64,000 nucleotides of DNA from Tissierellales bacterium (lineage in GTDB: Bacteria > Bacillota > Clostridia > Tissierellales > Sedimentibacteraceae): positions 1-64,000 of the forward strand of contig JAHDQO010000019.1 in the NCBI GenBank assembly GCA_018433765.1, written 5' to 3'. Below, piece after piece: positions 1 through 64,000 of this stretch. The notes below the pieces were generated by a model. It had not been told where the DNA came from and did no database searches. It was given only the letters and a program-made list of their open reading frames with translations. Both the position numbers and the translations under genes were made by a program. How positions within the stretch are numbered: the first letter of the stretch is position 1; every line of letters starts with the position of its first letter.

Positions 1-136
1 ATGTTTGAACTATTTGTCCGCCTTCTTTTTCTTTTTCTATTATTAGTGTTTTTAATCTTGCTCTTCCTGCATATAACCCTGCTGATAATCCTGCTGGTCC
101 TGCTCCTATTATTATTACATCATATACATTACTCAT
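1..136 (-). CDS. trxB: Thioredoxin reductase, N-terminal part (runs off left edge)
   Basis: The first 45 codons are present. They start at the ATG complementary to 134-136, behind a GGAGGG ribosome binding site. The N-terminus has a hydrophobic beta strand followed by [16 protein letters not shown], the dinucleotide-binding fold of FAD-dependent thioredoxin reductases, then an EGGQI segment typical of TrxB. In glycine-fermenting Clostridia a TrxB/TrxA pair encoded in the grd cluster delivers NADPH electrons to glycine reductase, and its position directly downstream of grdB fits that role. The rest of the gene is outside the window, so the active-site CxxC cannot be checked. Confidence 0.85.
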
Positions 137-192
137 CTTTTCCCTCCTTGATTTTGCAAATGCATTTTGTTATTTATTAGTTCATCGAAATT

Positions 193-222
193 ATTATGCC
201 ATATTATCAACTTTGACGGCAA
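193..222 (-). promoter_or_regulatory. Possible sigma-A promoter for trxB
   Basis: On the minus strand TTGCCG and CATAAT are separated by 18 bp, about 60 bases before the trxB start. The 222-base gap between grdB and trxB would make an independent transcription start reasonable. The hexamers are not perfect, so this is tentative. Confidence 0.35.
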
Positions 223-358
223 GAACTTTTTTGTTTCAAAAGTTAAAAGAAATTAATATATTATAATCATATTTTTTCTAATTGTATCATATTTAGTATA
301 TTTAATCAATTTTTACTATTATGCAGTATAAAATATATTATTTTTAATATATAGTTTC

Positions 359-1669
359 TTAATCTTCAAAAACTGTTTGACCATCTACCTCAGTTGATAA
401 TGCTTTAATAGCTTTTCCAAGGAGTGTTCTTCTTATTACTTTTTCTTCTTCCATAGTTAATGATGGATTACCTAATGGATGAGGAATTGCTATAGCTGGT
501 ACTATTCTGTTTGCACCAACTGTTAAAGATATAGGTACTACTGTACAAATATGTACTACAGGAATACCAACTCTTTCAATTTCTTTTACCATAGTTGCAC
601 CGCAACGTGTACAAGTTCCTCAGGTAGAAGTTAATATAACTGCATCTACACCATCATTTTTTAATTCTTTTGAAAATTCTGCAGCATAAGCTTTAGAGTT
701 AGCTACAGATGTACCATTTCCTGTAGTTGAATAAAAATATCTATGAAGTTCTCCAATTTTTCCTTCTTTTTCAAATTCTCTCATTATATCTACTGGTAGT
801 ACTCTATCAGCATCTTGATTTGCATAAGTAGGATCATATCCACCGTGTGCAGTCTCATGTGTTTCTGATGTTAAATCAGTATAGTTTAAGATGTCATATT
901 TACCATACTTTGATGCACTTGATGATTCAATACGATCTGGATTTCCTTTTGGTACTATACCGCCAGAAGTAACTAAAGCTACTTTAGCTTTTGATATATC
1001 TTTTACAGCTGGATTAGGCTCAACCCTATCAAAGTCAGGCATTGGAAATTCTGTAATGAATTCTTCACCCTTTAATTTTTTTATAAGCATATCTACTGCT
1101 CTCTTTGAACCTCTATCTGCTGCAAAATAATTTTTCCTTATTCCTCGTGACAAATATCCTTCTTCAGAAGGACTTCCTATTTCTTCACCTTTAGCTAATT
1201 TCATCGCTAATGGTGCCATCTTTTTAACAGCTGCTCTCATGCCTGCTGCACTATTCTTAGTTTCTACAATATAAACAGATTTTCTAAACATATCTGCTCC
1301 AGGATTTTCACAATACATTCCTGTAAGCACAGGTATTTTCATTTCTGTTTGAACTGCTTCTGCTATTGTACCGCATGCTACTCCATATCTTCCTGCATTA
1401 AATGCTGGGCCAGCAATAAATATATCTGGATTATATTTTTTTACCATTTGTAAGATTTTCTCTTTTGCTGAATCTAAATTTTCATTAAAATATGAATCTC
1501 CGCATATTATTGTAGCAATAATTTCAGCTTCATCTTTAAATGCTGCTTTGAATGCCATTCCAGGTCCTATGATCTCTTCTCTCACTTCAGGTTTATAATC
1601 AGCTTTTTCTTCGCCACCTATTCCTGCATAAAATTGATTTATATATTGTACTACTTTTATTTTTCCCAC
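359..1669 (-). CDS. grdB: Glycine reductase component B, gamma subunit GrdB (selenoprotein, in-frame UGA)
   Basis: This is the selenoprotein subunit of substrate-specific component B of glycine reductase, which binds glycine with the pyruvoyl subunit and passes a carboxymethyl group to selenoprotein A. The reading frame is interrupted by a TGA at 620-622 and then continues in the same frame. Read as selenocysteine, the protein is 436 residues with Sec at residue 350, the usual length and position for GrdB. The context around it, TST-U-GTCTRCGATMVKE, is the family signature. A hairpin follows the UGA. The start at 1669 begins MGKIKVVQYINQFYAG. It is the third gene of grdX-grdE-grdB. Sarcosine or betaine paralogues (GrdF/GrdH) look similar; the glycine riboswitch favours glycine. 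Confidence 0.95.
594..622 (-). promoter_or_regulatory. UGA selenocysteine codon with downstream hairpin (candidate bacterial SECIS)
   Basis: The TGA of grdB lies at 620-622. Thirteen bases downstream the mRNA can form the hairpin GTTGC-GGT-GCAAC (594-606), with weaker pairing below it. Bacterial SECIS elements sit in the coding region just after the UGA and bind SelB. Position and length fit, but the hairpin has not been checked by folding. Confidence 0.65.
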
Positions 1670-1688
1670 TATTATTCCTCCTTCCTTT

Positions 1689-2975
1689 TTAATATTCTTT
1701 CGCTGTTAATTTATTAAAACCAAGCTCATTTGTAGCTCCAGTAATAGCTTGAAGTTCAACTACAATAGAACCGTCTTCTTTTAAACTGCCGTCAAATCCA
1801 CCTGCTATTGTATTTACAGGCATTATGTCGCCAATAATTTTGTCCATTGGTTTAAGCTCAATTAATTCGTTAGCATTGCCTCCTGTTACAACTGCATCTG
1901 CTTTCTCATCTGCATCCGCTAATGACTGTGAAGCTCCATCTCTTCCAGCATATTCGTCAGTAATAATAACAGTTTTTATGCCTTTTTCTTCAATCTTTTT
2001 GCAGTTCATTATAAGATCAGTATCAGGATTTCCAAAACCTTCTTGAGATATAATTACTCCATCCAATCCAATTTGTTCTGCTAATTTTGCTGTCCAATTA
2101 GATGATCTTTCTTTATCAGCCAAATATACATTTTCATTTGTTATAATTATCCCAACAAAATTTATTTCTTTACCATGTTTCTCAAACAAGTCATGAACTA
2201 CAGGATTATTCAAATGATGATATGTAGTGTTTTTATCACATGCTGAAACACAGTTTCCACTAATTATTGCTCCATCCATTAACTCTGTAGGATTTATTAA
2301 TGTAGATAAAGTTCTTTTCGCATCTACTCCATACACATATGTGTCATGTAATAATCCTTGACTTTGAAGCATTTGAACATATGCAACTTTAGGTAGTTCA
2401 GGATATTTCTTTATACTGTCTACTATAGATAAAGTTTCAAAGGTTTCTACTTCATCAGGTTTTATATCTTTTGCAAGTTTACCTAAGTAAGTTGATGTTT
2501 TTAATCCAGCCATCCTTACTGATTTTTCATGTTCATGTGCTTCTATTCCATCTACAGGCTCACAAGCTAATACTAAGTTATTAAGCTTAGAGAACGGAGT
2601 GTATTCAGCACCTACACCTGCCATATCAATAATTCCTTCTTGAAATCCAACAATCTTTCCTGTTGTAACTACAGCTGAACCCTTAAGCACATTTGTTTTA
2701 CCCATACCTACTGTTTCAACTTTTGAAATTATTCCAGGAAAAATGCCACCTGGTCCTTCTACTTTTACTCTTGGCTCGATTACGTCTTTTACAGGAGTTA
2801 TTCTTATACTTTCACCTGGTTTTGCTATTTCAACTTTTACTGATTTAACGTTTTCATCTTCAAGTATCATAGCTTCAATTTCTTCTTTGTTGACATATAA
2901 TGTACCATTTTCTACTTTTGATAAGTCAGAAAATTTAATGTCATTAATATAAATGTAACCTAATTCTAATTTCAA
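1689..2975 (-). CDS. grdE: Glycine reductase component B proprotein GrdE (alpha and beta subunits)
   Basis: A 428-residue precursor of the two non-selenium subunits of component B. In the family it is cleaved between Asn and Cys, and the Cys becomes a pyruvoyl group that forms a Schiff base with the substrate amino group. The motif ISGNCVSACDKNTTYHH is present, with Asn241-Cys242 at the expected cleavage site. The gene ends 20 bases before grdB and follows grdX, so the three are co-transcribed from the riboswitch-controlled promoter. The start begins MKLELGYIYIND after an AGGTG-type ribosome binding site. No grdA lies between grdE and grdB, unlike several described operons. Confidence 0.95.
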   Translation of the reverse strand: MKLELGYIYINDIKFSDLSKVENGTLYVNKEEIEAMILEDENVKSVKVEIAKPGESIRITPVKDVIEPRVKVEGPGGIFPGIISKVETVGMGKTNVLKGSAVVTTGKIVGFQEGIIDMAGVGAEYTPFSKLNNLVLACEPVDGIEAHEHEKSVRMAGLKTSTYLGKLAKDIKPDEVETFETLSIVDSIKKYPELPKVAYVQMLQSQGLLHDTYVYGVDAKRTLSTLINPTELMDGAIISGNCVSACDKNTTYHHLNNPVVHDLFEKHGKEINFVGIIITNENVYLADKERSSNWTAKLAEQIGLDGVIISQEGFGNPDTDLIMNCKKIEEKGIKTVIITDEYAGRDGASQSLADADEKADAVVTGGNANELIELKPMDKIIGDIMPVNTIAGGFDGSLKEDGSIVVELQAITGATNELGFNKLTAKEY

Positions 2976-3025
2976 AATAGTTCACCTCCATGTTTTTTAT
3001 GAATATATATTAAAAGTTCTCACTT

Positions 3026-3394
3026 TTAATTTTTACTTAATGCACTTTTTATCATTGTTAAATCTATAGTTCTAAAATCATCTAAAACAGCATCTGTCCA
3101 TTCCACTTTTAGTTTTAGAAACTTTTCATATGTAGCTATACTGTTTTCAATAACCATTAGAGAATTATAATTAAGTTTTCCCTTTTTTTTAGATATTATA
3201 ATAGATTTAAAAGGTGTTTCATTTGGTTTTACACTGCTTGCCAAAGGATGCGTTAGTACTTCATGCCCTTCATGCACTTTATTTCTAACTTTGATTAATA
3301 TCTCCTTATATGTAATATCTTCGTACTCAACTAAATATTTGTCTTTAAACATTTCATATACTTTTTTATTATTTGTTATTATTACTATATCCAT
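3026..3394 (-). CDS. grdX: GrdX family protein
   Basis: A small protein of about 122 residues, first gene of the glycine reductase operon. GrdX proteins are conserved beside grd genes but have no settled biochemical role. The sequence starts MDIVIITNNKKVYEMF and is soluble, with no cysteine pattern. I chose the ATG at 3394 because AAAGGTG lies 6 bases upstream; an in-frame GTG at 3403 is inside that ribosome binding site. It directly follows the riboswitch terminator, which supports control of the whole operon by glycine. Confidence 0.85.
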   Translation of the reverse strand: MDIVIITNNKKVYEMFKDKYLVEYEDITYKEILIKVRNKVHEGHEVLTHPLASSVKPNETPFKSIIISKKKGKLNYNSLMVIENSIATYEKFLKLKVEWTDAVLDDFRTIDLTMIKSALSKN

Positions 3395-3420
3395 TATCTT
3401 CACCTTTTATTTTTTGCAAA

Positions 3421-3449
3421 TAAAAAAACAGAAAGCTAATCGCCTTCTG
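3421..3449 (-). terminator. Intrinsic terminator of the glycine riboswitch
   Basis: On the minus strand CAGAAGGC-GATTA-GCTTTCTG forms an 8-bp stem (one G-U pair) followed directly by seven T. It lies between the second aptamer and grdX and is the expression platform. Glycine binding in this class usually prevents termination, so the switch is probably ON with glycine. Confidence 0.85.
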
Positions 3450-3628
3450 CTCTGTTATCAACCTGAGAGATTCTTCCTATTTATAGGAGTTGCTCCTTCG
3501 GTGCATATGCTTTCCAGAGTTTTGTCAGAATACGGTCCTTTTGCCTGAGATCATCGTTGTTAAACGGCTCGTTTAACAGTTTATTCCTTCGGCGCTACAT
3601 AGTAGTCTCTCCCGCAATCATCATCCAA
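3450..3628 (-). promoter_or_regulatory. Tandem glycine riboswitch (two aptamers)
   Basis: The minus strand carries both halves of the classic tandem glycine aptamer. Aptamer 1 has GCGGGAGAGA, GCGCCGAAGGA and CTCAGGCAAAAGGACCG. A short linker leads to aptamer 2 with ACTCTGGAAAG, GCACCGAAGGAGCAA and AATCTCTCAGGT. A stem of variable length (CTGTTAAACGAGCCGTTTAACA region) is inserted in aptamer 1. It lies between a good promoter and an intrinsic terminator upstream of grdX, linking glycine level to glycine reductase expression. Confidence 0.95.
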
Positions 3629-3669
3629 AATACTTATTTAATTTTTAAAATATTCTTAATTTCATTTTC

Positions 3670-3698
3670 ATTATAATATACAGAAAAACATAAATCAA
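3670..3698 (-). promoter_or_regulatory. Sigma-A promoter of the glycine reductase operon
   Basis: On the minus strand TTGATT and a perfect TATAAT are separated by 17 bp. The start point would fall near 3662, about 40 bases before the first riboswitch aptamer, leaving the whole aptamer pair in the leader. Confidence 0.8.
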
Positions 3699-3708
3699 GC
3701 TTTTTTTG

Positions 3709-4812
3709 TTAAATTATTATCAGATTATATTTTCTAGTTCCTAACCCAATTTTTTCAGAATACTCCATTATATGCTGTGCATTTATTTCACTATTTAATC
3801 CTTTAAATTTGTCTTCACCCGGTTCATAATTGCTTTCTAAATCGCTCATTTTATTACCTTGTTGTTTGTTTACTAAATCATATGACGCTTGATCTAAAGC
3901 TACAGGATCAAATGATGCTGCTATACCAACATCATTTACTATTGGTATACCACTCCAACTACAACAATCACAAAGTGGAGTAACATTCATTATAAAGTTA
4001 ATATATGCAACTTTTCCTTTTTTGTTCTTAACCGCACCATATGCATATTCAGCCATTCTCTCAAGGAATTCATCTATATCTGTTTTCCAGTTCATTTTTA
4101 TGGCACCATTTTTACACGCTAATATACATTCACCGCAGCCAGTACACTTATCTTTATCTATCTTCACTTTTTCTTTTACACTTATTGCGTTATGATTGCA
4201 CACTTTTTCACATTGTCGACATCCTGTACATCTTGAAGGTTTAGTTAGAGGTTTTAAAGTACTGTGCTGTTCTTTCTTACCTATTTGTGGCGCACAACCC
4301 ATAGCAAGGTTTTTAATTGCTCCTCCAAATCCTGCTATCTCATGACCTTTAAAATGACTCAAAACTACCATTGAATTTGAATTATAAATTTCTCCGGCTA
4401 TTTTAACTTTCTTAAAATGTTTTAATTCCACTGTTTCTTCAGCATAATTCTTCCCGTTAATTCCATCAGCTATTATGATTGGCGCATTTACAACAGAATA
4501 TGCAAATCCGTTTTCTATCGCTGTTCTAATATGTTTAACACTATTATTTCTTTCTCCTGAGTATAAAGTATTAGTATCCGTTAAAAATGGATAAACAGAT
4601 TTTTCACTTACTTTATCTATAATTTGTTTTACATAAGTTGGATTTATATAAGCTGTATTACCTTTTTCTCCAAAATGAATTTTAACCGCTGTTATATCTC
4701 CTTCTTGAAGTATTTTATCTATACAGCATACACTATAAATCTTGTTTATTTTATTATAAATACTGTCATTATGACCTTTGGAAACAAAATTTGTAAAATA
4801 TACATTACTCAT
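3709..4812 (-). CDS. DUF362 domain protein with two [4Fe-4S] ferredoxin motifs
   Basis: A 367-residue soluble iron-sulfur protein. The N-terminal half matches DUF362 proteins (KIHFGEKGN, FKGHEIAGFGGAIKN, LAMGCAP). Two ferredoxin motifs follow, CTGCRQCEKVCNHN near residue 192 and CTGCGECILACKNG near 222, and DUF362 sequence resumes around the CDCCSWSGIPIV and DPVALDQASYD segments. Proteins of this type are common in anaerobes, with no firmly assigned reaction. It overlaps the upstream transporter gene by 8 bases, so the two are co-transcribed. It is separated from the grd promoter only by a short gap. Confidence 0.85.
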   Translation of the reverse strand: MSNVYFTNFVSKGHNDSIYNKINKIYSVCCIDKILQEGDITAVKIHFGEKGNTAYINPTYVKQIIDKVSEKSVYPFLTDTNTLYSGERNNSVKHIRTAIENGFAYSVVNAPIIIADGINGKNYAEETVELKHFKKVKIAGEIYNSNSMVVLSHFKGHEIAGFGGAIKNLAMGCAPQIGKKEQHSTLKPLTKPSRCTGCRQCEKVCNHNAISVKEKVKIDKDKCTGCGECILACKNGAIKMNWKTDIDEFLERMAEYAYGAVKNKKGKVAYINFIMNVTPLCDCCSWSGIPIVNDVGIAASFDPVALDQASYDLVNKQQGNKMSDLESNYEPGEDKFKGLNSEINAQHIMEYSEKIGLGTRKYNLIII

Positions 4813-6445
4813 CTTCTTTATCCTCTATAGTATTTTTCCTTTTATTAATAACCTCTATAATTGCTAAAGCTACATTAGATGAATGATCTCCAATACGTTC
4901 AAGATTTCCTATCGCATCTAAAAATATTATACCAGCTTTAGGAGAACATACACTATTATTTAATCTTTCTATATGATTCTTTCTTAAACTTTTCTCAAGT
5001 TCATCTATCTTTTCATCTTTTATTAATACTTCTTTACTTACATCAATATTTGCTGTCTTAAATGCTATTAATGATGTTTTATATACTTCTTTTGTTAAAT
5101 TAAACATATTTATTATTTCGTTTTTAGCTTTGTCAGAAAAATTAACATCATTATCTATTTTATATTGTGCAAGTTCAGCAATGTTATCAGCGTGATCTCC
5201 AACTCTTTCAATGTCGTTTAATGTGTTCATCAAAGTAACTAGTATATCTCGTTCCTTATCTGTCAAAGATTTTTTTGTCAAATTTACTAAAAAATCTAAT
5301 ATACAACTTTCTAACTTATTAACATGCTTTTCCATTTCAAAAACTTCTTTTGTTAATTCCTCATCTTTTTCTATAAATGCGTGTATAGCTGTATTATATT
5401 GTCTTTCAACAAGTTTACCCATTCTTAGTAATTCTCTAGATGCTTGAGCAATTGCTATTGGAGGAGTTGCCATAAGTCTATTATCTATATATTTTACTTC
5501 ACTAATTTCTTGTTTTTCTTCTCCCTTAACAATTTTCTCTGCTGCATTTACTATCATATTAGCAAATGGAAATAATACTATTACATTAATAATATTAAAT
5601 AACGTATGAGCATTAGCTATTTGTCTTTCTATAAGTTGAGGTGATATTTTTAGTACGAGAAATTCTATTGGTTCTTTTAAGATAATTAAAAATATTAATG
5701 TTCCAATAACATTAAAAAGCATGTGCATAACTGCCGCTCTTTTTGCCGCTTGATTTGCTCCTATACTTGATATCATAGCAGTTACACAAGTACCAATATT
5801 TTGTCCAAAGATAATAGGAAATGCCATGTCAATAGAAATCATTCCACTACTGGCTACTGAGATAAGAAGTGCTGTTGTAGCACTACTGCTTTGAAGTATT
5901 GCAGTAATTGCAAATCCTGCAAATATACCCACATATGGATTGTTAAAGTTTGTTAAAGCTTCCCTGAAAATAGGTGACTCTCTTAATGGCTGCATAGCCT
6001 CTTTCATTAAAGACATACCCAAAAAAAGTATTCCAAATCCAATAAGTATTTGAGCTGTATCTTTAACTTTCTTTTTTTTACTAGAAAAATACAAAAATAC
6101 TCCTAATCCAATTATTAACGGAGCAATGTCAGTAAGTTCAAATGCTACTAATTGAGCCGTAACTGTTGTACCTATATTAGCTCCCATAATTATTCCTATA
6201 GCTTGTTGTAAATTCATAAGTCCAGCATTTACGAATCCAACAGTCATAACTGTAGTAGCACTACTACTTTGAATTATCATTGTTACTACTGCACCTATAA
6301 GAACACCCATAAGCTTATTTTTAGTAAGTACAGCTAGTAAATTTTTTAATTTGTCTCCAGCAGCTCTTTGAAGTCCATCTCCCATATACGACATACCAAA
6401 AAGAAATAAACCTAGCCCTCCAACGATATCTATTACAATACCCAT
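4805..6445 (-). CDS. Na/phosphate cotransporter family protein with PhoU-like C-terminal domain
   Basis: A membrane protein of about 546 residues. The first 310 residues carry repeated hydrophobic segments and two copies of the QSSSATT motif (MIIQSSSATTVMT and AILQSSSATTALL), the hallmark of the NptA/PNaS sodium-phosphate symporter repeats. The last 200 residues are helical and match PhoU (NDIERVGDHADNIAE and LERIGDHSSNVA). It likely imports phosphate with sodium. I chose the ATG at 6445 (MGIVIDIVGGLG) because an in-frame ATG at 6463 is part of the GGAGG site. It overlaps the DUF362 gene downstream. Confidence 0.9.
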   Translation of the reverse strand: MGIVIDIVGGLGLFLFGMSYMGDGLQRAAGDKLKNLLAVLTKNKLMGVLIGAVVTMIIQSSSATTVMTVGFVNAGLMNLQQAIGIIMGANIGTTVTAQLVAFELTDIAPLIIGLGVFLYFSSKKKKVKDTAQILIGFGILFLGMSLMKEAMQPLRESPIFREALTNFNNPYVGIFAGFAITAILQSSSATTALLISVASSGMISIDMAFPIIFGQNIGTCVTAMISSIGANQAAKRAAVMHMLFNVIGTLIFLIILKEPIEFLVLKISPQLIERQIANAHTLFNIINVIVLFPFANMIVNAAEKIVKGEEKQEISEVKYIDNRLMATPPIAIAQASRELLRMGKLVERQYNTAIHAFIEKDEELTKEVFEMEKHVNKLESCILDFLVNLTKKSLTDKERDILVTLMNTLNDIERVGDHADNIAELAQYKIDNDVNFSDKAKNEIINMFNLTKEVYKTSLIAFKTANIDVSKEVLIKDEKIDELEKSLRKNHIERLNNSVCSPKAGIIFLDAIGNLERIGDHSSNVALAIIEVINKRKNTIEDKEDE

Positions 6446-6468
6446 ATTTAAAATAACCTCCATATAAA

Positions 6469-6939
6469 TTAAACTAAATTAGGAAAATCTAATTGTCTTA
6501 ATGCTTCATATAAAATAATGTTAACTGAATTTGCCAAATTTAAAGATCTTGCTTTTTCCTTGTTAATCATAGGAATTTTAATTATTTGCTCTTTATAACT
6601 TTCATGTATTTCTTTTGGTAAACCTGCTGTCTCTTTTCCAAATACTATGTAACAATCGTCAAAGTATTTTGCTTTGCTGTAAGTCTTTCCTCCTTTTGTA
6701 GATGCAAAATAAAACTTTTTACTCCCTACTTGTCCTATTAGTTCAAAAATATTATCATAGTATTTAATATTAACTAAATCCCAATAATCTAAACCTGCTC
6801 TTTTTAGATATTTGTTACTTACAGAAAACCCCAGTGGTCTAATCAAATGTAAATTTGTATCTGTTGCAGCACATGTTCTTGCTATATTACCTGTATTTTG
6901 TGGTATTTCAGGTTCAAAAAGAACAACATTAAGCGCCAT
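6469..6939 (-). CDS. trmL: tRNA (cytidine/uridine-34-2'-O)-methyltransferase TrmL
   Basis: A SPOUT-fold methyltransferase of 156 residues that methylates the ribose at wobble position 34 of tRNA(Leu). The family motifs are clear: LFEPEIPQNTGNIART at the N-terminus, FGKETAGLP in the middle, and RSLNLANSVNIILYEALRQ forming the knotted SAM site. The start at 6939 (MALNVVLFEPE) has AGAAGGTG 5 bases upstream; a longer form starting at 6972 has no ribosome binding site. Confidence 0.93.
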   Translation of the reverse strand: MALNVVLFEPEIPQNTGNIARTCAATDTNLHLIRPLGFSVSNKYLKRAGLDYWDLVNIKYYDNIFELIGQVGSKKFYFASTKGGKTYSKAKYFDDCYIVFGKETAGLPKEIHESYKEQIIKIPMINKEKARSLNLANSVNIILYEALRQLDFPNLV

Positions 6940-7052
6940 AAATTCACCTTCTCTCTTTAACACAAATGTCATTATAACATCGAAAGCTATGAACTATCAA
7001 CTACCAATTTAAGTATTGAACATAAATATTTATTAATTCATATATATAGTAT

Positions 7053-7610
7053 TTAATTGCTAATAATATTATCATTTTTTATGTCAACATACCATTTATT
7101 GTTCAACATATAAGGTATATGTCCTTCATGTTTTAAAATATCTACTTTATATTGTATGCCTGGAGCAAATCCTGTTAATGCACCCTTAGAACCTATAATC
7201 CTATGACATGGAACAACTATAACTATTGGATTTTTATTATTTGCATTCCCTACAGCTCTGTATCCTTTTTCACAACCAACAGCTTCTGCTATTTGCTTAT
7301 ATGTTTTCAATTCTCCAAATGGTACATTCATTAACTCTTTCCAAACTTTTTTATTGAATTCTGTACCTATTAATGACACTGGTAAATCTAAATCTTTTTT
7401 ATCACTATTTAAATATGCTTCTAATTCCTTACCATAATCACTTTTACTATTTTCTTTAATTATTTTTTCAAAATGCTTTTTCAAATATTCAAAAAACTCT
7501 ATTTCACTATCTTTAACATTAAATTTAACTCTGGTTAATCCTTCTTTTGTATATGCTACAAGCAAATTACATAAACTTGAATTTACTTTTTCATAATAAA
7601 CTGTATCCAC
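7053..7610 (-). CDS. ogt: Methylated-DNA-[protein]-cysteine S-methyltransferase
   Basis: A 185-residue suicide repair protein that moves the methyl group from O6-methylguanine to its own cysteine. The active site IVVPCHRIIGS is intact, with the GNANNKNP helix before it and LTGFAPGIQYKVDILKHEG after it, as in Ogt. The N-terminal ribonuclease-like domain is divergent. The gene is followed within 45 bases upstream by nth, giving a small DNA-repair pair. Confidence 0.92.
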   Translation of the reverse strand: MDTVYYEKVNSSLCNLLVAYTKEGLTRVKFNVKDSEIEFFEYLKKHFEKIIKENSKSDYGKELEAYLNSDKKDLDLPVSLIGTEFNKKVWKELMNVPFGELKTYKQIAEAVGCEKGYRAVGNANNKNPIVIVVPCHRIIGSKGALTGFAPGIQYKVDILKHEGHIPYMLNNKWYVDIKNDNIISN

Positions 7611-7654
7611 TGCTTAACCTCCTTTCCATTGACTTATGTTTCTACACATAGATG

Positions 7655-8284
7655 TTAATTATTATTTAGCTTATAATAATTACAATGTTTTGTAATACTG
7701 CAATTATCACATTTTGGATTTTTGGCTAGACAGGTTTGTCTTCCATGAAATATTAAAATATGATGTGCATCTATCCACATATCTCTAGGTAACTTTTGCA
7801 TTACTTCATCTGACACTTTATCTGGAGTATTGCTTTTTGCTATTCCAATCCTTTTTGTAATTCTAAAAACATGTGTATCAACTGGGAAAGCTGGAATGTT
7901 ATAAGCAACAGCTAAAACTACACTAGCTGTTTTTCTTCCTACTCCCGGTAATTTTACTAGCTCGTCCATTGTTTTAGGTACTTGTCCATTAAAATTTTCT
8001 TCTAAATGTCTACAAAGATTATATATGCTTTTTGATTTATTTCTATATAACCCTATTTTTTTTATTTTTTCTTCTATTTGTTCTTGACTCAGTTTTAAAA
8101 AACTATCTAAATCAGGAAATTGTTTAAAAAGAGTTGATGTAACCTTATTAACACTTCTATCTGTTGTTTGTGCACTTAAAACTGTTGCTATTAAAAGTTG
8201 AAATGGAGTATCATGATTCAGTTCACAATGTGCTTCAGGATAATCTTTCTTAAGTATTTCAATTATTTTTTCTGCTTTATTCAT
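7655..8284 (-). CDS. nth: Endonuclease III
   Basis: A 209-residue bifunctional DNA glycosylase/AP lyase that removes oxidised pyrimidines. The helix-hairpin-helix LPGVGRKTASVVLA carries the catalytic Lys, and FPVDTHVFR carries the catalytic Asp. The C-terminal cluster ligands follow the C-x6-C-x2-C-x5-C spacing (CLAKNPKCDNCSITKHC), so a [4Fe-4S] cluster should form. Length is normal for the family. Confidence 0.95.
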   Translation of the reverse strand: MNKAEKIIEILKKDYPEAHCELNHDTPFQLLIATVLSAQTTDRSVNKVTSTLFKQFPDLDSFLKLSQEQIEEKIKKIGLYRNKSKSIYNLCRHLEENFNGQVPKTMDELVKLPGVGRKTASVVLAVAYNIPAFPVDTHVFRITKRIGIAKSNTPDKVSDEVMQKLPRDMWIDAHHILIFHGRQTCLAKNPKCDNCSITKHCNYYKLNNN

Positions 8285-8363
8285 TTATATTTTTGTATTC
8301 CTTTCATAATAGTTAGTTTTAGATGGTTATTAAATATTTCTGGTCCTTACTTTGTTTTCATTA

Positions 8364-8645
8364 TTATCTAACTTCAACATTATAGTTTGTTATTTCTGCT
8401 CTTGGGTCATTATCAATAAATCCTATAACTTTATTTATAGTATTCTCGGCATGTTTTTTACTATTGGACACTACTACTGCTGCTATAACGCTTCTATTCC
8501 ATTTATCTTGATATTCTATTTCAGCAATTGATACATTATATCTTGATTTTATTCTTTCAATTATACTTTTTAAGACATGTCTTTTTTCTTTTAAGGAATT
8601 TACTTCATAAATTATTATTTCTATATCTACACTACAAATAATCAT
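8364..8645 (-). CDS. DUF503 family protein
   Basis: A 93-residue protein with the DUF503 pattern: an N-terminal strand, SLKEKRHVLKSIIERIKSRYNVSIAEIEYQDKW, then a C-terminal strand pair. The family is often found beside rbfA or repair genes and has no settled function. Start at 8645 follows AAGGTGATGAA. It lies 10 bases downstream of queG. Confidence 0.85.
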   Translation of the reverse strand: MIICSVDIEIIIYEVNSLKEKRHVLKSIIERIKSRYNVSIAEIEYQDKWNRSVIAAVVVSNSKKHAENTINKVIGFIDNDPRAEITNYNVEVR

Positions 8646-8654
8646 TTCATCACC

Positions 8655-9749
8655 TTACGATAATTTTTCAAGTAATAATTCATACTCTTTTTTTACGTTG
8701 TTTTCTTCATATTTTAGCTTGCTTTTCAATATATCTTTACCATTTTTTCTGTCAAGCTTCATTATAGACCAAGCAGCATATATCTTTATCATTTGGCTTT
8801 GATTGTCCAATTCATTTGATATAAGTTGTTTGAGTTCTGTGCATTCTTGATTAGCTGCAGCTATAATTGCATTTCTTTTCCAAATGTTTTTTCCTCTCCA
8901 ACTTCCTGCAGTATGTCCATATTTAATGTTGAATTGTTTATTAGTAATTGTAATTAATTCTTTTAAATCTACCGATAAATCTGAGTAATCCAAATTAGTG
9001 TCAGCTTCTACAATATGACTGTTTTTAGGACATACTATTTGACATACGTCACAACCATAAATTGAATTACCCATTTTAGGCCTATATTCTATAGGTATAT
9101 AATCCTTAGTTTGAGTTAAATAGGATATACACCTCTTTGTATCTATTTCATTATTTTCTTTTATAGCATTATTAGGACAGCTATTTATACATATACTACA
9201 ATCTTTACATAAATCCACATTTTCTAAATGATTTCTTATATTATCAATCTTTTTATCAAGTAGTATGTATCCTAAGAAAATAAAGGAACCATATTTTTCA
9301 TTAATAAGCAAACTGTTTTTACCGTAATTACCTATACCGGAGTTTTTACATATTTCTCTATCTAATAGGGGTGAAGTATCTACACATATTTTGTAATTTA
9401 TTTGATTATAGTTGTTAATTTCCTCTGCTAATAGTTCTAATTTATTATAAATCTTCTTATGATAATCATTGCCAAAAGAAGATACACTAATCAAACCTGT
9501 ATTATTACTTCTTTTATATTTATAACCCTTTGCATAAGGAAAACATGCTGTGATTATAGATTTACAACTAGGAAAATATTCTTTTACATTTAGTCTTTTT
9601 GATAAATCATTATTTTCAAATTCACAATCATAGTTTTTTAATATTCTATTTTTTAAGTATTTATTTAAATATGCAAATTGTAATATATCGGTAAAACCTA
9701 TTAAATCAATGCCTAATCTTTTTGAACGTTCCTTAATAAATTCTTTCAT
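8655..9749 (-). CDS. queG: Epoxyqueuosine reductase QueG
   Basis: A 364-residue cobalamin- and iron-sulfur-dependent enzyme for the last step of queuosine synthesis in tRNA, reduction of epoxyqueuosine. Recognised features are the N-terminal DUF1730-type domain, the two ferredoxin motifs CKDCSICINSCPNNAI and CDVCQIVCPKN, and the RGKNIWKRNAIIAAAN helical-repeat C-terminus. The Cys order matches the two-cluster arrangement of the family. It is co-directional with the downstream DUF503 gene. Confidence 0.92.
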   Translation of the reverse strand: MKEFIKERSKRLGIDLIGFTDILQFAYLNKYLKNRILKNYDCEFENNDLSKRLNVKEYFPSCKSIITACFPYAKGYKYKRSNNTGLISVSSFGNDYHKKIYNKLELLAEEINNYNQINYKICVDTSPLLDREICKNSGIGNYGKNSLLINEKYGSFIFLGYILLDKKIDNIRNHLENVDLCKDCSICINSCPNNAIKENNEIDTKRCISYLTQTKDYIPIEYRPKMGNSIYGCDVCQIVCPKNSHIVEADTNLDYSDLSVDLKELITITNKQFNIKYGHTAGSWRGKNIWKRNAIIAAANQECTELKQLISNELDNQSQMIKIYAAWSIMKLDRKNGKDILKSKLKYEENNVKKEYELLLEKLS

Positions 9750-9887
9750 CTTAATTCCTCACTTACTGAATATAACATATAGAAAGACGTAAGTATTATA
9801 ACATATTTTTTAATAATATTTTAATATTTAATTATATTTATATAATACTATTATTTTTTATTATTAATAATGACTCACATTTTAATT

Positions 9888-10622
9888 TTATATTATTATC
9901 ATTTTAAATATTATCATTAATATAAATCCACCAATAAATCCATATGTTGCATATATTTCATTTCCTCTACAATGACTGTCCGGTATTAATTCATGAGAAA
10001 CAACATATAATATTGACCCTGCTGCTATTGAAAGTATTAAATTAAGATAGTTATTAACCAGTTTAATAAGCAATACACCGATTGCAGCTGAAATAGGTTC
10101 TCCTAAGCTGCTAAAGAAACTCCATAAAAGTATTTTTGATTTACTTATTCCTAGTTCCTTTAGATATTGACAGAAAATTATTCCTTCAGGAATATTTTGA
10201 ATACCAATTGCTAATGCTAGGCCTATACCTAAGTCTTTTCTACCAGCAGCATAACCAGTACCTATTGCAAATCCCTCAGGAATACTATGAATAATCATAG
10301 TTGATGTAAATAATATTAATTTTATCTTTAATGGATCATCGTCTGATTCCTTACATTCTTTGTTATGACTGTGAGGAACAGTTCTCTCTATAATTGTTAA
10401 TATTATTGTACCTATTATTAGTCCAAGAATTATTGTTGTATATTGCTTTTTTTCCATTGCTGGCTGTATAAGTTGAAATGCAGCTGCAAAAACCATTACT
10501 CCTCCTGCAAAACCCATAAGCAAATCAAGTATTTTATTAGAAATTTTTTTAAACAATAGTATTGGAATTGCTCCAATAATAGAGCAAATTCCAGCTATTA
10601 ACGCTGCTATTATTCCTTGCAA
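9888..10622 (-). CDS. ZIP family metal transporter
   Basis: A 244-residue membrane protein with about eight hydrophobic segments. The family motifs are HSIPEGFAIG and IQNIPEGIIF, which place His, Pro and Glu in the metal path of helices IV and V, and there is a short His-containing loop (HSHNKE) between them. It probably imports zinc or another divalent metal. The start is a TTG at 10622 behind AGGAGG. A terminator lies just upstream, so it forms its own unit. Confidence 0.9.
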   Translation of the reverse strand: MQGIIAALIAGICSIIGAIPILLFKKISNKILDLLMGFAGGVMVFAAAFQLIQPAMEKKQYTTIILGLIIGTIILTIIERTVPHSHNKECKESDDDPLKIKLILFTSTMIIHSIPEGFAIGTGYAAGRKDLGIGLALAIGIQNIPEGIIFCQYLKELGISKSKILLWSFFSSLGEPISAAIGVLLIKLVNNYLNLILSIAAGSILYVVSHELIPDSHCRGNEIYATYGFIGGFILMIIFKMIII

Positions 10623-10680
10623 TTAAATATCCTCCTGTTAATGTACTTATATTATCAGTATAATAAACATTAAATATTCA

Positions 10681-10720
10681 TAAAAAAATTGTCTGTAATT
10701 TTGGTTACAGACAATTTAAA
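10681..10720 (-). terminator. Intrinsic terminator after the SpoIVFB-like gene
   Basis: ATTGTCTGTAA and TTACAGACAAT form a perfect 11-bp stem around a 6-base loop, followed by seven T on the minus strand. It ends the spoIVFA/spoIVFB-like transcript. Confidence 0.85.
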
Positions 10721-10753
10721 ATATTAATTAAGGATTAATTACCATATTATTAA

Positions 10754-11297
10754 TTAAGTTTTAATAAGTTTTAAATATGTTTTTCTTATTTTGTAATTTA
10801 GTATGTTGTTTTTTTCTTCTTTTATTCCTCTCAAAGATATAATAATAAATGAAAATTTTAATATATTTGGATTTTGAAACATCATTATGCAAATTATTAA
10901 TATAAATACATAATTAACACATATCATAATTTTACTAGCTCTTAATTTATTATTAAATATCTCAAATACAGATTTTAATATATTTCCACCATCTAAAGGT
11001 ATAATTGGGAAAATGTTCAAAACTGCAATATAAAAATTAATTATAGCAAAAATTTCAAAATTATATATTTTTGCTATCTTATATGTAAAGACATTTATAA
11101 TAGGACCAGAGGCATACAAGATTATTTTTTCATAAAATGCCATATCTATTGTATCAATGTTCATATTAAAACCTAATAATGTTACTCTTATTTTTTTGTA
11201 CCTTCTTTGAAGTAGTTTTACAACTAAGATATGTCCGCTTTCATGTATAGCAAGTGATACTATTAATATTAATATAATATTTACATATCTTTTTCAT
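10754..11297 (-). pseudogene. spoIVFB: SpoIVFB-like M50 intramembrane metalloprotease, frameshifted at its start
   Basis: SpoIVFB is the membrane metalloprotease that activates pro-sigma-K. The zinc motif HESGH lies at about 11238-11252 and the second motif IFPIIPLDGGNI about 75 residues later, in one frame with several membrane segments. That frame has no start codon: it runs upstream into the TGA of the preceding gene. An ATG at 11295-11297 overlapping that TGA would give MKRYVNIILILIVSLAIHESGH if the run of five A at 11290-11294 had four. The intact product would be about 180 residues, short for SpoIVFB. The next in-frame ATG (11164) leaves out HESGH. This is either a real one-base insertion, slippage, or a sequencing error. 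Confidence 0.75.
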
Positions 11298-11917
11298 TCA
11301 TCAACATTAAAGAATTTTTCTGGGTTAATTGATTCACCACCTTCCCATATCTCTATATGTAATATTTGATTATTAATATCTAGAGTACCTATAACATCTC
11401 CTTTTTTTAATTTGTCTCCTACTTCAACAAAAAATTGATCTAATTTTCCATATATGATCTTTTTATCTTCTGATTCAACAACTATATAATTAGCTAAGCT
11501 TTCATTATTATCAGCTATAATAACTTTACCATTAGAAATAGCTCTTACAGTTTCTGTATTAGAAGCAATATCTAGTCCATGATTGTAATACGCATTATCA
11601 CCAGCTTCTGCTATTCCATATCCATTACTTATTGTCCCATTTACAGGAGCTGCATATTCTTTTTCCCCTTTAAAAAATGATGATATATTTTCCATACTTC
11701 TATCTAGTCCACTACTTATAACTTCAACTACAGGAGATAAGTCTAAATTATTAGATACTTTTTCTTCAGTAAACTCTACTATTTTCTTAGCAATAACATT
11801 ATCAAATTGCTTAGTACAGATAACTACAACAACAAGAAGTATACTAAACATTACTTGAAATACTAATTTCCTATTAATATTATCTCTTTTTTTAAAATCA
11901 TGTTTCTTTTTATTCAC
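11294..11917 (-). CDS. spoIVFA: SpoIVFA-like protein: membrane anchor plus M23/LytM domain
   Basis: A 207-residue protein with one N-terminal membrane segment (around residues 18-38) and a C-terminal LytM domain (YYNHGLDIA, SNGKVIIADN, KKGDVIGTLD). SpoIVFA has this layout and holds SpoIVFB in an inactive complex; here it lies directly before an M50 protease gene, which decides the call. The final HxH of active M23 peptidases is replaced (LHIEIW), so it is probably not an enzyme. It could instead be a generic LytM protein, but the neighbour makes that less likely. Confidence 0.75.
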   Translation of the reverse strand: MNKKKHDFKKRDNINRKLVFQVMFSILLVVVVICTKQFDNVIAKKIVEFTEEKVSNNLDLSPVVEVISSGLDRSMENISSFFKGEKEYAAPVNGTISNGYGIAEAGDNAYYNHGLDIASNTETVRAISNGKVIIADNNESLANYIVVESEDKKIIYGKLDQFFVEVGDKLKKGDVIGTLDINNQILHIEIWEGGESINPEKFFNVDE

Positions 11918-12041
11918 AATACCACCTTTTTCCCTTTTTATTATTATTTTATTTATTTATTAATTCATTATTACAATATTATGATATAAATATTAAATGT
12001 TGGTTTAAGCATTTTTAATAAGTAATAAAAATGTCATAAAA

Positions 12042-12074
12042 TAAAAAAAAATTGATACTTAATAAGTATCAATT
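12042..12074 (-). terminator. Intrinsic terminator overlapping the apbE stop codon
   Basis: AATTGATACTT and AAGTATCAATT form an 11-bp stem with a 3-base loop, followed by eight T on the minus strand. Confidence 0.85.
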
Positions 12075-13110
12075 AATTCACTATCTTATATTTTTTATCA
12101 GTTAATTCAAATTTGTCTTTTATTCCATCCGATAGATATATTTTATTGTCTTTAGTAACAAATACTGCTTCTACATCATCAAGATTATTTACTTTCGACA
12201 AACCTTTTTCTAATCCTAATAGCAGTGTTGTTGTTGATAATGCATCACTTTCAAATGAAGTTGATGATATTATAGATACACTTTTTAAATTATTATCCGA
12301 AGGAAAACCAGTGAATGGATTTATTATATGATGGTACCTCTTATCATCTTTCTCAAAATATCTTTCGTAATCTCCTGATGTTACAACAGATAAGTTTGAT
12401 GCCTTAATAATACCAAGATATCCTCCTCTAGCTTCTTCAGGATTTTGTATACCAACACTAAAATCACTATTATCAGATTTTGTACCTAATAATAAAACAT
12501 TTCCTCCTAGATTTACAATAGCATTATCTATTCCCAGTTCTTTAATCTTGTCTGCAGTTTTATCAGCTATATAACCTTTTGCTATTGCTCCAAAATCTAT
12601 AAACATACCTTCTTTTTCAAGCATTATTTGTTTTTGTTCTTCATCAATTTTAACTTTTTTATAATCTACCAATAATAATGCTTTTTCTATTTCTTCCTTA
12701 CTAGGAACTCTTTCTTCTGGAGTACCAATTCCCCATAATTCAATTATAGGACCCAAAGATACATCAAACAGCCCTTCTGAAAGTTCTGAATATTCAATAG
12801 ACTTTTTCGTAACTTCTATAGTCTCATCAGAGACTTTAGTGTATTCTTTACCTGCATTTTCTCTTAATTTGTAAAGATCACTCGTTTTTATATGGATACT
12901 TAATATATTTTCTAATTGTTTAATATAATCAAATATTGGTTCAAATAAAGTTTCATCTTCAGTATCATAAAGCGTTATTGTTATATAAGTATTTAACATA
13001 AAATCACTTTTTGATATTTTTTTATCTGCCCCATTATTCTGTTTATATGAACATGATGTAATATATAAAATCATACTCATAATAACTATTAAAATAATTT
13101 TTTTCTTCAT
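12073..13110 (-). CDS. apbE: FAD:protein FMN transferase ApbE (lipoprotein)
   Basis: A 345-residue enzyme that attaches FMN from FAD to Thr residues of target proteins. The N-terminus is a lipoprotein signal with lipobox ITSC, so it works outside the membrane. ApbE signatures include FDVSLGPIIELW, DFGAIAKGYIADK, NLGGNVLLLG and HHIINPFTGFP. Its expected targets, RnfG and RnfD, are encoded 14-16 kb away. It follows the MinD-like gene by 44 bases at the end of the cell-shape cluster. Confidence 0.93.
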   Translation of the reverse strand: MKKKIILIVIMSMILYITSCSYKQNNGADKKISKSDFMLNTYITITLYDTEDETLFEPIFDYIKQLENILSIHIKTSDLYKLRENAGKEYTKVSDETIEVTKKSIEYSELSEGLFDVSLGPIIELWGIGTPEERVPSKEEIEKALLLVDYKKVKIDEEQKQIMLEKEGMFIDFGAIAKGYIADKTADKIKELGIDNAIVNLGGNVLLLGTKSDNSDFSVGIQNPEEARGGYLGIIKASNLSVVTSGDYERYFEKDDKRYHHIINPFTGFPSDNNLKSVSIISSTSFESDALSTTTLLLGLEKGLSKVNNLDDVEAVFVTKDNKIYLSDGIKDKFELTDKKYKIVN

Positions 13111-13153
13111 CTAAATAATCCTCATTAAAGTTGTAAAGCTATAGTAATATAAG

Positions 13154-13855
13154 TTAAAGCACCTTACCAACTAACTTTTGTATAACATCATTAAATTTCT
13201 TAATTTGATTGTCAAAAAAGAAATCTTTATTTAAATCTATAAAAACTTCATCATAATCAATAAATCCTAAAACCTCACCAGGTAACATAGTTTTTATATC
13301 TTTAAATGAAAATTCTACGCCATGCTTAACATTCTCTTTTTTATATTTATTTATTATGACATAAGTTTTTTTCTTAATTTTTCTGTTAAATAAATTAAAT
13401 ATTTTATATATGTTTCTAATAGATGAAACATTTGAGTCATCAATAATTAAAACGCAATTAACTGATTCATAATCAATATAATTTTGATTAAATATTACTG
13501 GACCATCTACAATAATGCATTCATATTCTAACTTTAATATTGCTAATAACTTATTGAATTGTTTTTCTTCTGTAATATTTAACTTTTCCTTTAATCTAGG
13601 AGCAGGAAGTATATGCAGAAAATCTTCTATTTCAATTGTAGCTTGCTCTAAACTGCATGTTTCTTCAATAACATCCTGAACATCATATATTATCTGCTCT
13701 TCTACCTCTGCATATCTTGCTATACTTCTTTTGTCATTTGATATATCTACTAAGATTGTTTTAACATTTTTTGAAAATTCTACAGCAGTTTTTAATGCTA
13801 CAACACTCCTACCAATTTCGTTTTTACTTGAAGTAACAAGTATTACGTTTTTCAT
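13154..13855 (-). CDS. MinD/ParA-like protein with degenerate P-loop
   Basis: A 233-residue protein with the deviant Walker fold of the MinD/ParA group: an N-terminal strand and loop (VTSSKNEIGRS), a VDIS switch region, and YECIIVDGP as Walker B-like strand. In active family members the loop reads KGGxGKT; here the second Lys is Arg and the Gly pair is lost, so ATP hydrolysis is doubtful. It sits where minD lies in the mreBCD-mrdA-minCDE cluster of other Firmicutes, but minC and minE are absent. It may be a structural or regulatory remnant used in cell-shape control. Confidence 0.7.
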   Translation of the reverse strand: MKNVILVTSSKNEIGRSVVALKTAVEFSKNVKTILVDISNDKRSIARYAEVEEQIIYDVQDVIEETCSLEQATIEIEDFLHILPAPRLKEKLNITEEKQFNKLLAILKLEYECIIVDGPVIFNQNYIDYESVNCVLIIDDSNVSSIRNIYKIFNLFNRKIKKKTYVIINKYKKENVKHGVEFSFKDIKTMLPGEVLGFIDYDEVFIDLNKDFFFDNQIKKFNDVIQKLVGKVL

Positions 13856-13878
13856 AAAACCACTCCTTTCAATATACG

Positions 13879-16800
13879 CTACTCACTCTCTGTATTAGTA
13901 TCTAATTTAAGATATTCTGCAATAACATCTCTAACTGCTGGAGCTGGATATCTTCCAGAACCTCCTTGAAATATTACAGAGGCTACTGCAATTTGAGGGT
14001 CATCATATGGAGCAAATGCAACATACCAACCAAAATCATCATAAGGTTCACCTGTTTCTGGATTTAATCCATCTTTCTCTGCAGTACCTGTTTTTGAGCC
14101 TACTTCAACAGGAAAATTAGCATATAATCCATGAGTATCACTTTCAGACACCAGTTTCATACCCTTTCGTACATAGCCTAAGTAATCATAATTACTTAAA
14201 TCGACTCTTTCCGATTCTCTTTTAGGAGTATACACTACTTCTCTTCCATCATAGCTTACTCCTTTCTTTATTACACTTACATTATGTCTATACCCATCGT
14301 TAGCTACTGTTGCTATATAATTTGCCATCTGTATTGGGGTATAAGAATTACTTCCTTGTCCAATACTAATATTCATTGTATCACCCAAAGTCCATACTGC
14401 TTGATTTAAGTAACTATATTTAATTATATCTGTAATTGGTGTACCGGCATCATTTGTTTTCATAGGATCGATATTTAAGTCTGATAATCTTCGGTATACT
14501 TCATTTCTTGTTAATGACTCATCTAAATTAACCCAACTTATAATATTATCAATGATATCATTTTTCTCATTGACATCTATTTCTACATCCTTTTTAAAGT
14601 ATTTATCAATATTTTGTTCTAGATACAATCTTAAATACATTTTTGTACTTTCTATTTTATCATTTGGATTAGGTAATCCTCCTGAATATTCTCTAGGAAT
14701 ATCTATTTCAATACCTGTTTTATCATTTAATCCAAATTCCTCAGCCATATAAAGTATATCGTCTAAAGTTACTCTATGACTTGTTTTTTCATGCGTAACT
14801 TGATTTTCTCCTAAAACTATTGTGTAGAAATAAAAATTGCAGGAATCTCTTATCGCTTCATATAAATTTTCATATCCATGTGTTCCTCTATACATATTCC
14901 AAATCCAACACCCATATGGATGTCCGCCCATTTCCATAACACCTGCACAGTACACTCTTTCTTCTGGTGGAATTCCCTTTTCTAATGCAGCTAAAGAAGT
15001 AATTATCTTAAATGTTGACCCCGGCTGAATAGCTGTAAGTAATGATATATTAAGCAACGGCTTAGGAGCTAAAGGATCTTTTGAATCATTTAACAACCCT
15101 TCATAGTCTTCATTTGAAATACCAGTAGAAAATAAATTCAAATCATAAGATGGATAATTCACGAGAGCTAAAACTTCTCCTGTTTTAACATCTATAGCTA
15201 CTAGTGCACCTGAGTTAGCATTCTTATAAGCTTCATCATAAGGATAATTACCCCATTTACTTTCATAAACTCCACCTATTTGTATCTGCTCAAGTGCTTT
15301 CTTTAAAGCTGCTTCAGCTTTTTCTTGTAATTCAATATCTAAAGTTAAATATAAATCACCACCGGGTATAGGCGTTACTTCATCCACTGATTTCATTGTA
15401 TTTCCTAATGCATTTATTTCAACTGTCTTTTTACCCTTTTTACCATTTAGTAAATCTTCGAATTTTTCTTCTACTCCCGTTTTTCCTATTATATCATCTG
15501 GACTATAGTCTTTTTCCTTAATATACTCTTCTATCTCATAATCTTGAGATATTTTTCCTAAATATCCTATTACATGAGCTGCAGTTTCACCCATAGGATA
15601 ATAACGCTGAGGCTCGACTTCTACATTAACACCTATTAATTCATAATTCATTTCAGAAATCATTGCAACTGTTTTTTCAGAAGCACCATAGCAAATATCA
15701 ATTGGATGAAATGCTAAATATCCTTGTTTTATATACCTTTCTCTAATTACAAAAATATTTCTTGCATCATAATCATTTATACTTTCATCTATTTCAGTCT
15801 CTTCTCTTAACATTTTAAATACATTTTCAGCACCTTCAATATCGCCATGTATGTTTTTCTCTATCCAACTATCTTTTTCAATGATTGGTCTGTACTCCCA
15901 CTCTTTGACCGAAATAGATGGATTAACATATCCTAATAATTCACTTTGAGCATAAAATCTAACACCATTATCCTCTTCTGTAATTATCTCATATAGAATA
16001 TTATCTTCACCAGCTATATGTTTTACTAACTCATACGCAGTAGTGTCATCAGTTAATCCAAAATCACTAAGTGCTTTGTTTTTAGATTTTATTTCAGTAT
16101 AAGTAAACTTAACTACATTATCTTCGATGCTGTATACCACAGGTAAATCAGGGTATATCTTTGCAACTTTTTCAAACATAGTTATACCTGGTACAATTTG
16201 TTCAGTATCAGAATGATACACAGTAGTTAATAGCTTATCTATAGAATATTTTAAAACTAAGTTAACAAAATCATCTTTAGCTTGTGATTCAAGAGTAACT
16301 TTATCACACTCCATAGATAATGAATTCTTTAGCTCTTCATATTCATTATCATAGCTAAAAACATAAGGAACTAGATTTATTTTATCTGTTAATCCTTTGC
16401 TACTGAGAAGATTATATACAGCTTTTCTAACTTTAGAATTAGAAAATAATCTTCTTGTGTATTTCTTTTCATTTGTGTATAAATCAGCTATCACTGATTG
16501 TGGCAATGCATCTAGAGAAAAATCATTATTGTCTAACCATTGTGCCACTACTTCACTATCACTATTGTATATGTAACTATCTTCCTTAAATGAAACAGGT
16601 AAATCATCTATCTCTTTTTTTAACAACAGTAATGCACGTTCTTTAATATTATATTCCTCATCATAAATTACAGTTTTATATTCTAATATTTCATCCATTA
16701 AATTATTTGAAACAACTATATCTATGACTTCTTCTAACGCAGACGATAAATTTGTATCAGCATTATCTTTAAACTCAAATGAATCCATAATTATTGGAAA

Positions 16801-17142
16801 CTCATCAATGACTTTTTCACAATTTAAATCTAATATTTTAGATAAAGTATATCCTAATTCATTAAACTGTTTTTTATCAATCTGATCCTTAAGTATTTGA
16901 ATTGTAAAACTTGATACATTATCTGCTAAAATAATTCCATTTCTATCGTAAATTTTCCCTCTTGGAGCTTTTATTGGTATATCCTTAATCGTTTTGCTAT
17001 CTGATTTAACTCTATAATCTTCTCCATGTATTATAGTTAAAACTGCTAATTTAAAAATAAGTACTAACATTAATAACAGCATCAGATAATAAAAAATATT
17101 TTGTCTGTTCTTAAAAAATTTCTGTATTCTAATAATAATCAC
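13879..17142 (-). CDS. mrdA: Penicillin-binding protein 2 (transpeptidase for cell elongation)
   Basis: A very large class B PBP of about 1087 residues that cross-links peptidoglycan with MreB/RodA. One membrane segment lies near the N-terminus, then the dimerisation domain (APRGKIYDRNGIILA), a long insertion, and the transpeptidase domain with catalytic PGSTFK near residue 707, SCN near 766 and SKTGTAEK near 1016. The usual length is 600-700; the extra sequence lies between residues about 100 and 480. Start choice is hard: an ATG at 17190 is inside a repeat and has no ribosome binding site, the GTG at 17142 sits in the GAGGTG site, and ATT codons follow at good spacing. Confidence 0.92.
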   Translation of the reverse strand: MIIIRIQKFFKNRQNIFYYLMLLLMLVLIFKLAVLTIIHGEDYRVKSDSKTIKDIPIKAPRGKIYDRNGIILADNVSSFTIQILKDQIDKKQFNELGYTLSKILDLNCEKVIDEFPIIMDSFEFKDNADTNLSSALEEVIDIVVSNNLMDEILEYKTVIYDEEYNIKERALLLLKKEIDDLPVSFKEDSYIYNSDSEVVAQWLDNNDFSLDALPQSVIADLYTNEKKYTRRLFSNSKVRKAVYNLLSSKGLTDKINLVPYVFSYDNEYEELKNSLSMECDKVTLESQAKDDFVNLVLKYSIDKLLTTVYHSDTEQIVPGITMFEKVAKIYPDLPVVYSIEDNVVKFTYTEIKSKNKALSDFGLTDDTTAYELVKHIAGEDNILYEIITEEDNGVRFYAQSELLGYVNPSISVKEWEYRPIIEKDSWIEKNIHGDIEGAENVFKMLREETEIDESINDYDARNIFVIRERYIKQGYLAFHPIDICYGASEKTVAMISEMNYELIGVNVEVEPQRYYPMGETAAHVIGYLGKISQDYEIEEYIKEKDYSPDDIIGKTGVEEKFEDLLNGKKGKKTVEINALGNTMKSVDEVTPIPGGDLYLTLDIELQEKAEAALKKALEQIQIGGVYESKWGNYPYDEAYKNANSGALVAIDVKTGEVLALVNYPSYDLNLFSTGISNEDYEGLLNDSKDPLAPKPLLNISLLTAIQPGSTFKIITSLAALEKGIPPEERVYCAGVMEMGGHPYGCWIWNMYRGTHGYENLYEAIRDSCNFYFYTIVLGENQVTHEKTSHRVTLDDILYMAEEFGLNDKTGIEIDIPREYSGGLPNPNDKIESTKMYLRLYLEQNIDKYFKKDVEIDVNEKNDIIDNIISWVNLDESLTRNEVYRRLSDLNIDPMKTNDAGTPITDIIKYSYLNQAVWTLGDTMNISIGQGSNSYTPIQMANYIATVANDGYRHNVSVIKKGVSYDGREVVYTPKRESERVDLSNYDYLGYVRKGMKLVSESDTHGLYANFPVEVGSKTGTAEKDGLNPETGEPYDDFGWYVAFAPYDDPQIAVASVIFQGGSGRYPAPAVRDVIAEYLKLDTNTESE

Positions 17143-17153
17143 CTCATATAACA

Positions 17154-17198
17154 GTTGATAATTAATTGATAGTTTATACTTTACTAACATAAAGTCTT
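17154..17198. repeat. Short dispersed repeat between mreD and mrdA
   Basis: A run of GTTGATA/TTGATAGTT units ends in TTTACTAACATAAAGTCTT. A close copy with the same order of parts lies at 40464-40507 inside the phage-tail operon. The repeat supplies the upstream ATG of mrdA, which argues against that start. Confidence 0.5.
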
Positions 17199-17235
17199 TG
17201 TAATTTACATTTTTAATTTATAATTTTAAATTTAT

Positions 17236-17739
17236 TTATTGTCGTGATAATAATTTTATATTGAATTTGTTAAAAAGATAAAGCATAAACTTTGACAAAG
17301 CTGCTGCAAGTGCTGCATCAACAATAATTTCAAATATTATATTACCTGTAATCAATGTTATTTCTTTATACTCGAGTCCAAGGAAAAATAATATAATGTA
17401 CATTAACAAATGCCATACTACAGCTGAAATTAATGTAATCCAAAAAAAAGAAAAAGCATTTTCTTTATTAACATCTTCATTTATTAAACCTACAATTGAG
17501 CCTACTAAAAAAAACAGTAAAGTATATATTCCAAAAACATCTATCATCATAATGTCGTAAAGCAATCCTGTTATTATTCCTAGAAAGGCACCTGTAATAC
17601 TATCAGAATATAACGCAAACACAACTACCAGAGCAAGAGATACATTTGGAATTATTCCAAAACAACCAATGAAATGATATAATGATGTTTGCAATATAAA
17701 ATTCAAAATAACTATTACTATCATAATTACTTTTTTCAT
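17236..17739 (-). CDS. mreD: Rod shape-determining protein MreD
   Basis: A 167-residue integral membrane protein with five or six hydrophobic segments, matching MreD in length and in pieces such as GCFGIIPNVSLALVV, ITGAFLGIITGLLYDIM and NEDVNKENAF. It bridges MreC and the elongation synthases. It follows mreC by 23 bases in the standard mreBCD order. Confidence 0.9.
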   Translation of the reverse strand: MKKVIMIVIVILNFILQTSLYHFIGCFGIIPNVSLALVVVFALYSDSITGAFLGIITGLLYDIMMIDVFGIYTLLFFLVGSIVGLINEDVNKENAFSFFWITLISAVVWHLLMYIILFFLGLEYKEITLITGNIIFEIIVDAALAAALSKFMLYLFNKFNIKLLSRQ

Positions 17740-17762
17740 ACTAATTTCAGTCCCTTTATTCT

Positions 17763-18605
17763 TTATCTTCCAGCTTTTAGAACAAATACTTTATAAAGTT
17801 TTGAAAAATCTACAGCAGGATCAACATATAATTTAAAATTCTTAGCATCATTAGTATTTTCTACTTTTTCAACTGAACCAATGTATATATTTTGTAAATA
17901 TATTTCACCTAATCCTGAAGTTACTAGCTTGTCTCCTTCATTTGCACTACTATGATTATTGAAAAAATATCCTGATATTGTACTATCAATGTTTCCTTCT
18001 GCTATTCCTGCTTCATTATTTTCCAATACTCTAAAACTTACTTTGCTGCTTTCATCTATTATTGTTATTATTTTAGCCCAATTATAACCAACATCTACAA
18101 CTCTACCTACTAATCCAGTTTCAACAATATTATCATCAGAGACAGATGCCTGAACGACAATATCATTTTTTTTGATACCGTCTTTTTCTCCCTTATCTAT
18201 TACAAGTCTGTCAAACCAGTTGCCATCGAGTTTACTAACTACTTGTGCCTCTGTATATTCATATTCTAAATTCATTCGTAATTTATATTCAGCTTTTAAT
18301 ATTTGTGAATTATAAACTATATCACTTAATGTTCTATTTTCTTGCTGTAGCTCAGAAATTTTATTCCTTAATGCATTATTTTCTTCTCTAGCTTTAGCTA
18401 TACTTTGTATTGAAATAAAAGCATTATCAAAAGTTTGTCCTATGTTGTACACAAATTTTTGAGTTCTTGATAACAATACCCCTGCTATATTTTCTGTTCC
18501 TGATATATTTTCTCTTTCATTAGAAGTAATACCAATTAAAAATAGTAAGAATATTATTATACCAGTAAATAAAACTTTTTTTATATTTTTTCTAATAAAT
18601 TTCAA
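17763..18605 (-). CDS. mreC: Rod shape-determining protein MreC
   Basis: About 280 residues: N-terminal membrane segment, a coiled coil (KAREENNALRNKISELQQENRTL), then the beta-rich MreC domain (GLVGRVVDVGYNWAKIITIIDESS, GDKLVTSGLGEIYLQNIYIG). It links MreB filaments to wall enzymes. I prefer the TTG at 18605, which has GGTGAT four bases upstream; GTG codons at 18617 and 18614 are in frame but lack a spaced ribosome binding site. Confidence 0.92.
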   Translation of the reverse strand: MKFIRKNIKKVLFTGIIIFLLFLIGITSNERENISGTENIAGVLLSRTQKFVYNIGQTFDNAFISIQSIAKAREENNALRNKISELQQENRTLSDIVYNSQILKAEYKLRMNLEYEYTEAQVVSKLDGNWFDRLVIDKGEKDGIKKNDIVVQASVSDDNIVETGLVGRVVDVGYNWAKIITIIDESSKVSFRVLENNEAGIAEGNIDSTISGYFFNNHSSANEGDKLVTSGLGEIYLQNIYIGSVEKVENTNDAKNFKLYVDPAVDFSKLYKVFVLKAGR

Positions 18606-18617
18606 TTTTATCACCAC

Positions 18618-19739
18618 TTACATTTCTTCACATACTTTACCAGTTCCTATTGCAACACAATCTAAAGGATTCTGAGCAATTTTTACTAATAATCCTGTTT
18701 CTTTTTCTATATGCAAATCTATACCTTTAAGAAGAGCACCTCCACCTGTCAATGTAATACCATTCTGCATAAGGTCAGAAGCTAATTCAGGTGGTGCTTT
18801 CTCTAATGTTCTCTTTATTGAATTAATTACGTTATTAATAGTTTCACTTAAAGCTACTCTAATTTCATCACTAGAAACTTTTATTTTTTTAGGGAGTCCA
18901 GAGACAATGTCTCTACCTCTTACCTCTATTTCCTTTACATATTTCATAGAATTTTCATCTGTTTTATTATCTTCTATTCTATTTTGGTCAATGTCTTTAT
19001 TTTCTTCATTAACTTCTTCAACAGTTTCAGTACTATCTTCTTCAGCGGCAACTTGTTCTATATTGTTATTTTCATAATATTTTGCTGAAGCATTTCCTAC
19101 TGTTTTCTTTATAGTCTCTGCTGTTGTCAGACCTATATCAAGTTTGTATTTCCACTTAATATAGTTTTTTATATCAGCGTCCATATCATCACCAGCAGTT
19201 CTTAATGACTCACTGACTACAATACCTCCTAAAGATATAATAGCTATCTCTGTTGTACCTCCACCTATATCTACTACCATACTTCCTATGGCTTCTTCTA
19301 CAGGTAATCCTGCACCTATTCCTGCAGCCATTGGTTCTTCTACTAGCTTCACTTTTTTTGCTCCAGCATTAAGCGCCGCTTCTTCAACTGCCCTTTTTTC
19401 TACAGACGTAACACCAGCAGGAACACAGATTACTATTTTAGGCTTAAAAAATTTCTTTCCTTCTAATGTTCTTTCTATAAAATATTTAAGCATTATTTGG
19501 GTAACTTCAAAATCTGCAATAACTCCATCCTTTAAAGGTCTTATTGCTTTTATTATTTTAGGTGTCCTTTCAAACATTTCTTTAGCTCTTAATCCAACTG
19601 CTGTAACTTTATTGTTCTTTGTATTTATTGCAACTACAGATGGTTCTCTAGTTATTATTCCTTTGTCCTTAACATATACTAATGTATTTGCTGTACCTAA
19701 ATCTATTCCTATATTTTGTGAAAACAAATCTACTGCCAT
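18618..19739 (-). CDS. mreB: Actin-like cell-shape protein MreB with an acidic insertion
   Basis: A 373-residue bacterial actin. The nucleotide-site motifs GIDLGTANTLVYV, VVDIGGGTTEIAIIS and GITLTGGGALLKG are intact, and EEPMAAGIGAGLP is present. Between residues about 224 and 270 there is an acidic, Asn/Asp/Glu-rich insert (EEDSTETVEEVNEENKDI and following), absent from usual MreB proteins of 335-345 residues; it lies in subdomain IIB just before EVRGRDIVSGLPK. The gene heads mreBCD-mrdA. A true ParM or DnaK is excluded by the order and motifs. Confidence 0.93.
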   Translation of the reverse strand: MAVDLFSQNIGIDLGTANTLVYVKDKGIITREPSVVAINTKNNKVTAVGLRAKEMFERTPKIIKAIRPLKDGVIADFEVTQIMLKYFIERTLEGKKFFKPKIVICVPAGVTSVEKRAVEEAALNAGAKKVKLVEEPMAAGIGAGLPVEEAIGSMVVDIGGGTTEIAIISLGGIVVSESLRTAGDDMDADIKNYIKWKYKLDIGLTTAETIKKTVGNASAKYYENNNIEQVAAEEDSTETVEEVNEENKDIDQNRIEDNKTDENSMKYVKEIEVRGRDIVSGLPKKIKVSSDEIRVALSETINNVINSIKRTLEKAPPELASDLMQNGITLTGGGALLKGIDLHIEKETGLLVKIAQNPLDCVAIGTGKVCEEM

Positions 19740-19848
19740 CTTGTTTATATCCTCCTATGTCAATATATAAAACTAATTCTTAATTTTTTGAATTTAATTT
19801 TGAATTTTCAATTTAATCTTGCAATTTGAATTTTAAATTTTGCATATA

Positions 19849-20541
19849 CTAAATAATTCCCTGTTCTTTGAAGCTAGTATATACTCCATCTCCAATAATA
19901 ATATGATCTAAAATTTCTATTCCTAAAATTTTTCCTGATTCAGTAAGTCTCTTTGTAATATTTATATCCTCTTTACTCGGCTTAACTTCACCACTAGGAT
20001 GGTTATGAACTAATATCATAGATGCACTACTTCTTTTAATCGCTTCAATAAACACTTCTCTTGGATGTACAATAGATGAATTCAAATTTCCAACAGAAAT
20101 ATTTACTACTTCAATAATCTTATTTTTAGTGTCTAATAATATTATTTTAAAGTACTCCTTTTTCAAGTACCTCATTTCTTCCATCAAAAGCATTGATACA
20201 TCCTGAGGTGACGTTATTTTTATTCTTTCTTCAGCTTGCAGTGCACTTATTCTTTTACTTAATTCTGTTACTGCTAATATCTGGGCTGCTTTTGCATCAC
20301 TAATTCCATGAAATTTTTTTAATTCCATTATGTTAGCCTCTGCAATGTTCTTTAAACCTTTATTATTTGTATTTAATATCTTTTGTGCTAATGTTACTGC
20401 TGTATCTTTTGTACTGCCTACTCTTAATATAATTGCCAACAGTTCAGAATTAGTGAGTGTATGTGCACCATATTTTATAAGTTTTTCTCTAGGTCTTTCA
20501 TTTTCTGGAATATTTTTAATTGTATAATTATTATTATCCAT
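19849..20541 (-). CDS. radC: RadC family JAB-domain protein
   Basis: A 230-residue protein with an N-terminal helix-hairpin-helix region (NERPREKLIKYGAHTLTNSELLAIILR, HGISDAKAAQILAV) and a C-terminal JAB/MPN metal site, VHNHPSGEVKPSKED. RadC is widespread and its molecular role is still unsettled despite the DNA-repair name. It lies beside maf and mreB, a conserved order in Firmicutes. Confidence 0.9.
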   Translation of the reverse strand: MDNNNYTIKNIPENERPREKLIKYGAHTLTNSELLAIILRVGSTKDTAVTLAQKILNTNNKGLKNIAEANIMELKKFHGISDAKAAQILAVTELSKRISALQAEERIKITSPQDVSMLLMEEMRYLKKEYFKIILLDTKNKIIEVVNISVGNLNSSIVHPREVFIEAIKRSSASMILVHNHPSGEVKPSKEDINITKRLTESGKILGIEILDHIIIGDGVYTSFKEQGII

Positions 20542-20557
20542 TTTGTCCTCCGTTATA

Positions 20558-21148
20558 CTATAATTGACCTATTAATAAATTAAAGTCAAAATGTCTAATT
20601 AATAATTCATTTAGTTTATTTATAGGCAATCCTTTTACGTTATTATAACACCCATTTATTTTATAAACTAATAATTCTCCAAACCCTTGAATACCATAAG
20701 CACCTGCTTTATCAGCATACTCATTTGTAGCAAGATATGCTTTAATAACATCATCTGACAATTGCTTAAATGTTACTTCAGTTACTTCATAATCAATAAT
20801 TTTTTTATTATTTGCAGCTTGAATTAAGCAAATACCTGAATAAACATAATGCGTTTTGCCACTTAATATTTTTAACATTCTGTATCCATCTTCTAAGTTA
20901 TTTGGTTTTCCTAACACTTTATCTAAATACACAATAGTATCTGCTGCAATAACTATACTGTTTGCATTACATCTATTACTAACATCAAGAGCTTTTTGAA
21001 AAGCTAAAGACATAACTATAGTTTCAGGTTTTTCATTATTTTGTACTTTTTCCTCAATATTTGAATGAACCACACTTAAATCTAAATTATATTTGCTTAG
21101 CATTTCTAATCTTCTAGGAGACTGAGAAGCTAATATAAATTTTTCCAT
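20558..21148 (-). CDS. maf: Maf-like nucleoside triphosphate pyrophosphatase
   Basis: A 196-residue house-cleaning pyrophosphatase (septum inhibitor Maf family). Motifs are the N-terminal LASQSPRRLEML, the catalytic AADTIVYLDKVLGKP, and AGAYGIQGFGELLV. The start at 21148 has GGAG seven bases upstream; a TTG one codon earlier is less likely. It follows the DUF4321 gene with 9 bases between. Confidence 0.92.
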   Translation of the reverse strand: MEKFILASQSPRRLEMLSKYNLDLSVVHSNIEEKVQNNEKPETIVMSLAFQKALDVSNRCNANSIVIAADTIVYLDKVLGKPNNLEDGYRMLKILSGKTHYVYSGICLIQAANNKKIIDYEVTEVTFKQLSDDVIKAYLATNEYADKAGAYGIQGFGELLVYKINGCYNNVKGLPINKLNELLIRHFDFNLLIGQL

Positions 21149-21157
21149 CAATAACTC

Positions 21158-21403
21158 CTATAACTTTTTGTATATGATTATTGCTATTATTATACCGATA
21201 ACTCCAGCTAAATTAAGAGATGCTTCAAATCCTATAGTTATAGAAATAAAATTCAAATCTAGCACTGTAGGACTAAAACCAATAGTTTCTCCTATATTTA
21301 AAATTGGTATTTTATCAGATAAAATATCACCAATAATATTTCCAATAATAGTTGCTACAAGTATCAGTAAAATTAATATTAACAAATTTCCACTCTTTTT
21401 CAT
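21158..21403 (-). CDS. DUF4321 family small membrane protein
   Basis: An 81-residue protein with two hydrophobic segments (LLILILLILVATIIGNIIGD and the C-terminal LAGVIGIIIAIIIYKKL) around a short exposed loop with ISDKIPILNIGETIGFSPT. This pattern matches DUF4321 proteins that sit beside maf in Clostridia. No function is known. Confidence 0.8.
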   Translation of the reverse strand: MKKSGNLLILILLILVATIIGNIIGDILSDKIPILNIGETIGFSPTVLDLNFISITIGFEASLNLAGVIGIIIAIIIYKKL

Positions 21404-21405
21404 TA

Positions 21406-21924
21406 TTACCCTCTTTTATTATTTTTAACAATATCTTTTAAATATCTAACAATAAAAATTGATACATAACCAATAAAACATCCTGTAAAAAGACTCATAA
21501 TACTCATAACAGGTAAATAAGTGAATATGTTTAAATTCTCTAAAATTATGCTTGCTGCCGCTATTTGTGCTGTGTTGTAAGTAATAGCTCCAAAAACACT
21601 GACACCTATCAAACTAAAAAATTTAGATAAATGTTTAAAAACAACAAACATAACTATAACACTAGATATTCCACCAGATAAACTATATATAAATCCAATA
21701 GGATTTCCTGCTATCATTAAAAACAAAAAGCACCTTAAAATAGAAACATATAAAGCACTTCTAAAACCAAAAACTACAAGAACAGATAATATAACCATAT
21801 TTGCAAGTCCAAGTTTTGCTCCCGGAGCAATAAATGGTAAAGGGATCATACTCTCTATAGCACTCAATGCTAAAGCTCCTGTAGTAAGCAAGGCTAAAAA
21901 TGTATATTTTTTAGTTCTATCCAT
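21406..21924 (-). CDS. Gx transporter family / heptaprenyl diphosphate synthase component I-like membrane protein
   Basis: A 172-residue integral membrane protein with about five segments. It has the family pattern SMIPLPFIAPGAKLGLANMV near the N-terminus, GNPIGFIYSLSGGISS in the middle and NTAQIAAA later. Members are named after HepS component I but resemble small substrate-binding ECF-type membrane proteins. It is tightly linked to the NusG domain II gene upstream (10 bases), a pair seen repeatedly in Clostridia near apbE or rnf genes. Confidence 0.8.
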   Translation of the reverse strand: MDRTKKYTFLALLTTGALALSAIESMIPLPFIAPGAKLGLANMVILSVLVVFGFRSALYVSILRCFLFLMIAGNPIGFIYSLSGGISSVIVMFVVFKHLSKFFSLIGVSVFGAITYNTAQIAAASIILENLNIFTYLPVMSIMSLFTGCFIGYVSIFIVRYLKDIVKNNKRG

Positions 21925-21934
21925 AATATCACCA

Positions 21935-22312
21935 TTAATAACTAATAGTGTCTAAATCACTACTAGAGTTTTTACCTATTATTTGTACTACTACTTTATT
22001 AGGAAGACATACTATTAATTGTCCCTGCTTATGGATCGTTCCCTGCTTTATACATAGTTTATTTATACAACTGCTTTCTATCATTCTAACGTTATATCCT
22101 TCAATTTCAATAATATTTTTTCCATGTTTAGTTTCTATTGTAACTACTTCATTTAAATTTTTATCTAATGAATATTTTTTATATAAATTTCCATCAACAT
22201 ATATTTCTGCATAAGTTGTATCATAATTCGATGTTGCCTTACCTATTATTATAATAGATATTATACTCACTATTAAAACTAAAATAATTAAAAATTTATC
22301 ACATTTCGTCAT
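21935..22312 (-). CDS. NusG domain II-containing exported protein
   Basis: A 125-residue protein with one N-terminal membrane segment and a small beta domain of the NusG II type (VDGNLYKKYSL, KHGKNIIEIEGYNVRMIESSCINKLCIKQG, LPNKVVVQI). The two conserved Cys in ESSCINKLC are typical. The family is outside the cytoplasm and unrelated in function to NusG. It is the first gene of the minus-strand group that runs to maf and radC. Confidence 0.8.
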   Translation of the reverse strand: MTKCDKFLIILVLIVSIISIIIIGKATSNYDTTYAEIYVDGNLYKKYSLDKNLNEVVTIETKHGKNIIEIEGYNVRMIESSCINKLCIKQGTIHKQGQLIVCLPNKVVVQIIGKNSSSDLDTISY

Positions 22313-22402
22313 TTTATCACCATATTATACTTTATTTAAGTTTACCATTTATTTTGTCAATTTACAAGCTTGTAACTTTTGTCATTTTATTGTTTTTTAT
22401 AC

Positions 22403-22430
22403 TTGACTATTTAGAAAAATATGTTAAAAT
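22403..22430 (+). promoter_or_regulatory. Sigma-A promoter of the tetR-radical SAM operon
   Basis: TTGACT and TAAAAT are separated by 16 bp. The predicted start near 22437 is immediately followed by the palindromes at 22441-22487, so a protein bound there would block transcription. Confidence 0.7.
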
Positions 22431-22459
22431 ATATTTAGCTGACATTTGTGTCTATAAAA

Positions 22460-22487
22460 ACATCAATGTTTATATAAACATTGATGT
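22460..22487. promoter_or_regulatory. 28-bp perfect palindrome, probable TetR operator
   Basis: The left half ACATCAATGTTTAT is the exact reverse complement of the right half, centred between the promoter and the tetR start. A second, shorter inverted pair GACA-4-TGTC lies at 22441-22452. Position downstream of the -10 box and the adjacent TetR gene point to autoregulation. In RNA it could also form a hairpin over the leader. Confidence 0.75.
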
Positions 22488-22508
22488 CATATTAGAAAGG
22501 AGGAGGAG

Positions 22509-23117
22509 ATGCCTAAAATTGTAGATGTTGAACAAAAAAAACTTGACATAGCTGACAAATCAATAGCTGTATTTGCTGAAAATGGGTATTATAACACTAA
22601 TTTGAGTGATATAGCAAAGGCTTGTTCAATGGGCAGAACTACCTTATACCAATACTTCAAAAACAAAGATGAAATTTATATGTATATTTTAGAATTAGGC
22701 ATGTCTTTTTTTCAATTAAGATTTGACGAATTAAAAAAAGACAAAAGCTTAACTAATATCGATAAATTAAAAGAACTTACAAGTTATCTACTTGTAAATA
22801 TTGAAGGTCAAAGAGTTGCAAAGGGTTTTGTTGATTTTTGGCTAATGGTAAGACATAACAATTCTAGTGTAGAAGATAAATTGTTTAAGCTATCTCAAAG
22901 CTTAGAGAACGCTTTTAAAGAAATTTTAGAGAATGCTGTTGCTACAGAAGAAATTATTAAAATAGATACTACTTCTATGGCCTCATTAATTATTGGAGCA
23001 CTAGAATCTCTCACTATGCAAGATATTGTATATGGGGAAATACAATATGAAAATCTTTATAAATCAATGAATATTTTAATTGATGGACTTAAATGTCTGA
23101 AAAAGGAGGAGTGTTAA
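22509..23117 (+). CDS. TetR/AcrR family transcriptional regulator
   Basis: A 202-residue regulator. The N-terminal helix-turn-helix is canonical (AENGYYNTNLSDIAKACSMGRTTLYQYFKNKDEIY) and the rest is a helical ligand domain. It begins just after AGGAGGAG, 22 bases past the palindrome. Its stop TAA shares one base with the ATG of the radical SAM gene, so the two are translationally coupled. The ligand is unknown. Confidence 0.92.
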   Translation: MPKIVDVEQKKLDIADKSIAVFAENGYYNTNLSDIAKACSMGRTTLYQYFKNKDEIYMYILELGMSFFQLRFDELKKDKSLTNIDKLKELTSYLLVNIEGQRVAKGFVDFWLMVRHNNSSVEDKLFKLSQSLENAFKEILENAVATEEIIKIDTTSMASLIIGALESLTMQDIVYGEIQYENLYKSMNILIDGLKCLKKEEC

Positions 23118-24505
23118 TGAGTACTTTAAAACAATTTGCCAGTCAAATAGCTATTAAGCAAATTTTAACCTATATTGGTAAAGACCCAATGAATAATTTA
23201 TCTAAAATTATACCTTTAGCTAAAAAAGTTGCGAAAAATGAAAGAGATACGAAAGTATTAGAAGGAATTGAAAAAGCTCAAAGAGATCCTAATAATCCAT
23301 GGATGAAATTACTTGATAATTTCTTTAAAAATGTAAATGAAAATATGCAGAAAAAATTTATTCAAAATTTCTTCTTAAACTCTGTAGTTTTTTGGGAATC
23401 AAGAAGAAAGGAATTACAAGAAAAGTATGGTATTGGTTCTATACCTTGGACAATACTCATAGACCCTACTTCAAGATGTAATCTTAAATGTACAGGATGT
23501 TGGGCCGCTGAATATAATAAAACTGATGAGTTAGATTATGATACAATTGATAGAATAATAACTGAAGGTAAAGAATTAGGTATATATATGTATATTTATT
23601 CTGGTGGTGAACCTACAGTTAGAATGAAAGACTTAATAAAACTAGCTGAAAAACACAATGACTGCTTTTTTACATGTTTTACAAATGGGACTTTAATAAC
23701 AGAAGAAGTTGCTAAAGAATTAGCTAGAGTGGGCAATTTTGCTCCAGGATTTAGCATAGAAGGATTTGAAGAAGCAACAGATTTTAGAAGAGGAAAAGGA
23801 ACCTACAATAAAATAATCAGAGGAATGGAATACCTAAAAAAAGAAGGGGTAATGTTTGGTGCATCTGCATGCTATCATCATTATAACTATAAAGACATTG
23901 GTTCTGAGGAATTTATTGACTTTTTAATTGAAATGGGTACATATTTTATGTGGTTATTTACTTATATACCAATAGGCAAAGATGCTGACGTAGATTTATG
24001 CTGTCGTGCTGACGAAAGAGAATATATGTATCACAAAATAAGAGGCTATAGAAAAAATAAATCTTTATTTACTATGGACTTCTGGAATGATGGTGAATAT
24101 GTTAATGGATGTATAGCTGGCGGTAGAAATTATTTTCATATCAACGCAAATGGAGACGTAGAACCATGTGCTTTTGTTCATTATTCAGATGTTAATATAA
24201 AAGATGTAAGTCTTAAAGAAGCTTTAAAATCTCCATTATTTAAAGCTTATCAAGAAAATCAACCATTTAACTGTAATCATTTAAGACCGTGTCCAATACT
24301 TGATAACCCTGAAATGATAAAGAAAATGGTTGAAGAAACAAAAGCTGAATCTACTCAACCTCTTGACAAAGAACCAGCTGGAGCATTAACTGAAAAATGT
24401 ACTCCTATAGCTGAAGATTGGGCTTACAATGCTGATAATCTTTGGGAAGAGTCTCATCCATGTACTTGCAAAAAAGAATGCGGAGCTACTTGCACTTGCG
24501 ACTAA
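23117..24505 (+). CDS. Radical SAM protein with Cys-rich C-terminus
   Basis: A 462-residue enzyme. The core starts with the cluster motif CNLKCTGC at about residue 119, followed by SGGEP and TNGTLIT, typical of radical SAM enzymes. A SPASM-like region with GCIAGGRNYFHINANGDVEPC and CNHLRPCP suggests extra clusters. The last 14 residues carry CTCKKECGATCTC, a possible metal or peptide site. The start at 23117 has AAGGAGGA with good spacing. The product is unknown; similar TetR-linked radical SAM genes occur in Clostridia. Confidence 0.88.
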   Translation: MSTLKQFASQIAIKQILTYIGKDPMNNLSKIIPLAKKVAKNERDTKVLEGIEKAQRDPNNPWMKLLDNFFKNVNENMQKKFIQNFFLNSVVFWESRRKELQEKYGIGSIPWTILIDPTSRCNLKCTGCWAAEYNKTDELDYDTIDRIITEGKELGIYMYIYSGGEPTVRMKDLIKLAEKHNDCFFTCFTNGTLITEEVAKELARVGNFAPGFSIEGFEEATDFRRGKGTYNKIIRGMEYLKKEGVMFGASACYHHYNYKDIGSEEFIDFLIEMGTYFMWLFTYIPIGKDADVDLCCRADEREYMYHKIRGYRKNKSLFTMDFWNDGEYVNGCIAGGRNYFHINANGDVEPCAFVHYSDVNIKDVSLKEALKSPLFKAYQENQPFNCNHLRPCPILDNPEMIKKMVEETKAESTQPLDKEPAGALTEKCTPIAEDWAYNADNLWEESHPCTCKKECGATCTCD

Positions 24506-24525
24506 TTTATATTAGTCGCATTCTT
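24498..24525 (+). terminator. Hairpin at the end of the radical SAM gene
   Basis: GCGACTAA and TTAGTCGC form an 8-bp stem around TTTATA, overlapping the stop codon, with a partly T-rich tail. It may act with the stronger terminator 17 bases further on. Confidence 0.6.
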
Positions 24526-24535
24526 TGTTTACAAT

Positions 24536-24560
24536 AAAAAAAGGGCTAATGCCCTTTTTT
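24536..24560. terminator. Bidirectional terminator between the radical SAM gene and rnfB
   Basis: Seven A, GGGC-TAAT-GCCC, then six T: symmetrical, so it can stop the converging transcripts of the plus-strand operon and the rnf operon. Confidence 0.85.
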
Positions 24561-24566
24561 ATTTAA

Positions 24567-25541
24567 TTACTTCATTTCAATTGCGTCCTTCGGACATTTT
24601 TCAGCACATATGCCGCATCCGATACATTTATCTTGGTCTACTTTATGAACTTTTTTTAACTCTCCTTCAATAGCATCTTTTGGACAGTTCTTAGCACATA
24701 TTGTACATCCAATACATTTATCCTCATCTATAAAAGCTTTTTTCCTTTTATCTAAATCAGCAGTTATAGCTTTAGTTGGACATTTTATAACACATTCCAT
24801 ACATTCTTTACATTTATCATAATCAATTTTAGCTACATTATTTTCAACTTTTATAGCATCAAATGGACAGCTTTTCTCGCACAGCTTACATCCTATACAT
24901 CCAACTTTACAGTCTACCTTAACACTTTTACCAAAATCTTGGTTCTTACAATCAACAAATACTTCTTGATCATATGGAACTAGCTCTATAACACCTTTTG
25001 GACATACATCCACGCATTTACCACAAGCTGTACATTTTTCTTTATCAATAACAGCAACTCCATCAACAAGACTTATTGCGCCAAATGGACATACATCTAC
25101 ACATGTACCATATCCTAAACAACCATAGTCACATGACTTGCTGCCACCAGATATCATACTTGCTGCTTTACAATCAGTTATACCTTCATATTTATATTTT
25201 TCAATTGTATTGGTCTTACATCCTTTACATAATACTCTTGCAACTTTCTTATCTCCAACGGTAGCTTCCACACCCATAATTTTTCCTATTTTCAAAGCTG
25301 CTTCTGAACTTGAAACAGGACAACCATTGGCAGGTGCTTTACCTTGTGCTATAGCTTTCGCAAGCCCATCACATCCCGGATAACCACATGCACCACAGTT
25401 TGCACCCGGTAAATTTTCTCTAATCTGTACTATCTTAGGATCTACATCAACATGAAATTTTTTCGAAGCAATAGCTAGAACTATTCCAAATAATAATCCT
25501 AATCCGCCTAATGCTAATACAGCAATTAATATATTATTCAT
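24567..25541 (-). CDS. rnfB: Rnf complex subunit B (multi-cluster ferredoxin)
   Basis: Entry subunit for electrons from reduced ferredoxin. About 324 residues: one N-terminal membrane helix, then the four-Cys domain CGACGYPGCDGLAKAI...GCP, then six further Cys motifs of ferredoxin type (among them CTACGKCVDVCPKG, CIGCKLCEKSCP, CKECMECVIKCP, CIGCTICAKNCP and CIGCGICAEKCP). This is a longer cluster chain than in proteobacterial RnfB and typical of Clostridia. The ATG at 25541 has GGAGGTG six bases upstream. It is the last gene of rnfCDGEAB. Confidence 0.95.
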   Translation of the reverse strand: MNNILIAVLALGGLGLLFGIVLAIASKKFHVDVDPKIVQIRENLPGANCGACGYPGCDGLAKAIAQGKAPANGCPVSSSEAALKIGKIMGVEATVGDKKVARVLCKGCKTNTIEKYKYEGITDCKAASMISGGSKSCDYGCLGYGTCVDVCPFGAISLVDGVAVIDKEKCTACGKCVDVCPKGVIELVPYDQEVFVDCKNQDFGKSVKVDCKVGCIGCKLCEKSCPFDAIKVENNVAKIDYDKCKECMECVIKCPTKAITADLDKRKKAFIDEDKCIGCTICAKNCPKDAIEGELKKVHKVDQDKCIGCGICAEKCPKDAIEMK

Positions 25542-25553
25542 TCTATGCACCTC

Positions 25554-26129
25554 CTATATTGATAATCCTGCGAATCCCATAAAAGCAATTGACATTAATC
25601 CAGCTGTAATCAATGCTATTGGAAATCCTTTTAAACTTTCAGGCACATCTGCCAAATCTAATCTTTCTCTTATACCGGCAAATAGTACTATTGCTAAAGT
25701 AAATCCTAAAGCTGCGCCTAAAGAATTAACTATAGTTTGTATTAAATTATATTCACTTTGAATATTCAATATAGCCAGTCCAAGTACGGCACAGTTAGTA
25801 GTTATAAGAGGTAAGTAAACTCCCAATGCCTCATACAACCCCGGACTTGATTTCTTCAAGAACATTTCTACAAATTGGACTAAAGCAGCTATTACAAGAA
25901 TAAAAGCTATTGTCTGTAAGTACTCCAATCCGAATCTGTTTAAAATAGCAATTTGTACTAAATAAGTTATAATTGAAGATAAAGTCATAACAAATGTTAC
26001 AGCAATTCCCATACCAAGAGCAGTCTCTACTTTTTTAGAAACACCGAGGAATGGACAAATACCTAAAAATTTAGCGAGTACAAAGTTATTAACAAGTATC
26101 GCTCCAACGAAAATACTAAATAAATTCAT
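25554..26129 (-). CDS. rnfA: Rnf complex subunit A
   Basis: A membrane subunit of about 191 residues with six segments, related in fold to RnfE but inserted with opposite topology. The signature [18 protein letters not shown] carries the conserved Cys that helps hold an intramembrane iron-sulfur cluster, and TNCAVLG has the second Cys. The ATG at 26129 lies 7 bases after GGAGG; a TTG two codons earlier is inside that spacing. Ends 12 bases before rnfB. Confidence 0.95.
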
Positions 26130-26145
26130 TTCCAAACCTCCTCAT

Positions 26146-26742
26146 TTAAGCTGCTTTCTTTCTTGATATATAATTTACTAAACCAATTAATAAACCTAAA
26201 GCAATAAATGCTCCAGGTGGTAAAATCATAATTAATGCTGGTTTATAAGCTCCACCAATTATTGTATATCCAAATATACTTCCTGCACCAATTAATTCTC
26301 TAACAGAACCTAAAATAGTTAATGCTATAGTAAATCCTAATCCCATTCCTATCGCATCTAGTATAGAAGCTCCTACACTATTTTTAGAAGCAAATGCTTC
26401 AGCTCTACCTAAGATTAAACAGTTTACAACAATTAATGGAATAAACAATCCTAGTGATTTATAAAGATCTAGGGCATATGCATGCATAAACATATCAATT
26501 ATAGTAACAAAAGTTGCAATTACAACAACAAAAGCTGGTATACGAATTTTATCTGGTATAACTTTTCTAAGCAGTGATATAGCTATATTAGAACCAATTA
26601 AAACGGCTGTAGTAGCTAAACCCATACCCATGCCGTTTTCTGCTGATGTTGTAACAGCAAGAGTAGGACACATACCAAGAAGCTGAACAAAAGTTGGATT
26701 TTCATTAATTAAGCCGTTTTTTAGATACTTAAATCCGTTCAT
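26146..26742 (-). CDS. rnfE: Rnf complex subunit E
   Basis: A six-helix membrane subunit of about 198 residues. LLGMCPTLAVTTSAENG and VVNCLILGRAEAF carry the Cys residues matching those of RnfA, and the two together form the electron path through the membrane. The second of two adjacent ATG codons (26742) has the better spacing to AGGAGG. The order rnfG-rnfE-rnfA is standard; a 90-base gap with a hairpin separates it from rnfG. Confidence 0.95.
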   Translation of the reverse strand: MNGFKYLKNGLINENPTFVQLLGMCPTLAVTTSAENGMGMGLATTAVLIGSNIAISLLRKVIPDKIRIPAFVVVIATFVTIIDMFMHAYALDLYKSLGLFIPLIVVNCLILGRAEAFASKNSVGASILDAIGMGLGFTIALTILGSVRELIGAGSIFGYTIIGGAYKPALIMILPPGAFIALGLLIGLVNYISRKKAA

Positions 26743-26796
26743 CATAACCTCCTATATATTTTTATCTCTTATCTTAAATTTCTGACTAACTTAAAG

Positions 26797-26814
26797 GTTT
26801 TGCACTAGCAAAAC
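26797..26814 (-). other. Small hairpin in the rnfG-rnfE gap
   Basis: GTTTTGC and GCAAAAC form a 7-bp stem with a 4-base loop and no T-run. It is the only sizeable gap within the rnf operon, so it could be an mRNA processing or stability element. Confidence 0.4.
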
Positions 26815-26835
26815 TTCTATACTTATAACTTTTAT

Positions 26836-27426
26836 TTATTTCAAGTATTCATTATATATATCTAGTGCATTATTAACAGCACTTGTTATTGAACGTGATG
26901 AATATGTTGCACCAGAAAGTGCAACTATTTCATTTTCTTCAGGAGTTCCTTTAGAAACTCCTATTTGCATATCTGCACTTTTGCCAAAATATTGTTCTTG
27001 AAAATCTGCATTTTGAACATTTGACCCAAGCCCAGCTGTTTCAGATAATGAAAGAACTTTCATTCCAACAATTTCTCCGTCTAAAGAAACACCAAGATAT
27101 ATTTCTATATCTCCAGCATAGCCTTTAATAGGACTTGATGTTCTAATAGCATATCCTGTAGTATCTCCATTTTCATCTTTTCCAACTTTCAAGTCAATAA
27201 ATTTCTCATTTTTTTCTTTAATCTTATCTACTAAACTTTCATCATCTATTTTCTCAAAACCAATTGAACCAGGAATTACAGCATTTGCTACTTCAGGACC
27301 TGAACTAGCCGCTTCTTCTGCTTCAATTATCTTGTCTTTAGTTACATCATTTGAAAAAGCTAAAACCCCTGCTGAAATGGCTGCTATTAAAAATAGTATA
27401 CCACCTAACTTTACAATTTCTCTCAT
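26836..27426 (-). CDS. rnfG: Rnf complex subunit G (covalent FMN)
   Basis: A 196-residue subunit with one N-terminal membrane helix and an outer FMN-binding domain. The flavinylation motif SGATYSSRS lies near residue 174; ApbE attaches FMN to the Thr. KVLSLSETAGLGSNV is also typical. The ATG at 27426 overlaps the rnfD stop (ATGA), so translation is coupled. Confidence 0.95.
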   Translation of the reverse strand: MREIVKLGGILFLIAAISAGVLAFSNDVTKDKIIEAEEAASSGPEVANAVIPGSIGFEKIDDESLVDKIKEKNEKFIDLKVGKDENGDTTGYAIRTSSPIKGYAGDIEIYLGVSLDGEIVGMKVLSLSETAGLGSNVQNADFQEQYFGKSADMQIGVSKGTPEENEIVALSGATYSSRSITSAVNNALDIYNEYLK

Positions 27427-28358
27427 TTTTTTACACCTCCAAATACTTTTGGACTAGTGTATTTATCTATCAATGGAGCAGCAACATTCATAAGCAATAT
27501 TGAATATGACACACCTTCAGGTAAAGTACTAGCTTTCCTTATAAGCATTGTTACAAGACCTGCACCTATACCGTAAATAATTTTACCTTTCGGTGTAACA
27601 GGACTAGACGAATAATCTGTTGCCATATAAATAGCACCTAACATTAATCCACCAGCAAATAAATGATATGTCATACCAGTAATACTTCCTTCTGTAATTA
27701 GTGATATCACTGCAACTGTACCAATATAAGCTACTGGAATTCTCCATGTGATTACACCTCTATATACTAGATAAATTCCTCCAATTATTAATAATATTGC
27801 AGATGTTTCTCCTAAACAGCCCGGAATTCTACCTAAAAATAAATCTGATAAAGGTGGTAAACTAGCAGTTGTTTCTTTCATTATAGCTAACGGAGTTGCT
27901 GTTGAAACTGCATCCACTCCTGCTGGATTAACCCAATTAGTCATTATTACTGGCCAAGATGTTGCAAGCATTGCTCTTCCAGCTAATGCAGGGTTGATAA
28001 AATTGTGTCCAATTCCTCCAAATACTTGTTTTCCTATTATTATAGCAAAAGCTGAACCAACTATTGGTATCCACCAAGGAACACTAGGTGGCAAGTTAAA
28101 AGCTAAAAGAATACCTGTAACTACTGCACTAAGATCTCTAATTGTTACAGGTCTTTTCATAGCTTTCTGACATGCAACTTCTGCTATTACTGCAGTTAAT
28201 ACTGATAGTATTGTTATTTTAACGGAAGCTAATCCAAAATAATATACACTTGCTATAAAAGCAGGTATCAATGCTATTATAACATCAAGCATAATTCTAG
28301 ATACAGTTTCATCAGACCTAATGTGAGGTGATGATGAAGCTATTAATCTATTTTCCAT
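27423..28358 (-). CDS. rnfD: Rnf complex subunit D (covalent FMN)
   Basis: A 311-residue membrane subunit with about nine segments, believed to carry the ion path. The second covalent-FMN motif, VSTATPLA near residue 150, is present, as are HNFINPALAGRAML and YMATDYSSSPVTPKG. It overlaps rnfG by 4 bases and follows rnfC by 12. Confidence 0.95.
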   Translation of the reverse strand: MENRLIASSSPHIRSDETVSRIMLDVIIALIPAFIASVYYFGLASVKITILSVLTAVIAEVACQKAMKRPVTIRDLSAVVTGILLAFNLPPSVPWWIPIVGSAFAIIIGKQVFGGIGHNFINPALAGRAMLATSWPVIMTNWVNPAGVDAVSTATPLAIMKETTASLPPLSDLFLGRIPGCLGETSAILLIIGGIYLVYRGVITWRIPVAYIGTVAVISLITEGSITGMTYHLFAGGLMLGAIYMATDYSSSPVTPKGKIIYGIGAGLVTMLIRKASTLPEGVSYSILLMNVAAPLIDKYTSPKVFGGVKK

Positions 28359-28370
28359 TATTATTTCCTC

Positions 28371-29705
28371 CTATTTACTTGCTTTTCTTCTCTTGGCTAT
28401 TATTTCTCTCTTTGCCACTCTTATTGAATCAACAAGTGGTCTCTTAGAAGGACATACAAATGAACATGACCCACATTCTATACAATCTAATGCATTATAT
28501 CCTTCTGCTTCATCAAATCTACCAAGAAGTGATAATCTACTAATCATCAACGGTTGTAAGTTAACCGGACATATATTTACACATTTTCCACATCTGATAC
28601 AGTTTTCAGGTTCAGGTCTTTCAGCATCTTTTTTATTTAAAACGAGTATACCTGAGGTTCCTTTTATAACGGGAACATCTGTAGTATATTGAGCTATTCC
28701 CATCATAGGGCCACCACTTATTATTTTACCCGGTTCTTCTGAAAAGCCGCCACACTGTTCAATAATTTCTTCAAAACTTGTTCCAATTTTAACCAATAAA
28801 TTCTTTGGCTCTTTTATTGCACTACCTGTAACTGTAAGTACCCTTTCCACTACAGGCATACCAGTTTTTATAACTTTACCTATTGTCGCAGCTGTACCTA
28901 CATTGTTTACTACAACACCAACATCCATAGGTAAGCCGCCAGAAGGAACTTCTCTACCTGTCACAGCATTAATTAATCTTTTCTCATCGCCTTGAGGATA
29001 TTTTGTTACCAATGTAGCTACTTCAATATCTTTTTCATTAGCAATATTATTATTGATAACTTCAATAGCATCAGGTTTATTTTCCTCAATAGCTATATAA
29101 CATTTACTTACTCCTACAGCCTTCATTATTGCCTTTGCACCTGTCACAACTAAATCAGGATTCTCTATCATCATCCTATGGTCAGCTGTTAAGTAAGGCT
29201 CACACTCAGCACCATTTAAAATTATAGTATCCATAGGCTTGTCTTTAGGCGGACTTAATTTAACATGAGTAGGAAAACCTGCTCCTCCCATACCTGTAAG
29301 ACCAGCTTCTTTAATAATCCCTAAAATCTCTTCTTTAGTCAAACTTTCAATTTGACCTTTAGGCTTAACTGATTCATGAACTTCAAATCTGTCATCTGAT
29401 TCAATAACAATACATTTTGCTTTCATGCCATTACTTGATTGTCTAGTTTCAATTTTTTTAACTGTACCTGATACACTTGAGTGTATAGGTGCTGAAACAA
29501 AAGCTTTTGCTTCACCAATTTTTTGTCCAACTTTAACATAATCCCTTATTTTAACTAATGGATCGCAGGGAGCACCAATGTGCTGTTGCAGAGGTATTAC
29601 AACCACCTTAGGTTTCTTAGCTTCTTCTATAGAAAGATGCTCAGTTTGCTTTTTGAAATGAGGTGGATGTATCCCTCCCTTAAAAGTAAGACCTTTATTT
29701 GCCAT
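28371..29705 (-). CDS. rnfC: Rnf complex subunit C (NADH-binding)
   Basis: A 444-residue peripheral subunit where NAD is reduced. It has the Nqo1-like flavin/NADH region (GMGGAGFPTHVKL, LNGAECEPYLTADHRMM) and two C-terminal cluster motifs CIRCGKCVNICPVN and CIECGSCSFVCPSK. First gene of the rnf operon. Start at 29705 follows AGAGGTGAT. Whether the complex pumps Na+ or H+ cannot be told from this subunit. Confidence 0.95.
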   Translation of the reverse strand: MANKGLTFKGGIHPPHFKKQTEHLSIEEAKKPKVVVIPLQQHIGAPCDPLVKIRDYVKVGQKIGEAKAFVSAPIHSSVSGTVKKIETRQSSNGMKAKCIVIESDDRFEVHESVKPKGQIESLTKEEILGIIKEAGLTGMGGAGFPTHVKLSPPKDKPMDTIILNGAECEPYLTADHRMMIENPDLVVTGAKAIMKAVGVSKCYIAIEENKPDAIEVINNNIANEKDIEVATLVTKYPQGDEKRLINAVTGREVPSGGLPMDVGVVVNNVGTAATIGKVIKTGMPVVERVLTVTGSAIKEPKNLLVKIGTSFEEIIEQCGGFSEEPGKIISGGPMMGIAQYTTDVPVIKGTSGILVLNKKDAERPEPENCIRCGKCVNICPVNLQPLMISRLSLLGRFDEAEGYNALDCIECGSCSFVCPSKRPLVDSIRVAKREIIAKRRKASK

Positions 29706-29756
29706 AAAAAATCACCTCTTATATAAGATAAAAAAACATGTTTTATAAACATTACA

Positions 29757-29765
29757 ATTATAACA
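29757..29765 (-). promoter_or_regulatory. Extended -10 promoter of the rnf operon
   Basis: TGTTATAAT on the minus strand is a perfect -10 box with the TGn extension, about 52 bases before rnfC. The -35 region (TTTAAA at 16 bp) is weak, as is common for extended -10 promoters. Confidence 0.6.
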
Positions 29766-29793
29766 GATATTTAGAATTTTTAAATACTAAATA

Positions 29794-30339
29794 TTATTTT
29801 TTGCTTATATTATATAAATTTTCATTGATAAACTCTTTTATCCACAAAAGAACTTCATTACCTGTAATTTGAACATCACCAAGTATTTCTTTTATTTGTA
29901 CAGTATTAAAGGCGAAACCGTTTTCGTTATACTTGTGTACATACTTCAAGTCACATTCTTGTAAAGAACTTACTATAACCATAATTGTATCACCCATATC
30001 TCCTAAAGGAGCTCTGTCTATATGGTCTTTCTGAAAAGAACACTCTACTATAGTACCAACCTTTTCAGTAGATTCTATCTTAAAGCTGCCATTACATCTT
30101 TCAACTGCAGCTTTTAAAAGTGGTATACCTAAGCCAACATTTCTTACATCTCTTGTAGTAAAAAATGGATTCACAACTTTATTTAGTGTTCCTTTGTCCA
30201 TACCATTTCCATTGTCTTTTATACATATACTTATTACATTTTTTATATCATTTTCTTCAATAAAAATTTCTATAAGTGTCGCATTCGCTCTTATAGAATT
30301 TCTTGCTATATCAAGTATATGTAATGACAATTCCTTCAT
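29794..30339 (-). CDS. HATPase domain protein (histidine kinase-like ATP-binding domain)
   Basis: A 181-residue protein with the GHKL ATP-binding fold: N box ILDIARNSIRANA, G1 DNGNGMDKGT, F/G2 region FFTTRDVRNVGLGIPLL. There is no dimerisation/His phosphorylation domain and no membrane segment. Short proteins like this occur in hydrogenase-linked clusters of Clostridia together with DRTGG and PHP proteins. It may phosphorylate or bind a partner in that cluster; the partner is unknown. Confidence 0.8.
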   Translation of the reverse strand: MKELSLHILDIARNSIRANATLIEIFIEENDIKNVISICIKDNGNGMDKGTLNKVVNPFFTTRDVRNVGLGIPLLKAAVERCNGSFKIESTEKVGTIVECSFQKDHIDRAPLGDMGDTIMVIVSSLQECDLKYVHKYNENGFAFNTVQIKEILGDVQITGNEVLLWIKEFINENLYNISKK

Positions 30340-30427
30340 ATTTGTCTACCCCTATACAAAAAAATTTATATAATAATAGCTACACATAGTTTATACTTGT
30401 TACAACTAGTTTGTCAATTTTTTTCAT

Positions 30428-30460
30428 AAAAAAAAAGATTATTATTTTATAATTAATAAT
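30428..30460 (-). terminator. AT-rich intrinsic terminator after the PHP gene
   Basis: ATTATTA and TAATAAT can pair on the minus strand and are followed by C and a long T-run. The stem is weak in GC, but position right after the PHP gene supports it. Confidence 0.5.
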
Positions 30461-30491
30461 AGCCTTAAACAATTTAATAATAAAACTAAAA

Positions 30492-31181
30492 TTATAAACC
30501 TAATTTATTCATAAAATCACTTGAACTATCTGCATTTATATAATTAATAGGTTCTGAAATATCAGCCAACCTATGTGCGTCAGAATTTTGTATGATTTTA
30601 TAATTTTTATATATTTTATCATTTATAAAATGTTTATCAGCTATTTCAATATAATTAATATCTAAATTATTAGGAATAAATCCTAAGACACCTACCATAC
30701 CATATGCCTGCCTGTTTACATGTGCTGGTATAACTATTCCGTTATTTTTTTTCACAATATTAAATATTTCATCTATAGAATATTTAGAAGAATTTAATAA
30801 TAATTTTTCTATTTGACCAACAATTTCATCTTTTTCATTATATATATTTTGCTCACCAAAAATTGTAGCATTGTTATTAATATTAGGAAGAGATTCATAA
30901 ATTATCTTATCTACTTTTAATGCATCTAAATATTCTCTAAAAAAGCATAATAAGTGAACTTCTTCTCTTGAAGAAACTTCCATTCCTGGTATAACTTCAA
31001 TATTTTTTTTAAGTGCTACTTTTTTAACTGCTGGATAGTTTCTAACCGTATTATGATCAGTAACCGAAAGAACGTTAAGCCTCTTAATACAAGACATATT
31101 TACTATATTATTAGGTGTCATATCTTTACTTCCACATGGTGATAGATCTGAATGTATATGCAAATCATAATAATATTTCAT
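30492..31181 (-). CDS. PHP domain protein (metal-dependent phosphoesterase-like)
   Basis: A 229-residue protein with PHP metal-site motifs: DLHIHSDLSPCGS at the N-terminus, VTDHNTV, IPGMEVSS, IPAHVNRQ and NSDAHRL at the C-terminus. Fold and His/Asp spacing match the polymerase-and-histidinol-phosphatase family. It overlaps the DRTGG gene by 1 base. In this cluster it may hydrolyse a nucleotide or phosphoprotein signal; the substrate cannot be told from sequence. Confidence 0.82.
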   Translation of the reverse strand: MKYYYDLHIHSDLSPCGSKDMTPNNIVNMSCIKRLNVLSVTDHNTVRNYPAVKKVALKKNIEVIPGMEVSSREEVHLLCFFREYLDALKVDKIIYESLPNINNNATIFGEQNIYNEKDEIVGQIEKLLLNSSKYSIDEIFNIVKKNNGIVIPAHVNRQAYGMVGVLGFIPNNLDINYIEIADKHFINDKIYKNYKIIQNSDAHRLADISEPINYINADSSSDFMNKLGL

Positions 31182-31516
31182 TATATTCCCATTTCATTTA
31201 ATCTGCATGCTATTTTATAAGCATCTTCTTTTGATTTTAACAAAGGCATACCTATTTCTTTAGCTTTATTGATAGTATCATCACTTATTTCCATATCTTC
31301 TGCAATTATTATGACACTTATATCTATCAATTCTGCTACTGCTAATATGTTTAAATGAGTTTGAATTGTTATCCATACATTTTTTTCTTTCGCTTTACCC
31401 ATTACAATACTTAACAAGTCTCCTACATAAGCACCATTAATATCTAACTCTATATCTTCATCTTTTTCTGTCATTATTTCAAGCTGTAACTTTTCGGCAA
31501 AATCTAATAGTTTCAT
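31181..31516 (-). CDS. DRTGG-domain protein, copy 1
   Basis: A 111-residue single-domain protein of DRTGG type, with ELDINGAYVGDLLSIVMGKAKEKNVWITIQ and AVAELIDISVIIIAEDMEISDDTINKAKEIGMPLLKS. DRTGG domains often accompany CBS or hydrogenase-linked proteins and are thought to sense or signal. A second copy (33242-33589) lies at the other end of the same cluster. Confidence 0.78.
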   Translation of the reverse strand: MKLLDFAEKLQLEIMTEKDEDIELDINGAYVGDLLSIVMGKAKEKNVWITIQTHLNILAVAELIDISVIIIAEDMEISDDTINKAKEIGMPLLKSKEDAYKIACRLNEMGI

Positions 31517-31521
31517 TTATT

Positions 31522-32775
31522 TTACTCCTCCTTTTTATTTGCTTTTAATACAACACAATCTTCTAAAACTGCTGTACCATTTAAAATATCTTCAGCAAGA
31601 GCATGACACGTAGGGGCTCCACAAGAACCACAGTCAAGATTAGGTAATAGTTTCTCAAGCTCTTCTATTTTTTTCATTTTATTAACAGCTTCTGTTAAAC
31701 TCTCTCCTGTATTTTCGCTTCCTTCTTCAATATAAGGTATTTCTATGTTAAAAACACCGCTTTCCATAAATTCATCGAATTTATCTAAATCATCATTTAA
31801 TAAGAGTGTCTCATTTGTATTTCTTACTATGTGTATTATATTGTTCTTAGCCACAAAAGGATTTTCAATATTTAAAGACCCGCCTACACATCCTGAAACA
31901 CAAGCTAATGCTTCGACAAAGTCTATATTGTTCAATTTGCCATTTTCAATTTCTTCAAATATATTAACTACATTTTCCATGCCGTGTACTGCTATATAGT
32001 TTTCAATTTCTGCTGCTTTACTCTGACCACCTGACACTGCCCATTTCAAACCTGTTAATGATGGATTTGAAAAGCAATGGTCTGATTTCATTTTAACTTC
32101 TCTATATAAATCTCCATATACAGTTTTTAAAGGAATTACACCATCAATACCTGATTTTTTTAAACCTATAGGATTCGTTATGCTAAGCATCTTAGCAGGA
32201 CAAGGTGAAATATAATATACTCCAATATCAGAATTTTTAATATCTTTAGTTTTTATTATTCTCATTCTTGCAAGTTTAGCTGCTATTTCCATAGGAGCTT
32301 CTATAGATATTAAATGTTCAAGCAATGAAGGATATCTAGTCTTAATTAATCTCAATGTTGCAGGACAATTTGTTGATATAAGAGGCTTTATAGTTTTGTT
32401 TTCATTTACTTTTTGTTTTATTGCTTTAGATACAAGTTCTGCCGCCCAGCTCTCATCATAAACATAATCAAATCCAAGTGCCATGATTGCATCATGTATC
32501 TTGCAAATTTGTGTTCCTTTAGGAAATTGTCCATACATTGTAACAGAAGGTACTGCTATTCTATATTTAAAATCTTTTTCTTTATTTATGTCAATGCCCA
32601 CAGCAGAATATGCCTGATAAGGGCATGCTTTTATACATTCACCACAATGTATACATTTGTCATTATCTATAACTGCTTTTCCATTTTTAATTCTTATAGC
32701 TTGAGTAGGACATCTTCTCATACAGTTTGTACAACCTACGCATTTACTCTTATCAAGCATTATTGAAAATTTCAT
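31522..32775 (-). CDS. [FeFe]-hydrogenase-like iron-sulfur protein with extra C-terminal cluster domain
   Basis: A 417-residue protein. Residues about 1-60 hold two ferredoxin motifs (CVGCTNCMRRCP, CIHCGECIKACP). The middle matches the hydrogenase large subunit: L1 region STNCPATLRLI, L2 region ISPCPAKML, L3 region ACVSGCVGGSL, so all four expected H-cluster Cys have candidates. The C-terminus has LDCGSCGAPTCHALAEDIL, a four-Cys domain like that in RnfB and Hyd-linked sensors. Motifs deviate from catalytic hydrogenases, and the neighbours are signalling proteins, so a sensory role is plausible. Confidence 0.82.
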   Translation of the reverse strand: MKFSIMLDKSKCVGCTNCMRRCPTQAIRIKNGKAVIDNDKCIHCGECIKACPYQAYSAVGIDINKEKDFKYRIAVPSVTMYGQFPKGTQICKIHDAIMALGFDYVYDESWAAELVSKAIKQKVNENKTIKPLISTNCPATLRLIKTRYPSLLEHLISIEAPMEIAAKLARMRIIKTKDIKNSDIGVYYISPCPAKMLSITNPIGLKKSGIDGVIPLKTVYGDLYREVKMKSDHCFSNPSLTGLKWAVSGGQSKAAEIENYIAVHGMENVVNIFEEIENGKLNNIDFVEALACVSGCVGGSLNIENPFVAKNNIIHIVRNTNETLLLNDDLDKFDEFMESGVFNIEIPYIEEGSENTGESLTEAVNKMKKIEELEKLLPNLDCGSCGAPTCHALAEDILNGTAVLEDCVVLKANKKEE

Positions 32776-32819
32776 ACAAACACCTTCTTTATTTATAAAA
32801 AAACTTTTGAAGTTATAAA

Positions 32820-33245
32820 TTATAAGAAAATAGTCATTTTAATCAAAGTACCTTTGCTACTAGATTCAATCCTAAATTCATCTGCCCACCTATTCATATT
32901 AGGAAGACCCATTCCTGCACCAAAACCTAATTCACGTACTTCATTTGTAGCAGTTGAATATCCTTCCTTCATAGCAAGTTCAATATCTGATATACCCGGA
33001 CCCCTATCTTCAGAATTAATTACAATTCTATCTTCGTATAATTCAAAAACTATTTTGCCCCCTATAGAGTGAATAATTATATTTATTTCAGACTCATAAC
33101 ACACTATAGCTGTTCTTCTAATTATTTTAGGATGTATACCTAATTTTTTTAAGTCTTTCTTTATGTCGCTTGATACTTTTCCAGCTACGCTAAAATCATT
33201 TGCGTTAATGATATAAGTATCACTTTTTATAGGTATATTTATCAT
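32820..33245 (-). CDS. RsbW-like anti-sigma/serine kinase ATP-binding protein
   Basis: A 141-residue GHKL domain protein: ICYESEINIIIHS-type N box, SEDRGPGISDIELAMKEGYS, and GFGAGMGLPNMNRW. It resembles anti-sigma regulatory factors (RsbW/SpoIIAB). It overlaps the upstream DRTGG gene by 4 bases and precedes the hydrogenase-like gene, a fixed arrangement in several Clostridia. The target is unknown. Confidence 0.8.
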   Translation of the reverse strand: MINIPIKSDTYIINANDFSVAGKVSSDIKKDLKKLGIHPKIIRRTAIVCYESEINIIIHSIGGKIVFELYEDRIVINSEDRGPGISDIELAMKEGYSTATNEVRELGFGAGMGLPNMNRWADEFRIESSSKGTLIKMTIFL

Positions 33246-33589
33246 TGCTCATCAAGACCCCTTAATCCATTGCTGTAAAGTAAGCCGCATGCAGTAAACA
33301 TAATATGATCTGTAGCTAAAATAGTAATATCGTTTTCTTCTGCTAATTTTATAATTTCTTTAGTAGGCTGTTTGCCTCTTACAAATACAATTACTGATAC
33401 ATCAACCATTTCAGCTGTTCTTATAACTTGTGGATTGTTAAGACCAGTTAGTAAAACCGTTTCCTCGTTTATATACGCAAGCACATCACTCATTAAGTCA
33501 CTACCAAATGCATATGAGATACATTTATCAATATTATTACATGTTAAAACATTTGCATCAAGAATATTTTTAATATCACTTACTTTCAT
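33242..33589 (-). CDS. DRTGG-domain protein, copy 2
   Basis: A 115-residue relative of the 31181-31516 product, with SYAFGSDLMSDVLAYINEETVLLTG and ELAEENDITILATDHIMFTACGLLY. It is the first gene of the minus-strand cluster and overlaps the RsbW-like gene by 4 bases. It probably senses a ligand or redox state for the cluster; that is inference from context. Confidence 0.78.
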   Translation of the reverse strand: MKVSDIKNILDANVLTCNNIDKCISYAFGSDLMSDVLAYINEETVLLTGLNNPQVIRTAEMVDVSVIVFVRGKQPTKEIIKLAEENDITILATDHIMFTACGLLYSNGLRGLDEQ

Positions 33590-33790
33590 CTCTATCTTCT
33601 CCCCACGTTTTGTACATTATTATTATATCAAATAAATAAAATAGTTCCAATAGAAATAAAAAAAATAATAAATATAAATAAAGGAAAATTTGTTTTAAAA
33701 TACAATATTAAAATGTATAATAGTTATATATAAGTGTAACATTATTAATTTGACACTGTCTAAAGTAATTTAATAAATGGAGGTGTTTTT

Positions 33791-34012
33791 ATGAAATCAA
33801 TATTAGGATTAATAATAGCACTATGTTTTGTATTATTTTATATAATAGCAATATTATCCCCTGCACAGTTTATAAACACAAACTTTGACAACTTATTTTC
33901 TATTATATTACTTATAGTTTTTATTTGTGCAGTATTAATAATTATTGTACTTATATATGAAAGAATAAAAGATAGAAAGGGTGAAAAAAATGATATTGAC
34001 AAATACAGATAA
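33791..34012 (+). CDS. Small membrane protein, two predicted helices
   Basis: A 73-residue protein with two hydrophobic stretches (LGLIIALCFVLFYIIAIL and LFSIILLIVFICAVLIIIVLI) and a charged tail. GGAGGTG lies 8 bases upstream of the ATG. Its end overlaps the YbjQ-like gene by 23 bases. No family recognised; likely works with the YbjQ-like protein. Confidence 0.65.
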   Translation: MKSILGLIIALCFVLFYIIAILSPAQFINTNFDNLFSIILLIVFICAVLIIIVLIYERIKDRKGEKNDIDKYR

Positions 34013-34304
34013 CTTACCAAAGAAAGAAATAACAGAAATATTAGGTCTAGTAAAAGGAAGTACTATTAGAGCAAAACATGTAGGCAAAGATATTGTTTCA
34101 GGTTTTAGGATGCTCGTAGGTGGAGAAATGAAAGAATATTCACAAATGTTAGAAGAAGCTCGAAGTATAGCTTTAGCAAATATGGTAACTCAAGGTGAAA
34201 ATTTAGGTGCTGATGCTATAATAAATATTAGATTTTCTACATCTGCAATTATGCAGGGAGCTGCTGAAATACTAGTTTATGGAACAGCAGTTAAAATTAA
34301 ATAG
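33990..34304 (+). CDS. YbjQ/heavy-metal-binding-domain family protein
   Basis: A 104-residue protein with the YbjQ pattern: LGLVKGSTIRAKHVGKDI, then MLEEARSIALANMVTQGENLGADAIINIRFSTS, and AEILVYGTAVKI. The family forms small oligomers and has no firm function. Start ATG 33990 is preceded by AAAGGGTG with 7-base spacing; a GTG at 33981 is too close. Confidence 0.82.
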   Translation: MILTNTDNLPKKEITEILGLVKGSTIRAKHVGKDIVSGFRMLVGGEMKEYSQMLEEARSIALANMVTQGENLGADAIINIRFSTSAIMQGAAEILVYGTAVKIK

Positions 34305-34354
34305 ATTTATATTACCATATAAATACATCTTTTTCATGTTTTTGTTAATTTTAT

Positions 34355-34383
34355 TTGTATTATTTTTCTAAATATAGTATAAT
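34355..34383 (+). promoter_or_regulatory. Sigma-A promoter of the unknown operon at 34.5-35.8 kb
   Basis: TTGTAT and a perfect TATAAT are separated by 17 bp. The predicted start near 34390 places the attenuator-like leader directly downstream. Confidence 0.75.
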
Positions 34384-34399
34384 ATATTTAATTGGAGAA

Positions 34400-34476
34400 T
34401 ATGGGGATGTAAAGGGCAATATATTTATTAATTTAGTATATAACAAAAATCCCATAATATCTATGGGATTTTAATT
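34400..34476 (+). promoter_or_regulatory. Attenuator-like leader with tiny open reading frame and intrinsic terminator
   Basis: Three segments can pair in exclusive ways. Segment 1 is TATGGGGAT at 34400-34408, segment 2 ATCCCATA at 34449-34456, segment 3 TATGGGAT at 34462-34469. 2 with 3 makes a strong stem (extended by AAA/TTT) followed by T-rich sequence, i.e. a terminator. 1 with 2 would prevent it. Segment 1 overlaps a three-codon frame (ATG GGG ATG TAA, 34401-34412) behind GGAGA, so ribosome position could decide. The signal is unknown. Confidence 0.55.
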
Positions 34477-34499
34477 TTAAACTAAAGAGGGTAATATTT

Positions 34500-34577
34500 A
34501 TGGGAGTAGTTTTTTTATTATATAATATATGTACAAGCTATTTAACATTAATGAAGAAAACAACTAAATATGCCTAG
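34500..34577 (+). CDS. 25-residue hydrophobic peptide
   Basis: A short frame, MGVVFLLYNICTSYL and on to a Lys/Thr tail, behind AGAGG with 8-base spacing. Its end overlaps the next start (ATGCCTAG), which suggests translational coupling. Such small membrane peptides can be leaders or toxins; nothing here decides. Coding is plausible, not proven. Confidence 0.4.
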   Translation: MGVVFLLYNICTSYLTLMKKTTKYA

Positions 34578-34980
34578 CTTTTTGGCTAAAGTACTCTCCC
34601 CTCAATTAATAAATACCTATATTAGTGTTATATTAGGAGCTCTCTTAGGTTTTATTTTTACATTAATATCACAAAAAAGAGAACATAATAAATTTTTTAA
34701 CAGTTATATAAATAAGGAAATAATACATAATCTGCTAAAGTATAAAAAAGAAATTGATAAGAGAATGAAAAATGATAGTATAGAAAAAGCTCTAAATTCA
34801 TATTATATATTAAAAATCGAAAATCTGATTACCGAAAATTTCTATTATATATACAATTTTAATAACAAAAAACAAAAAAAACAATTACTAGAACTGCATA
34901 AATACTGTATTGAAAATAATGTTGTTAAAATTAATGAAACTTTAACCGATTTAATGAATATATTAATTAAGGATGGTTAA
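34570..34980 (+). CDS. Hypothetical membrane-anchored protein
   Basis: 136 residues. One hydrophobic segment near the N-terminus (ISVILGALLGFIFTLIS) and a Lys/Asn-rich helical cytoplasmic part (NKEIIHNLLKYKKEIDKRM). No family recognised. It is the first sizeable gene of the attenuated operon, next to the phage-tail locus. A role such as immunity is possible but only by position. Confidence 0.6.
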   Translation: MPSFLAKVLSPQLINTYISVILGALLGFIFTLISQKREHNKFFNSYINKEIIHNLLKYKKEIDKRMKNDSIEKALNSYYILKIENLITENFYYIYNFNNKKQKKQLLELHKYCIENNVVKINETLTDLMNILIKDG

Positions 34981-34985
34981 AATAT

Positions 34986-35336
34986 ATGTGCCAAAGCAAC
35001 GATAGGATTATAGATTCTAGAAACGATAAAATTTGCAGTAAAATATTATTGTATGGTAAAGTACTTAATGATATAAAAAGCAACTCAACTGAAGAAGATT
35101 TTTCAAAGATATTTGTAATAGTCGGTCAATGTATGCAAAAATTGGATAATTACTTAGATAAAGAAAATATAAATAAATTCGACACAATTTTCTATGAAAT
35201 TGATTTGCTAAAAAAAACTGGAGACAGAATAAAAAATGCTATTAATAAAAATGAAACTCAAACACTTAATCAAAAAGTGCAAGTCATAGATGATTTCAAT
35301 AGATTTTATTTTAAATTTAATAATATTATAAATTAG
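34986..35336 (+). CDS. Hypothetical soluble helical protein
   Basis: 116 residues, mostly helical with many Lys and Asn, starting MCQSNDRIIDSRND. It begins 5 bases after the previous stop. No motif or family recognised. Base composition is like its neighbours. Confidence 0.55.
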   Translation: MCQSNDRIIDSRNDKICSKILLYGKVLNDIKSNSTEEDFSKIFVIVGQCMQKLDNYLDKENINKFDTIFYEIDLLKKTGDRIKNAINKNETQTLNQKVQVIDDFNRFYFKFNNIIN

Positions 35337-35352
35337 ACAGAAAGGTGCATTT

Positions 35353-35802
35353 ATGGAAACAATTAAATTTGAATTTAACACAAACTCTCTGCTTTATAAC
35401 ATCGATTTTATAAAGCTAAAAAAATATCTTAATAAAAATAACTTCAAAAAAATATATGAAGAAGGCAACGAATTTTTAGTATATAAAAAATCAACTTCTG
35501 AGATATTTACTTTTGTTGATTCAGGATTAATAATATTAGAAAAGAAATTTGACAGTAAAAATATAAATTTGAATTTAATTAACAATTATCTAACAACCTT
35601 AGTTTCATTAATGGTAGGCTTTAGTAAAATCTACAGTCATAATATACTTAGAGACCCTGTACGAATATATTGGCCTGATAATTTCAATTTAAAATCTAAT
35701 AAAAATATGATGAAAAACTTAGGATACGATGTACCTAATACGTCAAAGATAATGATGCCTAAGCATATAAAAAGCAGAAACAATTATTTCTTAGCAACTT
35801 AA
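35353..35802 (+). CDS. Hypothetical protein
   Basis: 149 residues, starting METIKFEFNTNSLLY after AGAAAGGTG. It has alternating strands and a basic C-terminus (MMPKHIKSRNNYF). No family recognised. Last gene of the operon, directly before a terminator. Confidence 0.6.
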   Translation: METIKFEFNTNSLLYNIDFIKLKKYLNKNNFKKIYEEGNEFLVYKKSTSEIFTFVDSGLIILEKKFDSKNINLNLINNYLTTLVSLMVGFSKIYSHNILRDPVRIYWPDNFNLKSNKNMMKNLGYDVPNTSKIMMPKHIKSRNNYFLAT

Positions 35803-35840
35803 ACACTTCTATTTTGCTTAATCTATGTATAAACTGAATG

Positions 35841-35864
35841 CTTTCTTTTGAAAGTGTTTTTTTT
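35841..35864 (+). terminator. Intrinsic terminator after the unknown operon
   Basis: CTTTC-TTTT-GAAAG followed by TG and eight T. A longer pairing AAACACTT (35801-35808) with AAGTGTTT (35852-35859) would enclose it. Confidence 0.65.
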
Positions 35865-35934
35865 ATTAAAATTATTAAGTAATAAAAGTATTCAAATATT
35901 CATGTTAGGATATACTAATCCTGAGGTGATTCAT

Positions 35935-36939
35935 TTGCATAGAAAACAAATAAAATATACTAAATTATATAAAATACTATTTATAATATTAACAATTTTC
36001 TTATTATCTTCTTGTCAGCAAAAAGAAGATGAAGAACAGCAAAATAGTGATAGAGAAATAATTCCACAAGAATTAGCATCTATCGGCAAAAATACAGAAG
36101 ATGTTATTGAAGAAATAGAAAAATTACAGATTATTATAGAAAAGCCAGAAAAGTTGGAAGAATATAAGGATAGTCAACAAGAAAAAGATGATAAACAACA
36201 AGGTGAGCAGGAAAAGCAGCAGGGCGAACAAGATAAGCAACAGAGCGGTGAAGAGCAACAGCAAGGCGAACAAGATAAGCAGCAGAGCGGTGAAGAACAA
36301 CAGCAAGACGAGCAAGATAAGCAGCAAGGTGAAAAAGATCAAGATGATAAAGAAGAAGGCGAAGAAAAAAATAATCAAGATAAAGAAAAAGAGGAAACAA
36401 TTGATGATGAAGTAAATAAAATATGGGAGACAATAGAAAATAAAGTAAAAGAAATTCATATAGAATGGAATAATTTTGAGGTTAAGTCAACAGAAAATGG
36501 TATTAATCAAGATGAAATAAGTAAGTTTGAAGAAAGTCTAAATGAACTTACTATTGCTGCTAATGATAAAAACGATATGCAGTCTTTAATTATGGCAAAT
36601 GAAGTAATCTTTGCAACCTCTAGATTTTTAAATTATTACAAAGGAAATATTGACAGCGAAATGTACAAAATCAAATACTATGTAAGAATGTCTCTTATAC
36701 ATGGACAATTAGGGGAATGGGAAAAGACAGAAAATGATCTAGCAGAAACACAATCTATTCTAGAATTACTTCGTCAGAAAATTAAAATTGAAGAAGAAGA
36801 TAAAGAATTATTAGAAAAATTAAATCTTTCTCTAAAAGATATGGAAAATGTAACAAAACACGAAAATAAAGAACTACTTAAAATTAAAAGAGATATAGTT
36901 CTTGATAATCTCAATAAGCTAGATGAAGCTGCTAATTAG
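35935..36939 (+). CDS. Lipoprotein with Gln/Glu/Lys-rich tandem repeats
   Basis: 334 residues. The N-terminal signal ends in lipobox LSSC, so the mature protein is lipid-anchored outside. Residues about 85-145 are low-complexity repeats built from units like EQDKQQSGEEQQQG. The C-terminal 190 residues are helical (TPR-like spacing, e.g. LIHGQLGEWEKTENDLAET). I use the TTG start at 35935 because GAGGTGATTCA lies just before it. The 3' end overlaps the converging endolysin gene by 8 bases. No named family. Confidence 0.8.
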   Translation: MHRKQIKYTKLYKILFIILTIFLLSSCQQKEDEEQQNSDREIIPQELASIGKNTEDVIEEIEKLQIIIEKPEKLEEYKDSQQEKDDKQQGEQEKQQGEQDKQQSGEEQQQGEQDKQQSGEEQQQDEQDKQQGEKDQDDKEEGEEKNNQDKEKEETIDDEVNKIWETIENKVKEIHIEWNNFEVKSTENGINQDEISKFEESLNELTIAANDKNDMQSLIMANEVIFATSRFLNYYKGNIDSEMYKIKYYVRMSLIHGQLGEWEKTENDLAETQSILELLRQKIKIEEEDKELLEKLNLSLKDMENVTKHENKELLKIKRDIVLDNLNKLDEAAN

Positions 36940-37507
36940 TGCTAACCCTATCTAATAAAGCAAATAATTCACCTCTAGTAATTGGGTCATCAAATCGTCT
37001 TTCGTAGATTGTAATTCCTTTTCTATTCAAATTAATAAAATGCTTTTCGGCCCAGTGTTCTTTCAAAAGTAATGACTCTGGGTCTACTGCTTTGATGTAT
37101 TTTCCACTTATGTCTTTTTTCCAATAATCTTTATCGTCAAATTTACAGGTCTTAATTTCCAAATGAAGATGTGGACCTGTACTAATTCCTGTACTGCCCA
37201 TGTATCCAATAATATTTCCAACCTTTATTTTCTGTCCCACTGATACAGTTGTTTTCTGCATATGTAAATATCTTGCAGTATATTTTTCACACTCTAATAT
37301 TATATAATTACCAGCAGTCGAACTGTTTAATCTCACAGATTTAATAATGCCATCATCTACAGCATAAAGCTCATCTCCCTCTACCCCCGGAGTTAACGCT
37401 CCTATGTCTAGTCCATTATGAAAACTATCATTTATATAGTCTTTATCGTAACCAAATTTTACAGTAATTCTTTCGCTATTACATGGATTATGCCTAAATC
37501 TAATCAT
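36932..37507 (-). CDS. M23 peptidase endolysin of the tail locus
   Basis: A 191-residue LytM/M23 metallopeptidase. The zinc ligands are intact (FHNGLDIG and HLHLEIK), and KVGNIIGYMGSTGISTGPHLH is canonical. There is no signal peptide, so release would need a holin. The C-terminal DDPITRGELFALLDRV resembles the core of an SLH or wall-binding repeat. Last gene of the lysis group; its ATG overlaps the stop of the small membrane gene. Confidence 0.88.
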   Translation of the reverse strand: MIRFRHNPCNSERITVKFGYDKDYINDSFHNGLDIGALTPGVEGDELYAVDDGIIKSVRLNSSTAGNYIILECEKYTARYLHMQKTTVSVGQKIKVGNIIGYMGSTGISTGPHLHLEIKTCKFDDKDYWKKDISGKYIKAVDPESLLLKEHWAEKHFINLNRKGITIYERRFDDPITRGELFALLDRVSTN

Positions 37508-37655
37508 TTGATGACTTTCCCTTTCCTGTTATAAAACCCGCTAATGCTCCTACAGCACCTGTAACTATTTCAGTCTGCTTTGTATAAGTTCCTATTATTA
37601 ATGCTGTACCTATAGCTATTATAGCTATCGTATTGTTATCAAATTTATCAAACAT
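37500..37655 (-). CDS. Small membrane protein, holin-like
   Basis: 51 residues: MFDKFDNNTIAIIAIGTALI, a second hydrophobic stretch (VTGAVGALAGFITG) and a polar tail. An AGGAGT site precedes the ATG at 37655. Position between XhlA-like and endolysin genes suggests a holin or holin partner. Too short and general for a firm call. Confidence 0.65.
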   Translation of the reverse strand: MFDKFDNNTIAIIAIGTALIIGTYTKQTEIVTGAVGALAGFITGKGKSSND

Positions 37656-37671
37656 ACTATTACTCCTATTA

Positions 37672-37986
37672 TTATTTTAAAAAATAATAGCCGACCAAGC
37701 CGGCTATTAAATATTTTATTATTTTTTTGATAATATCTGTTATTATTTCACGTCTAGTCAACCTTATGTCTTTAGTTTCATTTTCTTCGGCTTTTATTCT
37801 AATTTCTAAAAGCTCTATTTGTTTTTGTGATACATGTTTATAATCATTCATTACCTCTTTTAGATCATTCACAGCCTTTGTATTTTCTTTTAAACTTTCA
37901 CTCAACCCATCCATGTTCTTTTCTATATTGTCAAGACGTGTTTCTGCTTTAGCTACCCTTTCCCTTATGTTTTGTAATTCACTCAT
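37672..37986 (-). CDS. xhlA: XhlA-like hemolysin/holin accessory protein
   Basis: 104 residues: a coiled coil (AETRLDNIEKNMDGLSESLKENTKAVNDL) then one C-terminal membrane segment (IIKYLIAGLVGYYFL). This is the layout of PBSX XhlA, which acts with a holin in lysis. It follows a 200-base gap with a terminator, so the lysis genes may have their own promoter. Confidence 0.82.
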   Translation of the reverse strand: MSELQNIRERVAKAETRLDNIEKNMDGLSESLKENTKAVNDLKEVMNDYKHVSQKQIELLEIRIKAEENETKDIRLTRREIITDIIKKIIKYLIAGLVGYYFLK

Positions 37987-38117
37987 GTATATGTTCCCCT
38001 TTCGATGATTAGATTGATTTATCTATATATATTTTAAATTTTAAATCTTTAATATTAATTATAACTTTGCTAAATTAAAGTAATTTATTAACCACTTAAA
38101 AACACGTAATAACATAG

Positions 38118-38154
38118 AAAAAATGCTTTCACCTAAAATATCGGAGTAAAAGCA
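38118..38154 (-). terminator. Terminator between the CmpB-like gene and the lysis genes
   Basis: TGCTTTTAC and GTGAAAGCA pair over 9 bp (one G-U) around a 13-base loop and are followed by six T on the minus strand. It would separate tail and lysis transcripts. Confidence 0.7.
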
Positions 38155-38188
38155 CTTTAAATTTTTCGTTAAGGAATATCGCTATAAG

Positions 38189-38632
38189 TCATAATTTGAA
38201 CTTTAGCAGTTCTTTATAGACTTGAATAATTGATGGTGGCTTATGTTCTTTGAATAATATATGTCTCAAATAGTCATCTAGCCATATGATTAACGGACTA
38301 AATATAAAGAACCATATTAAAGCAAAACGTAGGCAAATCTGCCCATGTAAGTTACACAGCATATCGCTGTAATCCCATACATTTAAACCTAATCTTTTAT
38401 TGACTATACATCCTGTTATATATTCAAGAGCTAATATTACAATTGTTATAATTAACGCCTGTTTTTTTACACTTAATTTGGATGTTTTTTCATTTAATAA
38501 TCCGCCTATTAAGAATGATAATCCACCTACTATAGCCATACTGTAATGACTTGAACCATCATATAATATCTCAATTAAATAATATGCAGAACCACCAATT
38601 ATAAAAATTATTAAATTTTTTAATATTTTCAC
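38189..38632 (-). CDS. CmpB-type 'putative ABC transporter permease' membrane protein
   Basis: 147 residues, four or five membrane segments, with the family pattern ALEYITGCIVNK, NVWDYSDM, LHGQICLRFALIWFFIFSPL and LDDYLRHILF. Although named as a permease, this short family is common beside phage lysis genes in Clostridia and may help lysis. It sits where tail-fibre genes would normally be in a contractile tail module. Confidence 0.78.
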   Translation of the reverse strand: MKILKNLIIFIIGGSAYYLIEILYDGSSHYSMAIVGGLSFLIGGLLNEKTSKLSVKKQALIITIVILALEYITGCIVNKRLGLNVWDYSDMLCNLHGQICLRFALIWFFIFSPLIIWLDDYLRHILFKEHKPPSIIQVYKELLKFKL

Positions 38633-38778
38633 TATCTACCACATTCCTTTAACCATTTGCATTTTAAATATTATATTGAATTTTGAATTATTTATTATTA
38701 TACTCAGTTATTATCTAATCTATGTTTATTTATTTATTATTTGTATTTTATCTTATAAATATAAACTAATATTCAAAA

Positions 38779-39333
38779 TTACACTACTTCTTCGTAAGTT
38801 TCAAATTCATCCCAAGTTAGATTGAGATTATCCCACTCATCCCATGTTTTATTGTAAGTATCAAATTGATTCCAAGTTAAGTAAACATAGTCAAACTCAT
38901 AATCTAAATGAGCAGGCTTAATTTCTTCAATAGCTTCCTTCAAATCGTCCATATTCTTAGGAATTCCCATAGTTCCAACAAACTTAATAGTAAATGTGTA
39001 GTTTGAGTTGTCTTCTATTACTTCAACTTTTCCATTCGAATAACTTTCTGCTACATTTTTAATTAAGTTTACAGTTATTGTACCCATACCTCTAAGTTTT
39101 GATATTATTCTGCTTCTTCTTTGATCTTCAGGTTTTCCAGAATAGCTTTCTAAATTTAACTCTTCTTCCCATTTATCTAAACCCCAAGTAGCAGTAGGTA
39201 CAAAAAACTGATTTAGAACTTCATCTATGCCTTTTTTAAATTCTTCTACTTCAGGACTCACAGCGTCTAAATATGAATTAAATACTCTTGAGGTTTCATA
39301 ATACTTTGGACAGTTTGAAAGCATATCATTCAT
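38779..39333 (-). CDS. YmfQ/DUF2313-type tail protein (baseplate)
   Basis: 184 residues with MLSNCPKYYETSRVFNSYLDAVSPEVEEF and DKWEEELNL, then DYEFDYVYLTWNQFDTYNKTWDEWDNLNL, typical of YmfQ/XkdU baseplate wedge proteins (P2 gpI-like). It overlaps the baseplate J gene by 8 bases. Last structural gene of the contractile module. Confidence 0.85.
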   Translation of the reverse strand: MNDMLSNCPKYYETSRVFNSYLDAVSPEVEEFKKGIDEVLNQFFVPTATWGLDKWEEELNLESYSGKPEDQRRSRIISKLRGMGTITVNLIKNVAESYSNGKVEVIEDNSNYTFTIKFVGTMGIPKNMDDLKEAIEEIKPAHLDYEFDYVYLTWNQFDTYNKTWDEWDNLNLTWDEFETYEEVV

Positions 39334-40438
39334 TTAAAGTCACCGTCCCTTTAACCGCCACTTGTCCATTATTTAAAATGATATTTCCTGTTTCATTATT
39401 TATAAGTAAATTACTATAATCTGTAATACCATTAGTATCTAAAAGCAAAGTTCCTAAAAGCGAATAACGTACCTTTGTATCATCAGAAAACGCAATATTC
39501 TTCAAATGATTTGTCAATACTGTTTCAAAGTCTTTTTGAACCTCTGATAATGTTCTACTGCCGTCAAGTACAACTTTTGCTGTAATATTAATATCAATAG
39601 ATTCAGCAGGTACCACTGTAACAGATGCACCTATAGGAGCTTTACCTACTTTGGTTTCATCATTAGGTTTTAAATATTCTTGTACTTTATTTACAATATT
39701 GGGATTTGCAGGCTGCATACTATCATCTAACAAAATAACTTTTACAGTACCTGCTCCATTCCATAAAGGTACTATTTGAGCATTTCCTACTCCTTCAACT
39801 TCCATAGTCCAATTGTAATAATCCGCTTGATTACCAGATGTACTTGGTAACTGCACTTTATTAAAATATCTTCTAAGCAGGCTTTCATCAGTTTCTATCT
39901 CTTTACCTCCCGATGCTGCTGATTCATTTGTTATTGATACTATTCCATTTATTGGAGTAACCATTAAATTAACTGCACCAGCAGGTACATTACCTATACT
40001 TCCGGGGTCAACAGCTTCAATATCAACAAATGCTCTCCCTTCATTAGAAATTACTGCATTTGACAGTGTTTTAAATTCTACTGATTGAGTATCTGCTATT
40101 TCATCAATTGTAGTGCTGATTATTGTACCTGCTGGTATAAGAGTACCTGTTTTTCCTGTAAATTTTTCTTTACATACTGCTTTTTTTGCTTCTCCCCTTT
40201 TAAGTCCATGTTCTTCACATCTTAAATCTAAATATCTTCCAAATGACGTTGAAGCAAAACCTCTTTTTAAATATTCATTCATATCTTTTTTCATCTGCGC
40301 TATTTCATATGCAACTGGTGCTAATGCATCCCATATATAACTGCCTTCTGTTTTGTCTATGTCATCGGAAATTCTTTTTAGCATCCTCTGCATAATATTT
40401 TCTTCTGTCTCTTGTTTAAGGTATTCTGGTAGTTCCAA
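39326..40438 (-). CDS. xkdT: Baseplate J-like protein (XkdT)
   Basis: 370 residues matching the baseplate wedge protein J/gp47 family: N-terminal MELPEYLKQETEENIMQRML, SFGRYLDLRCEEHGLKR, FTGKTGTLIPAGTII, and ESLLRRYFNKVQLPSTSGN. Essential for assembly of contractile tails. It is absent from siphophage tails, which helps separate the two modules. Confidence 0.93.
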   Translation of the reverse strand: MELPEYLKQETEENIMQRMLKRISDDIDKTEGSYIWDALAPVAYEIAQMKKDMNEYLKRGFASTSFGRYLDLRCEEHGLKRGEAKKAVCKEKFTGKTGTLIPAGTIISTTIDEIADTQSVEFKTLSNAVISNEGRAFVDIEAVDPGSIGNVPAGAVNLMVTPINGIVSITNESAASGGKEIETDESLLRRYFNKVQLPSTSGNQADYYNWTMEVEGVGNAQIVPLWNGAGTVKVILLDDSMQPANPNIVNKVQEYLKPNDETKVGKAPIGASVTVVPAESIDINITAKVVLDGSRTLSEVQKDFETVLTNHLKNIAFSDDTKVRYSLLGTLLLDTNGITDYSNLLINNETGNIILNNGQVAVKGTVTLNE

Positions 40439-40463
40439 TTACTCACACCTCCCCATTTTTTTA

Positions 40464-40507
40464 GTTGATAGTTGATAGTTGATAGTTGCTTTACTAACGT
40501 AAAGCTT
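40464..40507. repeat. Short dispersed repeat between xkdS and xkdT
   Basis: Three direct copies of GTTGATA(G)TT followed by TTTACTAACGTAAAGCTT. The same arrangement occurs at 17154-17198. It fills the otherwise unusual 112-base gap in a tightly packed operon. Confidence 0.5.
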
Positions 40508-40550
40508 CATTAACTTTTCACTTTTATCTTTTATTTTATCTTAGTAAGTC

Positions 40551-41015
40551 TTATTTACTAACTGTTAGTTTACTTTTCAATATGCTTGTCTCTCCTAGAG
40601 TTGTAGTAACTTCAAAGGTATAGTATACAGAATCTTTGTCCCATTTATATGTAAAATTATCAATACTTTTGGTATAACTGTTAATCATTAATGATTCTGT
40701 TACCATCCTCTTTATTTCACTTTCGATTGCCTTATTAGTATAGTCTTTACCTATCAATACATCTAATTCATTTCCATAATTTCTTGAATATATTACATGT
40801 CTGTACCTTGGAGTTTGCAGTGTTTTGTAGCACCACTCGATATATGAATCTAACTCATTTAACTTTTTCATTTGCCCTATTGGAGATATTATAAAATCAC
40901 CTTTATCAAAATCAAATTTCCAAGAACGACCATAAGGTCTATTATTGTTTAATGTGTTTTTTGTATTAACATTTACTTCTTCATACAAATTTTCTACAGG
41001 AAGTAAGTTGTTCAT
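40551..41015 (-). CDS. xkdS: DUF2634 tail protein (XkdS, gp25/lysozyme-like baseplate)
   Basis: 154 residues with PYGRSWKFDFDKGDFI, LDSYIEWCYKTLQTPRYRHVIYSRNYGNEL and MVTESLMINSY, the DUF2634 pattern. Related in role to T4 gp25. It shares one base with the xkdR stop/start, so translation is coupled. Confidence 0.88.
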   Translation of the reverse strand: MNNLLPVENLYEEVNVNTKNTLNNNRPYGRSWKFDFDKGDFIISPIGQMKKLNELDSYIEWCYKTLQTPRYRHVIYSRNYGNELDVLIGKDYTNKAIESEIKRMVTESLMINSYTKSIDNFTYKWDKDSVYYTFEVTTTLGETSILKSKLTVSK

Positions 41016-41383
41016 TATTTATTCACCACCCTTGCAATAACTACAAAATCTCTTCCTCCGTTAACTGGAAGTGAAAGGACTCTGTCTCCTGCTGCTAATG
41101 GTTTCAACTGCTGAGGTGTTACTATTTTATGATTATGAATACCATTACCTGTATATTGGCTGTGACTTCCGCTATTCTCCTCAGCATTAGTAAAAAAGTC
41201 ACTTTTCATATTTAAATAATCAGCTATGAAATAATCTTGTATTTCGTATTTAAAATTATCCAGCTTAAGTCCTGTATTTGTTATCGTTCCTAATTCTGGA
41301 GAAACGGAAATAGTTGATGCGTTGACATATTTTTTTGTACGGTTATCAAATAGTCTTACTAGTTCTTTATAAGGATTAGACAT
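41015..41383 (-). CDS. xkdR: DUF2577 tail protein (XkdR)
   Basis: 122 residues, MSNPYKELVRLFDNRTK then LDNFKYEIQDYFIADYLN and LKPLAAGDRVLSLPVNGGRDFVVIARV. This is the DUF2577 profile in PBSX-like tail operons, likely a baseplate hub part with an OB-like domain. Overlaps xkdQ by 8 bases. Confidence 0.87.
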   Translation of the reverse strand: MSNPYKELVRLFDNRTKKYVNASTISVSPELGTITNTGLKLDNFKYEIQDYFIADYLNMKSDFFTNAEENSGSHSQYTGNGIHNHKIVTPQQLKPLAAGDRVLSLPVNGGRDFVVIARVVNK

Positions 41384-42323
41384 AATACTTATTCTTCACC
41401 ACCTCTAGCGGGGTCATTTCCATGCTCATATGACCGGGGTATCCTAACTCATGATCAATACTTGTAATTATCAATTCTCTATTGTCAAATTTTACTTTGT
41501 CACCTACTCCTACAGTAACAATATCAATACCTGTATAAGAATAAGTTTCTACAGGACTCGATAATAATTTTTCTCCTGCCTTTTTAGCTTGAGCTGTGTT
41601 TTCAGTCTTACTGCTGCTGTATATTTTTTGTACAGTTCCATATTTTTGCGTGTCTTTTTCAACTACAGCTAATACAGGTGATAACTTATTGTCACTATCA
41701 GTATTGCCAAGCACTTTAACTTTTGTTACTACTCCTTGCATAGTTTTATTTTTTTCTCCACTTTCTAAGTTTTGTAAAGTTAATATATTTTCATTGCAAC
41801 CTATAGCCTTAAGTTCAAGCTTTCCAAATCTCATAGTAGGCAAATACATTTGTCCACCTTTTTCTACTGTTTCTTTTAATGAATCTTGAATCATTATGTA
41901 TAAGTTTCTACCCCCTCTAAACAGCTGCTTAGAAAGTTTAACTTTCGTATTATCTATACTGCCGCATGGAATATTCCAGTCATTTACTATTATTTTTATT
42001 ATGCTGTCAGCAGTAATTCCTGATGAAAATAAATATTCATCCTCACTTTCAGCTAAATATTTTATTCGGTCATAAGCCGTTACATCTATAGGTTTAGTAC
42101 CTTTTAAATCGCAATTCAAATCCCATATTATTCCATCAAACAAAGTAATATTGTCATATTTTAATGAAATCGGCATGATAGTATCAATTTTTGGTAGTCC
42201 TGATATATTAACAATACTGCATTTAAATTTTACTGCTATATCATCTACTGCATCTGATAAAGTCATACTTTTACAGGTTTGTGAAATATCATATTTATTA
42301 TCCAATATAACTTGATAACTCAT
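41376..42323 (-). CDS. xkdQ: XkdQ/YqbQ-like baseplate hub protein
   Basis: 315 residues, matching XkdQ: MSYQVILDNKYDISQTCKSM, DCKLKGTKPIDVTAYDRIKYLAES-like region, and C-terminal GDKVKFDNRELIITSIDHEL. Similar in fold to phage late control protein D (gp27-like). It overlaps xkdP by 4 bases (ATGA). Confidence 0.87.
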   Translation of the reverse strand: MSYQVILDNKYDISQTCKSMTLSDAVDDIAVKFKCSIVNISGLPKIDTIMPISLKYDNITLFDGIIWDLNCDLKGTKPIDVTAYDRIKYLAESEDEYLFSSGITADSIIKIIVNDWNIPCGSIDNTKVKLSKQLFRGGRNLYIMIQDSLKETVEKGGQMYLPTMRFGKLELKAIGCNENILTLQNLESGEKNKTMQGVVTKVKVLGNTDSDNKLSPVLAVVEKDTQKYGTVQKIYSSSKTENTAQAKKAGEKLLSSPVETYSYTGIDIVTVGVGDKVKFDNRELIITSIDHELGYPGHMSMEMTPLEVVKNKYYV

Positions 42324-42970
42324 GCAGGCATCACCAACCGCTGTCCAGCATATATTAAGTTTGGATTTTTACCTATCGTTTTAGTGTTATTGTTATAAAT
42401 GTCTTTCCATCGGCTTCCGCTTCCTAACATGATTTTTGCTATTTTCCAAAGAGAATCTCCCTGCTTTACTACATAAACTTTAGGAATTGGTTTTGTATCA
42501 GGTCTTTTGTATTGATTTGAATTAGAGTTAACAGCATCGAAGCTTAAATTACTTACTTTTATTTCCTGCCATGATCTAAATGACACATTGTAGTATATAT
42601 CTCCTGTTTCTCCACCTTTTATCGTATAGTCTAAATTAGGCATTATAACTAAAGTATTAACCGGTGACTGCGTAATAATTAATCTAAGAGGAGCTCCTGC
42701 TTTCCTCCAACTGTCTAGTTTGAATACAGCTTGTATAGGATTTGGTATATCAAAATATTGACAGAATGTATCGTATTTGGCAGGTAAAAAAGAAGAGAAG
42801 GAAATGTTCCCTCTCTTCTCTCCTAAAGGCAAATCTATTTCACCTATTTTAATTATATCTATTGTTTCAATCTTTTTTTCATTTTGTACCTGTATTTCCT
42901 CCGGATTAACCGGAAAATGAAACACCTCATTTGTCTGGGTGTTCGTCAGAAAGAAGTCCATATTTATCAC
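42320..42970 (-). CDS. xkdP: LysM tail protein (XkdP)
   Basis: 216 residues. The N-terminal part is the XkdP tail domain (PVNPEEIQVQNEKKIETIDI, GNISFSSFLPAKYD). The last 50 residues are a LysM domain (VYVVKQGDSLWKIAKIMLG, WKDIYNNNTKTIG, NLIYAGQRLVMP). Equivalent to T4 gp53, which links hub and wedge. Start at 42970 follows GGAAGTG. Confidence 0.9.
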   Translation of the reverse strand: MINMDFFLTNTQTNEVFHFPVNPEEIQVQNEKKIETIDIIKIGEIDLPLGEKRGNISFSSFLPAKYDTFCQYFDIPNPIQAVFKLDSWRKAGAPLRLIITQSPVNTLVIMPNLDYTIKGGETGDIYYNVSFRSWQEIKVSNLSFDAVNSNSNQYKRPDTKPIPKVYVVKQGDSLWKIAKIMLGSGSRWKDIYNNNTKTIGKNPNLIYAGQRLVMPA

Positions 42971-42997
42971 TTCCTTATATAATATATTTTTGCTAAG

Positions 42998-44626
42998 TTA
43001 ACAAATTTGGTATACAGCCTTGTTTTCCATTGCTTCATATACTGCTCTGCCTATTTTATAAATTAAATTTTCTTCATCTAATTCATTGGTATTCATGTTT
43101 AAGGTTACCCCATTAACATTAACAGTACCTAATCCACCTGAACCTGCACGAATATATTTAGAATCCACTGTTTCATAAGATTTTACTTTATTCTTAGACT
43201 CTTCATCTTTTTCTTTTCTTTTTCTAAATAAGTTCACACCTAAACCAGCTAACTTTTTACCAATAAACCCACCTGCAATACTTCCAACAGCACCACCTAT
43301 AGCAGTACCTACAACAGGCACTATAGCAGAACCTATGGCAGCTCCTGCTTTACCTCCAATGGCAGCTCCTGCCATGCTACCTGCTTCTTCTGCTGAAGTT
43401 TTTACTTTATCATCAGAAGTAGCAATATTTGCGGCAGACACAGCTAGATTTAGCGGACCGCTAATTTTCTTGAATCCTTTCGACACTTTACCAAAAAGTT
43501 TAGAATCTTTAAATTTGTTAAAACCTTTTGATAATTTACTTACAGTTTTACTATCTTTAACTTTACTAAATCCAGCTGATACTATTTTTCCTGCTTTACT
43601 GTCTTTAATTTTACTAGCTAACTCAGGGATTTTTCCTGCTATATTTGTTCGTGCTGATTTAACTTTGCCAATTCCATCCATCATTTTACCTACAGATTTA
43701 CTATCTTTAATTTTATCATATCCTTTTGAAACTATTGCTACAGGTTTACTACCTTTAATTTTGTTATATCCTTTTGAAAATATATCTCCAGCTTTACTTC
43801 CCTTAATTTTACTATATCCTTTTGAAACTTTTTCTGTAACCTTTTCCATTGCTTTAGAATTATTAATTTTTATAAACCATTTTTTATTTTTAAATATAGA
43901 TCTGTCAGTAACGTTATTCGTTTTTATATCTTTATATGCAGTGTTAATTTCTTTTAAGTTACCATTAATACTCTTTATTTTATCAGCAAATTTTACAAAT
44001 GGACTAATATTGAATGTATCTTCTGACAATTTATTTTTCTTAATTTCAATAGAACTATCGGTTGTTTTTGATAATTTTGTACTAAAATTAATATGTTTTC
44101 CTTTATCAAATGCATTTTCTGAAAGTTTATTTTCTTTTCCTTTAAGGAAACTACCTCCAGTTTTTGCAAGTTTTATAATAGGACTAACATAAAAATCTCT
44201 TTTACTAGGTATATCTTTTGATAATTTATTTCTCTTCTCTTCAAGAGAATTACTTTTGATTTTTTCAAATTCAATAATAGGTTTAATATATAAATCTTTT
44301 TTACTAAACATATTTTTTAATATTTTATTTCCTTCAAAAGCATCTAATGTTTTATCAGCAATTTTTTCTGAATTAATAGAGTCTAAAAGCGACTCATAAA
44401 AAGTTTGCCCAGCCATATATCCAGCTTTTTTAAATATAGCAGAATCAAGATTTTTTACAATTTTTTTATCATTATTTGAGGTGAGCTTGTCATTTCCCAG
44501 ACCTTTTGCAATTTTATCTGCTCTATTCATAGAACGAGTAAAGCTCTTTTCAAATTTATTTACACTTTTAATTGCCTTTTTTTCATCAACATCAATGATT
44601 ACATCATATGCCTTATTATCTGACAT
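42998..44626 (-). CDS. Contractile-tail tape measure protein, repeat-rich
   Basis: 542 residues. The start (KAIKSVNKFEKSFTRSMNRADKIA) is typical of tape measures. Two repeat series follow: about 33-residue units with PII..K and KxNKLS at 110-205, and 16-17-residue units SKG(Y/F)xK(I/F)KxSK at 267-388. Residues 416-464 are Gly/Ala-rich and hydrophobic, a likely membrane-inserting part. At the family's 1.5 angstrom per residue the tail would be about 80 nm. The start overlaps the end of the frameshifted chaperone. Confidence 0.82.
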   Translation of the reverse strand: MSDNKAYDVIIDVDEKKAIKSVNKFEKSFTRSMNRADKIAKGLGNDKLTSNNDKKIVKNLDSAIFKKAGYMAGQTFYESLLDSINSEKIADKTLDAFEGNKILKNMFSKKDLYIKPIIEFEKIKSNSLEEKRNKLSKDIPSKRDFYVSPIIKLAKTGGSFLKGKENKLSENAFDKGKHINFSTKLSKTTDSSIEIKKNKLSEDTFNISPFVKFADKIKSINGNLKEINTAYKDIKTNNVTDRSIFKNKKWFIKINNSKAMEKVTEKVSKGYSKIKGSKAGDIFSKGYNKIKGSKPVAIVSKGYDKIKDSKSVGKMMDGIGKVKSARTNIAGKIPELASKIKDSKAGKIVSAGFSKVKDSKTVSKLSKGFNKFKDSKLFGKVSKGFKKISGPLNLAVSAANIATSDDKVKTSAEEAGSMAGAAIGGKAGAAIGSAIVPVVGTAIGGAVGSIAGGFIGKKLAGLGVNLFRKRKEKDEESKNKVKSYETVDSKYIRAGSGGLGTVNVNGVTLNMNTNELDEENLIYKIGRAVYEAMENKAVYQIC

Positions 44627-44803
44627 TTTTACTCACCTCCTTCCTTTGCTGTTCTTCTATTTCAAGTTGTAAAGACATGCTTGCCATTATTAAATTTTGA
44701 GTATTATGTGGTTTAGACCAAAACTCATCTGGTGCAAGCCCTGTCCTTTGGAAGATATGATGAAGGAGCGTAAGTTTCCTACGCTCCTTTATTAGTTTTT
44801 TAA
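44616..44803 (-). CDS. Frameshift extension of XkdN (G-T type chaperone tail, -1 frame)
   Basis: After a -1 shift at 44795-44801 the reading frame continues for 59 codons (LIKERRKLTLLHHIF..., APDEFWSKPHN, SLQLEIEEQQRKEV) to a TAA at 44616-44618, giving a 205-residue fusion with the 146-residue XkdN. The extension has no own start or ribosome binding site at its beginning. It resembles the second half of tail-assembly chaperones and spans the otherwise empty space before the tape-measure gene. Confidence 0.85.
44763..44801 (-). promoter_or_regulatory. Programmed -1 ribosomal frameshift site in xkdN
   Basis: The slippery heptamer A-AAA-AAC (44801-44795) is in the correct frame phase at the end of xkdN. 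The TAA stop follows, then after 5 spacer bases a perfect 10-bp stem AAGGAGCGTA/TACGCTCCTT with a 7-base loop (44789-44763). This is the textbook layout for -1 frameshifting in tail chaperone genes. Confidence 0.9.
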
Positions 44804-45232
44804 ATTTTCAATCTCTTCAAACTCATCTTCATAACCGCAGAGTTCATATGCTACTTCAGATAATTGTTCTAATTCCCCTGGTAAAAATATTCTTGATATT
44901 AATTCTACTGGTCCGCTTACCTTATACTTGTTAAATAATTCTTCATTGTTAAAATTAGGTTTAATAGTACTTTCTACTATTAAAGCCAGTACGAATTCTT
45001 CACTATCTACTTCTTTTGTATCAGGAGCACCTTTCCTTCCTTTTACAGTTCTTGTATATCTGTTTCTAAGCTTAGCTATTTTCTTTTGTGATATACCTTT
45101 CAAAGTAATAGGTATCCCTAATCTTTTAATTAATACTGTTTTCTCAGGTATAGGTGCTTCATCAGCATTTAACAGCTTATCTAATATTTGATTATCTGTC
45201 ATATTTGCATATTGCTTAATGTCTAAACTCAC
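44792..45232 (-). CDS. xkdN: Tail assembly chaperone XkdN (unshifted product)
   Basis: 146 residues with MSLDIKQYANMTDNQILDKLL, KRLGIPITLKGISQKKIAKLRNRYTRTV and AYELCGYEDEFEEIENLKN, matching XkdN/DUF-type tail chaperones. It binds the tape measure during tail assembly; a share of ribosomes makes the long form by frameshifting at its last codons. Lies between tube and tape-measure genes, as expected. Confidence 0.9.
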   Translation of the reverse strand: MSLDIKQYANMTDNQILDKLLNADEAPIPEKTVLIKRLGIPITLKGISQKKIAKLRNRYTRTVKGRKGAPDTKEVDSEEFVLALIVESTIKPNFNNEELFNKYKVSGPVELISRIFLPGELEQLSEVAYELCGYEDEFEEIENLKN

Positions 45233-45247
45233 GATAAGTGTCCTCCT

Positions 45248-45661
45248 TTATTTTTCTATTGGGTCTAATAATTCTGGTTCTTCATCAAAAATGAATTGAA
45301 CTTCTTCTGTAACTTGCTCTCCAGCAGTCCAATTCGCCCATTGTTTTTGGCTTAATTTACACGCTCTAAATCTTATTCTTTCATAGCCATATGCTTCTGG
45401 GTCAGCTAATTTAGATATTATCTCAAATCTTTGATTACCCATTTGAAGTATTTTACTAGTTGTTTTAAAACCACTCATTGTACCAGTACCTTCCATAGGT
45501 CCTGTTTTGTGTTGTGTATATGGTTTACCTGCTGCATTAAATGAAATAAGATTATAATTAGTTGTTGCTTCAAGGTGATTGAAATTTTCTTGGAATTCAC
45601 CTTCTATAAATATTTCTCCATAAGTACCTAGTATCGTTCTATCTGCTTCTAAATATGCCAT
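45248..45661 (-). CDS. xkdM: Contractile tail tube protein (XkdM)
   Basis: 137 residues with LEADRTILGTYGEIFIEGEFQENF, TGPMEGTGTMSGFKTTSKIL and the QFIFDEEPELLDPI end, matching XkdM tail tubes. It stacks inside the sheath. The gene follows xkdK by 12 bases. Confidence 0.93.
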   Translation of the reverse strand: MAYLEADRTILGTYGEIFIEGEFQENFNHLEATTNYNLISFNAAGKPYTQHKTGPMEGTGTMSGFKTTSKILQMGNQRFEIISKLADPEAYGYERIRFRACKLSQKQWANWTAGEQVTEEVQFIFDEEPELLDPIEK

Positions 45662-45673
45662 TCTCTATTCCTC

Positions 45674-47110
45674 CTATCTTACTGTAAAAGTACCATAAAT
45701 TTTTTCCATACTGTCAGTTATCGATGCATTCCAGTAGATGTATACCTCGTCTGGTTCTGCACTAGGCTGATACTGAGGATCTATCATAACTGCAAAATCA
45801 GATGCTATAATACCCTCATTTGCAAGCTTCTCCATATACTGCTTACACGCAGCTATTAAAGATGCTTGTCCATCTTCATTATTTGTAACTTTTCCTATGT
45901 ATCCATCTCTAGCTGATTTAAGCATATCATCACTTATTGAATCCATTACACGTACAGCTCTTGTTTTTTTCCACTGATTATTTTGTCCTTCCTTAAGTGA
46001 AGTAAGAGTATTAATACCCTGCTCAATTATTACCTTTTCTCCATCGTTAACTAAAACCAATGAACCAGCTTGTAGTAAAGCAATTACTTCGCTGTTTGAA
46101 AGCTTATTAGTTACATCTTCAAAAGGTGTAACATGATATGTTATACTTTCATTTAATTTCTGACCCGCAATTAATCCTGCAATGTAAGGTGCTATTTCAG
46201 CACTACAATATTCATTACCGCCAAGTACTCCACCGACTGTTACGTTGTGTACTGCTTCATTATTAAAGCCTCTTGATCTAGTACTGCTGACAGCTACATC
46301 TTGGTCTTCTTCCTTTGAGCCGCCCATAACTACCAGTACTTTTTTACCTTCTTTTCTTACTCTTTCAACCCATGCTGCTATACTAGCTTGCAGTTCTGCA
46401 TTACATATACCGTCAAGGGCTAAAACATTAAATACTGCAGATTCAAATACATCAAGTGCCTCCATATAATCAGCATTTGTTATACCCTCTATACCTGCAT
46501 TTCCACCTGTTAAGTCTTTTGATGTAACTGCTTCTAATGTTCCATTACCATCAGCCTTTTTAATCATCTGTATCCATTTATTACCTTTGTCTTCGTTCAC
46601 TGCTTTTACTGCATTGTCTATTGCTGCTGCACCTTTATCAAAAGTAAATGTATACAATAATTTTGAACCTTCGTAAAGTACAATATCATACTTGTTATCA
46701 TCAATAATATTGTCTCTAACTGTAACTTTAAAAGGTCTGTCTGTTTCATATTTTGTGCTAAGTGTCAAAACATCAGTAGATTCTTCATCTTTTAATGTTA
46801 CCAATGCTTTTTTTGCATCAGCATCTGCTAATCTATAAGCTAACACTTTTTTAGGTGCTCCCATTAATGCAAATTTGATTTCTTTATAAGCTGTAGCTCC
46901 TCCTTCTAAGTTATCTGTATAAGCATCAATTAAGTCCTTTTCATTAGATATTTCAACTAATTTTTTGATTGGACCCCAATTTGCTCTTACAGGAATAGCT
47001 ACTATTCCTCTTGCTGCTCCACTTATCTGTGCTGCTGCTGCTGCTTTAAAGTTCATATATAATCCTGGTCTTACTTTTAACTCTGTTGTACTCCATGTTC
47101 CTCCTGCCAT
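45674..47110 (-). CDS. xkdK: Contractile tail sheath protein (XkdK)
   Basis: 478 residues. Sheath signatures are the N-terminal RPGLYMNFKAAAAAQISGAARGIVAIPVRANWGP, a middle region with NEYCSAEIAPYIAGLIAG, and the conserved C-terminal TRAVRVMDSISDDML, YIGKVTNNEDGQASL. This protein identifies the module as contractile (myophage/R-type). The ATG shares one base with the stop of the preceding small gene. Confidence 0.95.
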   Translation of the reverse strand: MAGGTWSTTELKVRPGLYMNFKAAAAAQISGAARGIVAIPVRANWGPIKKLVEISNEKDLIDAYTDNLEGGATAYKEIKFALMGAPKKVLAYRLADADAKKALVTLKDEESTDVLTLSTKYETDRPFKVTVRDNIIDDNKYDIVLYEGSKLLYTFTFDKGAAAIDNAVKAVNEDKGNKWIQMIKKADGNGTLEAVTSKDLTGGNAGIEGITNADYMEALDVFESAVFNVLALDGICNAELQASIAAWVERVRKEGKKVLVVMGGSKEEDQDVAVSSTRSRGFNNEAVHNVTVGGVLGGNEYCSAEIAPYIAGLIAGQKLNESITYHVTPFEDVTNKLSNSEVIALLQAGSLVLVNDGEKVIIEQGINTLTSLKEGQNNQWKKTRAVRVMDSISDDMLKSARDGYIGKVTNNEDGQASLIAACKQYMEKLANEGIIASDFAVMIDPQYQPSAEPDEVYIYWNASITDSMEKIYGTFTVR

Positions 47111-47289
47111 TATTTGTTACCTCCTATTAATTTTGTTTTTAGAAATTTTTCAACTGCATTTTTTACATCTAATTTAGTAAACTTATCTTTTGCAATACCA
47201 TGCAGTGCGCCAACCACTATTTCCGGTTTAACGCTCAATATTGTTTGAGAATCTTTAATGAATACTTCTTTTGGATATTCATTAACCAA
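47110..47289 (-). CDS. Small conserved tail-module protein
   Basis: 59 residues, MVNEYPKEVFIKDSQTILSV then VVGALHGIAKDKFTKLDVKNAVEKFL. The TTG at 47289 has GGAGGTG five bases upstream and is preferred over an ATG at 47310, which is before the ribosome binding site and inside the previous gene. Small proteins like this precede sheath genes in clostridial phages. Function unknown. Confidence 0.7.
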   Translation of the reverse strand: MVNEYPKEVFIKDSQTILSVKPEIVVGALHGIAKDKFTKLDVKNAVEKFLKTKLIGGNK

Positions 47290-47293
47290 AACA

Positions 47294-48121
47294 TCACCTC
47301 CATGTTCCATTTGTGTAAATGCTATTCATAATAGGTTTATTTTCTTTCTCTTTTTTAACTTTTCCTCTCAAGGTAAGTTTAATCTGCCCCTCTTTGAATC
47401 CATCTACACTTAAATTTGTATTTGAATTAATAATAGTTAAATACCCAATGTCTTGAGGTATTTTTACTAGTAATTCCAATTTTCTAATTGTGTCAGACAC
47501 TATTTTATTCTGCTCATTTGTTGTTCTACCAATAACATGTCCTATTACATCTGCATACCTCCATACACTTCTTGAATTAATAGCTTCAAATCTATCTTCT
47601 GCTACTCTCCAAAGTACAGCAGGTCTTATATACTCAACAGGCCATATTTGTCTGTACACATGTAAATCATGATATTTTGTTTCAGTCCATTTTGCTATTG
47701 TTTCAATAAATGGGTCTGATTGAATATCAAGTTTATTTTCATCTGGCTGTAAAGCCATAATAGAAAAAACTAATCCTCTAGAAATTGCATTTTTTTCTTT
47801 ATCAGCAGTATCTTTGCTTACACTACCGTCATATATACATGTAAAAGGCATAGCTTCTTCAGTTTGCAGCTGCTGTTTATTCAGCACACTAACCACTTTC
47901 TTTGACAGCTCATCAGCACTACTGAATGTATCTTTACTTACATACAAAAATACTTCAAAAGTCTGCTTAAATCCTGTCCATAAGCTATCTTTACTTTCAA
48001 TGCCTTTTATAAGCACGATATAAGGTTTTTGTGTTTCTGCACTTGTTTCATGCAGTTCAAATACTCTGTTTTCTATTTCAGGTATATTTTCCTTTAATTT
48101 TTGTTTTATAGCTTTTCTCAT
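47294..48121 (-). CDS. Tail terminator/completion-like protein, first gene of the contractile module
   Basis: 275 residues: MRKAIKQKLKENIPEIENRVFELHETSAETQKPYIVLI resembles tail-terminator proteins that cap the tube, followed by an unusual second half (YRQIWPVEYIRPAVLWRVAEDRFE) with no clear match. In headless tails this protein would close the top end. Starts the module after a 320-base gap. Confidence 0.65.
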   Translation of the reverse strand: MRKAIKQKLKENIPEIENRVFELHETSAETQKPYIVLIKGIESKDSLWTGFKQTFEVFLYVSKDTFSSADELSKKVVSVLNKQQLQTEEAMPFTCIYDGSVSKDTADKEKNAISRGLVFSIMALQPDENKLDIQSDPFIETIAKWTETKYHDLHVYRQIWPVEYIRPAVLWRVAEDRFEAINSRSVWRYADVIGHVIGRTTNEQNKIVSDTIRKLELLVKIPQDIGYLTIINSNTNLSVDGFKEGQIKLTLRGKVKKEKENKPIMNSIYTNGTWR

Positions 48122-48188
48122 ATACTATTCACTCCAATAGTTATAAAATTTTTAATCTATACTACTTTCTACTCCAGTTATTATAATT

Positions 48189-48200
48189 AGTTTGTATGCA
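48189..48200 (-). promoter_or_regulatory. 12-bp motif shared by both tail modules (copy 1)
   Basis: TGCATACAAACT on the minus strand, 68 bases before the contractile module. An identical copy lies at 63874-63885, 80 bases before the other module. A TATAAT on the minus strand lies just downstream (near 48179-48184) and may be the -10 box. It could be a shared activator site. Confidence 0.4.
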
Positions 48201-48211
48201 AGACAATACAC

Positions 48212-48410
48212 AAGATGCTTCGACTGCACTTCGTTTCGCTCAGCATGACAAAATCTGATCTCCCTGAGTTTAGCCGAAAGACCTCATAATGACTGCATTA
48301 AGTCATCTTGAGCTTGTCGAAGAATCTTGCACAATCTTCACATATAAAATTTAATGTTAGTCACTGACGTATGTCGGCATTAGGTCATCCTGAGCTTGTC
48401 GAAGGATCTT
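48212..48410. repeat. Three copies of a junction repeat between the two tail modules
   Basis: Copy a, 48212-48249 (AAGATGCTTCGACTG...CTCAGCATGAC); copy b, 48302-48329, and copy c, 48384-48410, in the opposite orientation (GTCATCTTGAGCTTGTCG...). They match elements at 53368-53395 and 61372-61409. The a copy and b/c copies are inverted, so the RNA can form large stems. The 48122-48440 gap otherwise holds only the candidate promoter. Confidence 0.75.
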
Positions 48411-48440
48411 GTACTAATTAATTGAACTAAAATATAATTT

Positions 48441-48572
48441 TTAAATTGTATTTATAATACTGTTTTTCCCATCTACACTTATCCATCCCTTGCCAACTGC
48501 TGTTTCAAGCATAGCTTCATTTATTTCTCCATCTTTATATAATCGAAATAGTCTATTATACATAACTTCCAT
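48441..48572 (-). CDS. xkdX: XkdX family protein
   Basis: 43 residues, MYNRLFRLYKDGEI, MLETAVGKGWIS and DGKNSII, the compact XkdX pattern found after tail-fibre genes in PBSX-like phages. A GGAGGG site precedes the ATG at 48572. It overlaps nothing and ends the first module. Too short for most gene finders. Confidence 0.85.
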   Translation of the reverse strand: MEVMYNRLFRLYKDGEINEAMLETAVGKGWISVDGKNSIINTI

Positions 48573-48573
48573 A

Positions 48574-48879
48574 TTAATTCCCTCCTAAACTATCTTTTAT
48601 AAGAACATCTATAACTTTATTTTGCTCTTCTAGCCTTTGAGTTAACAAAAGGTTATCAACAATCAAATTGTCAATAACCTTGCTAAACTGTTCCTTTTCC
48701 GTTAATGGAACATCGATATTTTCTTCATCTATCTCTAATTCTTCAATCACAAGTAATCTTTCATCTTCTTCAATTTTTAAACTATTAAGCACTTGGAAAA
48801 CTTTTATTTCATCAATATTTCCTTTATTATATTGATTTTTTAGTGCTTTTAATCTATCACGCACTGTAAAATTTACCAT
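48574..48879 (-). CDS. Small helical protein after the fibre gene
   Basis: 101 residues, helical and acidic: MVNFTVRDRLKALKNQYNKGNIDEIKVF, then EKEQFSKVIDNLIVDNLLLTQRLEEQ. Its position between fibre and XkdX matches XkdW in PBSX, but the sequence match is not clear. Possibly a fibre chaperone or adaptor. Confidence 0.65.
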   Translation of the reverse strand: MVNFTVRDRLKALKNQYNKGNIDEIKVFQVLNSLKIEEDERLLVIEELEIDEENIDVPLTEKEQFSKVIDNLIVDNLLLTQRLEEQNKVIDVLIKDSLGGN

Positions 48880-48880
48880 A

Positions 48881-51800
48881 TCACACCTCCAACATTAAAA
48901 GTTCTACTGTATCCTGCATATCCGCCAATTTTTCATTTGTAGTTTTAATACTTGTAGTATTGCTGTCAATCTGCGTATTTTTATTACCAACTGTTTTTCC
49001 TTCTATCTGAGCCATAATTTGATTTTTAGCTTTGCCTATGATGTGGTATTTTGTATTAGCATTAAGTCCAGTTATGCTTATACCATCACTGCTTAAATTG
49101 AAGTTCGTCTCAATAACTTTATCGCCCTCATTATCAAAATAGAAAATTTCGTCAATTTCTTTAATAGGATAATTTAAAGTTATTTTACCGCTGGCGTCCG
49201 CTGTATGAGCTTGGTTATAGCCGTTCCATTGAAGAAGTCTACCGCCTGTGAAGGATGATAGTGAACCGTTGACTTGGATGTCTTCTATAGTGGGTTCTGC
49301 TAACTGATAAATTAGCGTAGTTCCTTTTAAGATTTGGCGTGCTTGTTCAAGAGTAGTACCTTTAGTAAATACAAAATCTAAAAATCCACCTCCTGTAGAA
49401 TGAGCAACCATATTAATATGTTCGGTAGTTAATTGACCTATTCTTGTATTACTAGGAATTTTGTTATACCCTTCAACAATATATTTTTCGCTATGATATT
49501 TAAAATACCCATCTGGCAGATTTAAAACTGAGGATATATCAAGTCTAGCAACGGTTACATCAAGAGACCCAGTATAAACACTTGAAATATCGCTTTCTTT
49601 TAAGTTGATATTATTAACATTGTTAACCATGTTTTGTGATAAAATGTCAATTTCGTCTCGTACCCCATTTGGTAAACTATGCAACGCACAATCATCTCCA
49701 TCTGCCATTTTTATTGAGGTTTGACTAGATTGATATGGTTCGTATGGTGTTGCTGTTGGGCCTTCTTCAAGTTGAAAATTACTATAAGTATAATTACTAA
49801 TATCTATTTTTGTAAGATTGAAGCTTATACTGTAATCAGTATTAGGCTTTACTCTAAACAACTGTTTATCACGTATTTTATCGTCTCTTACATCACCATT
49901 AATACCTATTCTCATAGATATTAATTTATATTTACCTGTATTGAAGGTAAATTTTGCAGTACCGCTTCCGGAAGATGCAAATGTGGTACCTATCGGTGTA
50001 ACTGTATTTGGTATTGTTGGGTAAGAATGAAATGAAATAACTGTATTATATTTTGTTGAAAATTTATTTCTCCATAAAGACTCATCAAACAAGTTCTTCC
50101 CCTCAGTCTTAAATGTTGGATTTACAACTGACTGCATACCTTCAAAATAACCATTTCTAACTAAGTTTAGCATTTGTTCTTCGGTGTAATCTTCTATACC
50201 TAAAGCGGTCATGTTGATTGCAAATACTCCTGCGTTGCCGTCTACTTCCATAACTTTATTGTTAGCAATTGAAGCGTTATCATAATAATGATATCCTCTT
50301 ATATCTCCATTTCCACCTTTGGTCAAAGTGCATTTTCCATGAAGTTCATACCATTCATTTTGATTTGGATTATCTATATAAAATATTGGTGAAGAATTTG
50401 AATTGTTTCCGTCTCGCATATACATATATAAATGCTTGCACTCCGAATTTGTAACTTTTACTTTCGAATAGAAGTAAAATATATTTCCATCATTCATTGG
50501 TATAGTATTATGCTGTATAAAAGCTGCCGAGGGACTACTTCCATCTGATTTTATAGTTAAAATTTTATCAGTTGCTGATAATATACTATCGTCATTTATC
50601 CACTCATTAGTTCCATCACTAAAATCACCGTTCTTAACTGAATTAACTAATGTCTGTCCTTTTACATTCAGCTCATTGAACCCACCGTACTTAGCTCCAA
50701 CAGGCATATCTATAATACCTGCCTGTCCTTTGATACTTGGTAACTTCTGACTATTTAAATCAGTCATTAAATTACTAACTTGATTATTAAGAGTTTTAAT
50801 ACTATTGGAATTTAGCGTAGCACTTTTTGCATTACTATCTATCAAGGCTTTTGTATTAATTGGATATGATATAACTTTTTCGGCGTTTGTGCTTTCATTC
50901 TCATAATAGTAATCCCATTCAACTAAGTCATTATTAACTAAGTCAGGATGGCTAAAACCTATCTTATTGCTATCTTCTAAAACAAATCCTGCTTTTGTTA
51001 CATCTAAACTTGTTTCTTCTCCTGTTTCTTTATTAACTTTTTTAATGAAATCAATACTTTTGATATGATAATCTCTATGCTTCACTATACAACCTTTTGC
51101 GTCATTGTAAATTGACATTTGATGAATTATATTATCAAATTGTATAGTACCGTTTTTGTATGTGTGTAATGGTTGAATATTTGGTAATTCTGTTATTTTA
51201 GGTTCTGCTAACTGGTAAATTAGTGTTATTGGGTGTGCATTTAAGTAATTTTTTAAATCATTAATAGTTGTTATACCTTCTATACGTATATAAAAACCAT
51301 AGCTTCCACCTATTGTAAATGCTGTTTTTTCAGGTGCAGGACTTAAAGGGAATACAAATGGTAAGTTTGGGCTATATGCAAATCCACCTAAATCTATTGT
51401 TAACATATTTAAATCGATTGGATGTAAATCTGTTCTATAAAAATAATTATATTGCGAATTATAATTCCAAATACCAGTCTCATCTAAAGTATACCAATCA
51501 CTTATTATTTTATGTAATTTACCGTCTTTAAATTCATCTTTAACGCCATTCGGTAAACTTCTTAATTCTTCTATATTACCGTCATCGTCTGTACATGAAA
51601 TGTATGTTTTATTGCTTTGATGTGGTTCGTATGGTGTTTCTGTTGTGCCTTCTTCAAGTTGACCATCTTCAAACAAACCATCAAAACCAGTATCGGTTCT
51701 ATATCGAATATACGCTGTATCATTAAGAGTTTTTATTGATATGTGTATTCTACCATTATTTTTAATTCCGTTTAAAAGTGTCATTTTCAAAAATACTTTA

Positions 51801-53293
51801 TTTACATTGTATTCATAAATTCTCATAACATTAACCCTACCAACTTTATGACTAAATGTAATATTAGTATTCCCTTTAACATGAGAATAACTTTCTGTTC
51901 TACTACCAGTACCAATTACACCATTGCCGCCATTATTATTAATAAATCCTAAACCAACATTTCCATCAAACAAATTTTTTCCTGTTGACTTAATTCTTTG
52001 TGCGAGAATTGTAGAGTTAGTGTTGTCGATGTATGGATATTTATTGTATAATTTTTGTAAATCTGTTTCAGTGTCTCCCAATTCAGTCAAATTAACGATT
52101 AAAGCATTTTCAAAAATTAAATCTCCAGCACCACTTTCTCTTAATTTTAAATTAACATTTTCTGTAGAAGTTGCAGTTACAATACCTATAGCAGATTTAT
52201 TTAAAACCAAATACTCTACTACACTTGTTGAAACTTCAACAGTAGATGAATTATAAAAAGCTATTACATCTTGGATACTGCCTTTACTTGTATTTTTAAA
52301 ATTAACAACTATAAAATATTTATTATTATTTGTTACGTGGAATACTTTTTCGTTTTCGCTGTAACCATTGCTTAAAATTGCCATACCAGTATTAGTTAAA
52401 CCTATCCTTGTTCCAGTATTGTCACTTAATATAGTATTTTCAGTGTTAGCTTTACCAAGTATATTAGTATATGTTAATCCATTTAATCCTACGTTAACTT
52501 GCCCATTAATGACACTCTCTGAATAATCTAATTCACTCCCAGCTTCTGCATAACCCTTACCTGTAGTAAAAATACTTGATGTATTATAAATTTCAGGAGT
52601 ATAATCGGAAGAATAAATTTCATCTTCAATTGTCTTAGTTCTTGCTTCCCAAGCATCATTTCTTTCTTTTAAAGTTGTATATACAGTGTCTTCACTGTCG
52701 ACCAAAGCTTGTGAAACTCTTGCATCTGACTCTGTTCCGCTATTTACAACTTGATTGAGCTGTGTTTGTAAGTTATCTATAGCTCCCTTTACATTAGTTT
52801 GATTATTGACATTCCCCTCATAATCAATATCAGGTGCTTTATGCTTATCTGATTCACCTGAAACATGGCTGTCATAATTTGATATATGTTTATCAATATA
52901 CTGTTTAATTTCAACCAATAAATCTTTTAAATTAGTAGATTTCCAGCTACCCTTTAAATCTGTAACCTTAACTCTATCATCATAAAGTAATTTAATACCT
53001 TTACCATAATAAGAATTGATAGTTATTGATTTACCTTCTAAACTAGGATAAAAATAAACAACTCCATGCTTATAGTTAACTTTAAAATCAGAACTATTTT
53101 TTAATGTTTCTGTTATAGTTCTTTCTATTTTACCTGTAATATTTACTTTATAAAATTCATCTGGAATTTGTGCCAGCTGTATCTGTGAATCATAAATAAT
53201 ATGTCGTTCACTGTGAACTGCAATAGATACTGGTTCACCATTAATTGTATTCAAATTTATTTCATAAGGTGTATTAAAAGTTTGTATCGCCAT
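48881..53293 (-). CDS. Large tail fibre / receptor-binding protein with duplicated module
   Basis: 1470 residues. The N-terminal domain (MAIQTFNTPYEINLNTING) would attach to the tail tip. Two similar modules follow, near residues 435-700 and 1062-1335; each runs from a GKNLFD segment through TPYEP and LPNGV(K/R)DE to LIYQLAEP. A heptad-rich C-terminus (NTTSIKTTNEKLADMQDTVELLM) may form a trimer. The ATG at 53293 has AAAGGAGGA upstream; a longer frame to 53335 has none. It likely determines target specificity. Confidence 0.85.
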   Translation of the reverse strand: MAIQTFNTPYEINLNTINGEPVSIAVHSERHIIYDSQIQLAQIPDEFYKVNITGKIERTITETLKNSSDFKVNYKHGVVYFYPSLEGKSITINSYYGKGIKLLYDDRVKVTDLKGSWKSTNLKDLLVEIKQYIDKHISNYDSHVSGESDKHKAPDIDYEGNVNNQTNVKGAIDNLQTQLNQVVNSGTESDARVSQALVDSEDTVYTTLKERNDAWEARTKTIEDEIYSSDYTPEIYNTSSIFTTGKGYAEAGSELDYSESVINGQVNVGLNGLTYTNILGKANTENTILSDNTGTRIGLTNTGMAILSNGYSENEKVFHVTNNNKYFIVVNFKNTSKGSIQDVIAFYNSSTVEVSTSVVEYLVLNKSAIGIVTATSTENVNLKLRESGAGDLIFENALIVNLTELGDTETDLQKLYNKYPYIDNTNSTILAQRIKSTGKNLFDGNVGLGFINNNGGNGVIGTGSRTESYSHVKGNTNITFSHKVGRVNVMRIYEYNVNKVFLKMTLLNGIKNNGRIHISIKTLNDTAYIRYRTDTGFDGLFEDGQLEEGTTETPYEPHQSNKTYISCTDDDGNIEELRSLPNGVKDEFKDGKLHKIISDWYTLDETGIWNYNSQYNYFYRTDLHPIDLNMLTIDLGGFAYSPNLPFVFPLSPAPEKTAFTIGGSYGFYIRIEGITTINDLKNYLNAHPITLIYQLAEPKITELPNIQPLHTYKNGTIQFDNIIHQMSIYNDAKGCIVKHRDYHIKSIDFIKKVNKETGEETSLDVTKAGFVLEDSNKIGFSHPDLVNNDLVEWDYYYENESTNAEKVISYPINTKALIDSNAKSATLNSNSIKTLNNQVSNLMTDLNSQKLPSIKGQAGIIDMPVGAKYGGFNELNVKGQTLVNSVKNGDFSDGTNEWINDDSILSATDKILTIKSDGSSPSAAFIQHNTIPMNDGNIFYFYSKVKVTNSECKHLYMYMRDGNNSNSSPIFYIDNPNQNEWYELHGKCTLTKGGNGDIRGYHYYDNASIANNKVMEVDGNAGVFAINMTALGIEDYTEEQMLNLVRNGYFEGMQSVVNPTFKTEGKNLFDESLWRNKFSTKYNTVISFHSYPTIPNTVTPIGTTFASSGSGTAKFTFNTGKYKLISMRIGINGDVRDDKIRDKQLFRVKPNTDYSISFNLTKIDISNYTYSNFQLEEGPTATPYEPYQSSQTSIKMADGDDCALHSLPNGVRDEIDILSQNMVNNVNNINLKESDISSVYTGSLDVTVARLDISSVLNLPDGYFKYHSEKYIVEGYNKIPSNTRIGQLTTEHINMVAHSTGGGFLDFVFTKGTTLEQARQILKGTTLIYQLAEPTIEDIQVNGSLSSFTGGRLLQWNGYNQAHTADASGKITLNYPIKEIDEIFYFDNEGDKVIETNFNLSSDGISITGLNANTKYHIIGKAKNQIMAQIEGKTVGNKNTQIDSNTTSIKTTNEKLADMQDTVELLMLEV

Positions 53294-53367
53294 ATTGTGT
53301 CCTCCTTTCGAAATATAAAATAGCCGATTTTGCAACTTGTTAGCATTGAGTTCTGTTGTTTATAGTT

Positions 53368-53395
53368 AAGATCTTTCGACTTTGCTCAAGATGAC
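53368..53395. repeat. Junction repeat, copy between fibre and Tal genes
   Basis: AAGATCTTTCGACTTTGCTC followed by AAGATGAC, same family as the elements at 48212-48410 and 61372-61409. It lies in the 150-base gap upstream of the fibre gene. Confidence 0.65.
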
Positions 53396-53445
53396 CTATA
53401 TCCATCATTCTGTGATATTAGTCACTTACCAAGGTGTAAAACACT

Positions 53446-56421
53446 TTATACACTCATTAAAGCTTGTATAAATAAAGATGCATCTATTCTTCCTAAACCA
53501 TTATCATCATTTTTTACGCTTTCAAGTTCTATCTTATTCCATTTTCCTATATTGAGATAAGGCGTTATATTTAAATTATCTTGTCCTGTTGTAAAACCTG
53601 AACTGCCACCTAAAGAAGAAGTTCTATCAGTTCCATTTATTTTGATTTTTACTTTTGTAGGTTTTAACATTCCTTTTGTATTTTCATAAATTCCATAATT
53701 AATCTGATGTGTATGAGCTGGTAATTTAACATCATGTCTATGATCCATTTTATGAAAGTGACTTGGCATATTAATCTTATGATGATGCTTTGGTATTTCA
53801 ATTTTATGATAATGATCTCCACTAGCACCATATGTATATATATTATTAGAACCCCAATGAGATTTTTCTGTTTTTAAAACAATTTCATTATAAACATCTG
53901 CAAACATTGAATCTGCAATTTTATATTTTTTTTCAGTAAAACTATTTTCATAAAAATTACCAGAAACATATGAAGCCATTAAATGTCTATGATTTCCACC
54001 ATCTTCTGTAGTTGAGAGATCAATATCTCCATCCTCAGTACTAGTAAGATTAATGGTTTTACTTTCAGTAGTAGTTTTAGTAGAAGACTCACTAGTTGGA
54101 GTGCTACTACCTCCATTTTTAGCCCCCTTAGAATAAGCTCTAAACTCCTCCAACTGAAATCTTAAATTAACAACATTTATATGTTTAGTGCTTGATGGAA
54201 TATATACATTTAATTTTAGTGGGTGATCGCTGTCAACATTATCTACATTACCTTCCTGCCATGTTTGAAGTATGCCGTCTTCGTCTAATATTGTTTTTTT
54301 TCCTGTAGAATCTTTAAGCAATAAACCATATTTGCCAGAAGTATAATTCCCTAGTTTTACTCTTTCTCTATTCGAACTATCCAATACTTGAATACCATTT
54401 GTAGGAGTAATTTTAATACTATTATATAAAGTATCTTTTTTTACAGCATTATTATCTGTATAATCTTTAGCATTTGTTTCAGCATTATTTATTTTATCTT
54501 GTACCGTACTTTCCGTTCCATCGCCCTGTACAAGTATTTGATTAGCATTAATCTTGCAGAAGTTACCCAGCAATCCATTTACAGCTTGTGCGTTAACTCC
54601 ACTTGGTGTAATAGCTACAGTTGCAGTATTAAAAGCATTAGGAGTTATAACAATTGCATTATTTACTAGTTTTATTTGTTCTGGACTGATAGTACCATCT
54701 GATAATTTTTTCTTTAAATGTATACCATACTTGTCCATTATAGGTTCTTGACCATTTGAAGTTATTACTGCTTTGGTACTTAAATCTAATTTACTATTTA
54801 TATATTTCTCTAATTGTGTCTTAGTTGAAGTAGCAGTATTCCAATCATATTTACTAAAATTAACCGAAGAGTTTGTAGTGCTTAATTGTTTTAATAAATC
54901 TATTTCATAATTATACGGATCATTAATATTATTTCTATTACTAAATTCTAAATCCAATTTATTATCATCAATATTGTGTACATATGAAATTAATCTTACT
55001 TCAGTATCAATACCTAATCTATCATGTTTAATATTTATAATATCTCCAACAACAAGCTTTTCCCAATCATACTGACATTCTATAATGTTTAAGAAATTGA
55101 CCGAGTCTATTGTAAATTTAATGGGTGGTTGACTTATACGTACTAAATATTTAATACCATATTCTAATAGTTCATTCTTATTTTCCACTACATAACTAGA
55201 ATCTGAAAATGTTTCATCTTTTATAAAAGGGTCCAGCTGTTCTATTTGGCTGCTAGTTAAGTGACTAGACATTTTTATTTCTTCTCGCAAAGTATTAATA
55301 TTTATGTTCACATTATCAATATTATTTTGAATAGTTTGTTTTTCATTTTCTTTTATGTCTATTTCTCTTTCTTTATACTCTATCTGTTGATTATATGTTG
55401 TTAAATTTTTTCCACTTGCCATAGCTAAGTCTTTATTTTGCTTTAATGAATCTAAATCCGTTTCTAAGCTATTTATCTCATTTTTTTTAGAAGTAAGTTG
55501 AGCATTCAAATCATCTAGTTGTGTTAAATAATCTTGAAACACACCATCTTTATTAGATATAAACTCTTCATAATTATTTAAGGCATCAATTAAATCCTGT
55601 TCCATAAAAGGCTCTCGTTTAAAGTAGTTTAGATTCATAATATAATTTTGTCCTGTAATATTTATATCTTCAACGGAAATATTATTTTTACCATAAAGAT
55701 ATAATCTAGTTTTAATCATATTATCATCAATATTCTTAGTTATGTCTTTTATATAATTTTCATCTGATATATATAAGCCTTTATTCTGTCCTAATTCATT
55801 TAATTTATATATTTTAAACTGCTTATTTACAGTATCAAATTGAAATAAACATTCAAAAATTTTTTGTATATCTTGAATAACTGCAATTAAATTATCGTTT
55901 GCAATATCAAATCCACGATATACATCATACAATTCAGGACTTACATACTCTACAGTCCAAGAAGTTAAAGTTTCAATGTAATTCATTATTCCTTTAGAAA
56001 AGCCATCCTCGTCCAACTCATTTGATGTACTGTAAATTTTTCTAGAATCAAATTTATATCCTCTAAGTTTTTTATCTGACAGTTCATATTCTCTGCTGTA
56101 GCAGTGTATTTCTTTATAGGTTTTACCTTTACAATCGTGAATAGTAATATCATCAATAACAAAATACTGATAGTTACCTAATTTTATTAATAAATTACCT
56201 TTAATTAAATCATAATTTGGATTTTTCATAGCTTCATGATTTTTAGTTCCTTGATTTATATAATAAGGAACATTAAAAGTAAATTCATCTATATCAGCAA
56301 AATTATGCTTATATACTTTGTTGTATGAACTACCTAATTCACACATTTCTTTACCATTTCTTTTGCATAAAACTAATGTATATTTTGGCAGTTTCATATT
56401 CGGATTAATGTCTATTAGCAA
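53446..56421 (-). CDS. Tal-like tail tip/endopeptidase-type protein with His-rich fibre end
   Basis: 991 residues, matching siphophage tail-associated proteins: N-terminal hub domain with YKHNFADIDEFTFNVPYY, CYSREYELSDKKLRG and IQDIQKIFECLFQFD, then coiled coils (residues 285-375). Around residues 830-910 there are several HxH motifs (NHRH, DHYH, HHH, HFH, HRH, HTH), like metal-binding short tail fibres. TTG start at 56421 behind GAGGTGAT. No peptidase motif was found. Confidence 0.85.
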   Translation of the reverse strand: MLIDINPNMKLPKYTLVLCKRNGKEMCELGSSYNKVYKHNFADIDEFTFNVPYYINQGTKNHEAMKNPNYDLIKGNLLIKLGNYQYFVIDDITIHDCKGKTYKEIHCYSREYELSDKKLRGYKFDSRKIYSTSNELDEDGFSKGIMNYIETLTSWTVEYVSPELYDVYRGFDIANDNLIAVIQDIQKIFECLFQFDTVNKQFKIYKLNELGQNKGLYISDENYIKDITKNIDDNMIKTRLYLYGKNNISVEDINITGQNYIMNLNYFKREPFMEQDLIDALNNYEEFISNKDGVFQDYLTQLDDLNAQLTSKKNEINSLETDLDSLKQNKDLAMASGKNLTTYNQQIEYKEREIDIKENEKQTIQNNIDNVNININTLREEIKMSSHLTSSQIEQLDPFIKDETFSDSSYVVENKNELLEYGIKYLVRISQPPIKFTIDSVNFLNIIECQYDWEKLVVGDIINIKHDRLGIDTEVRLISYVHNIDDNKLDLEFSNRNNINDPYNYEIDLLKQLSTTNSSVNFSKYDWNTATSTKTQLEKYINSKLDLSTKAVITSNGQEPIMDKYGIHLKKKLSDGTISPEQIKLVNNAIVITPNAFNTATVAITPSGVNAQAVNGLLGNFCKINANQILVQGDGTESTVQDKINNAETNAKDYTDNNAVKKDTLYNSIKITPTNGIQVLDSSNRERVKLGNYTSGKYGLLLKDSTGKKTILDEDGILQTWQEGNVDNVDSDHPLKLNVYIPSSTKHINVVNLRFQLEEFRAYSKGAKNGGSSTPTSESSTKTTTESKTINLTSTEDGDIDLSTTEDGGNHRHLMASYVSGNFYENSFTEKKYKIADSMFADVYNEIVLKTEKSHWGSNNIYTYGASGDHYHKIEIPKHHHKINMPSHFHKMDHRHDVKLPAHTHQINYGIYENTKGMLKPTKVKIKINGTDRTSSLGGSSGFTTGQDNLNITPYLNIGKWNKIELESVKNDDNGLGRIDASLFIQALMSV

Positions 56422-56433
56422 TATATCACCTCT

Positions 56434-57213
56434 TTACTGAATTATTGGAAACTGCATTCTAATCTTTAAATCACATTTTCCTGTTACTTCAATTTGATTT
56501 ACTCCGTACACTAACCTAAACCAATTTTTATTAAAATTAGCAAATCTATAAACTAAAGGATTATCACTTATAATATATTTATTTTTATTATCAATTGATA
56601 TAATTTCACCTGTTTGCAATCCATTAAAAGAAAAAATCCTTCCACAGTCAGAAAGATTTTTTAATGATATTCCTGTAGATTTTCCTATTAATTGAAATTC
56701 AACATCAGGATAATAATATTCATTTATGTTGCTTTTATTTGCTATTTGTATAATTTCCTTAGTTGTGTTATAACTCAAATTATAATGGTCTATGTAAGGT
56801 GGTGCCCATGCAAAAGGAGCGTTATTCCTAAAAGTTAATTCAACATAACCTTTTTTACCTACTGTATATAAATTACCTTGGTCTACACAAATTACATAAT
56901 AGAATTTACCTAAATCATCTCCTGTTTGAAATGATTTATATGTATCATGAAACAGCCATCTAGCAATTTCATATCTTTTTTTTTGTGTCCATTCTTCATC
57001 TAATAATGATAACTTCAATTTAAATTCAAGTGGTGATTGTTCAACCCCATAAAAAAAAGGCATATTACGCCTAAATATTTGTTCTTCTATTATACTTTTG
57101 TTTGCTAAATATGGTGATTCTACAAAGTCAGTATCAAGTCTAATTATGCTTAAACCCATTTCAGCAGAACTTATTCCATCAAATATAAAATGTTGAGATT
57201 CTATTGTAGTCAC
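56434..57213 (-). CDS. Distal tail protein Dit
   Basis: 259 residues with FIFDGISSAEMGLSIIRLDTD, FFYGVEQSPLEFKLKLSLLDEEWT and VELTFRNNAPFAWAP, the siphovirus Dit/tail family pattern. It forms the hub ring between tube and Tal. The start is unclear: GTG at 57213 lies inside GGAGGTG, and an ATA four codons on has the best spacing. Confidence 0.9.
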   Translation of the reverse strand: MTTIESQHFIFDGISSAEMGLSIIRLDTDFVESPYLANKSIIEEQIFRRNMPFFYGVEQSPLEFKLKLSLLDEEWTQKKRYEIARWLFHDTYKSFQTGDDLGKFYYVICVDQGNLYTVGKKGYVELTFRNNAPFAWAPPYIDHYNLSYNTTKEIIQIANKSNINEYYYPDVEFQLIGKSTGISLKNLSDCGRIFSFNGLQTGEIISIDNKNKYIISDNPLVYRFANFNKNWFRLVYGVNQIEVTGKCDLKIRMQFPIIQ

Positions 57214-57351
57214 CTCCTATGATTTTTTATATAAAAAAAGACCCTTGTCCATATTTTCATACCCCTTCTATGAAAAGTAACTACAACTTTTATTTGATTA
57301 GTCTTTTTCATAAAGAGGGATATTACACATGGACTGAGCATACTTTCCTTA
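57214..57351 (-). promoter_or_regulatory. Structured leader RNA before dit, mutually exclusive pairings
   Basis: The RNA contains TATGAAAA twice (57305-57312 and 57254-57261) and its complement TTTTCATA once between them (57269-57276). Pairing with the 5' copy gives a long stem that includes GGGG/CCC and is closed by GTCCAT/ATGGAC. Pairing with the 3' copy gives a local hairpin and allows AAAAAGAC (57301-57308) to pair with GTCTTTTT (57235-57242) at the T-run. Such architecture suits an attenuator or riboswitch. I know no matching class. Confidence 0.6.
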
Positions 57352-57357
57352 AACAAA

Positions 57358-57385
57358 AGTATACCATATATATTTAATTAGTCAA
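57358..57385 (-). promoter_or_regulatory. Internal sigma-A promoter between tape measure and dit
   Basis: TTGACT and TATACT are separated by 16 bp on the minus strand, immediately after the tape-measure stop. It would drive dit, tal, fibre and xkdX separately through the structured leader. Confidence 0.75.
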
Positions 57386-57424
57386 TAATTTTGATATTTT
57401 GTATTATATTGTCATACGTATAAT

Positions 57425-60400
57425 TTATCTATATAGCCCATTACTTCTAGCTTTACGAAACTTTTCAATTTCTACTTCTTTAATAACTTTTTTCATAGTT
57501 GCATTTAAATTTGGCAATATTGTTCTATCTAAATTACCTGCTACATTGATATTAATATCGTAATTACTACCAGAAGTAAAAGTTTGAAGTTCTTTAAATT
57601 GAGGCATTCTTAAATTCAATGAATGCTGCATAAATCCTTGATATTTGGAAGCATTTAAATTAATAAAAGGATTATTTGCTTTCGGTATGATAGCTTCTCC
57701 TTCATGTATAATAGCTTTACCAGTTCTAGGAACATAAGTTGTACCTCTATCATAAATACCTACTAAATTACTTTCTACATAACCTTTTACTGGTGTTTCA
57801 CTTCCCATTATATTTGATGATCTTTTTGTAGAAGATGTAGCTTTATTTATCTTTGATGAAGATTCTCTTAATTTGTTGACCATATCTAAAGCATCTTCAA
57901 TCTTGTCAATGAATTCTGATTTAATTTGGCTTCCTAAAAAAGACATTCCATCACCAAATTCATTTTCAAATTTATTATAGGCGTCTGTTAATGTCAGCAT
58001 TTGTCCGTCTATATATTCTACCTGACCTGCAATTAATGCTTGTTGAGCTTCAAAATATATGGATTGGTCACTGTATTTTGAGTCTAAATATTGTTTTTCC
58101 TTTTCATATTTATTATTTAATCTTAATTTTTCTCCTTCATAACGCAAGTTCTCTTCATTTTCTAAAAATTGATAGTATTCTTCTTGTTTGCAAAGCTGTT
58201 CATCTAGACCGCTTAATAATAATTCTTTTTCTCTGTCTCTTTGGTATTCAGCTATTTCTTGATGTTTATCGGAAAGTTGTTTTTCTAGCTCAATAGTTTT
58301 TGTTTTGGCTTCTATATCATCACGTAGTTTTAATTCATTTATTTGCTTTTGTATTATACTTTCTTCATCATTTAATTTACTTAAGCCTTCTTGGTATTCC
58401 TCTTCTTCATATTGTTTATTTAGAGCATCTTTTTTGTCATTTATCATGTTTTTATATTTGTCAAGCTCTTCTTTATAGCCATTTAATATAGTTTTATGCT
58501 CATCTTCTAAATTATCAATCTTCTCATTATGCGTTTTTTCCAGCTCATCACGTTCTATTTCTTCTCGTTTTTTTATTATTTCTATAATTTTGTTCTCTAC
58601 TTCTGATACGTTATCTAATCTGTTTTGATATGCTTCTTTATTTAATTCGCTTAATTCTTTCTCAGTATCTTTTATACTATTATTATATTGAATCCATTCA
58701 AGCGAGGCATCTGAAATAGCACTTGTTGTGTCTTGGATGGTATTAAACATATCTTGCAACTGTGAAGCTAGTTCTGGATTTTTTTCACTTATGCTCTTAA
58801 GCTTTTGATTAATTTTATCTGTATCAAATATAATATTTTTTAACTGCCCATTTTCATCATATTCAATTTTCATATCAGATTGAGATAAACCCAGACCGCT
58901 TATTAAATCTTGTGCTTTTTGACTAGCAACTTCACGTCTTTTCTCGTTTATATTGTGTAATTCGTCTTGATATTCTTTCATTAGATCTATTTGTTTAATT
59001 AAAAAGTCTGCTTTATCAGTACCTTTTGATTGTTCAGATAATAGTTTTTGTCTTTCTAGCTGATAATTAATTTCTTCAAGTTTTTCTTCTATAGACAAAT
59101 ATGTATCATCTATTTGAATTAAATCATTACTGTTACTAGTTTTTGTACTGCTTTTATTTTCTGCTATTAAATCATCAAAATTCATAGATTTAATCAAATC
59201 TATTTGAGAAGTAAGTGCATCTATTTGAGTATTATCAAATTTAGGAGCTTTGTTCATTAAAGAATTAAAAATACTGCTAGTTATAAATCCATTCTCTAAT
59301 TGTGATTGTAAACTATTTATTTGAAAATCATATAATTTTTTTTCTTCTTCTAACTGCTGTTTCTTTATTTCAAGGTTTTTAACAGCACTATTTCGTTCTG
59401 CTTCAAATAACAATTTTGCTAGTTTTATACCATTTTCTTTAGATGTATTTGCATTAAGTATCTGTTGAGTATACTGAGGATACTGCTCAATCAAGCTAGA
59501 TAAAGTGCTTGCTGATAACTTGTTACCATTGTTTAAATCATTATAAATACTTGATAAAGATTTTGTATTTGAATAAAAATCATTAAAAATTTCTGAAGCT
59601 TGAGTATAAATTTGATTTAGCTCTTTTTGTGATTTATATGAATTTTCAGTTCCTTTTTCAGACTCTAGTTGTGACTGCTTAAGTTTACGCATTTCTTCAT
59701 TATACGCTTCTAGTGTTATCTTTCTACTATTGTATTCGTATGTCAGTTTCTCTTCTGCTTTAGCCAATCCTAGAGTATCTCTTATTAAATACTCTAATCC
59801 ATCTGATTGATCTATCATATTTTGTAAGTCTTCAGGTATATCTTCTCCTATTATTGAATAGGATTGTGTATCTTCAATTATCTGTTTTTGCTGTTTGCTA
59901 AATTCTATTAATTTAGTCTTTGCTTTATTTACTTGATTATCAATAGAATCTTTAATTAATGGGTCTTTAATTGCTGAAATATCTAAATTATTATATGTAT
60001 CAAGAGTTTTTATAGTTTTTTTAATATCATTTTGGACTCTTCCCAATTTATTAGGCAAGTCATCATATGTAAGTATGCTGCTGTTTCCTTCAATTTTCTT
60101 TTTTGCTAATTTCTTATTTTCTATATCAAGTAATATTTTCTGATATTCAATTTCAGTTTCCAAATCAGAAATTCTATTTTTATCGGCTTCTGTTGGTGAT
60201 TGTATTTCCTTTAATCTGCTTAATTCATCATTTAATTTATTATAGCTGCCTTCTAATTCATCAACTTTTTCTTGTTGTTCTTGTATACTAACATGAAGTT
60301 TTTCAAAAACGGCAATTCCACCTATTATAACTGCTACTGGAATAATAGCAGATAACGCTACACCTAAGCTAAATGCAGCTTCACTGGCTATACCTAATGA

Positions 60401-60868
60401 CTCTGCAAATATACCTATGTCTAAAGCAAAACTTTCAAATAAGGTTAGTTTTCCGCAAATGCTGCTTATTTGGTTGAACAGTTTTACACCTGCAGAAATA
60501 TCTTTACATACATTAACTATTTGTCCACCTAACTCAAAAGTACTGTTAGTTAGTTGATTATTAGAGTTATTTGTTTCATCAGTTATATTATTTAACTCTG
60601 ACATTTTAGTTCTGAACTCTTCTACTGCACTTAAATTATATGTTATATCTATATTGCTTTTTAGGTTTATTTGATTTTTATTTATATCATTAATAATCTT
60701 TTGATAATTTAATTTTATATCTTGAAATTCTTTCATTAATACTTGCGAATTTGTTATTATATTTAGCTTATTTTCAGATGCTAATTTTTTTAGTAAAGGT
60801 TTTAATTTAGAATTTACTTTATTATATTTCTCAAAATTAATTTCAATATCTAATGTTCCACTAGACAT
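57425..60868 (-). CDS. Siphophage-type tape measure protein
   Basis: 1147 residues: helical N-terminus, a hydrophobic segment near residues 165-190 (SLGVALSAIIPVAVIIGGIAVF), and long coiled coils (e.g. EEKLEEINYQLERQ, ELDKYKNMINDKKDAL). No lysozyme or peptidase domain was seen. At 1.5 angstrom per residue the tail would be about 170 nm, twice the contractile tail. Lies between chaperone-like and Dit genes. Confidence 0.88.
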   Translation of the reverse strand: MSSGTLDIEINFEKYNKVNSKLKPLLKKLASENKLNIITNSQVLMKEFQDIKLNYQKIINDINKNQINLKSNIDITYNLSAVEEFRTKMSELNNITDETNNSNNQLTNSTFELGGQIVNVCKDISAGVKLFNQISSICGKLTLFESFALDIGIFAESLGIASEAAFSLGVALSAIIPVAVIIGGIAVFEKLHVSIQEQQEKVDELEGSYNKLNDELSRLKEIQSPTEADKNRISDLETEIEYQKILLDIENKKLAKKKIEGNSSILTYDDLPNKLGRVQNDIKKTIKTLDTYNNLDISAIKDPLIKDSIDNQVNKAKTKLIEFSKQQKQIIEDTQSYSIIGEDIPEDLQNMIDQSDGLEYLIRDTLGLAKAEEKLTYEYNSRKITLEAYNEEMRKLKQSQLESEKGTENSYKSQKELNQIYTQASEIFNDFYSNTKSLSSIYNDLNNGNKLSASTLSSLIEQYPQYTQQILNANTSKENGIKLAKLLFEAERNSAVKNLEIKKQQLEEEKKLYDFQINSLQSQLENGFITSSIFNSLMNKAPKFDNTQIDALTSQIDLIKSMNFDDLIAENKSSTKTSNSNDLIQIDDTYLSIEEKLEEINYQLERQKLLSEQSKGTDKADFLIKQIDLMKEYQDELHNINEKRREVASQKAQDLISGLGLSQSDMKIEYDENGQLKNIIFDTDKINQKLKSISEKNPELASQLQDMFNTIQDTTSAISDASLEWIQYNNSIKDTEKELSELNKEAYQNRLDNVSEVENKIIEIIKKREEIERDELEKTHNEKIDNLEDEHKTILNGYKEELDKYKNMINDKKDALNKQYEEEEYQEGLSKLNDEESIIQKQINELKLRDDIEAKTKTIELEKQLSDKHQEIAEYQRDREKELLLSGLDEQLCKQEEYYQFLENEENLRYEGEKLRLNNKYEKEKQYLDSKYSDQSIYFEAQQALIAGQVEYIDGQMLTLTDAYNKFENEFGDGMSFLGSQIKSEFIDKIEDALDMVNKLRESSSKINKATSSTKRSSNIMGSETPVKGYVESNLVGIYDRGTTYVPRTGKAIIHEGEAIIPKANNPFINLNASKYQGFMQHSLNLRMPQFKELQTFTSGSNYDININVAGNLDRTILPNLNATMKKVIKEVEIEKFRKARSNGLYR

Positions 60869-60910
60869 TTATTCACCACCTCTAAATTAATTAAGGTATT
60901 AGATTTGTTT

Positions 60911-61306
60911 TTATATATTATTGTACTGTATAATTTCATCTAATTTTTCTTTTGGCAGTTTTGACATATTGTTTATGTTTGTCATCATTTGATTTGATAA
61001 AAACTGTATAATATCTGTTATTTCGTTTACTGTTTCTGTTAATTCTTGTGATGGATCTTCAAGTATTTCATCAACTAATTTATCATCATCTTTTAAATCT
61101 AGTTTTATGTTAGTTAATTCAGGTATAAGTTGCAACAGTACATCTTTACCGCTTATTTCAATTTTATCTGTTTCATTATCTATACTTTCTGATATTAGTT
61201 TAATAATTTTTTCTTTTTGCTTAGGTGATGGATTATATACTTCTATACCATTATCAAATCTTTTTCGTATTTTACTTCTTTTTAATTCACTAAAATTTAT
61301 AGACAT
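60911..61306 (-). CDS. Putative tail assembly chaperone of the non-contractile module
   Basis: 131 residues, acidic and helical, with KRSKIRKRFDNGIEVYNPSPKQKEKIIKLI then KDVLLQLIPELTNIKLDL. Position between tube and tape measure is that of a chaperone. There is no second frame after it and no slippery heptamer at its end, so it may act unshifted. The family match is not certain. Confidence 0.6.
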   Translation of the reverse strand: MSINFSELKRSKIRKRFDNGIEVYNPSPKQKEKIIKLISESIDNETDKIEISGKDVLLQLIPELTNIKLDLKDDDKLVDEILEDPSQELTETVNEITDIIQFLSNQMMTNINNMSKLPKEKLDEIIQYNNI

Positions 61307-61371
61307 TAATTACCTCCTTAAGTTCTATCACATCAGTTAATTATCAAAAATTCTTCTTTTATACGATACAC

Positions 61372-61409
61372 AAGATTCTTCAATTCCGCTACGCTCCGTT
61401 AAGAATGAC
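61372..61409. repeat. Junction repeat, copy between tube and chaperone genes
   Basis: AAGATTCTTCAATTCCGCTA then CGCTCCGTTAAGAATGAC: imperfect palindrome of the same family as 48212-48410 and 53368-53395. The 61307-61517 gap also holds a terminator. Confidence 0.65.
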
Positions 61410-61480
61410 TATATTGGGTAATCCTGCACTTTTATCTTAAAATGGTCACATCCTAACAATAGCCTATTATTTAGTTGGAA

Positions 61481-61510
61481 AAGAGGATATCAAACATCTA
61501 ATATCCTCTC
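61481..61510 (-). terminator. Hairpin after the tail tube gene (attenuating terminator)
   Basis: GAGGATAT and ATATCCTC pair (8-9 bp) around a 10-base loop and are followed by four T on the minus strand. The weak T-run suggests partial termination, which would give more tube than downstream mRNA. Confidence 0.65.
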
Positions 61511-61517
61511 TTTATAT

Positions 61518-62507
61518 TTATTTGCAAACTACACTAATTACATCTTTTAAACCTGTTGAGCTTGTTATAGTTATTTCAGCCGTACCACTTCCTACATATT
61601 CTACAACACCGGTATTTGATACTGCTGCTATACTTTCATTGTCACTAACAAATGTTAATTCTGCATTTTTAAGCACTGTAGGTGAATAAATACCACCTCG
61701 TAAGCCGTATATTGTCAATGCATGATTTGTACCTGATGCTAATTCTACTTTTGAAGTATCTGCTGTAATTGCAGTATAAGTTGCACCTTTTTTTAATGGT
61801 ATTGTCTTTTTGTAACCATAAATATCGTCTTCTGTACTTAATATTTTTCCTGACATTGATGAAGTTGCAGGAGCTTCTGAAGTAAGTGCCATTTCAAAAT
61901 TACCAGATGGTTTAAATTTAGGGAATATCCATTGAACTTTTTCTTTTAGTCCTGCGTCATCAAACACTTTAATTTCTAATACTAATTCATATGTTTTTGA
62001 AAAACTATTGCCGTCAATTGTTATTACATCTACATCTTCATTATATTGATATGTAACTTTAACTGTTTGATTAGCAAAACTGTCTCCCATTGAAAAGTCA
62101 CTGCCATTAAAGCTTTTTGTTGTAATTAAACCATCAGAAGTTTGAACATATGCTTTAACTCCTGCAATTGGTGTCTGTTCTGCAACTGTTCCATTTCCTA
62201 AATTATCTAATTCAACTGTTTCTTCAAATACGTACACGTTTGATACTTGATTTTGAATTGTTGTTCCACAGTTTAATGCTATCATGGCTGGTTCATATCT
62301 GGCGTCTTCTAGTTTAACTTCTCCTGTTCTGCCGTAATTGTAAGCATAAAGTAATTTATTTAGTTCTCCTCCACGTATTTCTTTTTCTTCAACATTAAAT
62401 GTTATAGTACTGTTTAGCAATGTTTTACTTCTCATTACTATCATATCTGATTCTGTATCCCTTAACATTGCATTTGCTACTGTTGTAATATATTGTTTTT
62501 CTCCCAT
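61518..62507 (-). CDS. Non-contractile tail tube protein with C-terminal Ig-like domain
   Basis: 329 residues. The first 245 look like a major tail tube protein (ITTVANAMLRDTESDMIVMRSKTLL, EIRGGELNKLLYAYNYGRTGEVKLEDARYEP, KFKPSGNFEMALTSEAP). The last 80 match a bacterial Ig-like (Big_2) domain: SKVELASGTNHALTIYG, DNESIAAVSNTGVVEYVGSGTAEITI. Such domains decorate phage tubes. Start at 62507 follows AGGAGG. Confidence 0.85.
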   Translation of the reverse strand: MGEKQYITTVANAMLRDTESDMIVMRSKTLLNSTITFNVEEKEIRGGELNKLLYAYNYGRTGEVKLEDARYEPAMIALNCGTTIQNQVSNVYVFEETVELDNLGNGTVAEQTPIAGVKAYVQTSDGLITTKSFNGSDFSMGDSFANQTVKVTYQYNEDVDVITIDGNSFSKTYELVLEIKVFDDAGLKEKVQWIFPKFKPSGNFEMALTSEAPATSSMSGKILSTEDDIYGYKKTIPLKKGATYTAITADTSKVELASGTNHALTIYGLRGGIYSPTVLKNAELTFVSDNESIAAVSNTGVVEYVGSGTAEITITSSTGLKDVISVVCK

Positions 62508-62518
62508 TTTATTTCCTC

Positions 62519-63274
62519 CTAGTTAATAAAGTTATTTATTTTGTTTTCAAATTCTTTTTTATCCATTAATATACCATCATATTTGTCATTGCTAATATGA
62601 GATGTCCAATGAGGTATTGGATGGTTAAAACTAACAAAACCGCTTAATTCAGCGGTTTTATAAATTCTATAATCTTGTATTAAGTTTAATCTTTGTATTT
62701 CTTTTCTAAACTGGTATATTGTTAGTTGTTTAATATCATCATATTTTTCATGAGTAATACAACGATAGCTAATTATTTGATCTTCTATTGTTCCTTCATT
62801 ATTCATTTGTCTTTTAGCTAAAAATTCCATAGATTCTTTGATAGCTGCTCTTAAATCTGGATGTAATTTATCATCTATTTCAGGTATTGCATTTTGATTT
62901 AGTATTATCTTTTTTATTTTATCAAAATCTTCTTCATTAAATATTCTATTATTAATATTCAAAGAAATTTGATTATTTTTAAATTGAAGAAAACATTTCT
63001 CAGTTTTAAAAATATATTTGCAGAAATTTTTAAATTTATTAAATACATCCTTGAAAACTATCTTATCTTTATTATCTTTAATTTCAGGTAGTACAAACAG
63101 CAGAAATTTTAAATAACTCATTTTAATAATATTAATATTAGGTATACTGTTCTTATCAATTAATAATAATGATATTAAGTCTTCAAACATTTCATAATCT
63201 TTCATTAAAAAAGGATATATTTTAATATTTTTATATTCTCTGGCATCGCCCCATGTATCAATTAATCTTAACAT
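62519..63274 (-). CDS. Unknown phage protein upstream of the tube gene
   Basis: 251 residues, helical, with Lys-rich middle and a conserved-looking end: HPDLRAAIKESMEFLAKRQ, QLTIYQFRKEIQRL and a Trp/His segment (NHPIPHWTSHI). I do not recognise the family. Position before the tube gene suggests tail assembly or completion. Confidence 0.6.
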   Translation of the reverse strand: MLRLIDTWGDAREYKNIKIYPFLMKDYEMFEDLISLLLIDKNSIPNINIIKMSYLKFLLFVLPEIKDNKDKIVFKDVFNKFKNFCKYIFKTEKCFLQFKNNQISLNINNRIFNEEDFDKIKKIILNQNAIPEIDDKLHPDLRAAIKESMEFLAKRQMNNEGTIEDQIISYRCITHEKYDDIKQLTIYQFRKEIQRLNLIQDYRIYKTAELSGFVSFNHPIPHWTSHISNDKYDGILMDKKEFENKINNFIN

Positions 63275-63284
63275 GTTATTATCC

Positions 63285-63770
63285 TTAGTTTATATCTTCA
63301 AAACTAAATATGATTCTATATCCTTCATATCCAGTTGGAGAACTTATTTTTGAACCTGATTTGAAATATATCTTTCCTATCTTCATAATATCTTTATTAA
63401 ATATTAATTTGTTTAGTCTGTCACATATCCAGCTTAACCTAAAATCTACATCGTTAATATTTATATGAGTATAAATATCAAATATTATGTCTTGACTTGA
63501 AATTAAATAATTTTGTTTTTTGTTTCTTGCACCTGAATAAAAACATATTCTACATTTTTCTAGTGAATTTTCTAAATCATTAACTGAAGAATCTTTTTTA
63601 ATTACATCCTCTATTATATTCCATCTATCTACATCATCTTTATCTAAAATATTTCCTTTTGATTCATCTAATGGATTGTCCTTATCGTTCTTCGACTTGT
63701 AATATAATAATCTTAACAAAACTTCATCGGTAGTAAGAACTTTATAAATAGCTTTTAAGCTTTCTCTCAT
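63285..63770 (-). CDS. Putative tail completion protein, first gene of the non-contractile module
   Basis: 161 residues from MRESLKAIYKVLTTDEVLLRLLYY. Pieces such as ISSQDIIFDIYTHININDVDFRLSWICDRLNKLI resemble tail completion/terminator proteins. Start ATG 63770 is behind AAGGTGATT; an ATG at 63794 is in the ribosome binding region. No head gene precedes it within the window. Confidence 0.65.
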   Translation of the reverse strand: MRESLKAIYKVLTTDEVLLRLLYYKSKNDKDNPLDESKGNILDKDDVDRWNIIEDVIKKDSSVNDLENSLEKCRICFYSGARNKKQNYLISSQDIIFDIYTHININDVDFRLSWICDRLNKLIFNKDIMKIGKIYFKSGSKISSPTGYEGYRIIFSFEDIN

Positions 63771-63873
63771 ATTTACATCAATCACCTTCCTCATACTTAT
63801 CTATCAGTAACAACTAGACATATAACTTGTCCTAGACTATCTATTTAAATTTATATGTAATAAATAAAAAGTC

Positions 63874-63885
63874 AGTTTGTATGCA
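63874..63885 (-). promoter_or_regulatory. 12-bp motif shared by both tail modules (copy 2)
   Basis: TGCATACAAACT on the minus strand, identical to 48189-48200. It lies just downstream of the predicted -10 box of the first module. Confidence 0.4.
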
Positions 63886-63895
63886 GCTGCTGCTA

Positions 63896-63923
63896 ATACT
63901 AATATTAGTTTTATAAGAGTCAA
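63896..63923 (-). promoter_or_regulatory. Candidate promoter of the non-contractile tail module
   Basis: TTGACT and TAGTAT are separated by 16 bp on the minus strand. The -35 lies inside one arm of the inverted repeat 63915-63959, so a protein bound there would repress it. Confidence 0.6.
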
Positions 63924-63959
63924 ATCTATTTTAGTATAATTATCATTTATTTGACCCTT
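63915..63959. promoter_or_regulatory. Inverted repeat overlapping the module promoter (candidate operator)
   Basis: AAGAGTCAAAT and ATTTGACCCTT (one mismatch in 11) are separated by 23 bp. The arrangement fits two half-sites of a phage-type repressor or activator. The regulator gene is not in the window. Confidence 0.5.
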
Positions 63960-64000
63960 ATATAATATATAGTGATTGTGTGAAGAATTAATTAACCATA

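Follow-up and report, generated by a model that had tools for sequence, protein, structure and literature searches.

A putative promoter and attenuator-like leader between the tape measure and dit genes of a tailocin-like cluster

The minus-strand gap between the tape measure gene and dit, the distal tail protein gene, carries a promoter match followed by a strongly folding leader, a long nested hairpin with seven U directly behind it. We predict, tentatively (with a probability of roughly 0.4), that this gap is a promoter and attenuator cassette, an enlarged form of the hairpin found at the same junction in related loci, which limits transcription into the tip genes. Transcription of the leader, its termination at the U run and a dependence of tip protein levels on the element are all inferred. 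Under this reading, the way in which phages and tailocins balance tube, tape measure and tip proteins within one late operon would become testable at a defined place, and a recurrent tape measure-dit hairpin would in one case have grown into a promoter with a structured leader. The element lies in a 64,000-nucleotide stretch of a Tissierellales contig, the whole of which is referred to here as the window; its features and those of its surroundings are listed in Table 1.

Table 1. Features of the tape measure-dit gap and of the surrounding block (positions marked C28 lie past the window end)
Feature	Position	Strand	Basis or remark
Promoter-like site, TTGACT-16-TATACT, TATG before the -10	57385-57358	minus	sequence match
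-35 hexamer TTGACT	57385-57380	minus	
TATG	57368-57365	minus	
-10 hexamer TATACT	57363-57358	minus	
Nested hairpin RNA, ~118 nt, predicted +1 (A57350) to U run	57350-57233	minus	predicted fold
Helices of nested hairpin	57350-57343/57240-57233; 57334-57327/57254-57247; 57323-57316/57266-57259; 57314-57305/57276-57267	minus	predicted fold
Apical stem of nested hairpin	57303-57299/57283-57279	minus	predicted fold; in addition two 2-bp helices and one 3-bp helix
Seven U behind hairpin	57239-57233	minus	intrinsic-terminator-like end
TTTTCATA	57276-57269	minus	
TATGAAAA, two copies	57312-57305 and 57261-57254	minus	
Anti-SD segment GUUGUAGUUACUUUU	57287-57273	minus	pairs with 57217-57203 over dit SD and start; 15-bp helix
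43-codon ORF through leader	57341-57210	minus	starts 9 nt after predicted +1, ends inside dit SD
dit ribosome binding site (SD) AGGAGGTGA	57218-57210	minus	sequence; L010 homologue has AAGGAGGTG at the equivalent place
ATA at the position of the homologue's ATG start of dit	57204-57202	minus	L010 MES... aligned to I(ATA)ES...
Tape measure protein gene, 1147 aa	57425-60868	minus	phrog_4211, E 3e-28; ORF listing
Dit, distal tail protein gene	56434-57213	minus	phrog_33, E 8.7e-22; PF20753/PF20195
Repressor-like gene, divergent	C28:66262-66684		
Sigma-factor-like gene	C28:64109-65395		phrog_5767
Non-contractile tail genes	63794-48574		
Contractile tail genes, including sheath and baseplate	48121-38779		
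Hemolysin/holin-like and lysis genes	end of block, down to 36932		

The leader element occupies the minus-strand gap between the end of the tape measure ORF (57425) and the dit ORF, which is called from 57213. The GTG start given by the ORF listing (57213) falls within the dit ribosome binding site (SD). When measured to the ATA found where the homologue has its ATG, the gap is 220 nt in length, compared with 36 nt in the nearest relative (L010). This ATA, which follows a strong SD, is a rare start codon, a lesion or a sequencing error.

The two genes belong to a block that runs from C28:65395 to 36932 (partly past the window end) and comprises a sigma-like gene, a non-contractile tail, a contractile tail and lysis genes. 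The tape measure, tip and fibre ORFs of this cluster are long and open. The search for head genes covered the scanned proteins of the tail block, among which there was no match named as portal, terminase or major capsid. Several matches in the block are labelled 'head and packaging' in PHROG (virion structural, minor head and internal head protein), and the proteins concerned also match tail or lysis families or stand among tail genes. This gene content points to a tailocin-like cluster that combines the two tail types; its killing activity and the absence of a head are both putative. A bacterial flavin oxidoreductase is encoded beyond the repressor-like gene. The stretch that separates the sigma-like gene from the first tail gene contains two exact copies of ACTATATATTATATAAGGGT (63954-63973 and C28:64047-64066), the only ones genome-wide (one further copy has 1 mismatch and two have 2); these are candidate late promoters of the sigma-like protein.

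A promoter had been proposed in the first-pass annotation directly after the tape measure stop, and a site of this kind is present approximately 40 nt downstream of it. By sequence match, it has the features of a sigma-A promoter: hexamers resembling TTGACA and TATAAT, a spacing within the range of 16-18 and an extended -10. Its score of 14 out of 16 (10/12 for the hexamers and 4/4 for TRTG) is the highest observed and is reached by four sites on both strands of the 64 kb, the gap site among them. When the gap was shuffled with its dinucleotides preserved (one strand), a site scoring at least 14 with a full TRTG was found in 16 of 5000 shuffles. A hexamer-only scan of positions 50000-64000 returned 98 sites against 100.3 expected; as there is no excess of promoters in this region, the gap match by itself is no proof. 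Judged by eye, the gap promoter appears to be of the sigma-A-like kind and thus of a kind other than the ACTATATATTATATAAGGGT candidate late promoters. The transcription start that had been placed near 57351 fits this promoter, with the slight change that the predicted +1 is presumably A57350 rather than 57351, based on the usual distance from the -10.

The nested hairpin begins approximately 75 nt after the tape measure stop. RNA spanning 57352-57190 has a predicted folding energy of -44.9 kcal/mol (z -5.5) and RNA spanning 57351-57233 one of -38.6 kcal/mol (z -6.8); in both cases, none of 200 shuffles was as good. When the minus strand was tiled with 120-nt segments (step 60, 30 shuffles each), segment 57340-57221 had the lowest z of all 1065 (-6.4). 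By these statistics, the strongly folding structure in the gap is real. The next strongest minus-strand folds are located at 11981-12100 (z -6.0), 24461-24580 (z -5.6) and 26861-26980 (z -4.9). In prefix folds of growing transcripts, the stem closes stepwise during transcription, and the basal pairs have formed by the start of the U run (57240, -35.0 kcal/mol).

The end of the hairpin has the arrangement of an intrinsic terminator: the stable stem closes at 57241 or inside the U run, and seven U follow. When transcription starts at 57350, the 5' end of the RNA, AAGGAAAG, is paired with the U run, and we take this A-rich 5' end, the stem and the U run to constitute together an intrinsic terminator arrangement. 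The leader hairpin is much longer than usual terminators, and a terminator scan with loops of at most 8 has no entry for it. Terminator scores were calculated with a single formula, by hand for the 99-nt hairpin of the window and for L057 and automatically (hairpins of at most 60 nt) for the other relatives. The hand-picked 99-nt stem-loop (GCUC...GGGU) scores +20.6 if a single unpaired C preceding the U run is left out and -10.2 if this C is counted as part of the tail; in the same automatic scan as used for the relatives, the window scores -42.5. In read-through RNA (57424-57233) the U run is 80-93% unpaired, and it is largely paired in most computed cases in which downstream bases were added or the 5' end was placed at 57500 or 57600.

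Dit has relatives in SPbeta-like phages, in some other large phages and among genomes of its own phylum, with a best identity of 48%. No closer relatives were found in genome contigs, or in viral contigs with a single-protein query; a pair-alignment query of the viral contigs returned two Dit relatives (31% and 29%). The junction upstream of dit was compared in 20 loci (L010-L013, L016, L018-L022, L025-L029, L032, L034, L035, L056 and L057). Twelve other loci with Dit matches had been left out beforehand (L014, L015, L023, L024, L033, L036-L040, L042 and L044), either because Dit was matched weakly or only in part, or because the upstream gene was not, or not clearly, a tape measure gene; among these, L024 has an annotated terminator upstream of dit, with the tape measure elsewhere in the record. 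With presence judged from printed folds, a stem-loop is found at the junction in 11 of the 12 loci with a gap of at least 34 nt (it is absent from L035) and in none of the 8 whose gaps do not exceed 25 nt. These are non-independent events, because L012 and L034 belong to the same genus, both L018 and L019 are SPbeta-like, and L020 and L021 look related.

The same distribution is seen if the count is restricted to the 13 loci with a supported tape measure gene upstream: 6/7 with a gap of at least 34 nt have a stem-loop, versus 0/6 with shorter gaps. Support came from annotation or a match for L018, L019, L020, L025, L026, L027 and L029, and from a scan of ten upstream ORFs, six of which match tape measure families (L010, L011, L013, L028, L032 and L035). 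Of the remaining ORFs scanned, those of L012 and L034 match a minor tail protein family and those of L016 and L056 match nothing; L021, L022 and L057 are counted among the 20 loci and stand outside the 13 supported ones. The z values of the relatives' hairpins range from -1.87 to -5.35 at the positive loci (L057, with a gap of 34 nt and a hairpin scored by hand, has none). The terminator formula gives values above 0 in 8 of 12 loci, the exceptions being L010 (-0.1), L012, L034 and L035; the junction hairpins of L012 and L034 have a poor T tail. In ten loci (L010, L011, L012, L016, L018, L020, L021, L032, L034 and L057), the hairpin lies in the same place before dit as that of the window and is short; by eye, the stem sequences differ, and the search for promoters and anti-SD segments covered the window alone. 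The window leader is thus one of a positional class of junction hairpins, but is far larger and has a promoter match.

Two well-known arrangements resemble this gap. Terminator-attenuated leaders and translational riboswitches of Firmicutes consist of a promoter, a structured leader, a U run, the SD of the next gene and mutually exclusive pairings. The gap shares all of these elements, but differs in that it has no Rfam match, its alternative folds are far from balance and it is located inside an operon. Phage morons have their own promoter and a terminator-like end and are inserted between late genes; the gap is alike in both its promoter and its end, but contains no protein gene with coding character.

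The closest parallel by position is a stem_loop annotated between yomI and yomH of SPBc2 (SPbeta; NC_001884, 30416-30439), which, like the window element, separates a tape measure gene from a dit gene, in a tail homologous to that of the window. It has a T-rich tail and scores +25.7 with the terminator formula. The annotated SPBc2 structure is simple, 24 nt in length and located right at the tape measure stop, whereas the window hairpin is nested, approximately 118 nt in length and begins about 75 nt further on. The window leader also has a promoter match of its own, in a promoter search that covered the window and not the SPBc2 junction. Several late gene clusters of SPP1 are reportedly delimited by potential terminators (PMC6316719). 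The late genes of SPbeta are reported to form a single operon that the phage polymerase YonO transcribes (PMC5467207; PMC8270828), and the SPBc2 record has several stem_loops within the late cluster. If these genes are indeed one unit, such hairpins therefore need not stop the late polymerase, and by this analogy junction hairpins may act on the host polymerase only. A search of the window's own genome for a YonO-type polymerase with the SPbeta YonO as query gave no match; it was run without a positive control and carries no weight.

In the mechanism that we propose for the cassette, host-type RNA polymerase would start at the sigma-A-like promoter (at about 57350), and the growing leader would zip into one long nested hairpin, followed by the U run. 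Much of the transcription would end there, yielding an RNA of approximately 118 nt. Polymerases arriving from the tape measure gene would meet the same hairpin, such that dit, tal and the fibre gene would be reached by the read-through fraction only. On this view, the element is the enlarged counterpart of the simple and mostly terminator-like junction hairpins of the relatives, and its job would be the punctuation of transcription between the tube and tip genes. We count in favour of this reading the fold z and its rank, the stepwise closing, the rarity of the promoter match, the hairpins of the relatives, the SPBc2 stem_loop and the SPP1 terminators. Against it, we count the lack of a homologue of the leader, the length of the hairpin, the change of sign in the terminator score, the close pairs among the relatives, the lack of any surplus of promoter sites in the region and the occurrence of the SPbeta stem-loop within an operon reported to be one unit. 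In addition, an attenuator with a promoter would on its own leave unexplained why the tip genes should have their own start.

The leader had initially been read as a switch in which TTTTCATA can pair with either copy of TATGAAAA. The motifs, the U run and the SD are all present, but the two partners are not nearly equal: with TTTTCATA forced onto the second TATGAAAA, the fold has -25.7 kcal/mol, compared with -44.7 kcal/mol for the main fold. Given this difference of 19 kcal/mol, the pairing should be practically absent in the full leader, and a TTTTCATA/TATGAAAA switch is rejected, as its folds are so far from balance. What stands of the switch leader is a structured RNA, either a leader or a small RNA, that has a good promoter match and a U run and adjoins the dit SD.

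A different pairing, between the anti-SD segment and the dit start region, would allow a two-state translational leader. In this reading, the anti-SD segment is by default locked in the long hairpin and dit is translatable; if the 5' arm (about 57345-57305) is cut away or captured by a ligand, a protein or a second RNA, the 3' half buries the dit SD and start in the 15-bp helix and the U run is drawn into a second hairpin (57262-57254 with 57237-57229, taking in most of the run). The 3' half of the leader alone takes the anti-SD form (z -4.5, with 0/200 shuffles as good). Pairing of the leader with the dit start region gives a duplex of -17.8 kcal/mol (equalled by 16 of 2000 shuffled leaders), the strongest among 21 tail-gene start regions; the next has -16.1 kcal/mol. 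With six 5' ends in the range 57325-57290, the predicted probability of the anti-SD helix is 0.93-1.0, and with five in the range 57335-57500 it is 0.0. The best fold with the small hairpin GGAC-AAGG-GUCU, which contains the anti-SD helix, has -30.9 kcal/mol. The main fold is more stable than this by approximately 14 kcal/mol and can also form first; the anti-SD form is therefore likely only if the 5' arm is missing, blocked or held. At -44.7 versus -25.7 and -30.9 kcal/mol, the full leader lacks the similar stabilities of a bistable leader. The dit SD is, moreover, mostly paired in the other folds already: its mean unpaired probability is 0.36 in the main fold with the 5' end at 57351, 0.07-0.16 with the other 5' ends tried at 57335 and upstream, and at most 0.36 in every ensemble containing the anti-SD. 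No ligand, partner RNA or homologue is known. We consider a two-state leader unlikely, if well short of negligible, and regard as distinctly improbable its boldest version, a tail-tip riboregulator of a new kind in a tailocin-like operon. In that version, dit would be open by default and closed by the 15-bp anti-SD helix upon cleavage or capture of the 5' arm, the rates for tube and tip of a killing particle would be set separately, and the released ~118-nt RNA might act in trans. In the promoter and attenuator cassette that we prefer, the anti-SD segment could provide a further layer of control, over the translation of dit, when the 5' arm of a transcript has been cut off or blocked.

The gap could also be a self-standing small RNA gene (a non-coding moron) transcribed by host polymerase and acting in trans, without a role for dit. 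It is a complete unit from promoter to U run, the gap is much longer than that of L010, and the promoter is, by eye, unlike the candidate late promoters that are repeated in the cluster; the leader, however, is present in a single copy in its own genome (for which a repeated or mobile element is also rejected), and no relatives were found in the collections searched. No homologues of the leader DNA were found in phages or plasmids. An 18-base leader pattern has two matches in viral contigs, where approximately 350 bases around each are unlike the leader. Short matches to the leader occur in 15 of 100 tallied genomes and, at E of at most 0.01, in 67 of 249 genomes of the order (own genome included in both counts); they resemble chance-level matches to AT-rich sequence, T runs or SDs. 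As no target is known and the junction hairpins of the relatives argue for a local role, a small RNA gene is also unlikely. A hairpin for RNase III-type processing or mRNA stability, in which the stem is cut or shields the 3' end of the tape measure message and the half-lives of tube and tip messages differ, would suit the stacked helices of 8, 8 and 10 bp with small internal loops, as well as the occurrence of junction hairpins in L012 and L034 despite their poor T tails. It would make both the U run and the promoter superfluous, and we find it very unlikely.

Still less probable is a functionless relic or chance fold in a decaying cluster: dit has no normal start codon at the homologous place and no relatives of the leader were found in the collections searched, but the fold statistics, the coinciding promoter and the long open ORFs on either side speak against it. 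Least credible of all is a small gene, with the 43-codon ORF being a leader peptide or a small protein coupled to dit. An ATG ORF of at least 42 codons is found in 113 of 5000 gap shuffles, or in 207 of 5000 if any of three starts is allowed. Its codon score of -0.47 bits/codon is below all 279 real gene segments sampled from the cluster and below 89% of 212 open off-frame segments, and a coding ORF or protein-coding moron is rejected on this codon usage. The SD of this ORF lies inside the stable stem. With tblastn, the ORF has no match in phages at E 5, and the 20 matches at E of at most 0.1 in 248 genomes of the order (own genome excluded) are about the number expected by chance, with 11 containing internal stops; its best Pfam match is far under the cut-off.

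The idea that the promoter had been tandemly duplicated into the apical loop was considered and rejected as too weak, as the local alignment score of 33 is reached by 40 of 2000 shuffles. Titles and abstract openings on SPbeta tails and terminators, YonO, prophage small RNAs and tailocin sigma factors contain no description of the element. The first-pass annotation recognised no known riboswitch class in the leader, and the Rfam search agrees: there is no match in the leader at gathering score (the best sub-threshold matches, with E 1.7 and 2.9, are on the other strand), and a known RNA family is therefore rejected. Elsewhere in the window, Rfam matches a SECIS_4 element at 582-619 and a glycine riboswitch aptamer at 3523-3624.
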